From positions 1 through 42,622 of IMG/VR virus record IMGVR_UViG_3300033571_015040: a stretch of DNA of 42,622 bases. One strand, given 5' to 3'. The position numbers were made by a program, and so were the translations under genes. Below the pieces are notes generated by a model. The model was not told the DNA's origin. It searched no databases and was given only the letters and a program-made list of their open reading frames with translations. Of this stretch, positions 1 to 42,622 are shown in pieces. Position 1 is the first letter of the stretch; each line of letters begins with the position of its first letter. The DNA comes from a virus.

Positions 1-87
1 CTCGCTGGTGCGCTGATGACCTGGGAAACCCGATACGGTTTTAGCCGCCTTCAGGCTCGCGCACTGCGGCGCCTGGCGGAGGCCAAC
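1..87. repeat. Left copy of 87-bp exact terminal direct repeat
   Basis: Bases 1-87 are identical to bases 42536-42622. The repeat contains the end of one small gene and the start of the next, joined by a TGATG overlap, so it reads through as normal coding sequence. The simplest reading is a circular assembly graph that left one k-mer of overlap. A genuine short terminal redundancy, as in T7-like virions, cannot be excluded. The unique unit is about 42,535 bp. Confidence 0.97.
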
Positions 88-237
88 CTGCCCAGGCTCC
101 GCAAGCACCTGGCAAGGCAAAGCCCAGCAACTCCGGCCCAATCACTGGGCCGGGAGCGGCCCTATGTGGAGGCCCGCCTAGCGATCGACCGCATGGAGGA
201 CGCCATCAGGAAACTGCGGCGCATTGAGACGACATGA
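16..237 (+). CDS. Small basic protein of unknown function
   Basis: This encodes a 73-residue protein rich in Arg, Leu and Ala, with an amphipathic helical look in both halves (LQARALRRLAEANL and later RMEDAIRKLRR). I recognise no family. The ATG overlaps the stop of the preceding gene across the contig junction (TGATG at 14-18), and its own stop overlaps the next ATG (ATGA at 234-237). It therefore sits in a translationally coupled chain with the regulator at 234. Its base-rich helices could bind nucleic acid or a partner protein, but that is only a guess. Its first 72 bases are repeated at 42551-42622. Confidence 0.6.
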   Translation: MTWETRYGFSRLQARALRRLAEANLPRLRKHLARQSPATPAQSLGRERPYVEARLAIDRMEDAIRKLRRIETT

Positions 238-611
238 CCAAAGCCGACGGAGCCACCCGGCTGGCGCTGGTGGTGGGCCGCATCCGGCGCGCTGCCATTG
301 CCGCCGGCCACGGCATGCGCCTCTCCGAGCTGGAGATCCTGCTGCTCGTCGCTGGCGGCACTGACACTACGGCCGACCTGGTGGCCGCCACTGGTGGCAG
401 CCGTTCCAACACCGAGCGCGCACTGTCGTTTCTGAGCGGCCGCGATAGCTGCGCCGGGGGCGTCACTGGTGTTCGGTCTAGCCCGTTCCGATTGGTCGAG
501 CACCGCCGGCACCCTCACCGCCGCGGCCATCAATGGCGGCTGACGCCGGAGGGCCGCGGCCTCCTGTCCCATGGCCTCAGCCACATCCCAAAATCACCCG
601 ACTGGACATGA
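234..611 (+). CDS. Winged-helix (MarR-like) DNA-binding regulator
   Basis: This is a 125-residue protein. Residues about 25-65 fit a helix-turn-helix (LSELEILLLVAGG, TTADLVAATGG, then the recognition-helix-like SRSNTERALSFL). The end of the fold has the wing and C-terminal helix typical of MarR relatives (QWRLTPEGRGLLSHG). Full MarR proteins are usually 140-150 residues, so this is a short version. It lies three genes upstream of the integrase, and a control role in lysogeny is a reasonable inference. The ATG overlaps the upstream stop, and its own TGA overlaps the ATG at 608. Specificity is unknown; operator candidates are the CCTAGG arrays described separately. Confidence 0.6.
   Translation: MTKADGATRLALVVGRIRRAAIAAGHGMRLSELEILLLVAGGTDTTADLVAATGGSRSNTERALSFLSGRDSCAGGVTGVRSSPFRLVEHRRHPHRRGHQWRLTPEGRGLLSHGLSHIPKSPDWT
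594..602 (+). promoter_or_regulatory. TCACCCGAC leader motif before the gene at 608
   Basis: TCACCCGAC lies six bases before the ATG at 608 and is followed by T where most copies have A. It is embedded in the end of the upstream regulator gene. It belongs to the family of TCACCCGACA sites found before early genes in this genome. No Shine-Dalgarno sequence is present here. Confidence 0.6.
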
Positions 612-1117
612 ACTACGAATCTCTGCCCGAAGCACTCGAGACCCTGTTCGATGAGGGGATCGGCGCCTGTGTGGCGCGCTATCCGGAGCTTTCACAGCAT
701 CGCGGCCTGCTGCTGCAAATGCGGTTTCAGGAGGGTGTCCTCACAGATGCAGAGATTGATATGGAGGCTGCAGCAATGGCGCTGCACCACTTGGAAAGGG
801 ACCTGGTTGAGCGCCTTATTCTGCAGGGGTACAACCCACCTAGGGAGGTTCCTAGGAGCCTGCCTAGGTGGATCGCGCCCATCATCGACCCATGGACCTG
901 GACCACCTGGCAGCTGCGGCGGATGCGTTTGCGGCTCAGTACGCCGACCCCACCGCCGCCCCCCTCCACCATTTCCGGCTCTTCCTTGAGATCGGCAGGC
1001 TCGGGGGGCGATGCACCTACAGACAGCTGGAGCAACAGTTACGGCTCAACAACAGCTCCGTCTCCCGCACCGTCAACGCACTCGGAGCCGAGCATCGACG
1101 AGGACGACCAGGCCTAG
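608..1117 (+). CDS. Hypothetical protein with overlapping C-terminal region
   Basis: The start at 608 is chosen because the ATG overlaps the preceding stop and follows the TCACCCGAC motif. Residues 1-78 look like a normal soluble helical protein, acidic at first (LPEALETLFDEGIGACV). From about residue 78 the reading frame runs through the CCTAGG array as PREVPRSLPRW. After that it becomes Pro/Ser/Thr-rich where it overlaps, in another frame, the winged-helix gene at 892. Real function probably resides in the first half, and the tail may be incidental read-through or a degraded end. I recognise no family. Confidence 0.45.
   Translation: MNYESLPEALETLFDEGIGACVARYPELSQHRGLLLQMRFQEGVLTDAEIDMEAAAMALHHLERDLVERLILQGYNPPREVPRSLPRWIAPIIDPWTWTTWQLRRMRLRLSTPTPPPPPSTISGSSLRSAGSGGDAPTDSWSNSYGSTTAPSPAPSTHSEPSIDEDDQA
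839..868. promoter_or_regulatory. CCTAGG triple array (candidate operator A)
   Basis: Three exact CCTAGG palindromes begin at 839, 851 and 863, at exact 12-bp spacing; the first pair is CCTAGGGAGGTTCCTAGG. The array ends 24 bp before the ATG of the winged-helix gene at 892. Related arrays lie before the ssDNA-binding protein gene (4962) and the sigma factor gene (39923). The spacing, palindromy and position suggest binding sites for a dimeric regulator, but this has not been tested. Confidence 0.6.
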
Positions 1118-1212
1118 GCCTTCTGGACATCGCCCCGGACCCGGGGGAAGGGCGGCGGAACCTCGTCGCGCTCTCCCCGAAGGGGTCCGTTTTACTGCGG
1201 CAGCTGCAGTAG
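892..1212 (+). CDS. MarR-type winged-helix regulator next to the integrase
   Basis: This is a 106-residue protein. A helix-turn-helix is clear at about residues 40-65 (CTYRQLEQQLRLNNSSVSRT), followed by a wing (GLLDIAPDPGEGRRNLVALS) and a final helix (PKGSVLLRQLQ). This is the MarR-like arrangement. The ATG at 892 is preferred over a GTG at 868 because 868 lies inside the last CCTAGG repeat. The gene sits directly upstream of the integrase and directly downstream of operator array A, so autoregulation and control of integration are plausible. The first 226 bases overlap the upstream reading frame, which is unusually long for two real genes. Confidence 0.68.
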   Translation: MDLDHLAAAADAFAAQYADPTAAPLHHFRLFLEIGRLGGRCTYRQLEQQLRLNNSSVSRTVNALGAEHRRGRPGLGLLDIAPDPGEGRRNLVALSPKGSVLLRQLQ

Positions 1213-1232
1213 GCCATCCCACCTATCCACCT

Positions 1233-1244
1233 TCACCCGACACC
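1233..1244 (+). promoter_or_regulatory. TCACCCGACACC leader motif before integrase
   Basis: A full-length copy, TCACCCGACACC, starts 14 bases before the integrase ATG at 1247. No purine-rich Shine-Dalgarno sequence is present; the whole leader is C-rich. A small CCCC/GGGG inverted repeat lies further upstream at about 1176-1186. Confidence 0.7.
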
Positions 1245-1246
1245 GA

Positions 1247-2290
1247 ATGACCATCATCACAACACCAGCCGGCCGAGTCCGATCAACCCCCAAGGGGTGG
1301 GTCGCTGATGTCGCCCACGGCGGCCGGCGGCTGACTGCGCTGCGGCCCACAGAAAAGGAGGCCGCCGCCGCTCTGGTCGAGCTTCGCAGTCGGCTGGCAG
1401 CTGAGACCGTCGCACCATTACGGGCAGCGGCCGCGGCCAAGCCGACTGGGCCGATCGGCTTCACCTTGTCCGAAGCCCGCAACCTGTCCATTCGCATCCG
1501 GTGGAGCGGCACCGCCTACGCGAGGACCGCGGCGATCTTCAGCCAGGCGGTGGTGGATTGGTTTGGCCCCGCCACACAGCTGGCAGCGGTGAGCGCTCCG
1601 CTGGTGGAGGCCTGGCGGCAAGAGCTCATCCGCAAGGGGAACCAGCCGGCCACCATCAACAAGAAGGTGTCGGCACTGCGGGCCATGCAATCCGACGCGA
1701 TCTTGCACGGGTTCCTGGCCGAGGCACCCCAGCTGCCAAAACAGATGCGGCTGCGAAACCTCAAGGACCGGGTGATCGATGACCGGGAGCGAGACCAGAT
1801 GATCGCCCTGTTCCTGCAGTGGGGGCAGCCCGTGGCCGCCGATCTGCTGGTGTGGCTGCTGGAGACCGGCTGCCGCTGGGGGGAAGCCGAGGCCCTGGCC
1901 GGGGGAGACGTGGACCTGACCGCCGGCCGGGTGACATTTTCTAAGACCAAAACCAACCGTCCCCGATCTGTACCGCTGACCAGGCGGGCCCAGGACGCGG
2001 TGCGCCCCCACCTCCCGGCGGTGAAATCCCATCGCGTCTGGCCCTACAGCTACCGGCAGTTTCAGCAGCTGTTCTGCAGGGCCAAGAGCGTCATGGGGCT
2101 GGCCGACGATGCGGCGTTCACTGTGCACACCTGCCGGCACACCTGCGCGTCAAAGCTGGCAAGCCGCGGAGTGAGCCAGGGGATGCTGATGGCCTGGGGA
2201 GGCTGGCGCAGCTTGGCAGCGGTGCAGAGGTACATGCACTTGGGGACGGATGCCCTGGCCAGCTGCGTGGTGGCCCTCGAAGACCCATAG
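1247..2290 (+). CDS. int: Tyrosine-family site-specific integrase
   Basis: This 347-residue protein has the tyrosine recombinase layout: an N-terminal arm-binding region, a core-binding helical domain around residues 80-165, then the catalytic domain. The catalytic residues are visible: Arg210 in ETGCRWGEAEAL, the beta-hairpin Lys region FSKTKTNRPRSVPL, HxxR as HTCRH (His294, Arg297), and the nucleophile Tyr329 in VQRYMHL. The usual second His is replaced by Trp (GGWRS), a common variant. It would recombine the attP site just downstream with a host tRNA-Leu gene. The position before attP and RNA polymerase matches T7-like cyanophages that carry int. All key residues are present, so it should be active. 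Confidence 0.95.
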   Translation: MTIITTPAGRVRSTPKGWVADVAHGGRRLTALRPTEKEAAAALVELRSRLAAETVAPLRAAAAAKPTGPIGFTLSEARNLSIRIRWSGTAYARTAAIFSQAVVDWFGPATQLAAVSAPLVEAWRQELIRKGNQPATINKKVSALRAMQSDAILHGFLAEAPQLPKQMRLRNLKDRVIDDRERDQMIALFLQWGQPVAADLLVWLLETGCRWGEAEALAGGDVDLTAGRVTFSKTKTNRPRSVPLTRRAQDAVRPHLPAVKSHRVWPYSYRQFQQLFCRAKSVMGLADDAAFTVHTCRHTCASKLASRGVSQGMLMAWGGWRSLAAVQRYMHLGTDALASCVVALEDP

Positions 2291-2338
2291 GATGCGGATG
2301 CGTCTACCTGCCCGCTGAAAAGGCCTTTAGGCCTGCAT

Positions 2339-2568
2339 GGTCTGCACGTTTTCATGTAGACCATGTAGACCTAAAATCTTGGGAAGCGTTGCGGTGACTG
2401 AGGGGGCATGGCGGAATTGGCATACGCAGCGGACTTAAAATCTGCTCCGTAATCTTGCACCTATGCAGAACACCTGCGACAACTGAGTTTCCGGTCTGCA
2501 TGCCGCCTTCTGCAGAGGTGCAGTAGAAATCTCAGGTCTGCACCAGTCTGCGCCTGGAGGTCTGCATG
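2339..2568 (+). other. attP-like region: core flanked by arm-type repeats
   Basis: A decamer close to GGTCTGCATG recurs on both sides of a tRNA-Leu-like core. On the left are GGTCTGCACG at 2339-2348 and two inverted copies, CATGTAGACC, at 2353-2362 and 2362-2371 sharing one base. On the right are GGTCTGCATG at 2493-2502, GGTCTGCACC at 2535-2544, a weaker AGTCTGCGCC at 2545-2554, and GGTCTGCATG at 2559-2568. This is the expected layout of integrase arm sites around a crossover core. The last repeat covers the start codon of the RNA polymerase gene, so integrase bound there could block its expression. Confidence 0.75.
2402..2445 (+). other. 5' half of tRNA-Leu(UAA), probable attachment core
   Basis: The sequence reads as the acceptor strand (GGGGGCA), D arm (GCGGAATTGGCATACGC) and anticodon arm (GCGGA, loop CTTAAAA, TCTGC) of a leucine tRNA with UAA anticodon. 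After 2445 there is no T arm and no complementary acceptor strand, so it is not a functional tRNA. A partial tRNA-Leu beside int was reported for cyanophage P-SSP7. The anticodon stem-loop is a typical tyrosine-integrase crossover site. Many cyanobacterial tRNA-Leu(UAA) genes carry a group I intron in this loop, so the target would have to be intronless at this point. Confidence 0.78.
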
Positions 2569-4926
2569 CCGGATCGGTCCGCTGACCAGCTGGTGCGGGA
2601 GAGGGCACAGGCAATCAGGGCCCAGGAATCAAGCCGCGCACAACACCAGCGGCTGCGATCTGGGGCAAAGGAATCCCGGACCCCATACGGGGGTGCAATG
2701 GTTCGGCAGCACGGAGAGCCGGTGCGCGATGCCCTGGAGCTGCTGTTGGCCAGGTGGGTTGCCAAGCCGTCGATGGCGGGCCCGCATTACTGCGCCTTGC
2801 CGCTGCTGCTGCACCTGGCGGGCCGTGGCGGGCCGGCGGCCATCGTCAGCGTGGCCTTGCCCCTGGTGATCGACGGCATCAGCCAGACGCGCAGCCACCG
2901 CCGGCTGGCGACGGGCATCGGCGCCGCCCTGCTGCGGGAGGTGCGGGGCGCCACCCTCCAGGAGAAGCGAGCGGGAACGCTGCGCCTGATGAAGCGGCGG
3001 TACACGGCCGCGGAGATCACCAATCCCCGCCTGCTGAAGACCATGGCGATCGAGACTGGGGAGTGGTCAGCGCAGGACAAGTTTGAGGTGGGGGCCCTGC
3101 TGCTGGACGTGGTGGCCGGCACCACCGGCCTGGTGCAGCTGGTCGGCCGGCAGCGGAAGGGCCGCCCCGTGGTGGACGTGAAGCCCTCGGCCGAGGCCTT
3201 GGCGATCATCAAAGCCACGCCCATACGGGCGCTCCCGACCAAGCGGTTGCCGATGCTGCAGCAGCCGCGGCCATGGACTGATCTCCATGGTGGTGGGCAC
3301 CTCGGCAACACAAAGCCGGTGGTAGTCCGTGCCCCGCACCTGGAGGCTGCCGGCATCCCGCTGCAGCTGGCCGTGGTGAACCAGCTGCAGGCCCAGCAGA
3401 TGGCGGTGAGCCCCTCGATGGTGGCGCTGCAGGCCGAGGCCTGGGACTGCGGGATCGATGTGTTCCCGGTGAAACGCGAGCCGGTGGAGGCCCCGCCGCG
3501 GCCCACTGAGAAGGTCGGCAAGGAAGAAATGGCCATTTGGTACGCCGCCTGCATGGATGCCCGCATCGACCGGCAGCAAAACGCGCCGCTGCGGATCAAG
3601 GTGCAGCGCAGCATCGAGGCCCTAAAGGATCTCCAGGGGCAACCCTGCTGGTTCGCCTATGAATTGGACTGGCGCGGCCGCGTCTACACGGCCAACCGTG
3701 AGGCCACCCACCAGGGGCCCGACTGGGAAAAATCGGCCATCGAACTGCAGGGGGAGCCGGCGGGCGAGGATGGGTTCGAGTGGATGCTGAAGGCCGCCGC
3801 CGGCCACTGGGGGCAACGGGGAACCTGGGCTGAGCGGTTGGCCTGGGGGCAGGCGAACCTCGATCTGCTGACCGCCGCGGCCGAGAATCCGCTGGATCGG
3901 ATTGATCTGTGGCGGGACGCCAAGGATCCGTGGCAGTTCCTGCAGCTGTGCCGTGCGGTGCGGCAGTGGCTGGTAGATCCACGGGTGCCGATCGGCATCC
4001 CGGTGCGCCTCGACCAGCACGCCTCCGGCATGGCGATCCTGGCGGCCCTGACCAGGGACGGGAAGCTGGCAGCCATGACCCGGCTGATCGGGGACACGCC
4101 GGCCGATCTCTACGGACTGATGGCGGAGAAGGTGGTGCATCGCCTCCGGCTGGACCTGGAGGCTGGGCCACCGCACCACCAGCGGCAGGCGGCCGAGTGG
4201 CTGGAGCTGGGGGTCACCCGCTCGACGCTGAAGGGGCCCACCATGACCACCATCTACGGAGCTGGCTTCTGGAGCGTGGCGGATGGGTTGGCCATGCAGC
4301 TGGAGGCAGCCAAGGATGTCTCGCCGGCCCGGTACGAGCGGGAGCTGGTGCGGCCCTCGCAGTACCTGGCGCGTCACATCAACGCCGTGCTGAAGGAGGA
4401 GCTGGCGAGCTGCCTGAAGGTACGGGCCTGGCTGCGCGAGGTGAGCCGTCTGGTGGTGCAGACCCAGCAGTCGGTGCGATGGACGACCCCGACCGGATTC
4501 CCGGTGGAGTTGGGGGCTGAGCAGCAGCAGCGGGCAGCGGTTCGAACCGCCGTCAGCGGAAACCGACGGTGGGCCGCCACCAGGGCCACGCCGGGGGAGC
4601 TGTCAGCCCGGGTGACCAGCAGAGGGATCACAGCCAACCTGATCCACAGCTTTGATGCCAGCTTCTGCCAGCAGATTATCTGCAGGGCCGGAGAGCACGG
4701 CTTTCACCTTCTGACAAATCACGACTGCTTTGCGGCAATTCCCAGCCGCGCCGGCCAGCTGCACAAATTGCTCCACGCAGAGCTGGCGTCCATCTACCAG
4801 CCCGACTGGTTGGGCAAGGTGCAGCGAGAAATCCAGGCCTCGTCAGGGGTTGAGATCCCCAGGCCTCCAATGGTCGGGAGGCTTGCTGTGCGGGAAATCG
4901 GTTCCAACCCCTACGCGTTCAGCTGA
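2566..4926 (+). CDS. T7-type single-subunit RNA polymerase
   Basis: This 786-residue polymerase (T7 gp1 is 883) would transcribe the replication and virion genes. Motifs seen: DWRGRVY at residues 368-374; motif A with Asp483 (RLDQHASGMAILAAL); motif B with Lys556 and Tyr564 (TRSTLKGPTMTTIYGAGF); and motif C with His719-Asp720 (LTNHDCFAAIP). The two catalytic aspartates are therefore present. A GGAGG lies six bases before the ATG, and the same bases overlap the last integrase-arm-like repeat. The N-terminal promoter-binding part is shorter than in T7 and ends differ, so promoter sequences cannot be predicted from T7. It stands directly after attP, like the polymerase of integrase-bearing marine podoviruses. 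Confidence 0.97.
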   Translation: MPDRSADQLVRERAQAIRAQESSRAQHQRLRSGAKESRTPYGGAMVRQHGEPVRDALELLLARWVAKPSMAGPHYCALPLLLHLAGRGGPAAIVSVALPLVIDGISQTRSHRRLATGIGAALLREVRGATLQEKRAGTLRLMKRRYTAAEITNPRLLKTMAIETGEWSAQDKFEVGALLLDVVAGTTGLVQLVGRQRKGRPVVDVKPSAEALAIIKATPIRALPTKRLPMLQQPRPWTDLHGGGHLGNTKPVVVRAPHLEAAGIPLQLAVVNQLQAQQMAVSPSMVALQAEAWDCGIDVFPVKREPVEAPPRPTEKVGKEEMAIWYAACMDARIDRQQNAPLRIKVQRSIEALKDLQGQPCWFAYELDWRGRVYTANREATHQGPDWEKSAIELQGEPAGEDGFEWMLKAAAGHWGQRGTWAERLAWGQANLDLLTAAAENPLDRIDLWRDAKDPWQFLQLCRAVRQWLVDPRVPIGIPVRLDQHASGMAILAALTRDGKLAAMTRLIGDTPADLYGLMAEKVVHRLRLDLEAGPPHHQRQAAEWLELGVTRSTLKGPTMTTIYGAGFWSVADGLAMQLEAAKDVSPARYERELVRPSQYLARHINAVLKEELASCLKVRAWLREVSRLVVQTQQSVRWTTPTGFPVELGAEQQQRAAVRTAVSGNRRWAATRATPGELSARVTSRGITANLIHSFDASFCQQIICRAGEHGFHLLTNHDCFAAIPSRAGQLHKLLHAELASIYQPDWLGKVQREIQASSGVEIPRPPMVGRLAVREIGSNPYAFS

Positions 4927-4962
4927 CGCGTCGCCGCCGCGTGGTTGACGCATCGCCGCCGC
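4924..4962 (+). repeat. 17-bp direct repeat pair after RNA polymerase gene
   Basis: TGACGCGTCGCCGCCGC at 4924-4940 is repeated at 4946-4962 with one mismatch (TGACGCATCGCCGCCGC), a period of 22 bp. The first copy overlaps the RNA polymerase stop codon. The second contains TTGACG (4945-4950) and runs into the CCTAGG pair. It may be part of a promoter-operator for the ssDNA-binding protein operon. Confidence 0.7.
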
Positions 4963-4973
4963 CTAGGTAGGTT
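4945..4973 (+). promoter_or_regulatory. Possible sigma-70 promoter for the DNA-metabolism operon
   Basis: TTGACG at 4945-4950 and TAGGTT at 4968-4973 are separated by 17 bp. The -10-like hexamer lies between the two CCTAGG palindromes, so a protein bound there would cover it. The -10 match is weak. The site is notable mainly for its overlap with the candidate operator. Confidence 0.3.
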
Positions 4974-4979
4974 CCTAGG
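4962..4979. promoter_or_regulatory. CCTAGG pair (candidate operator B)
   Basis: CCTAGGTAGGTTCCTAGG holds two CCTAGG palindromes 12 bp apart, nearly identical to the first 18 bp of array A. As RNA, the flanking bases extend it to a hairpin of GCCTAGG with CCTAGGC around a six-base loop. It lies 53 bp before the ATG of the ssDNA-binding protein gene. Confidence 0.6.
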
Positions 4980-4980
4980 C

Positions 4981-5029
4981 ATGCCCCGGATCTCTGCACT
5001 CCTGGGGCATTCCATCAACTCACCCGACA
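4981..5029 (+). promoter_or_regulatory. Hairpin plus TCACCCGACA module before the ssDNA-binding protein gene
   Basis: ATGCCCC (4981-4987) pairs perfectly with GGGGCAT (5004-5010). TCACCCGACA follows at 5020-5029, and the ATG is at 5032. No Shine-Dalgarno sequence is present. This is one of the clearest examples of the hairpin-motif-start arrangement. Confidence 0.68.
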
Positions 5030-5031
5030 GC

Positions 5032-5670
5032 ATGGCCACTGAGACACTGATCGCACCACCTGGCGAGGTTCTATTCGCCAATGTCCTAAAGCCCAAGCTC
5101 GTAAACCAGGGCAAGAAGAACGAAAAGCTCCAGTACGGGATCGTGCTGCTGCAATGCGACCCCGAGGCTGACGCCGCCGCCAAAGCTTTTATCGGCAGCC
5201 TGCACAAGGCATTTATGGAGAGGTTTGGCGGCAACGCCAAGTACGGAGCGAACGGCAAGCCCTGGAAACGGGAAACACTCACCAATGAGCACGGTGTTGA
5301 AGAACCTACGGGCTTGATCCGGGTCTCGTTTAACCGGGACACCGTGACTCGCAACGGGATCGAGTTGCCGGCACCGATGATTCAGGACAGTCGCGGCAAC
5401 CCTTGGCCAGGCAATGTGCCGATCGGCAATGGCAGCGTCTGCAAGATCCTTTACAGTCTCTATCTCTGGGACAACGACGACGGCGGCAAGGGTCTCAGCC
5501 TTAATCTATTGGGGGTGCGTGTCTTGACCCACGTGCCCTACAACGTCGGCACCGTGGCGCCCGATGCGTTCGGACCCCCCGAGGATGGCGTAGATGCCAC
5601 TCTTCTGGCTGAAGAGCACAGTGGCGATCTATTCGGTGGCCCCGCCAGTACCGAAGAGGTGCCCTGGTGA
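5032..5670 (+). CDS. ssDNA-binding protein, gp2.5 / DUF2815 type
   Basis: This 212-residue protein should coat single-stranded DNA during replication and recombination. The N-terminal IAPPGEVLFANVLKPK and the following beta-rich core resemble phage ssDNA-binding proteins of the gp2.5/DUF2815 kind. The C-terminal tail is acidic and ends in an aromatic residue (LLAEEHSGDLFGG then EEVPW), the arrangement used by T7 gp2.5 to contact its partners. The start at 5032 follows the TCACCCGACA motif; an upstream in-frame start at 4945 would add a poor leader running through the operator. It is first in an operon of overlapping genes and sits in the T7 gene 2.5 position after RNA polymerase. Confidence 0.82.
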   Translation: MATETLIAPPGEVLFANVLKPKLVNQGKKNEKLQYGIVLLQCDPEADAAAKAFIGSLHKAFMERFGGNAKYGANGKPWKRETLTNEHGVEEPTGLIRVSFNRDTVTRNGIELPAPMIQDSRGNPWPGNVPIGNGSVCKILYSLYLWDNDDGGKGLSLNLLGVRVLTHVPYNVGTVAPDAFGPPEDGVDATLLAEEHSGDLFGGPASTEEVPW

Positions 5671-6020
5671 TGGGCAGTAAGTCACGGGTTATTCAGTACC
5701 CTGAGCCCCGAATCTACTGGGCTTTTGAGGTAATTACTGCAAGCGTCTATCGCGTAGTCGTAGTTGCTGAAAGCGACCACTTCTTATGGCTTAAGCCCGT
5801 CAAGGAGTTTGACCGCAACGGCCAGCCGCACAGGCCCGTGCAAAAAAGGAAGGCCGGCCTGCCCACGTTTAACTCATTCCACGACGCCAAAGACGAGCTG
5901 ATGAATGTTTTGGGCCTGAAAGTTCGCGCCGCGAACAAACAAGCCGCGGCTTTGGCGTCTTTGTATCAACAGAGCTGTCGCATTCCCGATCCTGTCAGCG
6001 GCCGGGGAGTGTCACTTTGA
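5670..6020 (+). CDS. Hypothetical protein in DNA-metabolism operon
   Basis: This is a 116-residue protein; its ATG overlaps the previous stop (TGATG). The N-terminal half looks beta-rich (YWAFEVITASVYRVVVVAES), followed by a basic middle (RPVQKRKAG) and a helical C terminus with NKQAAALASLYQQ. I recognise no family. Its base composition is less GC-rich than the virion genes. Coupling to the ssDNA-binding protein suggests a role in DNA metabolism, but nothing in the sequence proves it. Confidence 0.6.
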   Translation: MGSKSRVIQYPEPRIYWAFEVITASVYRVVVVAESDHFLWLKPVKEFDRNGQPHRPVQKRKAGLPTFNSFHDAKDELMNVLGLKVRAANKQAAALASLYQQSCRIPDPVSGRGVSL

Positions 6021-6226
6021 CGCAAGAAATCAAGATCTCACGGAAATTCTCAGCCAAGGTCAACCTGGGCAACTACGAAAACGTGGAAATCGCTTGCGCG
6101 GCCGAAGCGATTGTGCCCGAAGAACAGATGGCCGCGCAAAGCGCTTTTCTCCGAGACTTCTGCCGCGATCAAGTGCGGCAGGAGGTCGAGGTCATTAAGC
6201 GTCGGAAGGGTGGCGCCAATGGCTAA
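6017..6226 (+). CDS. Small hypothetical protein, TTG start
   Basis: This 69-residue protein has a beta-rich start (KISRKFSAKVNLGNYENVEI) and a charged helical C terminus (RQEVEVIKRRKGG). The best start is TTG at 6017, whose bases overlap the previous TGA. The phrase 'KVNLGNYENVEI' recalls a short beta-strand module I have seen in unrelated phage hypothetical proteins, but I can attach no function to it. The overlap on both sides argues that it is translated. Confidence 0.55.
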   Translation: MTQEIKISRKFSAKVNLGNYENVEIACAAEAIVPEEQMAAQSAFLRDFCRDQVRQEVEVIKRRKGGANG

Positions 6227-6578
6227 ACCAGACGGATTAAAGCGATTCCGGCTCCTTCAATTCATTCCACATGGCCAGGCCACCCCGGCCTGGTATGGGC
6301 TGGCCTGGTACGACTGGCAGAGGAATGGACACTATGCGCTGCCTATCTTCTTGGTCTTGCCCTTTGGGGTTGCGCGTTGGCTCTGGGCTGGGCTGCGAAC
6401 AGGCAGCAAGGCGGTGGCCATCGATTCCAGGGTGGCCTACCTGGATGGGATACAGCAGGGGATCCGTATCGCCAGAAAGGATCCATCGCTGCTGCATAGG
6501 CCGTTCGCGGCGCGTGGCGGCGATCGTCTCACGATCATCAATGCCGACACCTACGACCAGCGAGGTGGCAAGCGATGA
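6219..6578 (+). CDS. Hypothetical protein with one hydrophobic segment
   Basis: This is a 119-residue protein starting at an ATG that overlaps the previous gene by eight bases. Residues about 39-58 (YALPIFLVLPFGVARWLWAG) are hydrophobic enough to cross or touch the membrane. The rest is charged. I recognise no family. It sits between the ssDNA-binding protein and nuclease genes, an unusual place for a membrane protein; it might anchor replication complexes, which is speculation. Confidence 0.5.
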   Translation: MAKPDGLKRFRLLQFIPHGQATPAWYGLAWYDWQRNGHYALPIFLVLPFGVARWLWAGLRTGSKAVAIDSRVAYLDGIQQGIRIARKDPSLLHRPFAARGGDRLTIINADTYDQRGGKR

Positions 6579-7042
6579 ACATTATGGCCATCGACCCCGG
6601 CCCTGAGGTGTCCGGGGTTGTGTGGCTAAGTCCTGAGCGCAGGATCATTGCTGCCGAAATCCAGGACAACAAGGAGATAGTCCGCACCCTAAGAGGTGGC
6701 CACACGGTCTACCCGTTTCCCCACGTAGCAATCGAGATGATTGCTTCCTACGGCATGCCCGTGGGAGCCGAGGTCTTCAATAGCTGCACGTGGATTGGTC
6801 GATTTGAGGAGGCCTATGTCCACTCGGATCTTATTGCTCGCTACTTCCGCAAGGACATCAAGCTGCATCTATGCGGCACCACCAAGGCCAAGGACGGCAA
6901 CGTCCGACAGGCATTGATCGATCTACTTGGTCCGCCTGGTGTCAAGAAAGCCCCCGGTCCTACCTATGGGATTAAGAGCCACCTATGGGCAGCGCTTGCC
7001 CTTGCCGTCTACGCCCAACACGTTCTCAACCAACCGAAATGA
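6575..7042 (+). CDS. RuvC / RNase H-like nuclease (putative Holliday junction resolvase)
   Basis: This is a 155-residue protein with the first acidic strand MAIDPGPEVSGVVW, a second acidic strand VAIEMIAS, and a terminal helix GIKSHLWAALALAVY. This order matches RuvC-like RNase H-fold nucleases found in phages. The last catalytic Asp of classic RuvC is not obvious; this subfamily often has His in the SHxWAALA helix. It occupies the place of T7 gene 3 endonuclease, after the ssDNA-binding protein, and likely resolves branched DNA before packaging. ATGs at 6575 and 6584 are both possible; the first overlaps the upstream stop. Confidence 0.72.
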   Translation: MNIMAIDPGPEVSGVVWLSPERRIIAAEIQDNKEIVRTLRGGHTVYPFPHVAIEMIASYGMPVGAEVFNSCTWIGRFEEAYVHSDLIARYFRKDIKLHLCGTTKAKDGNVRQALIDLLGPPGVKKAPGPTYGIKSHLWAALALAVYAQHVLNQPK

Positions 7043-7212
7043 TCACGCCCCCTGGAGCCGTTGAAGCCGCTGAAATGGTGCGGCGCCGCACCCGACTGAA
7101 AGAGCAGTTGCAGGCTGTTCTGGCCAACATGAAGCGCGATGCGGTGGTCGCTGCCATCGTTGATGACCGGCTACATCCGGCCGTAAGGGTGGACTGGACA
7201 GAGGTCAACTGA
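7039..7212 (+). CDS. Small hypothetical protein
   Basis: This 57-residue protein lies between two overlapped genes (ATGA at 7039-7042 and TGATG at 7210-7214). The middle is a charged helix (MVRRRTRLKEQLQAVLANM) and the end is acidic. No family is recognised. The tight overlaps are the main evidence that it is real. Confidence 0.5.
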   Translation: MITPPGAVEAAEMVRRRTRLKEQLQAVLANMKRDAVVAAIVDDRLHPAVRVDWTEVN

Positions 7213-7829
7213 TGCGCTGCCCAAACTGCCAATCGACCAGTCACATCTGCACCGAAACCAAGCGGTGCACGGTGGTCAATACCGAGGATTCGTACAAGCG
7301 CAAACGGATCTGCCAAGAGTGTGGCCATCAGTGGACGACCACGGAGCGAATCGACAAATGGGACAACGACCAACGGCAGTGGACCGGCCACGCTGAGCCC
7401 GAGCTGCCCAAGGTCCCTGGCCCCGCCGTTCGCGCAAAGGAGCCACGGCAGGGCAAGCCAGCCGCTTCACGGTTCCATCCCATCACCCTTGAGCAGGTGG
7501 CCGGCACACTCTTGGGGATCCCCCCGGACGTGTGCGAACTGCTCCTCGAGTGGTGGAACAACAGCCGGCGCTCAAGGCACGGCGCCTCTGCGGCCTGGAC
7601 CGAAAAGGCCTTCACCATGTCCGCGGAACGGGTGAAGAAGCTGGCCCACTGGCAGCAAGTGGCGCTGGTCACCGCCGGCGTCGAGCACGGCTGGCAGGCC
7701 CTGAACCCCAACTACAGCAGAGACCTGCTGGCCAACCCACCACGGCAAAGCGGCTTTCAGCCGCAGAGCCAGGGCTTGGCCGGGGCCCTGGCGATCATTC
7801 AAGGTGGAGGGAACCGTGGATCCGCCTGA
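7212..7829 (+). CDS. NrdR-like zinc-ribbon protein, possibly replication-associated
   Basis: This 205-residue protein begins with a four-cysteine zinc ribbon: CPNC at residues 3-6 and CQEC at about 35-38, followed by GHQWTTTERID. The layout closely follows the zinc ribbon at the start of the bacterial repressor NrdR (CPxC ... CxxC ... FTTxE), but the NrdR ATP-cone is absent. The C-terminal part contains a helical module ending VEHGWQALNPNY. Similar 'GW..L.P' endings occur in phage replisome-organiser proteins, so a DNA-binding replication role is a reasonable inference. No primase or helicase motif is present. Confidence 0.58.
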   Translation: MRCPNCQSTSHICTETKRCTVVNTEDSYKRKRICQECGHQWTTTERIDKWDNDQRQWTGHAEPELPKVPGPAVRAKEPRQGKPAASRFHPITLEQVAGTLLGIPPDVCELLLEWWNNSRRSRHGASAAWTEKAFTMSAERVKKLAHWQQVALVTAGVEHGWQALNPNYSRDLLANPPRQSGFQPQSQGLAGALAIIQGGGNRGSA

Positions 7830-8403
7830 TCTGGCCGGCATTGGCAGCGCGCCGGGGCAGCAGCCGATGCCGGCCATGCTCCAGCCCGATGTCTTCTTCA
7901 CGGGGTGCGAGATCCTGTTCTCGCATCTTCGGCTGAAAGAAGCTGACCGCTGGAGCTCGGCGGTGGCCCTGATCAAGCTGGCCAGCTTCACCGACGCTTT
8001 CCCAGAGGTGAGCGATCGGCAGTTCCTCTGGTGTTGCGAGCGGTGGGTGCAATCCGCCACCGGCGAAAGGTTCCGCACCGTGCCGCCCTGGGTTGAGCTT
8101 GTGGCGCCGTTGTATCGGCAGGAGAACGGTCTGGCCAACCGCTCCTGGGGATTCAGGCCCGATCTGCCGCCGTTCCTGCGGCCGACACCGGAGCAGTTGC
8201 AGTTGATGCCAGCGCAAACGCAGTCTCGCCTGAGCAGCAGCGACCCGGCTCATTCCGACTTTGAAGTACCTGAAACGTGGAAGCGCTGGACCGCCAAGGA
8301 CGGCAACCAGATGCAGTTCGAGCCATCACCCGACACACCCCAGCTGCGCAGCTATGACCAAACCCCTCAGCCCAGATACTCGGGCACTGCTGGCAGTCAT
8401 TGA
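7804..8403 (+). CDS. Hypothetical protein, helical, start uncertain
   Basis: This protein has up to 199 residues. The GTG at 7804 overlaps the previous gene by 26 bases, while a second GTG at 7816 has a better spaced GGAGGG in front (7806-7811). The core is helical with aromatic residues (DRQFLWCCERWVQ) followed by TVPPWVELVAPLYRQENG and RSWGFRPDLP. The C terminus is low in order and Gln/Ser-rich, and the TCACCCGACACA motif for the next gene lies within it. No family is recognised; co-location suggests DNA metabolism. Confidence 0.55.
   Translation: MEGTVDPPDLAGIGSAPGQQPMPAMLQPDVFFTGCEILFSHLRLKEADRWSSAVALIKLASFTDAFPEVSDRQFLWCCERWVQSATGERFRTVPPWVELVAPLYRQENGLANRSWGFRPDLPPFLRPTPEQLQLMPAQTQSRLSSSDPAHSDFEVPETWKRWTAKDGNQMQFEPSPDTPQLRSYDQTPQPRYSGTAGSH
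8326..8337 (+). promoter_or_regulatory. TCACCCGACACA leader motif before the gene at 8354
   Basis: TCACCCGACACA lies inside the end of the preceding coding sequence, 28 bases before the ATG at 8354. It is the last good early-type motif before the virion genes. No hairpin was noticed directly upstream. Confidence 0.55.
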
Positions 8404-8557
8404 GCCGGCCAAAAATCCGGGCAGTTTATTCATTCCTGCTCCACAGACTCCCCGCGTTCAACTTGCGCAAGTGCTACGTGCTTTGGCGCTTCTTAGGCCC
8501 ATCGAGCCACTGACACCAGACCGACTATTCCGCATCGCAGACGAGCTTGATCCATGA
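8354..8557 (+). CDS. Small hypothetical protein
   Basis: This 67-residue protein starts at an ATG located after a TCACCCGACACA motif and overlaps the previous gene by 50 bases. It is hydrophobic-helical and Pro-rich (RVQLAQVLRALALLRPIEPL), ending RLFRIADELDP. Its TGA overlaps the next ATG (ATGA at 8554-8557). No family is recognised. Confidence 0.5.
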   Translation: MTKPLSPDTRALLAVIEPAKNPGSLFIPAPQTPRVQLAQVLRALALLRPIEPLTPDRLFRIADELDP

Positions 8558-8745
8558 ACATCCCCACCAACCTTCAGCGCTTCGCCGACTTTATGGCCAC
8601 CCACTCTTCCCCCGAGGGTTGCATAGCTGGGCGCCGTTACATGGTGCCGTGCATCAGCCATCCCAAGCTGTGGCCCCTGGTGTTCGCCAATGCCCCGGCC
8701 ACGGGCTGGCGTGGGATGACGACGGGAAGCAGGTGCGGCTGGTGA
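8554..8745 (+). CDS. Small hypothetical protein
   Basis: This is a 63-residue protein beginning MNIPTNLQRFADFMATH, with two cysteines in the middle and one near the end (CIAG, CISHP, CGW). The ATG overlaps the previous stop. The alternative frame in the same stretch has a skewed His/Pro composition and looks like a shadow. No family is recognised. Confidence 0.5.
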   Translation: MNIPTNLQRFADFMATHSSPEGCIAGRRYMVPCISHPKLWPLVFANAPATGWRGMTTGSRCGW

Positions 8746-8790
8746 CACCCACTTAGTCCCCATGAATTCTTCACTCGAATTTCGCCTACA

Positions 8791-9531
8791 ATGAAACTGC
8801 TGATTGATACCGAGGGCTTCCTCGTCCCGGCCGCCAAGTCTGCCGAATACGACATCGAGTGGCAGCCGGGTGATTGGCAGAAACTCTGCCGTCATGGCGA
8901 AGCCCTGGCTTATTTCCAGGAGGCCGTGGTGGACGTGCTGGCCCAGCACCCTGGCCACCAGCCCGTCCTGGCCATGGGTGATCGAACCACCTACCGGGCC
9001 GGCATCTTCCCCGCCTACAAGGCCAACCGGAAGAAGGAGTCCAAGGTGGCCGGCTGGCCCGCCTTGGTGGCCAGCGTCGAGCAGCTGGCCCTCAGCAGCG
9101 GCTGGGAGATAGCCCGCCTGGCCAACGTGGAGGCCGACGACGTGCTGGGCATCCTGGCCGGCCCCGACGACGTGATCGTGTCCATCGACAAAGATCTGTT
9201 GACGGTGCCAGGCCATCACTACAGGGCTGGAACGCTGGTGGACCAGTCGCTTCTCGCTGCGAACCTGGCTTTCTTCTCTCAGGCCCTTATCGGCGATCGC
9301 TCTGACCACTACCCCGGCTGCCCTGGCGTCGGCGAAAAGGGCGCCGAAAAGTTGCTGGCCGGCCTCCAAACCGAAGCCGAAATGTGGACAGCTGTTGTTG
9401 CCGCCTATCAGAAGGCTTGCCTCACCCCCCAGGCGGCCCTGGTGCAGGCCCGCTGCGCCCGCATCCTGCGGCCCGGTGAATACGACCACGACCGGCAGCA
9501 ACCAATCCTCTGGCAGCCTCCGGTAATCTGA
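8791..9531 (+). CDS. 5'-3' exonuclease, T7 gp6 / FEN type
   Basis: This 246-residue enzyme (T7 gp6 is about 300) should remove RNA primers, degrade DNA ends and supply nucleotides. FEN-family signatures are visible: LIDTEG at the start, YKANRKK near residue 74, EADDVLG near 113-119, SIDKDLLT near 131-138, and GDRSDHYPGCPGVGEKGAEK near 168-187. These carry the metal-binding acids and the helix-hairpin-helix. The gene order matches T7, where gene 6 precedes the structural genes. It is separated from upstream genes by a 45-bp gap with no clear Shine-Dalgarno sequence. Confidence 0.9.
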   Translation: MKLLIDTEGFLVPAAKSAEYDIEWQPGDWQKLCRHGEALAYFQEAVVDVLAQHPGHQPVLAMGDRTTYRAGIFPAYKANRKKESKVAGWPALVASVEQLALSSGWEIARLANVEADDVLGILAGPDDVIVSIDKDLLTVPGHHYRAGTLVDQSLLAANLAFFSQALIGDRSDHYPGCPGVGEKGAEKLLAGLQTEAEMWTAVVAAYQKACLTPQAALVQARCARILRPGEYDHDRQQPILWQPPVI

Positions 9532-9553
9532 GAGCGATAAGTGCAGCCCTGCA

Positions 9554-9736
9554 GTGCTTACACCGCTCGTCTCCGAAGCCTTGCTCAAGCGTCTGCAGGA
9601 AACATTCCCTGCCGACATTGTTGGGATGGCCTCCTATCCCTCGGAACGGATCCATCAAACGATCGGGGAACAGCGCGTCCTTCAGGTACTGCAGGCATGG
9701 CATAACGACCACGATCCGTTCCGGGAGGTGCGGTGA
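9554..9736 (+). CDS. Small hypothetical protein upstream of gp7.3-like genes
   Basis: This is a 60-residue protein with a GTG start. It contains a helix VSEALLKRLQETF and a Tyr/His-containing middle. Its stop overlaps the next ATG (TGATG at 9734-9738). No family is recognised. Small genes of this kind are common between gene 6 and gene 8 of T7 relatives. Confidence 0.45.
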   Translation: MLTPLVSEALLKRLQETFPADIVGMASYPSERIHQTIGEQRVLQVLQAWHNDHDPFREVR

Positions 9737-10119
9737 TGTGCGGTGGCGGAGCCCCACGGTCCACGATCGTCCAGCCCGATTACGGCGCCTACAACCGGAT
9801 GGCTGATGCGCAGCTGCAAACCATGCAGATGGCGCAGTCGCCTGCTGTCATGGCTGCTCAGCAGGGGCTCCAGGCCGCCGCCCTTCAGCAGCAGCAGGTT
9901 TTCTCCAGCTTGGCGGCACGCCGGACTGCAGAGGCCAGCGACACCTCGGCCGCCGCAACTCGGCTTGCCGCGTTGATCGGGCCGCCCCTCCCCGACAAGA
10001 CGGCCCGGGCCCCGGTGCTGGCCTCCAACAGGGCGGGCATGTCCAGGCCAACAGGCCGGAAGGGCCTGCGGATTGATCTACAACCAACCGCCACCAGCGG
10101 ACTCAACATCGGAGGTTGA
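9736..10119 (+). CDS. gp7.3-like virion/tail protein, copy 1
   Basis: This is a 127-residue protein starting MCGGGAP, with a Gln/Ala-rich helical middle and a C terminus GRKGLRIDLQP ... GLNIGG. T7 gp7.3 (about 99 residues), encoded immediately before portal, likewise ends in a basic KKSL stretch followed by Gly-Gly-Gly-Ile-Asn-Ile. The match in end motif and location supports a gp7.3-like tail-associated protein needed for adsorption or tail assembly. The next gene is a paralogue with the same MCGG start. The start ATG follows GGGAGG and overlaps the preceding stop. Confidence 0.7.
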   Translation: MCGGGAPRSTIVQPDYGAYNRMADAQLQTMQMAQSPAVMAAQQGLQAAALQQQQVFSSLAARRTAEASDTSAAATRLAALIGPPLPDKTARAPVLASNRAGMSRPTGRKGLRIDLQPTATSGLNIGG

Positions 10120-10121
10120 CC

Positions 10122-10496
10122 ATGTGCGGAGGACGGACACGGGCACCGAAGGTGGCGCAGCAATCGCCGCCTGACTACAGCGCCCAGATGCAACAGCAGC
10201 AGCAGGCGCAGGCCCAGATGCAACAGCAAAATGCCGCCCTGGTGCAGCAGCTGCAGGAGCAGGCCAGCGCCATGGCGGCTGAAACTGCCAAGCGATCGGC
10301 TGAGCTGGCAGCTCCTCAGCAGACCGTCACCAATGCCAACCCTTACGCCGTCACCACCGCACAAGGCACGGCCGGCTCTGCCCAGGAACAGACCACAGCG
10401 CCGACCGCCCCCCGCAAGAAGAGCAAGGCGAGCCTCCAGATCAACAGCGCAGACATCAGCTTGCCTGGCGTCGGCATCAACATCGGGGTGGGCTGA
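10122..10496 (+). CDS. gp7.3-like virion/tail protein, copy 2
   Basis: This is a 124-residue protein with the start MCGGRTRAPK, a low-complexity Gln-rich stretch near residues 23-45 encoded by CAG/CAA runs, and the ending APRKKSKASLQI ... GVGINIGVG. That ending is even closer to T7 gp7.3 than copy 1. GGAGG precedes the ATG by six bases. The gene lies between copy 1 and portal, with a TGATG overlap to the portal gene. A tandem duplication followed by divergence is the simplest explanation. Confidence 0.72.
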   Translation: MCGGRTRAPKVAQQSPPDYSAQMQQQQQAQAQMQQQNAALVQQLQEQASAMAAETAKRSAELAAPQQTVTNANPYAVTTAQGTAGSAQEQTTAPTAPRKKSKASLQINSADISLPGVGINIGVG

Positions 10497-12172
10497 TGGA
10501 GCGCGGAGAAGGCGAGGTCGTGGTTTCGCCCGAAAGCCAGGGGCTGCAACGGGGCACGGCGCAGCGCCGGTACAACCAGCTGCGGGGCTATCGGGATTCG
10601 TGGCTGGAGCGGGCCCGTCGCTCAGCGACGTTGACGCTGCCGTACTTGATTCCGCCCAGCGACGACGTTCTGCCGGAGACAGCTGAGGAGCAGCCGCACC
10701 CGTGGAGTGGTATCGGCGCCCAGGGCGTCAACAACCTGGCGGCCAGGCTGCTGCTGGCCCTGCTGCCACCCACTGGTGGGTTTTTCCGGCTGACCGGCGA
10801 CGAGCTTGCGTCAGCCATGGCGGAGGCCGATCTGGTTCAGCGTGGTGCTACCGAGACCGAGATTGCATCCCTGAAGCAGGAGATCGAGCGCGGCCTGGCC
10901 ACCTTGGAGCGGGCGGTCGCCCGTGAGATCGAGACGTGCAACGACCGGGTGGCCCTGTTTGAGGCGCTGATGCACCTGATCGTTGGCGGTGCGGTGCTGC
11001 TCTACCGCCGGCCCAAGGCGATGAAGGTCTTCCACCTGAACAAGCACGTCCTGCTGCGTGATCCGATGGGCTCCCCTGTTGAGGGGGTGACATGTGAAAC
11101 GTACCTCTACGCCTCCTTGGACAAAAGGTTGAAGGCGGTGCTTGACGAAGTGGACCGGGAGGCTGGCCGCTGGCAGGAGGACAACGCCAGGCGCGACTCA
11201 CGGCAGATCAAGGTCTTCACCCACATCGAGTGGAGCGGTGACGGGGTCGCCTGGTATCAGGAGATCGGCAACGCCGTGGTGCCGGAGTCCAAAGGCAGCG
11301 CGCCCGCTGACGCCAGCCCGTGGATCCCGTTGCGCCTGTACCGGATGGACGGGGACAGCTACGGCCCTGGCTATGTCGAGTGGTGCGCCATGGCCGACCT
11401 GCTGAGCAACGATGCGCTCAACAAGGCGGTCACCGAGGGCAGCATGCAGGCCGCCCGTCAGCTGGTGGGTCGCACATCATCGGCCATCACCAGCAAGGAG
11501 GTGTTTGCCAAGGCCCCCAACGGGTCGGTGATCGATGCGCGGCCGGATGATTTTTTCCCGATCAGCACGGCCGACGTGCGCGATCTGGGCGTGGCCTACC
11601 AGGCGATGACCAGGCTGGAGCAACGGCTGGGCCGGATCTTCCTGTTGCCCGACATCCGCGATTCGGAGCGCACCACGGCCGAGGAGGTGAAGCTGCAGAT
11701 CCGGCAGATCGAGCAGATGCTGGGCTCCATCTATTCCATCCTCACCGTCGAGTTTCAGTACCCCTACATCAAGCGGGTGCTGTCGGTCCTGACCAAGGCG
11801 AACAGGCTGCCAGAGCTCGAGAACGTGGAGCCGGTGATCTCCGTGGGCCTCGCCGCCTTGGGCCGCCAGTCCGACGCCGAGAGGCTGGCAGCGTTCGCCA
11901 TGCAAGGCGGGCAGGCGCTGCCACAGCAGTTTGGCCAGCTGGTTGATTCAGCTGCCTGGCTGCGGGAGTTCTGCACCGCCATGGGTGTGAACCCATTGCT
12001 GGTCAAGAGCGACGAGCGGATCCAGGAGGAGCAGGCTGCCGCGGCCAAAGCGCAGCAGCAGCAGCAGCTGATCCAGGCCGGCATGGGCGATCCCCAGAAG
12101 CTAGGCAACGCCGCCATGGCGGTGCAGCAGATGTCCAGCCCACAACCCGACACCGAACCCCAACCCCAATGA
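10496..12172 (+). CDS. Portal (head-tail connector) protein, gp8-like
   Basis: This 558-residue protein (T7 gp8 is 536) would form the dodecameric DNA entry ring and nucleate capsid assembly. The N terminus has the typical podovirus portal start (QRRYNQLRGYRDSWLERA, then TLPYLIPP) and later GAQGVNNLAARLLLALLPP. Mid-protein LFEALMHLIVGGAVLLY and ERTTAEEVKLQIRQIEQMLG are also portal-like. The C terminus is Gln-rich. It is translationally coupled upstream (TGATG) and overlaps the scaffold start downstream (ATGA). Confidence 0.95.
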   Translation: MERGEGEVVVSPESQGLQRGTAQRRYNQLRGYRDSWLERARRSATLTLPYLIPPSDDVLPETAEEQPHPWSGIGAQGVNNLAARLLLALLPPTGGFFRLTGDELASAMAEADLVQRGATETEIASLKQEIERGLATLERAVAREIETCNDRVALFEALMHLIVGGAVLLYRRPKAMKVFHLNKHVLLRDPMGSPVEGVTCETYLYASLDKRLKAVLDEVDREAGRWQEDNARRDSRQIKVFTHIEWSGDGVAWYQEIGNAVVPESKGSAPADASPWIPLRLYRMDGDSYGPGYVEWCAMADLLSNDALNKAVTEGSMQAARQLVGRTSSAITSKEVFAKAPNGSVIDARPDDFFPISTADVRDLGVAYQAMTRLEQRLGRIFLLPDIRDSERTTAEEVKLQIRQIEQMLGSIYSILTVEFQYPYIKRVLSVLTKANRLPELENVEPVISVGLAALGRQSDAERLAAFAMQGGQALPQQFGQLVDSAAWLREFCTAMGVNPLLVKSDERIQEEQAAAAKAQQQQQLIQAGMGDPQKLGNAAMAVQQMSSPQPDTEPQPQ

Positions 12173-13104
12173 CCACCGAAACCCCAGCGACAGAAGCCAA
12201 GGCCCTCGATCAAATCGAGGCGCCCGCCGAGCTGAAGCAGATGGTGGATCCGGCCAGCCCCAAGCAGGCTGCGATCCTCGATCAGTTCCTGAACGATCTG
12301 GGCATCACGGATGGCCCCCCGGCGCCGGCTCCGGAGGAGGAGGCAGCCAAAGGCGAGAAGCTGCTGGGCAAGTTCAAGTCACCCGAGGAGCTGGCCAAGG
12401 CGTACCAGGAGCTGGAGCGCAAGCTGGGCCAGAAGGCCGAGCAGGTTGCACCACCGGAGGCGCCGGCCGCTTCGCCCGAGGCCTACACCCCGGAGCGGGG
12501 CGTCGAGGTCTACGGCGAAACCGTGGCGGCCGCCATCCAGGCGGCCGAGATCAACCCCTTCGAGATGGCCGCGAAGCTGGAGGCCGGCGAAGACGTGGCC
12601 CCCTACGTCGATGCCCTGGTGGAGAAGGGCAAGCTGCCCAGGGCCCTGGTGGAGACGTACCTGGCCGGTGTGAAGCCCCAGACCCCGGCTGCTGCTGCTG
12701 AGGCCGTGAGCCTGAACGACAACCCCGAGGCTGTGGCCGCCCTTCGGCAATCGGTCGGTGGCGATGCGGCGTTTGAGCAGCTGTCCCGCTGGGCTGCCAC
12801 GAACCTGAGCGCAGCCGAGAAGGCCGACTACCAGGCTGCCGTGGATTCCGGCAACGTCCTCGCCGCTCAATGGGCGCTGCGTGCGATGCAGGCGCGGGCC
12901 ACTGGGACCAGGGCCGAGCCCGACTTCCTGGGCGGCGGTGCTCAGACCAGCGAACCGGCCGACGTGTACGAATCCCGCAGCGACTGGCAGAAGGAGCGGT
13001 ACGCCAGGGACGAAAACGGCAGCGAGATGTACACCCGAGACGAGTCATACCAGCGCCGGGTAGATGCCAAGCATCAACGCTCCAGGCGTGCAAATAAGTG
13101 GTAA
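12169..13104 (+). CDS. Scaffolding protein, gp9-like
   Basis: This 311-residue protein (T7 gp9 is 307) is acidic and helical through most of its length, with a Pro/Ala-rich start and a basic C-terminal tail (RRVDAKHQRSRRANKW) of the sort that binds the capsid protein. A GKFKSPEELAKAYQELERKL segment near residues 66-85 is typical of podovirus scaffolds. It lies between portal and capsid as in T7. The ATG overlaps the portal stop; a variant of the early leader (CAACCCGACACC at 12142) lies 27 bases before it, at the end of the portal gene. Confidence 0.9.
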   Translation: MTTETPATEAKALDQIEAPAELKQMVDPASPKQAAILDQFLNDLGITDGPPAPAPEEEAAKGEKLLGKFKSPEELAKAYQELERKLGQKAEQVAPPEAPAASPEAYTPERGVEVYGETVAAAIQAAEINPFEMAAKLEAGEDVAPYVDALVEKGKLPRALVETYLAGVKPQTPAAAAEAVSLNDNPEAVAALRQSVGGDAAFEQLSRWAATNLSAAEKADYQAAVDSGNVLAAQWALRAMQARATGTRAEPDFLGGGAQTSEPADVYESRSDWQKERYARDENGSEMYTRDESYQRRVDAKHQRSRRANKW

Positions 13105-13111
13105 CTTTTAA

Positions 13112-13173
13112 GTGGATCGTTCCACCCTTGTAGTCATCAGGGCCGCCTGCGGGCGATAACCCTCGGTAGGCGG
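13112..13173 (+). promoter_or_regulatory. Structured leader before the capsid gene
   Basis: The 115-bp gap between scaffold and capsid holds a small hairpin GTGGA/TCCAC (13112-13125) and a longer-range one CCGCCT/AGGCGG (13143-13148 with 13168-13173). T7 places its strongest late promoter before gene 10, so a phage promoter or mRNA-stabilising structure is plausible here. I could not derive a promoter consensus. Confidence 0.4.
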
Positions 13174-13219
13174 GAGGCGTTGGGTCCCAAACAAAGAACT
13201 CTCCACCGCTTTACCAGCC

Positions 13220-14236
13220 ATGTCCGCTGACCTACTTGGTCTGTCCAGATTGGGACAGATCAGGGGCGCCGGCTCTGTCGATGCCCTGTTCCTTGACCTT
13301 GGCAGTGACGAACTGCTGACCGCTTACGACAAGAAAAAGATTCTCAGCTCAACCGTCAAGTCCCAGACCATTAAGGGCGGGCGGTCCATGCGCTTCCTGC
13401 TGACCGGCCGCCGCAAGGCCGGTTACCACGTGCCTGGGACTCCGATTGACGGCACCACCAACAACCCCTCCGACAACAACAGCCGGATCCTCTATCTCGA
13501 CGGCCTGATGGTCGCCGATGAATCGATCTACGACCTGGACGAACTCAAGGAGTCTCCGTCCCAACGGGCGGAGATCATGCACCAGCTGGGCGAGGCCTTG
13601 GCCGACGAGCGGGAAGCCCGCGTTGCTCGCATTCTGTTCGCTGCAGCCAGCACCACCGCTGAGCCGCTGGCTCTGGCCCACAACACTGGCCGCACGGGCG
13701 ACAGGATCACCCTGTCAGCCGGCTTTGCTGCCGCGACCAACGAAGCCAAGGGGGACGAGCTCTACGCCGCCATCAAAGCGATGGTGATTCTCAAACAGAA
13801 GAAGCACATCCCTACTAGCGGGATGGTGTGCGTGGTCAACCCCGACGTGTGCGGATGGCTGCAGGACAGCAAGCGCATTATCAACACGGACTTCAACGGC
13901 GGCACTGGCGCCAACGGCACTGTCCGCGAAGTGTTTGCAGGCATGATCTATGGCGTGCCCGTGTATTGGTCCAACTTCATCACCCAGCCGGCGTACACTC
14001 TCCAGACTGGCGATAACACCAACTCTGAGTACGCCCAAAACCTGAGCAAGTGCCAGGCTTTGATCTATCACCGCGACGCCATGGGGATCTTGAATCTGCG
14101 GCAGCCCAAGCTGCAGATGACTGCTTCCGGCGGCGACTACAACGTGGTGTACCAGAGCCAGCTGCTGGTGGCTTCCATGGCCATTGGCATGGGCAAGCTC
14201 AGCCCCGAGTGCGCAGGAGCGATCATTACCCCGTAA
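13220..14236 (+). CDS. Major capsid protein, gp10-like
   Basis: This 338-residue protein (T7 gp10A is 345) should be the HK97-fold shell subunit. Features shared with T7-group capsids include GGRSMRFLLTGRRKAGYHVPGT, quoted only in part here, the LDGLMVADESIYDLDE strand-helix, EREARVARILF in the spine helix, and MVCVVNPDVCGWL. It has its own leader upstream and an intrinsic terminator just downstream, suggesting that it is expressed at a high level. No frameshift extension like gp10B is evident. Confidence 0.95.
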   Translation: MSADLLGLSRLGQIRGAGSVDALFLDLGSDELLTAYDKKKILSSTVKSQTIKGGRSMRFLLTGRRKAGYHVPGTPIDGTTNNPSDNNSRILYLDGLMVADESIYDLDELKESPSQRAEIMHQLGEALADEREARVARILFAAASTTAEPLALAHNTGRTGDRITLSAGFAAATNEAKGDELYAAIKAMVILKQKKHIPTSGMVCVVNPDVCGWLQDSKRIINTDFNGGTGANGTVREVFAGMIYGVPVYWSNFITQPAYTLQTGDNTNSEYAQNLSKCQALIYHRDAMGILNLRQPKLQMTASGGDYNVVYQSQLLVASMAIGMGKLSPECAGAIITP

Positions 14237-14261
14237 CCTGTGCGTGGGATGAAGCAAACCC

Positions 14262-14293
14262 GACCCCTGGGAGCCTGCCTCAGGGGTCTTTTT
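14262..14293 (+). terminator. Intrinsic terminator after the capsid gene
   Basis: GACCCCTG (14262-14269) pairs perfectly with CAGGGGTC (14281-14288) around an 11-base loop and is followed by five T residues (14289-14293). The position right after the capsid gene matches T-phi in T7. It likely attenuates transcription into the tail genes. It is the only classic hairpin-plus-T-run I found. Confidence 0.88.
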
Positions 14294-14336
14294 GTGCGTG
14301 CGTCGGTAGGATTGGTCTGCACGCCTGGAACCTTCC

Positions 14337-16685
14337 ATGGGCCTGGCCAACCAAGCGGTTACCCCTGGTCGGACCAGCCTGCTGGAGGCGGTGAACATCT
14401 GCTTGGCCGTGATTGGCGAGGCGCCGGTCAACACGCTGGAAACCCAGCGGGTTGGCGAAGCGGCGCAGGCTGAGCGAACGCTGCTGGAGTACCACAAGGA
14501 AGGGCAGACCCGCGGCTGGAGCTGGAACCGTGAGTGGGGCGTGGCCTTCCACCGGGACGCCACGTCAGGGGAAGTGCTGATCCCGGCCAGCGTGGTGAAG
14601 TGGGCCCCCAGTCGGCTGGACTGGAACGGTCGCTTCCAGGCCAGGGGGGGCAGGGTCTACGACAGTGAGGGACGCAGCTACGCGATCCCTGCGGACATTG
14701 CCTCGATCCAGGCCGACATCGTTTCACTACTGCCCTGGGACGACTGCCCCGAGGTGTTCAACCGCTGGGCGACCATCCGCGCGGCCCGGGTGTTCAGCAA
14801 CCGGGCGATCGGCAACACGGCGACATACCAGCTGACGCAGGAGGACGAGAACCAGGCCTGGGCCGATCTGCTGCGGGTGGACACCGAGCAGAGCCAGCCC
14901 AATGCGATCACCGGCGAGGAGTCGTGGGCCACGTTCCGGCCATCCATGGGCCTGGGTCGGCGCACTGGCGGCGGCGGCGGCGGGATGGCGCTTGGCGGTG
15001 CTGTCAGGGGCGGTGGAGGCGCTTCGCCCCCAGGCCCTGGCGTCACCCTGCCCCAGGACCTAGGGACTACCGCGTCGCCAAGCTTTGTCGGGCTGACGCT
15101 ATCGGGGCAGGCTTCCAATGCAGGCAGCTTGGCGCTGTTTGGCACGGGAGGCTTGGTTGGTCCACTCCCTTTGGGCAGCGGGCTGGCGATTGTTGGCGGA
15201 GCGCTGACAGCCACCGGCAGCGGCGGCGGTGGTGGTGATGGGGGGAGCTCGGGCACGGTGACCAGCGTGGGCTTGGTCGCCCCGACGGGATTCGACGTGA
15301 CCGGCTCGCCGGTGACGGGGAGCGGCAACCTCGCCCTGAGCTATGCCGCTGGCTACAGCCTGCCCCCCAATTCCAGCCAAGCCAACTGGAACACGGCCTT
15401 TGCTGAGCGGTTGCGCTGGGACGGCGGCTCTGCGGGCCTGGTCGCAGCGACGGCCCGGACCAGCCTGGGGCTGGGTACGGCGGCGCAGGCGGCTGTTACT
15501 GATTTTGCCACCCCTTCGGCACTGGCCCTCAAGGCGGACTTGGTGGGCGGCCTGGTGCCCACCTCTCAGATCCCTGCCATTGCCCTGGTCCAGTACCTGG
15601 GCTCGGTTGCCAGCCAGTCCGCAATGCTCGCCCTCAGGGGGCAGGGGGGCGACTGGTGCATCAGGACCGATGGTCAGGCCAGCGAGTGGGTGATCGTCGC
15701 CAATGACGGATCGGCCCTGGCTGATTGGTTCCAGATGCCGACAGGTGCAGCCGGCGTTAGCTCGATCAACGGCCAAACGGGCGCTGTCACGCTTGGCACC
15801 GGCGACCTGTCGGAATCCGGCGGCAACCTGTTTTTCACTGCCGCCCGAGCGATCGGCGCTGCGTTGACCGGATTCACCGCAGAGGCCGGCACGGTGAGCG
15901 CCTCCGATTCGGTTCTGCAGGCGATCCAGAAAATGGTGGGCAATATCGCTGGCCGTGCGTTGACCGGCGCGATCGGCAGCAGCGGCGTGACCATGAACCC
16001 TGCTCGCCTGCTGGGGCGCACCACGGCAGGCGTGGGGGCCCCGGAGGAGATCACCGTCGGCTCTGGACTGAACCTTAGCGGTGGAACTCTGACGGCAACA
16101 GGTACAGGCGGGGGCGGAGCAGCCAACGACCTGTACGCGTTGAATAAATCGTTTTGCCCTTTCCAGGGCGCGGTTGCAGTTGGAGCCGCAAACCCTGCCA
16201 ATACGCTAGCAATCATTCCGTTCCAAGTACAGCGTTCTGGGCGTGTTGATGCGCTGCAGTTGAGGGTTGTAACGGCTGTTGCTTCATCATTGTTTCAAAT
16301 CGCTTTTTATGCCTCAGCGGACGGCGTGCCTGTTGGTACACCTATAGGTGTAACGTCGTCAATCAGTGGCGCGGCGTCTGCAAACCTAAACGAAACATTT
16401 GGGACACCGTTCAATGTAATCGCGGAGCGCACGTATTTTTTAGCTGCAAACGTCAGCACCGGCACCACTCTGGCATTCCTGGCGCTACCAGCAGGAAGCT
16501 TGCATTCCTGGAACCTGTGCGGGCCTGCGTCTATTGCTGGCGTGAACAACACTAATGCAATGTTTAATTACACCATATCTCAAACGTTTGGCACCTGGCC
16601 CGACTTGACCGGGGCAACACTGGGCACAGCTTTTGGTGCAAGTCGAGCGCCAGTTGCGTGGCTGCAATACGGGGCTTTTGTATAA
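14337..16685 (+). CDS. Tail tubular protein A (gp11-like) fused to a fibre-like region
   Basis: This 782-residue protein is about four times the size of T7 gp11 (196). Residues 1-190 read as the gp11 adaptor (SLLEAVNICLAVIGEAPVNT, SWNREWGVAF, NRWATIRAARVFSNRAIGN). A glycine-rich linker follows at about 210-230. The rest is repeated and beta-rich as in phage fibres: GTTASPSFVGLTLSG, GLAIVGGALTATG and GLNLSGGTLTATG, then a distal domain ending AWLQYGAFV. The frame is uninterrupted. The fusion would display a fibre domain from the head-tail adaptor ring. The final 550 bases are visibly less GC-rich, pointing to separate origin. Confidence 0.85.
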   Translation: MGLANQAVTPGRTSLLEAVNICLAVIGEAPVNTLETQRVGEAAQAERTLLEYHKEGQTRGWSWNREWGVAFHRDATSGEVLIPASVVKWAPSRLDWNGRFQARGGRVYDSEGRSYAIPADIASIQADIVSLLPWDDCPEVFNRWATIRAARVFSNRAIGNTATYQLTQEDENQAWADLLRVDTEQSQPNAITGEESWATFRPSMGLGRRTGGGGGGMALGGAVRGGGGASPPGPGVTLPQDLGTTASPSFVGLTLSGQASNAGSLALFGTGGLVGPLPLGSGLAIVGGALTATGSGGGGGDGGSSGTVTSVGLVAPTGFDVTGSPVTGSGNLALSYAAGYSLPPNSSQANWNTAFAERLRWDGGSAGLVAATARTSLGLGTAAQAAVTDFATPSALALKADLVGGLVPTSQIPAIALVQYLGSVASQSAMLALRGQGGDWCIRTDGQASEWVIVANDGSALADWFQMPTGAAGVSSINGQTGAVTLGTGDLSESGGNLFFTAARAIGAALTGFTAEAGTVSASDSVLQAIQKMVGNIAGRALTGAIGSSGVTMNPARLLGRTTAGVGAPEEITVGSGLNLSGGTLTATGTGGGGAANDLYALNKSFCPFQGAVAVGAANPANTLAIIPFQVQRSGRVDALQLRVVTAVASSLFQIAFYASADGVPVGTPIGVTSSISGAASANLNETFGTPFNVIAERTYFLAANVSTGTTLAFLALPAGSLHSWNLCGPASIAGVNNTNAMFNYTISQTFGTWPDLTGATLGTAFGASRAPVAWLQYGAFV

Positions 16686-17179
16686 TGGCCATAAGCTATA
16701 CTGCCAATACTGTCACGATCACAGACGAGATCGGCAACCGCCCGCCCGTCGTGCTGTCGCGCAACACGACGCCACCGGAGCAAATAGAAGCGGCGATAAC
16801 TCTCTACCACCCTCCCCCAGACCCAGAGCCTGACTGGGGTGGCTTTCTTCAGCAGTTACTGCAATCGCCCATGTTGGGGGCCGCGCAGTTGGGCGCTGAG
16901 GCGATCATTGGTGCGGAGCTGCCGACAGCCAACGCCGAGCGGACGGAGCAGCTTCTCAGGGCGGTAAATGCCTTGACCAGCCTGACGAGCGGACTTGCAG
17001 TTGCCTCGATGCCATTCGGCGATTCCGGCTTGTTTGAGGGTGCCTGGCTGCTGCTGCGCGAGGCGAGTCTCGTCGCGCCTGAAATCGCTGCGGCCATGAC
17101 GCAGCTTGCCGTGAGCTACCACATACCCCAGAGCCTGATCGATTCGCTCGGGGCCCCTGTTGAGCCTCCTCAGCCATGA
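16685..17179 (+). CDS. Hypothetical protein following the gp11-fibre fusion
   Basis: This 164-residue protein has an ATG overlapping the upstream stop (TAATG). It starts with a short beta region (YTANTVTITDEIG), then a Pro-rich stretch and a helical C-terminal half rich in Ala and Leu. Its location directly after a fibre-bearing gene is common for fibre-associated or fibre-chaperone proteins, but I see no specific signature. Its N-terminal bases continue the lower-GC segment at the end of the upstream gene, so the two may have been acquired together. Confidence 0.55.
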   Translation: MAISYTANTVTITDEIGNRPPVVLSRNTTPPEQIEAAITLYHPPPDPEPDWGGFLQQLLQSPMLGAAQLGAEAIIGAELPTANAERTEQLLRAVNALTSLTSGLAVASMPFGDSGLFEGAWLLLREASLVAPEIAAAMTQLAVSYHIPQSLIDSLGAPVEPPQP

Positions 17180-19677
17180 CTCTCAGCAGCTATTCCATCG
17201 CCAACCTGATACAGGGGGTCAGCCAGCAATCGGACTCACAGCGTGACCCGACGCAAGGAGAAGTGCAAGTCAACGGCTATTCCTCCTTGGCTGATGGGTT
17301 AAGGAAACGTGCTGGCACCAGCGTTATTCGACGCCTTAGCACTGCAACGCTGGGCGATGTCTTCTTTCATTCGATTTTGAGGGATAGTGGAGAGAAGTAC
17401 TTAGTGGTGATCGGCAAGACCGCGATTCGAGTCTTTGATCTTGACGGGATCGAAAAGACGGTCACGGCTCCATCTGGATACGGCTACTTGTCCACGGTGA
17501 CCAGCTGCGCCACAGATGTACGGGCAGCCAGCATTGCCGATTTCACGTTCATCAGCAGCATCAAGCGCGTGCCGGCGATGACTGCGGCGGTGGCGCCCGC
17601 GACGACCCGGCCCTCATTTTACGAGGCCTTGGTATGGGTCAAGGCCGCCAACTACGGGCAGTCCTACCGGGTGTCGATCAATGGCACCGTGGCCACGATC
17701 ACCACTCCAGTGCAGCCAGTGGAGACTGCTGGCAGCACGGTGACCGAGAACCGGATCAGCGCAGCTGCCATCGCTGAAGAGCTCAAGGTGGCGCTAGCCC
17801 CCGTCACCGGAGTGTTGAGCGCCAGGGAAGGATCGGTGCTGCATTTTCAGTCGTTCAGTCCGATCACGGTGGCGGCCACTGATGCGAGAGCCAACGCCGA
17901 CATCACGGCCATCACCAACACGGTGCAGGCCTTTACTGATCTGCCGACTATTGCTCCTAAGGGATACCAGGTGGAGGTGGTGGGCGACCCTACCAACCGG
18001 TACGACGGCTATTTCGTCAACTTCGTGCCCAGGGGGGCCACGGCCACATTTGGCGAGGGGTCGTGGCAGGAGTGCGTGGCCCCCGGCATGCCCTACCAGC
18101 TGGATGCGGCCACCATGCCCCAACTGCTGGTGCGGCTTGCTGATGGCACCTTCTACTTCGGGCCTGCCAACGGGAGCACACAGGGCGGCACCAAGATCCC
18201 GAGCTGGGGGCAACGCACGGCCGGCGACTACGACACCGCGCCCGACCCGTCCTTCATCGGGTATGCAATCCAGGACGTGTTCATCCACCGGAACCGGCTG
18301 GGCCTGTTGGCCGATGAAAACGTGATCCTGAGTCGGGCCAAGGCATTTTTTGACTTCTTCCCTGAGACGGTGACGACGGTGCTCGACACCGATCCGATCG
18401 ACCTGTCAGCTAGCAGCAGCCGGGTTTCCGTCCTTCGGTACGCAGTGCCCAACCAGGACGAGTTGATCCTGCGCTCCGACCAGCTGGTGTTTCGTTTAAG
18501 CAGTGACACCGCGGGCCTCACGCCAGCCAGCGCCTCGGTGAGCGTCGTGATGGCTTTTGAGGGCGACGTGGCCGTCAAGCCGCTACAGGTTGCGTCTGGG
18601 ATTGTGTTTGCCCAGTCCAATGGCGCTTGGTCCCAGTTTCGGGAGTTCAGCGTCCGAGGTGCGGGGGCTTCCGTGGCCGCATCGGCGCCGAGCTTGACCG
18701 ATCACGTCCCGACCTTTATCCCGGCAGGGGTGACGCAGTTGGCGGGCGACGAAACGGCCAGCGCTTGGTTCGCCATCAGCAAGAAGGCCGGATACCAGGA
18801 CCGGATCTACGCCTACAAATATTTGGACCGCGGCGGGACTCTGGGTGTTGAACGCATACAGCGCAGCTGGTCGTACTGGCAGCTGGTTGGCGCCAGTCGG
18901 GTGCTGCAGATCCTGTGCGTGCTGGAGACGCTGTACCTGTTGGTCGAATATCCCGATGGCAGCGTGTGGCTAGAGCGGATGTCGGTGGCTGACCGGCTGA
19001 GCACTGATGCGCTGACCACGCTGCTGCTGGATCGCGCCGTGACCACCACAGAGGACACGCCAGCAATTGCCCGGGTGGCCGGCGGCACCTACAGCGCTAC
19101 GACCAAAACCACGACCTGGACCCTGCCGTACACCGCCGCGGCGGACACGCAAGCCTGGAGCATGTACGGCCCCGACCAGAACGGCGGCAAGTTTCTCGGC
19201 GTCGCCGTGGCCGGGGCCAACACGATTACGGCACGGGGTGATTGGAGTGGGAAGAGCGTGATGTTTGGCGAGGCGTTTGAGTTCCGGTATCGCTTCAGTC
19301 GGTTCAAGCTGATGCGGGACCAGGGCGGCGGCCGAGTTGCCAGCAACGTCGATCGAACACAGGTCCGCAGCGCCAAGGTGCGCTACCACGACACTGGCTA
19401 TTTCCATGCCGAGGTGACACCGGAGCGGAGGTCCACCGCGGTCTACACCTTCGATGGCTGGCAGCTGGGGGTACGCAACAGCCAGGTGGGCAGCACCCTT
19501 GGTCAGGGGCTCGACGTTGGGGAGCGCCAATATTCCGAAGGGGTGTTCAACATCCCAATCCAGGCCCGAGGCGAAAGCTGCATGGTGGAGCTCGTCAACG
19601 CCACACCCAACCCGTGCATGTTCAGCGGTTGCGACTGGATCGCGCAGATCACCAGCAAGGCCAAGGCGCTGCAATGA
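17176..19677 (+). CDS. Tail tubular protein B (nozzle), gp12-like
   Basis: This 833-residue protein (T7 gp12 is 794) should form the tail nozzle. It has the recognisable start LIQGVSQQSDSQRDPTQGEV and then NGYSSLADGLRKRAGT. Other typical segments are FIHRNRLGLLADENVILSRA and the late RFRYRFSR-like region (EFRYRFSRFKLMRD). The N-terminal 'QGVSQQ' phrase is a hallmark of the family. The ATG overlaps the preceding stop. Confidence 0.94.
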   Translation: MTLSSYSIANLIQGVSQQSDSQRDPTQGEVQVNGYSSLADGLRKRAGTSVIRRLSTATLGDVFFHSILRDSGEKYLVVIGKTAIRVFDLDGIEKTVTAPSGYGYLSTVTSCATDVRAASIADFTFISSIKRVPAMTAAVAPATTRPSFYEALVWVKAANYGQSYRVSINGTVATITTPVQPVETAGSTVTENRISAAAIAEELKVALAPVTGVLSAREGSVLHFQSFSPITVAATDARANADITAITNTVQAFTDLPTIAPKGYQVEVVGDPTNRYDGYFVNFVPRGATATFGEGSWQECVAPGMPYQLDAATMPQLLVRLADGTFYFGPANGSTQGGTKIPSWGQRTAGDYDTAPDPSFIGYAIQDVFIHRNRLGLLADENVILSRAKAFFDFFPETVTTVLDTDPIDLSASSSRVSVLRYAVPNQDELILRSDQLVFRLSSDTAGLTPASASVSVVMAFEGDVAVKPLQVASGIVFAQSNGAWSQFREFSVRGAGASVAASAPSLTDHVPTFIPAGVTQLAGDETASAWFAISKKAGYQDRIYAYKYLDRGGTLGVERIQRSWSYWQLVGASRVLQILCVLETLYLLVEYPDGSVWLERMSVADRLSTDALTTLLLDRAVTTTEDTPAIARVAGGTYSATTKTTTWTLPYTAAADTQAWSMYGPDQNGGKFLGVAVAGANTITARGDWSGKSVMFGEAFEFRYRFSRFKLMRDQGGGRVASNVDRTQVRSAKVRYHDTGYFHAEVTPERRSTAVYTFDGWQLGVRNSQVGSTLGQGLDVGERQYSEGVFNIPIQARGESCMVELVNATPNPCMFSGCDWIAQITSKAKALQ

Positions 19678-20135
19678 AGTTCGGACCGGCGTATCTGTCG
19701 ATGGTGGAGCACGTGGCGCTCAATCTCCGCCGCAGGGATGATCTGGAGTGCCGGTATGCCTACGGCATCAGTGGCGCCCAAGCGCTGCTGGAGGCATGGG
19801 GAGAGTCGAGGATTGTTAGCTGCATTCATGCTGACGATGGCGAGCCTCTGGGCGTGGCTGGCCTCAACGGCAGCGTGGTGTGGCTGCTGGGCACCGATGG
19901 CCTGACGGCGACGCCGCAGCGGCGGGCGGCATTGGCCCTGGGTGGCCGGCGATGGACTGATGGGTTACTCGAGGATCAGCGGGCGCGAGGGGAGTCTCCA
20001 CTGCTGGAGAACTGGGTCTTTGCGGCGAACGTAGAATCGGTTCGTTGGCTGAGGTCAATGGGATTCAAGATTGCCACACCTGAACCCCTGGGTCCTGGCT
20101 GCCAGCTATTTCGTCATGTGTGGAGGGACTCCTGA
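19674..20135 (+). CDS. gp13-like internal virion protein with GNAT-like fold
   Basis: This is a 153-residue protein (T7 gp13 is 138). Features include an early helix VEHVALNLRRRDDLE, a central PLGVAGLNGSVVWLLGT strand pair, and the end VESVRWLRSMGFKI. These fit the GNAT-like small protein found at the gene 13 position in T7 relatives. In T7 it is needed for proper internal core formation; catalytic acetyltransferase activity is doubtful because the coenzyme-A loop is not obvious. The ATG overlaps the gp12 stop. Confidence 0.7.
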   Translation: MKFGPAYLSMVEHVALNLRRRDDLECRYAYGISGAQALLEAWGESRIVSCIHADDGEPLGVAGLNGSVVWLLGTDGLTATPQRRAALALGGRRWTDGLLEDQRARGESPLLENWVFAANVESVRWLRSMGFKIATPEPLGPGCQLFRHVWRDS

Positions 20136-20950
20136 TGCAACTCCCCTCCCTTGACCCGATCTCCCTTGGCGTTTCAGCAGTTTCCACCGGGCTGAGCCTG
20201 TTCGGTGGCATCGCCCAGAACAGGGCGCAGCAGCAGGAGTACAAAAACCAGCGGGCTTACCAGAGCGCCACAGCGCAGTTCAACCAGTGGCAGGCCAGCC
20301 TCAACACACGGCTATCGAACGCCGCGGCTCAGCAGCAATACTGGCAGGACACGGTTTCATATAACCAGTCACTGGCCTATGTCCACCAGCTCCGCAACTT
20401 CGAACTGACCAAGGAGGCCAACCAGGCGAGCGTGGTGGGGCAAACCCGCGCTGCAGCTGGCGCCGAGTTCATGGTCAACAGCGAGGCCGTGGCGCAGCAG
20501 TACCAGGAGGTGGGGATGCAGGAGGCCGTGGCCTTCCAGCAGTACCAGTACCGCCTGCTGCAGCAGTCGGCCGCGTACCAGGCGCTGGCCCAGGAGGGCA
20601 ACACGGCCGATCGGTTCGTCAACGACTTTGCCCGCCAGATGGGCGATTACCAGACGTTGAGCGAGATCAACGAGGGCCTGCGGAGCCGGCAGTACAGGCG
20701 GGACCAGCTGAGCAGCGTGGCCCGGTATCTCAATGCCTACAACAGCCAGCCGTTCTACGAGAAGCAGCAGTACCAAGATCCGATCGCACCGTACCCGCCG
20801 CTACCGGCCCTGCTGACTCCAGCGGCACCGTCGATGACCGGGGCGGCCCCTGGCGGCATGGGGCCCCTGTCGGTCGGCACATCGCTGCTGGGCGGCGTCA
20901 ACACCTACATGAGCACCGCCAGTGCGCTCGGGAAACTGAAGGCAACCTGA
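20135..20950 (+). CDS. Internal virion protein, gp14-like
   Basis: This 271-residue protein (T7 gp14 is 196) is preceded by GGAGG and overlaps the previous stop (TGATG). The N-terminal hydrophobic stretch SLGVSAVSTGLSLFGGIA is followed by long Gln/Ala-rich helices. The layout matches gp14, which is ejected first and forms a pore in the host outer membrane. A Pro-rich break near residue 215 precedes a Gly-rich C terminus. Confidence 0.8.
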   Translation: MQLPSLDPISLGVSAVSTGLSLFGGIAQNRAQQQEYKNQRAYQSATAQFNQWQASLNTRLSNAAAQQQYWQDTVSYNQSLAYVHQLRNFELTKEANQASVVGQTRAAAGAEFMVNSEAVAQQYQEVGMQEAVAFQQYQYRLLQQSAAYQALAQEGNTADRFVNDFARQMGDYQTLSEINEGLRSRQYRRDQLSSVARYLNAYNSQPFYEKQQYQDPIAPYPPLPALLTPAAPSMTGAAPGGMGPLSVGTSLLGGVNTYMSTASALGKLKAT

Positions 20951-20951
20951 C

Positions 20952-23822
20952 ATGGCACGCAAAGAGGGCAACCAGATCCAGCCGGTGGCCAGGCCTGTCC
21001 AGGCCTTCATCGAGCCGGTGCGCGTCAGCGTGGCTGAGCCCATGCGGCCGGCGCAGCTGCCCGCCGTCAGGCAGCCCGACGTCGTGCAGCAGGGCGGCAC
21101 GCCGAATGTCCAGGGGGCCAATGCGTTTGAGACGCTGGCCGGCAACCTGGAAGCCTTCAACCGGCAGCTGACACCCGTAATGCAGTCTCTCGGGCTGCGG
21201 TACGCCGACAGCCAGATGCGGCAGGGCGAAGCGGTGGCCCGAGCCGAGGCGCTGCGGGGCCTGGCACAGAACGATGCCGCCATGGAGGACGCGGAGCTGA
21301 AGCACGCCGCGGCCAACCGTGCGCTGGCGAAGAAGGATCCCCAGGCGGCTGGGATCATGGCGCTGCTCAGCCCGTACCGACAGATCGGGTACGAGCGGGG
21401 GAAAGCGAAGGTGGCCGGCGGCGAGGTGGCCATCGGGCTATCCGATGCCATCCAACAGCGCGCCGGTGAGATCGACTACCTGGCGCCGGATCAGGGCCAG
21501 GGCCAGGTGCGGCGGATCGCGGACGAGTACAGCGCCACGCTGATGGAGCGCTATGGCTTGACGGCCGAAAGCCCAGCGTTTCAGCGCTACGTGGCGCCCG
21601 AGGTCGAGAAGGCAAGGGAAAAGGTGGGTCTGCAGATCGCCAAGGACCGGCAGGAGTTCCTGGATGCCAAAGCGATCGAGAGCACGGCCGCACAGATGCG
21701 AAACACCTACCTAGCGGCGATGTCATCCAAGACCGTTGAGTACAACGGTGCGGCTTATACGCTGACGGGCAATCCGCAGCAGGCGGCAATGTTTAATTCA
21801 GCCCTGAAAAATTTACTTCAAAGCCAACTGGATCGCGTTACACAAACAGGAGCGCTACCTGGCGACGGCAGAAGGCGGCAAAAGGAAATCTTTAAGACGC
21901 TGGACAAGCTGGGGTGGGGCGGGAATGATGGGCTCCGGCGGATGATTGGCAGCCTGGAATCTACCGATGAGGTGCTTGATGAAAACGGCAAGCCAATTAT
22001 TGACCCGGCCACAGGTAAGCCAGCGCGATTAGTGCTGTCATCTGTCTACATGGATGAGGATCTTGAAATAAAGTTTAGGATGAGCGCCGCCCGTCGTGCG
22101 GAAATGAAGGGCATGCGGGAGGACATGCTCGACGGAGCGGATGGGTTTGAGACCTACATCTGGAACAAAACCAGCGGCATCCCGCCTGGGCCCGAGCGAG
22201 CAGCCGCAAGAGACGCGGCGATTGGGGAATACTGGAACAACAACCAGAGTGCTATAGCACAAGCCGGTATTTCAATGCCCGAGCTGGTGAAGCGTGCCGC
22301 AGCTGCTGGCAACCTGGACAGCTCCCTGCGCTTTGAGGACCGGCCCGATCCCGGCCTGGTTGAGCGAGAACTGGCTGCGATGGCGCAAAGGCGCGGCGAC
22401 AGATGGAACGCCAAAGCCGAGTATCAGCGTGTCGAAACGATCGCCCAGCACTACCGATACGATCCAAAAGAAGCCAACAAAGTCAGGTCGCGCCTGAATG
22501 ACGCGATCCGCGCCTTCGACAAAGACAACACCGGCATGACGCAATACAAGGAGGCGAGAGATTCTGTAATCAGCCCGTACATCACTCAGCAGCTGAATAC
22601 CAATTATCCTTCGCGCTCGCCTCAGGACGAGAAATTCAAAGGGGATCGCAACACGTCACGTGCCTTGCAACTGCAGGCATACACCTTCCAGGTCAACACT
22701 GCGCTGATGCACGCTGAAGGGAAGAAGGGCAGCCGGCTGAGTGACGCCGAGGTGCGCCAAGTCACCCTTGAAACGCTGACCAAGTACGGCACCGGGCCAG
22801 ACGGAGACAGGCAGAAGGCCTACCTGTTCCCTGGCAGCCCGTACTACGGCACCCCTGGCATCACGCCGGCCACCAAGCCCAGGAACAATGGCGTTGGCCC
22901 AGTCCAGGGCCCCCGGCCGCAGGCCCAGGTGCAGCCGTACAGCGGCAAGGTCTACGAGGTCAACGGCCTCGACAACATCCCCGACCGGAAGGTGCTGCTG
23001 CGCCAGTACGAGAAGGTGCCGGTGCTCAGCGCTCCAGCGTTGAACCAGCTGATCGAAGCGGCGGCTCAGGGCAAGCCATGGCCCAAGGCGTTCGAGAAGG
23101 CCTGGCGGGATTCCGGCGCGCAGAACGGCGGCCAGTTCATCCTGAAGCAGATCGAGAAATACCAGGACAACGAGGGCAACCCGATCTTCAACCTGCCTCC
23201 GGAGCTGCAGCAGAAGATCCTGAAGCGGGCCGCGGCCGATGCCGGCGCCGGGGATTACATGGTGAGCCAGCGGGCCACGGCGCAGCGGTTCCCCAACCTG
23301 GCGATACTGACTGGCGCCGCGCTGGAGGTGGTTGCCGGCGCTGCGCTGGACTTCGTGACTGGCGCCAGGCCTGCATCGGCCGCGTCATCTCGAGGCCCTG
23401 GCGGTGGAGGCGGAAGCCGCTGGGACCAAGGCCCTGCCATCGCAGCTTCTCACACGGAGACAGGCAGCGGCTACACCGTCCCCGGCGCCCGTGATGCGAA
23501 GGGCCGCCCGATCGTGTTCAGTCGGTCTGCAGCCAACGCCTTTGCCGCGATGGTGCGCGACTCCGGCGGGGTGGTGAAGCCCAGCGACATTGCCAGCGCA
23601 CAGCGCTCCCCGGGCAAGAACGCCGCCGTCGGTGGCGCTGCCGGGTCGCAGCACCTCAGCGGCAACGCCATGGACATTCACGGCGCATCTCATGACTGGA
23701 TTGCGAGGAATGGCGCCAGGTACGGCTGGTTCCTGCATCGGTACGGAGGCGCCAAGGACCACGGCGGCCACTTCGAGTTCCGGGGTGGTGGATCAGACCC
23801 ACCTGGCCAACGGAGGAATTGA
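20952..23822 (+). CDS. gp15-like internal virion protein with M15 peptidase-like end
   Basis: This 956-residue protein (T7 gp15 is 747) has an N-terminal helical body like ejected core proteins and a distinct C-terminal domain from about residue 815. That domain contains SQHLSGNAMDIHG (His and Asp near 900-907) and a final HFEF (near 940), the zinc-site pattern of M15 peptidases such as D,D-carboxypeptidases and phage L-Ala-D-Glu endopeptidases. A peptidoglycan-cutting role during DNA entry is likely. In T7 the wall-cutting domain is at the start of gp16 instead. A lower-GC patch lies at about 21,780-22,080. Confidence 0.8.
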   Translation: MARKEGNQIQPVARPVQAFIEPVRVSVAEPMRPAQLPAVRQPDVVQQGGTPNVQGANAFETLAGNLEAFNRQLTPVMQSLGLRYADSQMRQGEAVARAEALRGLAQNDAAMEDAELKHAAANRALAKKDPQAAGIMALLSPYRQIGYERGKAKVAGGEVAIGLSDAIQQRAGEIDYLAPDQGQGQVRRIADEYSATLMERYGLTAESPAFQRYVAPEVEKAREKVGLQIAKDRQEFLDAKAIESTAAQMRNTYLAAMSSKTVEYNGAAYTLTGNPQQAAMFNSALKNLLQSQLDRVTQTGALPGDGRRRQKEIFKTLDKLGWGGNDGLRRMIGSLESTDEVLDENGKPIIDPATGKPARLVLSSVYMDEDLEIKFRMSAARRAEMKGMREDMLDGADGFETYIWNKTSGIPPGPERAAARDAAIGEYWNNNQSAIAQAGISMPELVKRAAAAGNLDSSLRFEDRPDPGLVERELAAMAQRRGDRWNAKAEYQRVETIAQHYRYDPKEANKVRSRLNDAIRAFDKDNTGMTQYKEARDSVISPYITQQLNTNYPSRSPQDEKFKGDRNTSRALQLQAYTFQVNTALMHAEGKKGSRLSDAEVRQVTLETLTKYGTGPDGDRQKAYLFPGSPYYGTPGITPATKPRNNGVGPVQGPRPQAQVQPYSGKVYEVNGLDNIPDRKVLLRQYEKVPVLSAPALNQLIEAAAQGKPWPKAFEKAWRDSGAQNGGQFILKQIEKYQDNEGNPIFNLPPELQQKILKRAAADAGAGDYMVSQRATAQRFPNLAILTGAALEVVAGAALDFVTGARPASAASSRGPGGGGGSRWDQGPAIAASHTETGSGYTVPGARDAKGRPIVFSRSAANAFAAMVRDSGGVVKPSDIASAQRSPGKNAAVGGAAGSQHLSGNAMDIHGASHDWIARNGARYGWFLHRYGGAKDHGGHFEFRGGGSDPPGQRRN

Positions 23823-23825
23823 CCC

Positions 23826-26800
23826 ATGCCCTACACCTACGAGAAGGACAAGAACGGCCGCTGGCGTGCCCGTGGCGGCGCGGCTGGCAGTGTGCCGGTG
23901 ACGGGTGGCGGCGGGTTTGGGCCGGCCAAGCCGACCCCGAAGCGCAAGGAGTCGAAGGACAAACCGTGGTGGTGGCACGTCACCCCGCAAGGGATGGCGA
24001 ACAACCTCAAGTACGAGGCCAAGCGGGCTGAGCAGTTCAACAGGCCGCGGCCCACTGACCGGAAGCCGGCGCTGCCGATCATGCAGTTGCTGCCCCCTAC
24101 GGCCCGCCAAATGGTGGTTGGCGCCACAGTTCGCGCTGGCTCTGATGCCGCCCTGGCCGGGGTGAACCTGGCCCAGCGATCCTGGGGCAACTACAACCGC
24201 ATCAAGAACCCGGTGCTCAAGGCAGCGGTGGGCGCCGCTGGCGTGGTGACGTTGCCGGCCCTGGGGCTGTTCGGGCCATCGCGGGATCCCGAGGGCACGC
24301 TGCCAGGCAAGGCGATTCTCGCGGCAGGCAGAGCTGCCACCAAGGCTTTGGGCGGCCGGTTGCCGGAGGAGATGTCGCCATCGGATCGGGATGTCTATGA
24401 GGCCATCCCAGCTGGGGTTGCGATGAACGCCGCCCTGGCCCCGGTGGGGGCGCTGCAGGCCGGCCGGCTGGTGAAGGGTGCCGGTGTTGCTGCCAAGGCA
24501 GCGCGATGGGGGGCGAACACGGCGGCCAACGAAGGCGCCGCCAACCTGCTCACCGACAACACGATGGGCGGGCCCAGCAGCCTGCTGAAGGCGGTTGGTG
24601 TGCCGGTGCCGGACGCACTGTCGGCTGACCCCACCCGCGACGACCGGATCTCCGCTGGCCTGCGGGAGATCCCGGCATCCATGGTGTTCGCTGGGGCCCT
24701 GGGCGGCGCAGCGGGACTGCTTGAGCGGACGCCGCACATCGCCAGGGCGCTGCGGGAGAACCGCACAGCGCAGGAGCTGACCAGGGCACGCCAGAAGACG
24801 GTGGCCAACGGACTGCAGGAACCGGACCCGACCACTGGGGGGCACAACTTCACGCAGACGGCGACGACGCCGCCTCCTCCACCGCCGCCGCCGGCCCCCG
24901 TGGCTCCCGCGCCGGCCAAGCCTGTTGGCTCCCTGCTGGAACAGGACGCAGCGATGCTGGGCATCACCCCGGAGGAGCTGGCCGCGTCCCGTGGCGTGCC
25001 GTACAACCCCACCAGCCAGCCAGCACCAGCCGCTGCGCCGGCACCACCGGCTGCACCGCCGCTGATTCCTTCAGCCGAGGGCGACGACTTCACCGCCTTT
25101 GGCAGGGCCACGCCGGGGGATCTCCCCCAGGCTGATCCGATGGTGGACCCGTGGGCGGCGCCCCCCCCCGAGGCCCCGGCAGCAGCTGCGACCCCTGCCC
25201 CCATAGCAGCGCCGGAGCCCGCCGCATCGAAGGCCCCCGCCGCAGCCGACGACATGGCGGAGCCGGTGTACGACCCGGAGCTGCCCGAGATCGACCACAT
25301 CGCTCTGGCCCTGGAGCGGCTGGATCCGGCCGTGGTGGAGCAGATCGCCCAGACCCCTGGCCCGGTACTGCCACGGATCGAGGAGGCCCTGGCCAACCGG
25401 CAGCCGGTGGCCCCGCGGCCGGAGCTGACGGCCACGGACGTGGTGGCGCCCACCGAAAAGCTGGCCGAGAACCAGTTCCTGACCCGCCGTGACGAGTGGG
25501 CCAATCTCCGCGACGACGAGCTGCTGGGTGTGTTCCACCCGGAAGTGAACCCCGGCCTGTTTGGTGAGGCCCATGCCCGCACCGGCCGATCGTTTGAGGA
25601 GCTGACCCGTGAGGATGCGCTGGAAACGCTGTCGGCCCTGGCGGATGGTGGCGCCACGGTCATGCCCGATCGCCTGAAGGCCGGAATCGAGCTGGCCCGA
25701 ACCGCTGATCTGGTGGCCGACCCTGAGCGGTTCCAGTACAAGCTCAACACCAACAGCAAGGGTGTGCAGAAGGGGAGCAGCTTGGAAGGGCTGGACCGCT
25801 GGAACACCAGCATGGAAGGCGCGTTGCTGGTCTGGGAAGACCCGGCAACGGGCAAGACTTATGTGGTGAACGGCCACAACCGGCTGGCCAAGGCAATGCA
25901 GCTGGGGATCCCCACGGTGCCGGTGAAGCGGCTGCTGGCCAACACGCCCGAGCAGGCGCGAGCGCTGGGCGCCATGGACAACATCGCCAGCGGCGGCGGC
26001 ACGCCATGGGACGCAGCCAAGTTCTTCCGTGATGCCGGGATTTTCGACATGGACCAGGCGGGGAGAGCGGGTCTGCCGCTCAACTCCGGCCACGCGGAGA
26101 AGGGCCTGCAGCTGGCGGCGCTGCCCGACAACATCTTCCAGGCAGGCCTGACCGGCGAGCTCCCTGAGGCGCGTGCGATAGCGCTGGGGGCATCAGGGCT
26201 GAGCCCCGAGAAGATGCAATCGGTGTGGACGAAGTACCAGGACGACAAGTTCTTCAGGACCGAGGAGAACTTCCCGCGGCTGATTGACCTTGCCCGTGGG
26301 ACGCCGACCACAGCAGCCGACAGCGGCGGCCGGATCAAGCAGGGCGAGATCCCTGGCTTCGAGACGGCTGCAGAGCGCGACCTGACGGTGGTGAAGATCA
26401 AGCTGGTCAACAAGGTCAAGGCCAACCTGGCAACCGACAAGCGGGCGCTGAAGGGGGCCTCGCGCAACGCCGGCACGCTGGAGGCAAAGGGCAACAGCCA
26501 GATCGACGCGCAGACCGCGATGCAGGCGGGCCTCGATGCGGAACAGCTGGGCCGGGTGTTCGATGCGGTCTGGTGGGCATCCGACAACGAGATCAGCGCA
26601 CTGTTGAACGCAGGGGCTGAGGAAATCGCCGCCGGGGCCAAGGCGGACGTGGTGGCCCGCCGGATCCAGGGCGAGCTGGCCCAGGCCGCCGAAAAGGTGA
26701 TGCTGCCCAAGCAGCCCGAGCCAGCGGCACCGGTTCCGGTGGAGCCCGAGCTGCCGATGCCCAAGACGGCCAAGGACCATGAGGCCAACCAGATGCTGGT

Positions 26801-27929
26801 GCTCAACCAAGCCGCGGCGCAAGGCGAGGTGCGGCCATCGGCCACCCCGATCCCCGTTCCCCCTGCACCGCCGGAGATCGACGTGGCCAAGGCCGCCCGC
26901 GGGATCGACGCGCAGGACGTGATGGGCGGCGACAGCCAGCTGAAGTTCGCCCAGCAGCAACGGCAGCAGGCCCTGGATGCAGGCGACACCAAGGCCGTGG
27001 AGGCATGGGACAAGGAGATCAGAAAGGTCAATCAGGGCCGGCTGGGCGCAGCCATGGATGCCCAAGACGCCAGCCAGACCGGACTGTTCGGGGTGACCGA
27101 ATACGACAACTCGATGCCGCTGTTTAACGACACCCAAAAGCCAAAAAGCAAGTTAAGTGAACGTTTTGCGGAATTGATGGGTCGCATGGCCAAGAGCGAT
27201 GCCGAATTGTTCCGCACGGTTGGCGAACAGAACGCGGCCACTCGCCAGATGCTTGATGAGATTGGCCTTGGCGATGTTGCTGACAGCGCGAGAAAGCTCA
27301 AAGCCGAGAGCAATATGCAAAAGCCAAAGGGCACGCTCAGCGAACGATTCGCTGAATTGATGGGTCGCATGGCTAAGAGCGATGCGGAAATGTTCCGCAC
27401 GATTAGCGGGCAGAACGCGGCCACTCGCCAGATGCTCGACGAAATCAGCACTGCTGCTGGAGACATGAAGAAGCTGGATGTCGAGGAGGCACGGCTGGCA
27501 GCCGAGTACCTGGAGCGCGATACCGCGATGCAGCAGGAGGTGGCCAGGGCCGAACGCGAGGCCATGGGCTACCACGACATGACCTTCGATCAGAAGAAGG
27601 CTGAGGCGGGCATCGCGGAAGGATGGGCGCCAACTGAGCTGTTGCCAGCGGCGCCGCAGGTGATCGGGTCGGCAGACGCAATGCAGCAAGCGAGGACGCC
27701 TCCCGGCCCGGCCGAAACCAAAGCCCTATTCGATGAACTGGCTGGCCAGTTGCGGGAGCTGGACGGCGGCAAGCTGAAAGGCGTGTCCAAGAAGGCCTTG
27801 GCCGCTGCAGAGCAGGGCAACCCGGAGCAGGCCCTGGCGGAGGCGAGAGACTATGCAAGTCGCCGCATGGCCGAGATCGACAACAAGATCGAGTCCATCA
27901 AACAACGCGCCATCGAGGAGGGCTGCTGA
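23826..27929 (+). CDS. Large internal virion protein with ParB-like domain (polyvalent type)
   Basis: This 1367-residue protein is preceded by GGAGG. Residues about 1-330 contain Ala/Gly-rich, partly hydrophobic helices. A long Pro/Ala-rich linker covers about 345-480. Around residues 645-735 the phrases WEDPATGKTYVVNGHNRLA and LGIPTVPVKRLL fit a ParB-like nuclease domain of the type found in large phage polyvalent proteins. The C-terminal third is charged and coiled. Two copies of a 42-residue repeat lie near residues 1105-1146 and 1166-1207. It is probably carried in the capsid and ejected; T7 has no direct counterpart. The Glu/His of the ParB-like motif are present in part (NGHNR), so catalytic activity is possible but unproven. 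Confidence 0.75.
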   Translation: MPYTYEKDKNGRWRARGGAAGSVPVTGGGGFGPAKPTPKRKESKDKPWWWHVTPQGMANNLKYEAKRAEQFNRPRPTDRKPALPIMQLLPPTARQMVVGATVRAGSDAALAGVNLAQRSWGNYNRIKNPVLKAAVGAAGVVTLPALGLFGPSRDPEGTLPGKAILAAGRAATKALGGRLPEEMSPSDRDVYEAIPAGVAMNAALAPVGALQAGRLVKGAGVAAKAARWGANTAANEGAANLLTDNTMGGPSSLLKAVGVPVPDALSADPTRDDRISAGLREIPASMVFAGALGGAAGLLERTPHIARALRENRTAQELTRARQKTVANGLQEPDPTTGGHNFTQTATTPPPPPPPPAPVAPAPAKPVGSLLEQDAAMLGITPEELAASRGVPYNPTSQPAPAAAPAPPAAPPLIPSAEGDDFTAFGRATPGDLPQADPMVDPWAAPPPEAPAAAATPAPIAAPEPAASKAPAAADDMAEPVYDPELPEIDHIALALERLDPAVVEQIAQTPGPVLPRIEEALANRQPVAPRPELTATDVVAPTEKLAENQFLTRRDEWANLRDDELLGVFHPEVNPGLFGEAHARTGRSFEELTREDALETLSALADGGATVMPDRLKAGIELARTADLVADPERFQYKLNTNSKGVQKGSSLEGLDRWNTSMEGALLVWEDPATGKTYVVNGHNRLAKAMQLGIPTVPVKRLLANTPEQARALGAMDNIASGGGTPWDAAKFFRDAGIFDMDQAGRAGLPLNSGHAEKGLQLAALPDNIFQAGLTGELPEARAIALGASGLSPEKMQSVWTKYQDDKFFRTEENFPRLIDLARGTPTTAADSGGRIKQGEIPGFETAAERDLTVVKIKLVNKVKANLATDKRALKGASRNAGTLEAKGNSQIDAQTAMQAGLDAEQLGRVFDAVWWASDNEISALLNAGAEEIAAGAKADVVARRIQGELAQAAEKVMLPKQPEPAAPVPVEPELPMPKTAKDHEANQMLVLNQAAAQGEVRPSATPIPVPPAPPEIDVAKAARGIDAQDVMGGDSQLKFAQQQRQQALDAGDTKAVEAWDKEIRKVNQGRLGAAMDAQDASQTGLFGVTEYDNSMPLFNDTQKPKSKLSERFAELMGRMAKSDAELFRTVGEQNAATRQMLDEIGLGDVADSARKLKAESNMQKPKGTLSERFAELMGRMAKSDAEMFRTISGQNAATRQMLDEISTAAGDMKKLDVEEARLAAEYLERDTAMQQEVARAEREAMGYHDMTFDQKKAEAGIAEGWAPTELLPAAPQVIGSADAMQQARTPPGPAETKALFDELAGQLRELDGGKLKGVSKKALAAAEQGNPEQALAEARDYASRRMAEIDNKIESIKQRAIEEGC
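27138..27446 (+). repeat. Tandem 126-bp coding duplication in the 1367-residue protein gene
   Basis: A segment encoding LSERFAELMGRMAKSDAE and QNAATRQMLDEI occurs at about 27138-27263 and again at about 27321-27446, a period of 183 bp (61 residues). The copies differ at many third positions, so the duplication is not recent. The copies are probably equivalent coiled segments. Base composition here is lower in GC than in flanking coding sequence. Confidence 0.85.
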
Positions 27930-27931
27930 TC

Positions 27932-30900
27932 ATGGCCAACAACTGCGACGACAGCTTCCAGGACATGCAGCGCCAGCAGCGTGACCGCAAGGCCCTGGAT
28001 GACGTGCTCCGGCGGGCTATGGGCGGCCAGGCCGCGGGAGCCGGCGAAGACGTGCCTGCCGTGTTCCTGCGGGATCGCAGCACCGGGGAGGAGGTGGAGG
28101 TCAACTTCGACCGCTGGTTCAAGGAGGCCAACATGGCCCATTCGGACGCCATGCAGGACTTCGCTGCCAGGGCCGCCGGCCAGCAGCTGCGACCGGCTGG
28201 TGATCAGGGCTGGTTCATCAACGCTGCCCAGCTGGTGGATCGCCTTGGCTTCGACAATGCTCAGCAGATGGTGGCCCTGCTGCAGACCTTCACCGGCAGC
28301 TGGGACAAGAACAACCCAGTCGATTTTGCCCGCGTCACTGCGGTCAACGACTACGACACCTTCGCGCAGCGGCTGGCCGATGGCTTCGCCTTTGCCGGTC
28401 ATGCCCTGAACAAGGACAGCCTGGCCCAGGCGATCACCACCAACGTGGCGCCGTTCCTCTCGATCCTCGACAACCAGACCCGGCTGCAGGTGTTTGCCGA
28501 CATGACGCGGGTGAACCTCAGCAGCAAGTTGGCCCTGATCCGCAAGCAGATCAACGACACCGGGCTGCCGCCAGCGGTTGAGGCCAAGGGGGAGTTTGTC
28601 GATGCCTACCGCAAGGCCGTGTTTGCCCACCGTTCAGCGGCCCTGTCTCGCCGGGTATCGGGTCAGCTGCTCCAGCAGCTGCAGCGCGATCCAGGCATGG
28701 ACTTGACCGGCTTCATCGGCAGGGTCCAGGACGACATCTTCGAGCAGGCCACCCGGATCTTTGGCGACAAGGACGTGGTGCAAGCAGGCAGCCTGGTCGG
28801 CAGGGTGGCGGAAGCCTCCAGCCGCGGCGTCGATGGCCTGGACGACCTGGCCAGGATCGCTGACACCCTGGACGAGGAGCTGGCGGACCCCGCGGCGCCC
28901 CCGGTTGACGCGGACTTCGAACACAACTGGCGCCGCAATGCCAAGGCCTACGTCAAGGACAGCCAGCTGTTCAGCGGCAACACCCAGCTGATCAACAACT
29001 ACCTGAGCGGCAAGCTGATCTTCGCGGCCGAGGGGGTGCGGAAGGCCGGGGAGAACGGCGTGCGGCTGCGGGCCATGGACCTGACGCAGCCGATCGGGAC
29101 CAAGTGGACCCGGCAGCTGCTGAGCGCCGACAAGACGCTGGAGGGCTACAGGGTGGCCGCAGAGGCGGGGATCATCGCCCACGACGTGGTGCGGCAGAGC
29201 TGGAAGGAGTCGCTGCGTCACCACTTCATGGAGGCCGATACCCCGTTCGCTGGCAACCCGGACACGCTGGGCACCAAGGGGACGCAGGACATCGCTGAGC
29301 AGTACGACGCGGCGCTGAAGGTGCTCTACGGAGAGAACATGGGCGACGACGGCACCCGCAGAGTGCGGGCCATGTACCAGGAGGAAGGCGAAGGCGGGCT
29401 CACTGACGTGCGAATGACGAGCGCCAACGAGCCGTCACTGGGCAACTACTTCAGATCCCTGGGCGAGGAGCCGGTGGCCGATTGGCCGCTGCTGTTGCGG
29501 GACAAGGCCTTCATCGGCATGAAGCTGATGGCCAACCACCTGATCGAGAAAGCGACGGGCGCTCGCCTGCCGGTGACCTCCGCCCTGCAGATGATGGGCG
29601 CCGTGGATCACCGGGCGGGCCTGCGGGTCTTCATGACCACCAGGGCCAACGAGCTGATGCTGCAACGCATCCAGGCCAAGCCATCCGAAAGCTGGGCAGA
29701 TCGGCGAGCCGCGGTGCGGGCGGCGCTCGACGACGAGCTCTACCAGGCCACGCCGACACCGCAGAACATCCGTGACGCTCGAGCGCAGTTCAGCATGGAC
29801 GATGCCAGCGACGACGAGATCGCCAGCTTCCTAGCCGCCGAGAAGGTGGGGATGCCGGTGCTGAACTCGCTGGAGCAGAAGGAAGCGTTCAGCTTCAGCG
29901 GCTACGCGAGGATGCAGAACCGACCCGACGGGTTCGCAGGGAAGGTGGACGACGGTGTGATGGGAGTGCGGCAAAACCGCTACGTCGATGCAGTGTTCCC
30001 GTACTGGCGCAGCCCCTTCAACCAGTACCTGTGGACCTTCAAGAACTCGATGCCGCCGCTGAACGGGACGGCCAAGATCGTGTTCAATGTGCTCAAGGGG
30101 CAGGAGCCGACCACCGAGCAACTGGCGAAGGTGGCCGGCGGGTGGACCACCTTCCTGGGCATGGTCGGCATGTTCACGGCCCTGGAGACTGCCGGCGTAG
30201 TGGAAGGGAATGGCCCCCTGGAGCCCGCAGCGCGGAAGCAATGGCTGGCCGAAGGGCACATCCCCAACAGCCTTTTTGGGATCCCGCTGCTGAGCCTCGG
30301 AGCACTGCCAGTGCTCCAGACCATGTTCCTCTACAAGGACATCAAGGACTCCTTCATCAATGGCGAATACACCAGATACGACCAGTACAACGGCTTCATG
30401 GGCATAGGCCAGGTGTTTGTTGGTCAACTGATGCGCCAGACCAGCCTGGGCCAGTTCGCCCAGCTGGCTGAACTGATGATCGATCCCACGGAGAGGCGCT
30501 GGAGGCAGCTGGTGGGCTACCTGGCCAATGGCCAGCTCAACCCGGCGTCGGGGCCCGTGCGCGACGTGGAGCGGTTCGGCAGCCTCCGCGCCAACAACCT
30601 GTATCAGGCGCGGATCATGAACCAGCAGGACAGGGAGCTGCAGGACGAGGTGGATCCCAACGATCCGCTGGAGGCCATCCGCGACAACCTGCGGAGCTTC
30701 GCCTACTTCTCGGTTCCATCCGTGGCCGCGGCCATGGGGCAACCGATCAAGGAAACCGACTACCTGGGCTACAAGCTGCGACTGCCCGAGGGCATGTTCC
30801 GCAGTGAGTGGCAGGAGAAGATGGGCGTCGGCACGCCAGCGATCTGGCCGAAGTGGGCCCCGATCAGCACTGCCAGCCGGAGCCCGGTGCATGCGGTCCT

Positions 30901-31486
30901 CGACAGCATCGGCATGCTCAACCCGCCGCCGCCGCTGGTCAGTGGTCGGATGGAGGGGATCTTGATGGGCGAGGACCTGGAGAAGGAGCTCAACGGCTAT
31001 GTCGGCACCGTGAAGGGCGCGGCGATCGGCGACGACCCGGTGTTCGGCAGGCAGTTGAACTGGCGCCGCAATGCCAAGGAGGTGTCGATGGATGGCCGCG
31101 AGCGCACAGTGGCCTCGATCCCCTACTCGGTGGATCTGAACGAAAACGGCCTGATGGACCGGCTGACCAGCGGCAAAACGCTGGAGCAAGCGCTGCGGGG
31201 CCTGTTCGCCAGCCAGACGTGGAAGAACCTGGAGGCCGACCCAGCCTTTACCACTGATCGCCGCGTCACCGACCGGCCACTAAAGGAAGTGATGAAGCTG
31301 CCTGGCCCCACGATGGTCCGGGTGATCCATGACTACTACGCCGCATTGGCGGTTCAGCAAGTGGAGATGAGCACCACCCCTGCAGCAGCCGAATGGCGCC
31401 AGCTGCGCGATGCCAACGTGGCCAAGCAGAACGAGCAGACCATTGAGCAGCAGACCACCAGGGCCCAGAGGCTGATGGGGCAGTAG
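27932..31486 (+). CDS. Large internal virion protein in gp16 position
   Basis: This 1184-residue protein (T7 gp16 is 1318) is preceded by GGAGGG. It is helical throughout, with conserved-looking middle segments (RVFMTTRANELMLQRIQAK) and a hydrophobic part near residue 740-800 (GWTTFLGMVGMFTALETAGV, then LLSLGALPVLQTMFLYKDI). These features suit an ejected protein that forms the trans-envelope channel. The soluble lytic transglycosylase domain found at the N terminus of T7 gp16 is not seen; the M15 domain two genes upstream may replace it. The C terminus is charged. Confidence 0.8.
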   Translation: MANNCDDSFQDMQRQQRDRKALDDVLRRAMGGQAAGAGEDVPAVFLRDRSTGEEVEVNFDRWFKEANMAHSDAMQDFAARAAGQQLRPAGDQGWFINAAQLVDRLGFDNAQQMVALLQTFTGSWDKNNPVDFARVTAVNDYDTFAQRLADGFAFAGHALNKDSLAQAITTNVAPFLSILDNQTRLQVFADMTRVNLSSKLALIRKQINDTGLPPAVEAKGEFVDAYRKAVFAHRSAALSRRVSGQLLQQLQRDPGMDLTGFIGRVQDDIFEQATRIFGDKDVVQAGSLVGRVAEASSRGVDGLDDLARIADTLDEELADPAAPPVDADFEHNWRRNAKAYVKDSQLFSGNTQLINNYLSGKLIFAAEGVRKAGENGVRLRAMDLTQPIGTKWTRQLLSADKTLEGYRVAAEAGIIAHDVVRQSWKESLRHHFMEADTPFAGNPDTLGTKGTQDIAEQYDAALKVLYGENMGDDGTRRVRAMYQEEGEGGLTDVRMTSANEPSLGNYFRSLGEEPVADWPLLLRDKAFIGMKLMANHLIEKATGARLPVTSALQMMGAVDHRAGLRVFMTTRANELMLQRIQAKPSESWADRRAAVRAALDDELYQATPTPQNIRDARAQFSMDDASDDEIASFLAAEKVGMPVLNSLEQKEAFSFSGYARMQNRPDGFAGKVDDGVMGVRQNRYVDAVFPYWRSPFNQYLWTFKNSMPPLNGTAKIVFNVLKGQEPTTEQLAKVAGGWTTFLGMVGMFTALETAGVVEGNGPLEPAARKQWLAEGHIPNSLFGIPLLSLGALPVLQTMFLYKDIKDSFINGEYTRYDQYNGFMGIGQVFVGQLMRQTSLGQFAQLAELMIDPTERRWRQLVGYLANGQLNPASGPVRDVERFGSLRANNLYQARIMNQQDRELQDEVDPNDPLEAIRDNLRSFAYFSVPSVAAAMGQPIKETDYLGYKLRLPEGMFRSEWQEKMGVGTPAIWPKWAPISTASRSPVHAVLDSIGMLNPPPPLVSGRMEGILMGEDLEKELNGYVGTVKGAAIGDDPVFGRQLNWRRNAKEVSMDGRERTVASIPYSVDLNENGLMDRLTSGKTLEQALRGLFASQTWKNLEADPAFTTDRRVTDRPLKEVMKLPGPTMVRVIHDYYAALAVQQVEMSTTPAAAEWRQLRDANVAKQNEQTIEQQTTRAQRLMGQ

Positions 31487-31526
31487 CCAGGGCGCCTAAG
31501 ATGGCTGCAGCCATGCAGCTACCGCT

Positions 31527-32594
31527 GTGCCCTACAGCTATCAGAGCTTCAACGGAGGGGCCGCTGGGCTGAGCCTGGCGGTCACTGTCCCGTTCCTGCT
31601 GCGGGCGCATGTGAATCTTTACACCAACTACGATCCACTGCTGATAACTTACGAACGGCTACTGATCGAAGGCATTGATTACAACTGGGTCAGCGATGCG
31701 TCCATAGCGATGCTCACTGCGACTACTGGCGATGTAATAACCCTGGACCGTACAACCCCGACCACGAACCTGCTGGTTGGCTGGACTGATGGATCAAACG
31801 TTGACATGAGCGATCTGCTAACGGCAGACCGGCAGAATTTATACGCTGTACAAGAACTGGAAGATGCCAGTCAGCTAGGGGTTGTACGCATTGAGTCAAT
31901 ACTAAACATATTGTCCGACGTTTTACCATACGATCTAATCCCTACGGTTGCACAGATACCAACGGCACCGACTAACGGGCAGCGCATTGAGGTTCTGGAC
32001 AGCACAGGGATTCAGTCGTTTTCACCGCTAACCGGCATGCCGGCTGGCTTTATTGGCGACCCCGGTTTGCCGGTAAAGCTGGTATGGTCCGCCGCCGCGA
32101 GCGCTTGGCAATGGATCAGCTATAGCCCCGTAGACCCTGATAACCGGTACGCTCGAATCGGCGCTGGTGGCGGTGGCGGTGGCGGTGGCGGTGGCGTTGG
32201 CGTTTCCCCGCAGCGAACCACCACTTCATTTACGACGGCTTCCCTGGCGCAGCTTGGAGTGGCTGATTTCACCATGAACCTGGGCAAGCTGGCAGAGCTG
32301 GTGTCAGTGCAGGTGTCCGAGCCTTCATGGGTCAGGCTCTACCGCTCAAGCGCCCAGCGGGCGGCAGACCCAAGGGTCGCCCCCGGCGGCCCCTTGCAAA
32401 CAATTATCGACCTGGGGGATAGCAAGCCATATTCCGAAAATGTAACGACAGTCGCGGGTGAGGTAATTATTCAGAACCCGGCCCCGTTGCTTCAAGGTGA
32501 TAGCGCAGGCCTTGTCTACGTAAGGCTGATCAAACAAAGTACCGGCTCCTCTGCCGTTACCCTAACCATCACGACCTTACCCCAGGAGGTTTAA
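31527..32594 (+). CDS. Tail fibre, T7 gp17-like N-terminal domain
   Basis: This 355-residue protein starts at GTG 31527; a nearby ATG is in a different frame. The first about 150 residues match the conserved attachment domain of T7-type fibres: PYSYQSFNGG, VPFLLRAHVNLY, TLDRTTPTTNLLVGWTDGS and LLTADRQNLYAVQELEDAS. That domain plugs the fibre into the tail. A glycine run encoded by repeated GGTGGC (about 32166-32195) separates it from a short distal region. The C-terminal part is much shorter than in T7 (553 residues), so receptor binding probably lies on the next gene product. Confidence 0.9.
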   Translation: MPYSYQSFNGGAAGLSLAVTVPFLLRAHVNLYTNYDPLLITYERLLIEGIDYNWVSDASIAMLTATTGDVITLDRTTPTTNLLVGWTDGSNVDMSDLLTADRQNLYAVQELEDASQLGVVRIESILNILSDVLPYDLIPTVAQIPTAPTNGQRIEVLDSTGIQSFSPLTGMPAGFIGDPGLPVKLVWSAAASAWQWISYSPVDPDNRYARIGAGGGGGGGGGGVGVSPQRTTTSFTTASLAQLGVADFTMNLGKLAELVSVQVSEPSWVRLYRSSAQRAADPRVAPGGPLQTIIDLGDSKPYSENVTTVAGEVIIQNPAPLLQGDSAGLVYVRLIKQSTGSSAVTLTITTLPQEV

Positions 32595-32596
32595 CC

Positions 32597-33571
32597 ATGG
32601 CCGTCACGAAACAAGCCTACGCATCTGCTGTAGCGCCTTGGGCGATTACCGCAGTCTGCGATGACGTCAGAGACGCCTTCATTGGCGCGGGCTTGATGAC
32701 CGCTTGGTTTGATTCGTTCACTTCCGGCGGATACGAGCATCGAGTCATGGAAGTTGTCTACGACAACGCCAAGGCCTACGGAAAGACTTACTACTGGTTC
32801 ACCTTTAATGGTGTTGGCATCTGGCTAAGGATCGTAAGCGGCTGGAACCCAGGGACCGACGCCCCGGCGGGGACTCAGTTTGTTGACTTTTTCGACAACG
32901 TTACAACCGCTCTGAATGGCGCCACTCAGCTGCTAGCACTTTCAACTTCAATTTCATTTTCTTGCACTCGCTACACCTCTTCGGGCCGTAGTTTTTTCGT
33001 CCTTAGGACCGGAAGCGCGTTTATTACGTTCACGATTGACGCAGCCAGCACAACTTTCAGGGCATTGTATGATTTAGCCAAGGGCTACCACGAAGGATTC
33101 TTTCAGGTTGAAACGGCTAATTGGTTGGTCGGGTTTGTATGCCTCAATCGGTCCAGGAGGTCCCTGCTTTTGGGCTCGTCCTTGAATAACAGCGGGTCGG
33201 AATCTCACTTTAGGAGTCCAGTCAGGGTTAATGGGTATGGATTGCCCAGAACTGCTGGCAGCTCCGGGAGCATCACTTACAACATCCAAGGGGTCTTCCT
33301 GCTTCCAGGCTGGACAACGGCAGCAAACCCAAGCGCTGGGTCTAACTATAATCCAGTCTTTACTGGGTTACGACTTTCAAGTGTTCATGCGGCAGACCTG
33401 CCTTCTGATTTCGGCATTTCGTCTATCAAGGTCAGTAACACGCTGGCCATACAAGACAATGCAACGGTAACCGCCTCCGTGGAAGAGTACGAAATCCTGA
33501 ACTTTCGTAATGATGGGTTCGACTTTACCGCCAGCGCCAACAATGCAGTCTTTCTTGCTAGGACAGTCTGA
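32597..33571 (+). CDS. Putative fibre-tip or receptor-binding protein
   Basis: This is a 324-residue protein with a strong AGGAGG seven bases before the ATG. It is rich in aromatic residues, Ser and Thr, and appears beta-rich (YYWFTFNGVGIWLRIVSG, SFFVLRTGSAFITF). Composition is clearly less GC-rich than most of the genome. Position between the fibre and a small beta-rich protein suggests it adds to the tail-fibre complex and may determine host range. No family is recognised with certainty. Confidence 0.6.
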   Translation: MAVTKQAYASAVAPWAITAVCDDVRDAFIGAGLMTAWFDSFTSGGYEHRVMEVVYDNAKAYGKTYYWFTFNGVGIWLRIVSGWNPGTDAPAGTQFVDFFDNVTTALNGATQLLALSTSISFSCTRYTSSGRSFFVLRTGSAFITFTIDAASTTFRALYDLAKGYHEGFFQVETANWLVGFVCLNRSRRSLLLGSSLNNSGSESHFRSPVRVNGYGLPRTAGSSGSITYNIQGVFLLPGWTTAANPSAGSNYNPVFTGLRLSSVHAADLPSDFGISSIKVSNTLAIQDNATVTASVEEYEILNFRNDGFDFTASANNAVFLARTV

Positions 33572-33843
33572 TGACTATAACTACGGCTCAGAACATTAGC
33601 GGCGGGCTGTGGTCGGGCACTTCTGCCGGGACACTCACAGTCAACAGGCAGCTTGGCCCTCAGCAGAAGGTGGCACCATTCGGATCGACCACCATTGTTG
33701 CCGGTCTCAACCCATTCTACGCGGATCCAGTAAATACCAGTGGGATTGCCTATGTCACGGCCGGATTTGACCCTTCCATTGTGTACCAGCTTTCGGTAAG
33801 ACTGCGATCTACAGGGCAGATATGGCCGTGCGGGTACAGCTAG
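33571..33843 (+). CDS. Small tail-associated hypothetical protein
   Basis: This 90-residue protein has an ATG overlapping the previous stop (TGATG at 33569-33573). It is rich in Thr, Gly and Ser (NISGGLWSGTSAGTLTVNRQ) with a beta-strand pattern. The overlap and composition link it to the putative receptor-binding protein. No family is recognised. Confidence 0.5.
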   Translation: MTITTAQNISGGLWSGTSAGTLTVNRQLGPQQKVAPFGSTTIVAGLNPFYADPVNTSGIAYVTAGFDPSIVYQLSVRLRSTGQIWPCGYS

Positions 33844-33861
33844 GTAGCAGCGGCATCGAGT

Positions 33862-34107
33862 ATGCCGGTAAACTGGCTGCAGCTCTCTACAGCTGCAGTC
33901 ATGGGCCCTGGTGAAATCATTGCCGCGGCAAGCCTGGGTTTGGCAATCGTCAGCGCTGCCGGGGCTCTTATTTTCAGTGGGGTCAAGGCTTTGTGGTCGA
34001 TCTCGAATCGGCTAGGGCAGTTTGAAGGCCAGATCCTTCAGATGCTGAAGAATCACAAGGACACACTGGACGACCACGAAGACAGGCTGCGCAGCAAGGG
34101 GTTCTGA
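33862..34107 (+). CDS. Small membrane protein with charged helical tail (holin-like candidate)
   Basis: This gives 81 residues from ATG 33862, or 68 from ATG 33901. A transmembrane helix is clear (IIAAASLGLAIVSAAGALIF), followed by a charged coiled segment with HKDTLDDHEDRLRS. One membrane helix plus a charged tail in front of a peptidase gene suggests a holin or a spanin-like accessory protein. Its TGA overlaps the next ATG. The assignment rests on location and topology only. Confidence 0.5.
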   Translation: MPVNWLQLSTAAVMGPGEIIAAASLGLAIVSAAGALIFSGVKALWSISNRLGQFEGQILQMLKNHKDTLDDHEDRLRSKGF

Positions 34108-34310
34108 TGGCCTGGTTTACCGCCGCCCTGGTCGCCTCCTACGTCGGGATCTGCGAGATCAGGGCGCCGACTCCCTGGCAGACGTGCGGCAGCCGCTGGG
34201 ACTGGGCTTTAGGGGTGCTGGTGCCCAGTCCGTTGCCGGCCGTGGTCAAGCACATCACGCAACGCCGCCGGAGACCCGCTGAGATTAAGCCGCCGGCCAA
34301 TCCTGGATGA
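34107..34310 (+). CDS. Small membrane-associated protein, possible lysis accessory
   Basis: This 67-residue protein has an N-terminal hydrophobic segment (AWFTAALVASYVGICEI), a second weak hydrophobic stretch (WALGVLVPSPLPAV), and a basic end (KHITQRRRRPAEIK). Two short hydrophobic segments with a basic tail resemble class II holins, but the pattern is weak. The last 26 bases overlap, on the other strand, the end of the C39-like peptidase gene. Confidence 0.45.
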   Translation: MAWFTAALVASYVGICEIRAPTPWQTCGSRWDWALGVLVPSPLPAVVKHITQRRRRPAEIKPPANPG

Positions 34311-34848
34311 TGGGCGGCTTGCTGCAGGTCAGCATCCAGCCCCCTGTCTCGCCCGGCATCCACCGTGGATTCCAGTTGCGCCGGCTGTAGGCCACCCCGG
34401 CACCGTTCCGCCGGGTGGTGTACCCGCCTGAGGCCAACAGGGCTTCCCCGTTCGGGTCATTGTGGATCCAGTGGGTGCGGTTGTAGCCGATGATGACCGT
34501 CCAGTGGCCTCCCCCAAACGGGTTGATGGCTGGCCCCTGGTGCAGCCAGCCCACGGCGACGGGCCTGCCGGCGTCGATTTCGCGTTCGATGTCCACCGGT
34601 CTCCCATCGGTGCGAAAATTGGCGTCCAACCCCAAGAATCGCAGCGTCCTGAGTTGAGCTTCGGCGTTGGTGGTGTCTCCGTGCATGGATCGGACCCGGT
34701 TATAGGTGTCGTCGTCCTTGATTCGCCCCCAGTGCATGGCCAACATGGCGCAGCTGGAGCTGAAGCACTCCCTGTAGCCGGTGCCAGTGGCGTTGTCCAG
34801 CTGGCTCTGCCACTTCACCGGCAAAGGATTCGGGAACGATGCGGCCAT
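34285..34848 (-). CDS. C39-like papain-fold cysteine peptidase, probable endolysin
   Basis: This is a 187-residue protein on the minus strand. Candidate catalytic residues are Cys33 in FSSSCAML, His115 in GGHWTVIIGY and Asp131 in HNDPNGE, the order of C39/papain-like peptidases. An N-terminal PVKWQSQLDN could supply the oxyanion Gln. No signal peptide is visible. Placed next to two small membrane proteins, it is most likely a wall-degrading lysis enzyme, but a protein-processing role is possible. It is convergent with the membrane protein gene and divergent, by 33 bp, from the terminase small subunit candidate. Confidence 0.65.
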   Translation of the reverse strand: MAASFPNPLPVKWQSQLDNATGTGYRECFSSSCAMLAMHWGRIKDDDTYNRVRSMHGDTTNAEAQLRTLRFLGLDANFRTDGRPVDIEREIDAGRPVAVGWLHQGPAINPFGGGHWTVIIGYNRTHWIHNDPNGEALLASGGYTTRRNGAGVAYSRRNWNPRWMPGETGGWMLTCSKPPIIQDWPAA

Positions 34849-34881
34849 GATGAGTTGATCTGCAGCCCTGCAACCATCATC

Positions 34882-35223
34882 ATGGCCGACAATTCCCTCA
34901 GGGAGAAGCTGGACAGCCTCAATGAGGCGGTCACCGACCTTGTTCTGAGCAGGGTCACGGGCGAGCAGCTGGACGACGAAGGCAACCCGGTGCCGGTCAG
35001 CAATGACGACCTGCGGGTGGCCCTGCAGCTGCTGAAGCAGAACTCAATCTCGGCCGCGGCGATCCCCAACAACCCCATGGACCGGATGAGGCAGATGATG
35101 CAGGGCATGCGGATCTCCCCGGGCCACCTGGAGGCCCGACAAAAGGCGCTGCCGCACTTGCTACCGGCCCTTTCGGCTGACCCCACCGACAGCACGGCCG
35201 CCCATGAAGCCGTTGAGCGGTAA
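34882..35223 (+). CDS. Terminase small subunit candidate
   Basis: This is a 113-residue protein beginning MADNSLREKLDSLNEAVTDL. A central phrase DLRVALQLLKQNSISA resembles the helix with a 'DL..A..LLK.N.I' pattern typical of small terminase subunits in T7-like phages. The C-terminal half is charged and helical. It should recognise DNA and regulate the large subunit. It stands alone on the plus strand between minus-strand genes, and its last 63 bases overlap the end of the large terminase gene in antisense. Confidence 0.65.
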   Translation: MADNSLREKLDSLNEAVTDLVLSRVTGEQLDDEGNPVPVSNDDLRVALQLLKQNSISAAAIPNNPMDRMRQMMQGMRISPGHLEARQKALPHLLPALSADPTDSTAAHEAVER

Positions 35224-36972
35224 GCCCAGGGCCAGGGCCTCAATGCCGCGGCCTGTCTCTTCAAAGATTGCGTCGATGGTGGCCTGCAGCACCTCCTGGT
35301 CCCGCTGGGTCTTGACCTTCTGCTGATCCTGCGCGGCCGATTCCTCAAACCACGCGCAACCGATCGCCAGGGCGTCCAGCCGATCAATCCACGACAGGCA
35401 GCCACGGTCCGTGGTGACCCTGCTGATCTGGAACATCAAGCTCCGTTGGTGGCCCGTCTCCTGGTCCTTCTCCGCCTCCTCCCATTCGCTGCGAATCCTG
35501 GCCTCGTTGACCACCAGCCGGTGCTGCTGCACCAGGGGAGCCACCGTGTTGACGATCCGCACCTCCTTCTGCGCCGTGCTCCATGGCACCTCGTCAGCAT
35601 CAAGGATCGAGCAGTTCGGGTAGATCCGCTGCATGTGGGGCTGCAGCACCTTGTTGAACATGCCGCCGCCGTAGTTGGGCTCCGGGATCACGGTTTGAAC
35701 GCTCCACTGCTTCGCCTTGTGGCACAGGGCCTCCAGCGTTGCGTCCTCAAAGCCGGCCTGGGTGCCGCCCCAATCGAGGAGGAACATATTCCCGTTCAGC
35801 TCCGCCAGCACCACCCAGCCCATCTCGTCGCGGCCACGGGCTGACGGATCGATCGCCATGGCGACACGCCACACCTCCGTTCGCGGCAGCCAGTTGCCCA
35901 GGGCCACAGGGCGGTGATAGAAGCGATCGCTGCCAAGGCCCACGCATTGCAGGCCCTGGATGCGCTGCTCCTGGCTGGAGCTCCACGACACCAGCTCCGG
36001 CAAGGCCTTGCCATCCAGCCCCATCACAATCAGATCCCCCAGGCGGCAGGGGAACTTCTCCGCGGTGCTCAGCCGGCAGTTGAGCATGTACTGCAGCTGC
36101 ACCCACGCCTTGGTGCCCCGCAGCTCTTTCTCCTCGAGCACCTCCTCCGGGAAGCGCTCCGGGTCGGTCGGCATCCCCACCAGCCACGGGTTCTCCTGCA
36201 CCTCCGCCGCCAGCTGCGGGCACAGGTGCCCCTCGTAGCAATCCCAGGCGTTCTCGTCGGTCGGGTCGGGGTAGCGCGCAGGGAAGTACCGGATCTTGTA
36301 GTTCCGGTTCCTGGACAGCTCCAGGTACAGGCTCGTCTCGATGTGCGGTGTGCCCAACACCCGGATGGCCCGCTTCATCTGGCCCGGCGCCGGCACCTTC
36401 AGGATGGCCACCAGTTCGTTGAACGCCGACGCCAGCCGCTGCTGCTTGAGCGGCGTGATGCTGTTGTTCTCGTTCTCCACGTCATCCGGGAGAATGAAAG
36501 TGGCGCGGCTGCCCGTCAGGCCAGGGCTGAGGATGCCCGACACCCGACAGCTGGGAGCCTGGTCGATCGAGCAGGGCCCCACGTCCCAGGCGATCACCGA
36601 TTGCCGCTGATCCCGCCGCGGTCGCAACGGCTCGAATAGATCCAAGCTCTGGATGGTTTTCTGCATCCAGTCGCTCACCTCCTGCGGCTTTTTGGCCGTG
36701 GCACCAGTCAGCAGCACCTTCTCGTTCACCGGATCCAGGCACAGCCGGTGCAGCGCCCTGTTGCCGGCGATGTACGACTTCGAGGCTTCCCGGAACGCGG
36801 CGGTGATCGTGAAGCCACCCTCGTCCTCGTTCATCCAGTCGGCCATCAGCAACTGCATCCGGGTCGGCTCGTCCTCTGGGCCGATCAACCCCGTTTCCCG
36901 CATGACGTACAGCAGGAAGTACGGGAACGGCTCAAGCTCCGGCGGCAGGATGCTGTTGGGATAGCTGCTCAT
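35161..36972 (-). CDS. Terminase large subunit, gp19-like
   Basis: This 603-residue protein (T7 gp19 is 586) packages DNA into the head. A deviant Walker A is seen as AAFREASKSYIAG (residues 58-70) and Walker B as ATFILPDDVENENN (157-170). The nuclease half shows AIDPSARGRDEMGW (Asp375), VIPEPNYGGG (Glu431) and RLDALAIG (Asp533), the three acidic positions expected for RNase H-like terminase nucleases. It is read on the minus strand, opposite to the virion genes. Its ATG overlaps the stop of the small gene upstream (36969-36972), so the two are coupled. Confidence 0.95.
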   Translation of the reverse strand: MSSYPNSILPPELEPFPYFLLYVMRETGLIGPEDEPTRMQLLMADWMNEDEGGFTITAAFREASKSYIAGNRALHRLCLDPVNEKVLLTGATAKKPQEVSDWMQKTIQSLDLFEPLRPRRDQRQSVIAWDVGPCSIDQAPSCRVSGILSPGLTGSRATFILPDDVENENNSITPLKQQRLASAFNELVAILKVPAPGQMKRAIRVLGTPHIETSLYLELSRNRNYKIRYFPARYPDPTDENAWDCYEGHLCPQLAAEVQENPWLVGMPTDPERFPEEVLEEKELRGTKAWVQLQYMLNCRLSTAEKFPCRLGDLIVMGLDGKALPELVSWSSSQEQRIQGLQCVGLGSDRFYHRPVALGNWLPRTEVWRVAMAIDPSARGRDEMGWVVLAELNGNMFLLDWGGTQAGFEDATLEALCHKAKQWSVQTVIPEPNYGGGMFNKVLQPHMQRIYPNCSILDADEVPWSTAQKEVRIVNTVAPLVQQHRLVVNEARIRSEWEEAEKDQETGHQRSLMFQISRVTTDRGCLSWIDRLDALAIGCAWFEESAAQDQQKVKTQRDQEVLQATIDAIFEETGRGIEALALGLPLNGFMGGRAVGGVSRKGR

Positions 36973-37220
36973 GGCAGCAAAGAAAGCTGACCCGGAGCAA
37001 CGTGGTCTGGCTTTGGCTGCCGGCGATGTTGCCGGCCTTCCAGTTGCCGGCGGATCTCATCGCGCCAGATTTTGTAAGGGTGCATGCGCTTCTCTCCCCA
37101 TGGGTAAGCCTTCCGAAGCGCTTTTTGCAACGCCCTCTCGTCGCCACGGCCTACGCGGTCAATCACCTCGCGGATGATCGGACCGGCTATGTCCCGCCAG
37201 TAACTGCCAGTGCTCACCAT
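36969..37220 (-). CDS. Conserved-looking small phage protein upstream of terminase
   Basis: This 83-residue protein begins MVSTGSYWRDIAGPIIREVI and contains ALRKAYPWGEKRMHPYKIW. I recall the pattern 'YPxGExxxHPYKIW..E' from many small phage proteins of unknown function. The ATG at 37220 is chosen over an upstream start at 37271 because residues before it are low-complexity and overlie a hairpin. The stop overlaps the terminase start. Confidence 0.65.
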   Translation of the reverse strand: MVSTGSYWRDIAGPIIREVIDRVGRGDERALQKALRKAYPWGEKRMHPYKIWRDEIRRQLEGRQHRRQPKPDHVAPGQLSLLP

Positions 37221-37226
37221 GACGAA

Positions 37227-37270
37227 GGCCCCCCTGCTGCAGCAGAGAGGCCCCCGAGGCTCACCCGACA
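37227..37270. promoter_or_regulatory. Perfect GC hairpin plus orphan TCACCCGACA motif
   Basis: GGCCCCCCTGCTG (37227-37239) and CAGCAGAGAGGCC (37240-37252) form a fully paired stem, allowing G-T pairs on the minus-strand RNA. On the plus strand TCACCCGACA follows at 37261-37270, but no plus-strand gene follows it. On the minus strand the hairpin sits a few bases upstream of the ATG at 37220. It may be a relict early-gene module or a hairpin serving the minus-strand operon. Confidence 0.6.
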
Positions 37271-37292
37271 AGGATCACCCGTTGCCAAGGTA

Positions 37293-37622
37293 TCAGACCC
37301 CATCAGCTTCGTAGGCCTCGTTCACCCCAGGGGTCGCCGGATTGTCGGCCACGAATTGGCCAGCATCATCACCAGGGGCGGGCCTACGGGCCCTGCGGGG
37401 CTTCCTGGCCACGCCACCCTCCACTTGCACCTCCTCGTCCTCAGAGGCCTCTTCCTGGTCCTCCTGGGTGCCATCCTCAAACAGGGCGGCATCGGCCGCG
37501 GCGGCAACAGGTGCCTGGCCCTTCCGTGCCACGGCAGCGTCGTACTCCTCGCGCTCCACCAGCGTCGAAGACAGTCCTAGTTCCGCCACCTCCTGCGGAT
37601 CGACCATCTGGAAATCAGCCAT
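37293..37622 (-). CDS. Acidic hypothetical protein
   Basis: This 109-residue protein starts MADFQMVDPQEVAELGLSS. The middle is strongly acidic (LFEDGTQEDQEEASEDEEVQ), followed by a basic patch (RKPRRARRP) and a disordered end. The start at 37622 follows the natural-looking sequence; upstream in-frame residues are implausible. No family is recognised. It lies between the winged-helix protein and terminase genes, so a packaging or DNA-mimic role could be imagined but is not shown. Confidence 0.55.
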   Translation of the reverse strand: MADFQMVDPQEVAELGLSSTLVEREEYDAAVARKGQAPVAAAADAALFEDGTQEDQEEASEDEEVQVEGGVARKPRRARRPAPGDDAGQFVADNPATPGVNEAYEADGV

Positions 37623-37654
37623 TGCAGCGATGCAGATCAGTGGCCACAGGCTAC

Positions 37655-38035
37655 CTACTCCCTGGCAGCTTGGAATAGCTGCCACAGGTAGGCCTGTTTC
37701 TGCTTGGTGTTCGAGGTCAGGTACGGATTGGGCAGGAGGTATCGGCCGCCAGACCTTGGATCACGGCCTGTCACCACCAGCAGCTCCTTCTTCAGCCGAG
37801 AGATCGACATGGAGACGTTCGAGGGCTGCATCGCCAGGTCTTCCGCCAGCTGGTTCACGGTCAGCCTGGCCATCCCGCTGCGCCAGTCCGTGCAGTCCAC
37901 GATGCGGAACAGCACCACCACATCACGGAACTGCAGCCCCCGCGGCGTCTTGCGGAGGGCTGACCAGATCAGCGCCATGCCTTCGGAGTGCAGCAAGTGG
38001 AAGTCCTCGAACAGGTCGGGGTGGGTACGCTTCAT
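37655..38035 (-). CDS. RepL-like winged-helix protein, candidate replication initiator
   Basis: This 126-residue protein contains a helix-turn-helix near residues 58-85 (LTVNQLAEDLAMQPSNVSMS) and a wing with SGGRYLLPNPYLTSN, followed by KQKQAYLWQLF. The order HTH, beta-wing, 'Y.LNP.L' and a terminal helix recalls plasmid RepL initiators and related MarR-fold proteins. It stands first in the minus-strand block, next to about 0.9 kb of repeat-bearing noncoding DNA. Since no phage polymerase is seen, an initiator that recruits the host replisome is attractive; a simple transcription regulator is the main alternative. Confidence 0.6.
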   Translation of the reverse strand: MKRTHPDLFEDFHLLHSEGMALIWSALRKTPRGLQFRDVVVLFRIVDCTDWRSGMARLTVNQLAEDLAMQPSNVSMSISRLKKELLVVTGRDPRSGGRYLLPNPYLTSNTKQKQAYLWQLFQAARE

Positions 38036-38963
38036 GGGTCAGAGCACGTTTCTCTGGCGGCCCCATCTCAACTCCCCCCTGCTGATTGCGACTCAGTGGG
38101 GGGAAGGGGACCGCTCAGCGTAACTATACGGTTTCGTCTTCATCCGTGCAGAGCATCTCCAGCCACCGCTGGCCAGGTTGGCGTGATCTTTGATTATTCA
38201 GTCATACAGGGGAGCAGGGCGACCATCCGCAGCCTGATTCCGTGGTCTCCCTCCTGCTTCGTTTGGCGCCAGCCTTGACGCCCTCCGCCGCCACTCCGGC
38301 AGGGCCGAGGCGGGAGCGACACGAGGGGTGATGCGGGCAACCATCCCCCCGCCTCAACCCGCCTCCATTCTGGCTACGGGCATCAAGGCCAAGCCCGCTG
38401 CGCGGGTGGCTATCAGGGCCTCAGCAGAAGCTTCGCTCAGGGTGATGCGGGGAAGCGCAGCCTCTGGCCGCTCCAGCCGGTGCTGGCAACCCGTAAGTCC
38501 GGCTCACAGGTTGCAGCCCCAGCGCCAGCGGGATCCCACAGACGATGCACCCCTGCATCCTTCAACACCAGCAGCCTTGCTCCACTCTCCATCCCTGCAT
38601 CCCTCATTTCCCTACTTTTTGGGTCGCATGTTGTGGGGGAGTGGAGCGCTAGGCGAGCAGCGGGCGCCCCCCCATGCCCCCCTGCGCGTTTCATCTCAGC
38701 CTGCGGGCCTGGATGCGGTCGGTCTGCATGCCCTCGCACTGTTCTGCAGCCAAAACCCTGTCCACCACTGGGCCGGATGCGGACTGTCCATCTGCTACGG
38801 TGTTATTCGGTGGCGGCAGGTGGCCCAGGCCGATGATATTGATGCCCGCGTAGTCCTCCCTGCCCTGATTACTGTAAGGTCAAGTGTTACGAATTGTTAC
38901 GATGCCAACCCCAACTCAACAACGCTCCACGGGTAGGGACGAATCCATGACAAGGTGAGGCGA
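38036..38963. other. Noncoding region with repeats, candidate origin/regulatory region
   Basis: About 0.93 kb lies between divergent gene blocks and holds no convincing gene; long open frames here have skewed Pro/Ser/Arg composition. It contains GGGTGATGCGGG twice (38326-38337, 38440-38451), CCCTGCATCC twice (38551-38560, 38593-38602), a small hairpin CCCGC-tgc-GCGGG (38394-38406), and a tandem pair GTGTTACGAA/TTGTTACGAT (38884-38903). The stretch about 38835-38905 is relatively AT-rich. On the minus strand TATAGT at about 38127-38132 could be a -10 element for the RepL-like gene. Confidence 0.5.
38884..38903. promoter_or_regulatory. Tandem 10-bp repeat upstream of early operon
   Basis: GTGTTACGAA is followed directly by TTGTTACGAT, eight of ten bases matching and a period of one DNA turn. 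It lies about 60 bp upstream of the first hairpin-TCACCCGACA module in an AT-rich patch, so it may be an operator or initiator-binding iteron. Confidence 0.45.
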
Positions 38964-38990
38964 CTGCAGCAATGCAGCCATCACCCGACA
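38964..38990 (+). promoter_or_regulatory. Hairpin plus TCACCCGACA, first early module
   Basis: CTGCA (38964-38968) and TGCAG (38973-38977) close a GCAA tetraloop. TCACCCGACA follows at 38981-38990. A GTG at 39004 lies at a suitable distance and opens the same frame as the gene at 39055, so this may be an alternative start or a duplicated leader. Confidence 0.58.
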
Positions 38991-38999
38991 GGTACTGCA

Positions 39000-39047
39000 G
39001 CCGGTGGCAGGTCAAGGCACCGGCGGCCCGTTCTCCATCACCCGACA
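39000..39047 (+). promoter_or_regulatory. Hairpin plus TCACCCGACA before the gene at 39055
   Basis: GCCGGTG (39000-39006) pairs perfectly with CACCGGC (39018-39024). TCACCCGACA follows at 39038-39047, and the ATG is at 39055. The pair of modules at 38964 and 39000 looks like a local duplication of the arrangement. Confidence 0.65.
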
Positions 39048-39054
39048 TCGACCC

Positions 39055-39228
39055 ATGACCCAGACGATCCCTGACGACAAGCTCCACCGGCTGTTTCTGA
39101 GCGACTTCGAAGTGCGGGAGTTGATCAACGCCCTTGACCATTACGCGACCGGCCCTAGAGGCAAGTTCCTTGCTGGCCGTCGCTTGTTGGCCCTCCGCTG
39201 GCGACTGGAGCACAGCCAGGCCACCTAA
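39055..39228 (+). CDS. Small early hypothetical protein
   Basis: This is a 57-residue protein (starting MTQTIPDDKLHRLFLSDFEV) with a helical, charged composition and the C terminus LAGRRLLALRWRLEHSQAT. Its start is set by the TCACCCGACA motif seven bases upstream. A GTG at 39004 could add 17 residues. No family is recognised. Its place at the head of the early arm suggests a host take-over role, as for many T7 early genes. Confidence 0.5.
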   Translation: MTQTIPDDKLHRLFLSDFEVRELINALDHYATGPRGKFLAGRRLLALRWRLEHSQAT

Positions 39229-39238
39229 CCCCATCACC

Positions 39239-39288
39239 AGGGCCGGCCCGTGCTGGCCCTTCCTTCCCGTTCCCGATCACCCGACACA
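39239..39288 (+). promoter_or_regulatory. Hairpin plus TCACCCGACACA before the gene at 39294
   Basis: AGGGCC (39239-39244) pairs with GGCCCT (39255-39260), followed by a TTCCTTCCC tract. TCACCCGACACA is at 39277-39288 and the ATG at 39294. The hairpin and pyrimidine tract could also act as a weak terminator after the previous gene. Confidence 0.65.
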
Positions 39289-39293
39289 GACCC

Positions 39294-39602
39294 ATGAACC
39301 GAACCCATCCCATCGAGGCCGCCGCGGTTGGCAGCGTTGCCCTCGTCCGCCTGGCCCGTGCCGTGCTGGTGCCCTGCGTGGCTCTGGTGCTGACCGTTGC
39401 CGGCTGGCAGCCGTCAGGCACTGCAGCCGCGGCACCTATGGCACTGGCAGCACCGGCACCAGTGGCACGCGACTGGGCCGGCCGGCCGCTCGACTCCCTG
39501 ACCGTGCGGGAGCTGCGCCTACAGGCCCGCGCTGCTGGTCACCGTGCGTTGGCTCGCAGCGGCCGCCGGGCTGATCTGCTGGCTGCCCTGGCTCTGGCCT
39601 GA
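39294..39602 (+). CDS. Membrane-anchored protein with SAP/Rho-N-like end
   Basis: This is a 102-residue protein. The N-terminal part has a hydrophobic helix (ARAVLVPCVALVLTVAGW). After a Pro/Ala linker the C-terminal about 35 residues (LDSLTVRELRLQARAAG, then ALARSGRRADLLAALA) fit the two-helix SAP or Rho-N type nucleic-acid-binding module. Together they suggest a protein that tethers DNA or RNA to the membrane, or one with a cleaved signal sequence. The start follows TCACCCGACACA. Confidence 0.6.
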   Translation: MNRTHPIEAAAVGSVALVRLARAVLVPCVALVLTVAGWQPSGTAAAAPMALAAPAPVARDWAGRPLDSLTVRELRLQARAAGHRALARSGRRADLLAALALA

Positions 39603-39616
39603 TCTCTGCCCACATA

Positions 39617-39628
39617 TCACCCGACACC
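39617..39628 (+). promoter_or_regulatory. TCACCCGACACC leader motif before the gene at 39639
   Basis: A full-length motif lies 22 bases before the ATG at 39639, starting about 15 bases after the end of the previous gene. I see no strong hairpin directly upstream. Confidence 0.65.
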
Positions 39629-39638
39629 ACCCAAACCG

Positions 39639-39908
39639 ATGTCCCGCACCACGACGGCAACACCACGAGAGCAGGCCCTGGAGCTGCTCCAGACGATCGA
39701 TCCTCACGGCGCCTACACCGACTTGGCCAGCTGCGACGACGACCGCGAACCCTGCCGCCTGCATGAAGCGATCCGAGCGGCCGCAACGGTCGTTGAAGGC
39801 GCCATACCTGCCGGCAACGTGCCGCCGGAGCTGGCTGAGCTGTTCTCAGCGCTTGCCCTGTGGGCATGGGATCAGGAGCACGGCCGATACATCACCGGCG
39901 ACGCCTGA
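39639..39908 (+). CDS. Small acidic early protein
   Basis: This 89-residue protein (starting MSRTTTATPREQALELLQTI) is helical and mildly acidic, with CDDDREPC in the middle and LAELFSALALWAWDQEHG near the end. No family is recognised. Its leader has the early motif. It is separated from the sigma factor gene by 72 bp that carry the CCTAGG array. Confidence 0.55.
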   Translation: MSRTTTATPREQALELLQTIDPHGAYTDLASCDDDREPCRLHEAIRAAATVVEGAIPAGNVPPELAELFSALALWAWDQEHGRYITGDA

Positions 39909-39922
39909 TACCGCACTACCCG

Positions 39923-39951
39923 CCTAGGTGGCTCCCTAGTAGGCCCCTAGG
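39923..39951. promoter_or_regulatory. CCTAGG-type triple array (candidate operator C)
   Basis: CCTAGG at 39923, CCTAGT at 39935 and CCTAGG at 39946 are spaced 12 and 11 bp apart. As RNA, GCCTAGG (39922-39928) can pair with CCTAGGC (39946-39952). The array ends eight bases before the TCACCCGACACA motif of the sigma factor gene, so it is well placed to control that gene. Confidence 0.6.
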
Positions 39952-39958
39952 CACCCAC

Positions 39959-39970
39959 TCACCCGACACA
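39959..39970 (+). promoter_or_regulatory. TCACCCGACACA leader motif before the sigma factor gene
   Basis: The motif lies 22 bases before the ATG at 39981, directly after the CCTAGG array, which itself can form the upstream hairpin. No Shine-Dalgarno sequence is evident. Confidence 0.68.
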
Positions 39971-39980
39971 CCCTAATCCG

Positions 39981-40571
39981 ATGACCGCCACTACCCAGAC
40001 CGCCGCACTGGCAACACGCGACCGCATCGCCCGCCGTTACCTGCCGGAGGCTGACGCCTTGGCCGGCGCAATGGCCCGCAGGCTGCGAGGCCTGGCAGAG
40101 CTCGACGATCTGCAGCAGGAGGCACGCATCGCCCTGTTGCAGGCTGCCGGCCGTGTCACGCCTGGCACCGATGCGGTGCGCTATCTACGGTGCTCCATCG
40201 CCGGGGCATTGCGCCGTTATGTGCGGGATCGGCTCCGCCTGGTGCGCGTGTCTCGCCGTGCCCATGAGGCCGGCGGGTATCCCCTCGGCCATGCCTCCCT
40301 TGATGCCCCGGTGACCGAAGGCGGCCCCGCCTTCCTTGACCTACTGGAAGCACCAGAGCAGGAGGACGACACTCCCTGCGATGCCCTAGCGGCTGAGGTG
40401 GCGCAGATGGCGGAACGCTTGCCGGCCGCCGATGCAGCAGCGCTCCGCCTGCTGGTGATGGAGGGGCGGAGCATCCGCGAGGCCGCGGCCATCCTCGGAA
40501 CGTCGCCCATGACGGCAAGCCGGCGGCGGGATCGCGCCGTCGATGCCATCCGCTACGCGCTGGGGGCCTGA
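39981..40571 (+). CDS. Phage-encoded sigma-70-family factor
   Basis: This is a 196-residue protein with the two domains of small sigma factors. Region 2 spans about residues 10-85: RRYLPEADALAGAMARRL, then ELDDLQQEARIALLQAAGR (core polymerase contact), and RRYVRDRLRLVRVSRRAHE (promoter recognition). Region 4 is near residues 140-195: LPAADAAALRLLVMEGRS, then IREAAAILGTSPMTASRRR. It should bind host RNA polymerase and redirect it, presumably to phage early promoters or to silence host genes. Finding it beside a T7-type polymerase is unusual. It is led by the early motif and the CCTAGG array. Confidence 0.85.
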   Translation: MTATTQTAALATRDRIARRYLPEADALAGAMARRLRGLAELDDLQQEARIALLQAAGRVTPGTDAVRYLRCSIAGALRRYVRDRLRLVRVSRRAHEAGGYPLGHASLDAPVTEGGPAFLDLLEAPEQEDDTPCDALAAEVAQMAERLPAADAAALRLLVMEGRSIREAAAILGTSPMTASRRRDRAVDAIRYALGA

Positions 40572-40574
40572 GCG

Positions 40575-40871
40575 ATGACCACCACCACCACGGACCCGGT
40601 GTGGCAGCTGCATGCCGAGGACCGGCCGACCTGGTGGCGATCGCTCGCCCCGAACCCGTGGCCCAGTAGCCGCCGCGCATACCCCTGCCCGTTCGGCTGC
40701 AACGGCACCGGCCATCTTCCGCACTTCCGGCACATCGCCGATGGCGTGTGCTTCGGATGCAAGGGCCTCGGCTGGCTCTATGGCCGCAACGAGGTGGAGG
40801 CGGCCGCCGCGGCCCCGCCAGACCAGGCCCGCCGATGGCGACGGGAGGGGCGCCGCATCATCCCCGCTTGA
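40575..40871 (+). CDS. Small CXXC zinc-binding protein
   Basis: This 98-residue protein contains YPCPFGCNGTGH ... GVCFGCKGLGW, two CxxxC/CxxC pairs with glycine repeats like the zinc modules of DnaJ or of some primase zinc fingers. The rest is Trp/Arg-rich at the start and charged at the end. It lies four bases after the sigma factor gene and is probably co-expressed. A role assisting a nucleic-acid or sigma complex is possible but not supported by a family match. Confidence 0.6.
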   Translation: MTTTTTDPVWQLHAEDRPTWWRSLAPNPWPSSRRAYPCPFGCNGTGHLPHFRHIADGVCFGCKGLGWLYGRNEVEAAAAAPPDQARRWRREGRRIIPA

Positions 40872-40882
40872 CGACAGCACGG

Positions 40883-40932
40883 AGGCCCCGCGGGGCTTCC
40901 CTGCTGCCCTCTGGCAGCACTCACCCGACACC
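40883..40932 (+). promoter_or_regulatory. Two hairpins plus TCACCCGACACC before ardC
   Basis: AGGCCCCG/CGGGGCTT (40883-40898) and GCTGCC-ctct-GGCAGC (40903-40918) form tandem hairpins. TCACCCGACACC follows at 40921-40932, and the ATG is at 40940. The first hairpin might act as a terminator after the zinc protein gene, although no T run follows. Confidence 0.68.
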
Positions 40933-40939
40933 CCAGACC

Positions 40940-41905
40940 ATGACCACCACCACCAAGCCCCGCACCAGGGGCAAGAAGGCCTACGACGGGCCCACACCAG
41001 AGGAGAAGCTGTGCGCCGATCTGGTGGCCCTGCTGGAGCAGGGAACCGCACCATGGCGCCGCCAGTGGCAAGGGCAAGCCGGCCGCCATCGCAACCTGAT
41101 GACCGGCGCCGAATACCGCGGGGGTAACCCGCTGCTCCTGGAGCTGGGAGGCCTAATGCGCGGCCACAGCCTGCCCCTATGGCTGGGCGGAGCGCAGGCC
41201 AAGGCTGAGGGCTGGTATCCCCGCAAGGGATGCACCGCGGCCCGGATCCTGCGGCCCCAGCTGAACAAGCGCGAGGAGGAGGGAACCAACCCGGACACCG
41301 GCAACCCTGAAACCGTGCTGAAGGCCTGGACCTCCTACAAGGTGGTCCCGGTGTTCAATGCCGCCGACCTGGTGGGCGCCACCGAGGAGCACGCCGCCGC
41401 CCTGGCGGAGCGGATCGCCGCGGCCATCGGCCAGACCGAAACCAAGGAACCGGCGGCCAGGCTGGAGGCTGCTGAGGCGGTCCTGGAAGCCTGGGAGGTA
41501 GCGACCGTCTACGGCGGGGCCCAGCCCTGCTACCTGGCCGGCCGGGATCAGATCTGCATGCCCAACCCTGAGGCGTTCGAATCCCGCGAGGCCTTCGCCT
41601 CGACGTGGGCCCACGAACAGATCCACAGCACCGGACACAAAGACCGGTTATCCCGTTGTTTGAGCGGCACCTTCGGCAGCAAGGCCTACGCACGTGAGGA
41701 GCTGGTGGCCGAGCTTGGCGCGGTGCTGCTCTGCCAGCGGCTGGAGATCGGCACCCAGTTCGAGAACCACGCCGCCTATCTGGCGAACTGGATCAAGGTT
41801 TTGCAGGAAGGCCCTCGAACCCTGTTCAAGGTTCTGAGCGAGGCAAGGCATGCGGCCGATCTGATCGCACCGGAGGCCCCGGCCGCCGACTCGGGGGAGG
41901 CCTGA
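40940..41905 (+). CDS. ardC: ArdC-type antirestriction protein (ssDNA-binding plus zincin domain)
   Basis: This 321-residue protein matches ArdC in size (about 300). The N-terminal half has the ssDNA-binding ArdC-N/DUF1738 pattern (LVALLEQGTAPWRRQWQ, EYRGGNPLLLEL, LNKREEEG). The C-terminal half is a metallopeptidase-like domain with HEQIH at residues 225-229 and an acidic partner helix (REELVAELGAVLLCQ, Glu253-Glu258). ArdC proteins protect incoming plasmid or phage DNA against restriction. The start follows the early motif. Two small genes with a copied 3' junction follow. Confidence 0.88.
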   Translation: MTTTTKPRTRGKKAYDGPTPEEKLCADLVALLEQGTAPWRRQWQGQAGRHRNLMTGAEYRGGNPLLLELGGLMRGHSLPLWLGGAQAKAEGWYPRKGCTAARILRPQLNKREEEGTNPDTGNPETVLKAWTSYKVVPVFNAADLVGATEEHAAALAERIAAAIGQTETKEPAARLEAAEAVLEAWEVATVYGGAQPCYLAGRDQICMPNPEAFESREAFASTWAHEQIHSTGHKDRLSRCLSGTFGSKAYAREELVAELGAVLLCQRLEIGTQFENHAAYLANWIKVLQEGPRTLFKVLSEARHAADLIAPEAPAADSGEA

Positions 41906-41911
41906 ACAATG
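41876..41911 (+). repeat. 36-bp gene-junction repeat, copy 1
   Basis: Bases 41876-41911 match 42092-42127 at 32 of 36 positions. Each copy contains the last codons of a gene ending Gly-Glu-Ala, a GGGGGAGG Shine-Dalgarno-like block, the stop, and the start codon of the next gene. It appears to be a duplicated stop-start cassette. Confidence 0.85.
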
Positions 41912-42121
41912 CAGCGACCCCTCTACGACCGCGCAACCCAGCCGAGCACCGGCAGGAACTGGGCCTGGACATGCCTAGGCGGCTGGCGCGAATGGGACAC
42001 CAGGCGTGCTGAATGGGTGCCCTCGATGCCGCCGCCACCCGGCGCGGAGTTGAGGCAGTCCCCAGCCAGCCTGGCCCAGTTTGGAGCGGTCGCCCCGACC
42101 GCCGACGCGGGGGAGGCCTGA
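41909..42121 (+). CDS. Small hypothetical protein after ardC
   Basis: This is a 70-residue protein (starting MQRPLYDRATQPSTGRNWAW) with several Trp residues and Pro runs and an ending TADAGEA that copies the end of ArdC (AADSGEA). A GGGGGAGG lies eight bases before its ATG. No family is recognised. It is probably cotranslated with ardC. Confidence 0.5.
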   Translation: MQRPLYDRATQPSTGRNWAWTCLGGWREWDTRRAEWVPSMPPPPGAELRQSPASLAQFGAVAPTADAGEA

Positions 42122-42127
42122 ACCGTG
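42092..42127 (+). repeat. 36-bp gene-junction repeat, copy 2
   Basis: This is the second copy of the junction at 41876-41911, differing at four positions including the start codon (GTG instead of ATG). It supplies the Shine-Dalgarno block and start for the acidic micro-protein. Confidence 0.85.
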
Positions 42128-42262
42128 GACAGCGAGGAGATGGCACAAGAGGACGCCCTCTTCCCCTGGCTGGCCTGTGACTGCATGGCGGACCCAGGGC
42201 CGGAGGAGTGGCCCGGCGGGGGATGGGGAGACGAGGAGGACGAGGAAGACCCCGACGCCTGA
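42125..42262 (+). CDS. Acidic 45-residue protein, possible DNA mimic
   Basis: This GTG-initiated gene is too short for most ORF cut-offs. The start is set by the copied junction with GGGGGAGG. The protein has no Lys or Arg and is very acidic: it starts VDSEEMAQEDALFPW and ends WGDEEDEEDPDA. Small acidic phage proteins such as T7 Ocr (117 residues) mimic DNA and block restriction enzymes or host nucleases. Its place two genes after ardC makes a defence-inhibitor role plausible, but its size and lack of homology leave this open. Confidence 0.55.
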   Translation: MDSEEMAQEDALFPWLACDCMADPGPEEWPGGGWGDEEDEEDPDA

Positions 42263-42272
42263 CCGCTGCACC

Positions 42273-42336
42273 GTGGCCCTGGGGGAACCCGCGGCCACCC
42301 TGCAGCGCTCACCGCTGCACCTGTTCACCCGACACC
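42273..42336 (+). promoter_or_regulatory. Hairpin plus TCACCCGACACC before the last small gene
   Basis: GTGGCC (42273-42278) pairs with GGCCAC (42293-42298), with a nested GGG/CCC. TCACCCGACACC is at 42325-42336, and the ATG is at 42348. Confidence 0.65.
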
Positions 42337-42347
42337 AGAGAAATCCC

Positions 42348-42551
42348 ATGGAGAACGAACTACAGCCCCTGGAATTGGCCCATGCGCAATACATCGCAGT
42401 CAGAGGCGGGAACCTCACACTTTTCCGCAGGGGCCCCAACGAGTGGACCGCTACCGGCTGGGAGGACGGACTCCCTGTAGCCCGAACCCCAGTCACAGAA
42501 GCCGAAGTCGCGGCCATGTTGCGCCGGTTCCCTGGCTCGCTGGTGCGCTGA
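42348..42551 (+). CDS. Small hypothetical protein at the contig end
   Basis: This is a 67-residue protein (starting MENELQPLELAHAQYIAVRG) with a beta-rich middle (NLTLFRRGPNEWTATGW) and a C-terminal helix VTEAEVAAMLRRFPGSL. The start follows TCACCCGACACC. The stop overlaps the ATG of the next gene at the circle junction. No family is recognised. Confidence 0.6.
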   Translation: MENELQPLELAHAQYIAVRGGNLTLFRRGPNEWTATGWEDGLPVARTPVTEAEVAAMLRRFPGSLVR

Positions 42552-42622
42552 TGACCTGGGAAACCCGATACGGTTTTAGCCGCCTTCAGGCTCGCGCACT
42601 GCGGCGCCTGGCGGAGGCCAAC
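42536..42622. repeat. Right copy of 87-bp terminal direct repeat
   Basis: This is identical to bases 1-87. It contains the last 16 bases of the 67-residue protein gene and the first 72 bases of the 73-residue protein gene, so joining the ends restores both genes intact. Confidence 0.97.
42551..42622 (+). CDS. Partial second copy of the 73-residue protein gene
   Basis: The first 24 codons of the gene at 16-237 reappear here and stop at the contig end. It is not a separate gene; it exists because of the terminal overlap. Confidence 0.9.
   Translation, partial: MTWETRYGFSRLQARALRRLAEAN

Follow-up and report, generated by a model that had tools for sequence, protein, structure and literature searches.

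Two described systems are close analogues of the repeated element reported here. The RNA polymerase (RNAP) of phage Syn5 uses a 15-bp promoter, ATTGGGCACCCGTAA (PMC3950665). The Start-Associated Sequence (SAS) of cluster K mycobacteriophages is a 13-bp element, GGGATAGGAGCCC, which contains a Shine-Dalgarno (SD) core (AGGAG) and lies 3-7 nt before the start codon (PMC3203893). The author of an initial annotation of our sequence had known of no such element.

The window, meaning the whole analyzed stretch of 42,622 nt (IMGVR_UViG_3300033571_015040), appears to be the complete genome of a T7-like (Autographiviridae) freshwater cyanophage. Its ends are identical over 87 bp, suggesting that the record is complete and circularly closed and that the region from 37 to 42.6 kb continues into the region from 1 to 5 kb. 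Integrase and MarR genes are present, and the phage is probably temperate. A megablast query of named phages with positions 1-12000 returned no match.

The motif TCACCCGAC was found 12 times on the plus strand of the window and not once on the minus strand (0.44 expected). All plus-strand coordinates in the initial annotation proved exact, and so did its observation that every copy except the one at 594, which has a T, carries an A as the tenth base (11/12). Neither a comparable frequency in shuffled sequence nor absence from close relatives, which the annotation had named as findings against the motif, was observed: the largest count in 100 shuffles of the window was 2, and close relatives keep the motif. 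In the window and in nine viral relatives the motif is strand-pure and oriented with the genes. Information is confined to 9-10 bp; the following base is mostly C, and a C/A-rich context runs from the motif into the first codons. Start codons never enter the motif. Their offsets range from 9 to 57 and never fall short of the motif end (TCACCCGAC directly followed by ATG). A scan of viral contigs for the motif with an ATG gave scattered single matches. In the cyanobacterial MAG G010, outside two phage-like contigs, the motif was as frequent as a reversed-pattern control (17 vs 17), and we rejected a host-wide element for lack of enrichment there.

As the annotation had claimed and recomputed offsets confirmed, an ATG follows 12-28 nt from the first motif base in ten of the twelve copies. 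Counted in this way, the copy at 594-603 (TCACCCGACT) lies 14 nt 5' of ATG 608, and the copy at 1233-1242 lies 14 nt from the start of the integrase gene (ATG 1247), in a slot that is kept in L013, L014, L015, L017, L022 and L093. The SSB gene (ATG 5032) is preceded at 12 nt by the copy at 5020-5029. The copy at 8326-8335, kept in L015, lies within the 3' end of ORF 7804-8403, 28 nt upstream of ATG 8354. Further copies are located at 39038-39047 (ATG 39055, 17 nt), 39277-39286 (ATG 39294, 17 nt), 39617-39626 (ATG 39639, 22 nt), 39959-39968 (sigma-factor gene, ATG 39981, 22 nt, with CCTAGG repeats upstream), 40921-40930 (ArdC-type antirestriction gene, ATG 40940, 19 nt) and 42325-42334 (ATG 42348, 23 nt), all on the plus strand.

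The two remaining plus-strand copies have no ATG at this distance. The copy at 38981-38990 is the first of a conserved tandem pair. A GTG does follow at 23 nt (39004), as annotated, but it is an improbable start codon, and translation more likely begins at ATG 39055, downstream of the copy at 39038. The copy at 37261-37270 has no gene, adjoins the terminase gene and is directed away from it; a hairpin with a class-specific, gene-less word was found beside terminase in every motif class examined. In addition, a degenerate plus-strand copy, CAACCCGACA, is present at 12143-12152, in the 3' end of the portal gene and 5' of the capsid-assembly gene (ATG 12169), and degenerate class-specific copies precede the capsid-assembly gene in other classes as well. 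The proposed association with early genes is thus not a strict one.

An SD site is absent from the motif genes, as the annotation had noted, and present in most genes without the motif. Over the last 20 nt, the anti-SD duplex energy averaged -0.5 kcal/mol in motif genes, compared with -6.8 kcal/mol in 24 others (p = 1.2e-4, Mann-Whitney test). This mutual exclusion, together with the placement before ATG and the C/A-rich context, is what would be expected if the motif acted at the mRNA level, as an SAS-like element in the leader that takes the place of an SD site and binds either a phage protein or the ribosome. In cyanobacteria, C/A signals also precede the start codons of non-SD genes (PMC5397173), and SAS and extended SAS occur in phages with the same layout (PMC3203893). 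We regard such a translation signal as the main rival explanation, albeit an improbable one. It does not account for the gene-less copies at 37261 and beside terminase in all classes, spacing from 0 nt upwards is at odds with rRNA base-pairing, and the motif class tracks the phage lineage although shared downstream genes are unchanged.

The hairpins reported upstream of many copies were borne out in part. When the 60 nt upstream were folded, z was below -1.5 at 4 of 12 sites (5020, 39959, 40921, 42325), and the mean z was -1.15 at motif sites versus -0.13 at random stretches; at several other copies the hairpins are weak or absent. The hairpin directly upstream of the gene-less copy (37227-37256, plus strand) has no strong z, yet shows compensatory changes across ten relatives. 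A double hairpin (GGAGGCCCCGCGGGGCTTCC, CTGCTGCCCTCTGGCAGCA) occupies 40881-40919 on the plus strand, 5' of the copy at 40921.

In about 40 related phages, the same slot holds other C/A-rich words, which fall into about eight classes, and the motif class goes with the RNAP clade along the RNAP tree. Phages of the TCACCCGAC class have RNAPs 52-100% identical to that of the window; the AACAACCACC class comprises S-SRP02, an isolated phage with the host Synechococcus sp. SR-C1, and its kin, and other classes contain tandem low-complexity repeats. Two comparisons amount to natural swaps. L092 and the window have nearly identical hairpins, and their antirestriction genes are 89%, their sigma factors 84% and their SSBs 69% identical, but their RNAPs only 40%; the slot in L092 holds ACCTACC repeats instead of TCACCCGAC. 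In L043 and L029, SSB, exonuclease and ORF p29 are 96-98% identical, the RNAPs 52% alike, and the motifs differ.

In L092 a near-identical hairpin and antirestriction gene thus flank another word, in keeping with the divergent RNAP of this phage. The comparison excludes SSB, the hairpin and the downstream gene as readers of the motif. SSB, exonuclease, ORF p29, terminase, p13 and the antirestriction protein were also rejected in this role on the basis of pairs that are 90-98% identical and have different motifs. An RNA-processing site made up of hairpin and cleavage site, which the upstream hairpins and the covariation at one of them might suggest, is very unlikely, because hairpins are weak or lacking at several copies and L092 retains the hairpin with the motif replaced.

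The initial annotation had proposed that early genes carry an expression code of their own, in the form of a non-SD translation signal, an RNA-processing site or a promoter read by the phage sigma factor. Our results support an expression signal that is gene-linked and class-specific, and of the three options a promoter fits best, though probably not with the sigma factor as its reader. A sigma-70 family gene (39981-40571, plus strand) is indeed among the motif genes. However, of the scanned loci, only the window, L014 and L092 yielded this factor. The motif is retained in L015, L017, L019 and L022, whose covered stretches gave no match to sigma, and L092 has a different motif despite a sigma factor 84% identical to that of the window. 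We therefore consider recognition by the sigma factor highly improbable, and the T7-like RNAP appears much more likely as the reader.

The gene for this single-subunit RNAP of 786 aa is located at 2566-4926 on the plus strand (PF00940, 3e-51), and its profile matched T7 RNAP structures at 4e-85. All 11 RNAPs of the TCACCCGAC class have the pattern TA[VI]SG-x-RRW-[AV] in the specificity loop (T7 749-758), even at 52% overall identity. L064, whose RNAP is 76% identical to that of L043 and whose motif is different, has R at position 758 where the AACAACC phages have Q. The RNAP gene itself starts behind GGAGG, with no motif upstream. A sigma-70-like promoter, TTTTCA-17-TAAAAT, lies directly 5' of it (2349-2377, plus strand) and is the sole match between 900 and 5100, although with 0.4 expected by chance it may be a chance match. 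The early region from 36.9 to 42.6 kb yielded no sigma-70-like match.

From these sequence data we infer, as the probable reading, that the TCACCCGAC(A) copies are promoters of the phage RNAP which give near-leaderless early mRNAs. Host RNA polymerase would first transcribe the RNAP gene. The phage enzyme would then initiate at each copy, at the motif end or just after it, with the conserved tenth base A as the likeliest +1. The products would be separate early mRNAs with a G-poor leader that is very short or absent, so that the motif genes would need no SD site. The gene-less copy beside terminase faces the early-gene end and would correspond to the Syn5 right-end promoter and to phiOR of T7, the weak copy before the capsid-assembly gene would be the counterpart of T7 phi9, and the upstream hairpins may be accessory, insulating upstream transcripts or stabilizing their 3' ends.

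This promoter reading is supported by the strand purity and gene orientation, the turnover of classes along the RNAP tree with the two swaps, the common loop pattern and the exchange at position 758, the gene-less copy in every class examined, and the degenerate copies before the capsid-assembly gene. The sequence CACCCG shared with the Syn5 promoter, the exclusion of start codons from the motif, and the motif-free RNAP gene with the only sigma-70-like match nearby also argue for it. Against it, 9-10 bp is short for the family (15 bp in Syn5, 17 bp in LUZ100, over 20 in T7), C predominates at the position following the motif, and most copies precede the RNAP gene, in a region that T7 transcribes from host promoters. 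Terminase and the other minus-strand genes lack the motif, so that this reading does not account for their transcription. Tandem low-complexity repeats, as in other classes, are unlike typical promoters. Finally, the association with RNAP clade is common to other genes (AUC of gene versus motif class 0.91 for RNAP and 0.84-0.99 for the others, not singling out RNAP), and the signal obtained by comparing specificity-loop with whole-RNAP identity is modest at matched identity (0.57 vs 0.45 at 50-60% identity).

Many short, asymmetric, transcription-oriented copies in a phage with integrase and MarR genes also recall the layout of L5-type stoperators (PMC9283540), and the motif might then be a repressor or elongation-block site in lysogeny. 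We consider this quite unlikely. Phages that differ in their motif have MarR proteins with an almost unchanged recognition helix, whereas the p13 HTH proteins of the window and L014 are only 32% alike despite a common motif, and both proteins were rejected as readers. A stoperator would also leave unaccounted for why the motif abuts ATG so tightly and why SD sites are missing.

It is quite possible, if not yet the outcome we would expect, that a clade of probably temperate T7-like cyanophages places a minimal 9-10 bp RNAP promoter against the start codon of nearly every early gene, makes its early proteome from leaderless mRNAs, has evolved at least eight promoter specificities and exchanges genes without their promoters. 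If the promoter reading is true, a natural RNAP-promoter series of about eight classes in public contigs would join the few known T7-like specificities, the reading of DNA by the specificity loop could be tested on natural variants, and orthogonal parts for cyanobacteria would become available. The phage would also be an unusual one, in which every early gene has a minimal promoter to itself and scarcely any leader. Should the motif act in translation, it would add an independent second example to the SAS-like elements, the function of which has been open since their description in 2011.

Among the known systems, the stoperators of cluster A mycobacteriophages (PMC9283540) are likewise numerous, asymmetric, transcription-oriented sites in short intergenic gaps, but they are bound by repressor and have no tie to start codons or missing SD sites. 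SAS and extended SAS share with our motif the short asymmetric repeat at the starts of non-structural genes, the single orientation and the inverted repeat often found upstream, and they have a companion sequence that differs between subclusters (PMC3203893). They differ in sequence, SD core and spacing: here there is no SD, mostly 0-19 nt separate motif end and ATG, a gene-less copy is conserved, and the phage is T7-like. Like the class II/III and phiOR promoters of T7 and the promoters of LUZ100 (PMC10134795), the motif is repeated, asymmetric and strand-oriented, belongs to the phage and not to the host at large, and occurs in a phage that encodes a single-subunit RNAP. A CAC core is common to them, counterparts of phi9 and phiOR are in place, and LUZ100 also combines a T7-like RNAP with MarR and integrase (PMC10134795). 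The consensus of those promoters is 17-23 bp and in T7 they begin downstream of the RNAP gene, whereas the motif is 9-10 bp, mostly upstream of that gene and at start codons; it lacks the long consensus to about -17 that is usual in, though perhaps not strictly defining for, known single-subunit RNAP promoters. The Syn5 promoter is longer, occurs in two copies only and not before start codons, and the GGG upstream of its CACCCG is not conserved here. However, it too serves the RNAP of a T7-like cyanophage, and one of its two copies lies 6 bp past terminase, toward the right end, in a place comparable to that of the gene-less copy in the window.

The initial annotation had placed TCACCCGAC at twelve plus-strand positions of the window, mostly just before early genes. 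All twelve copies were present, none was found on the minus strand, and 0.44 matches were expected. An ATG followed in 10 of the 12 cases, 12-28 nt from the first base of the motif. The annotated lack of Shine-Dalgarno (SD) sites at motif genes was borne out by a mean complementarity of -0.5 kcal/mol, compared to -6.8 in the other genes, which mostly have an SD (p = 1.2e-4). The proposed upstream hairpins held in part, with a significant folding z-score at 4 of the 12 sites. Covariation supports the hairpin at the copy beside the terminase gene (both partners differ in 4 of 9 pairs, and none of 500 shuffles reached the covariation score). Repeated CCTAGG pairs (e.g. CCTAGGTAGGTTCCTAGG) precede selected genes (4965-4980, 840-870 and 39922-39952), also occur between RNAP and SSB in many relatives, and could be operators or transcript-end structures. 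A one-mismatch variant, ACACCCGACA, lies on the plus strand at 36540-36549, antisense within the terminase gene.

The two ends of the 42,622-base record are identical over 87 bp, which suggests that the genome is complete and circularly closed. A T7-like single-subunit RNA polymerase (RNAP) is encoded at 2566-4926 (Pfam PF00940, 3e-51; T7 RNAP structures, 4e-85), along with an integrase, a MarR-type regulator, a T7 gp2.5-like SSB, an ArdC-type antirestriction protein and T7-like head and tail genes. The integrase suggests a temperate lifestyle. Between the integrase and RNAP genes, 2406-2450 resembles the 5' part of tRNA-Leu (TAA anticodon), a possible attachment site; ARAGORN reported no complete tRNA there. 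The phage also carries, besides its own RNAP, a sigma-70 family factor (39981-40571), found among the other loci scanned only in L014 and L092. The nearest named phage is S-SRP02 of freshwater Synechococcus (RNAP 46% identical).

Relatives with RNAPs 87-88% identical kept the motif in the same slots, and in L015 the single minus-strand copy precedes a minus-strand start. TCACCCGAC also accompanies RNAPs only 62% (L093) and 52% (L019-L023) identical to that of the window. In the pooled class (51 sites), information was limited to TCACCCGAC(A), and the flanks contributed almost nothing. Offsets to the ATG begin at 9, the exact motif end (TCACCCGAC|ATG, e.g. in L019 and L022), and 83% of 59 motif sites fell within 9-28, compared to 27% for random positions. 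L237 (G010 contig 32), which is 4.6 kb long and was binned in a Synechococcaceae MAG, is a phage-derived early region that holds seven copies of TCACCCGAC together with fragments of MarR and integrase. There and at L015:3199-3243 the motif is expanded into tandem ACACCCG units, as if by slippage.

In distant relatives, other C/A-rich words fill the slot between early-gene hairpin and ATG: AACAACCACC in S-SRP02 and its kin, and elsewhere GACCAACCACC, AACCACCAACC, CACCTACC, ACCACACC, ACACCACC or CACGAC(A/C)A. We found no prior description of the motif in S-SRP02 or relatives in the open-access literature searched, although one may exist elsewhere. In AACAACC-class phages (L009, L028-L044) no class motif precedes the SSB gene; its ATG instead follows a conserved palindrome (e.g. 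CTCCACATGTGG-CGCACAA) in the ~60-90 nt between RNAP and SSB. Classes, assigned from k-mer counts and by eye, independently of RNAP and on often partial contigs, sort along the RNAP tree, a correlation that is not independent evidence.

Natural swaps narrow down what determines the motif. L092 and the window share sigma (84% identical) and antirestriction (89%) genes and the double hairpin upstream of the latter, yet the hairpin-to-ATG word there is TCACCCGACACCCCAGACC in the window and ACCTACCACCTACCACCTACCACCA in L092, whose RNAP is just 40% identical. In L043 and L029, SSB, exonuclease and one more ORF are 96-98% alike, whereas the motifs differ and the RNAPs are 52% alike. Neither the downstream gene, the hairpin nor the sigma factor, all kept by L092 with a different word, can therefore be the determinant, and the same goes for SSB, exonuclease and p29, near-identical in the second pair. 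Terminase (92% identical with a different motif) and p13 (90% with a different motif, 28-32% with the same) were also excluded. This leaves RNAP, integrase, MarR, NrdR and scaffold as candidates. The recognition helix of MarR hardly varies between classes, and RNAP is the plausible reader on biochemical grounds.

No gaps were needed to align the specificity loop to T7 residues 727-760. TA[VI]SG-x-RRW-[AV] is common to all 11 RNAPs of the TCACCCGAC class, and [TS]L-x-[HK]G-x-R-[RK]-WQ to those of AACAACC phages. The L064 RNAP, 76% identical to that of L043 and associated with a different motif, has R in place of Q at the T7 Q758 position. At matched overall identity (50-60%), loops were 57% alike within classes and 45% between them, a modest effect.

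The best supported reading of these sequences is that the motif is a promoter of the phage RNAP, with initiation probably at or just after its end. At the start of the RNAP gene there is an SD and no motif, and the single sigma-70-like match in 900-5100, possibly due to chance, lies just before this gene; no such promoter matched in the early region. These features suggest a simple order in which host RNAP would transcribe the phage RNAP gene first and phage RNAP would then initiate at each early gene. Initiation at the motif end would yield leaderless or near-leaderless mRNAs, presumably translated as such, which would explain the missing SD and the free spacing.

A translation signal resembling the Start-Associated Sequences (SAS) of cluster K mycobacteriophages retains a real share of the probability, because several features fit a promoter poorly: the motif is short for the T7-like RNAP promoter family and is mostly followed by C, the majority of copies lie upstream of the RNAP gene, minus-strand terminase genes lack the motif, and in some classes it consists of tandem low-complexity repeats. 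However, a copy lacking a gene is unexpected for a translation signal. Every class examined has a hairpin and then its own motif immediately upstream of where the terminase gene starts, but on the other strand (the window copy is 37261), with no conserved open reading frame at this hairpin and motif in any of them. Under the promoter and SAS-type models alike, the motif is a lineage-specific start-linked code.

Two promoters of phage Syn5 are reportedly established in the paper on its RNAP. With the Syn5 RNAP promoter sequence taken from PMC3950665, one promoter lies 6 bp past the terminase gene, on the right-end side. The motif copy beside the terminase gene in the phages studied here resembles, in its position, the Syn5 promoter just beyond terminase. 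The capsid-assembly gene, too, has degenerate copies specific to each class in front of it (12143 in the window, TCACCCGA in L019-L023, AACAACCACC in S-SRP02), where they occupy the place of T7 phi9.
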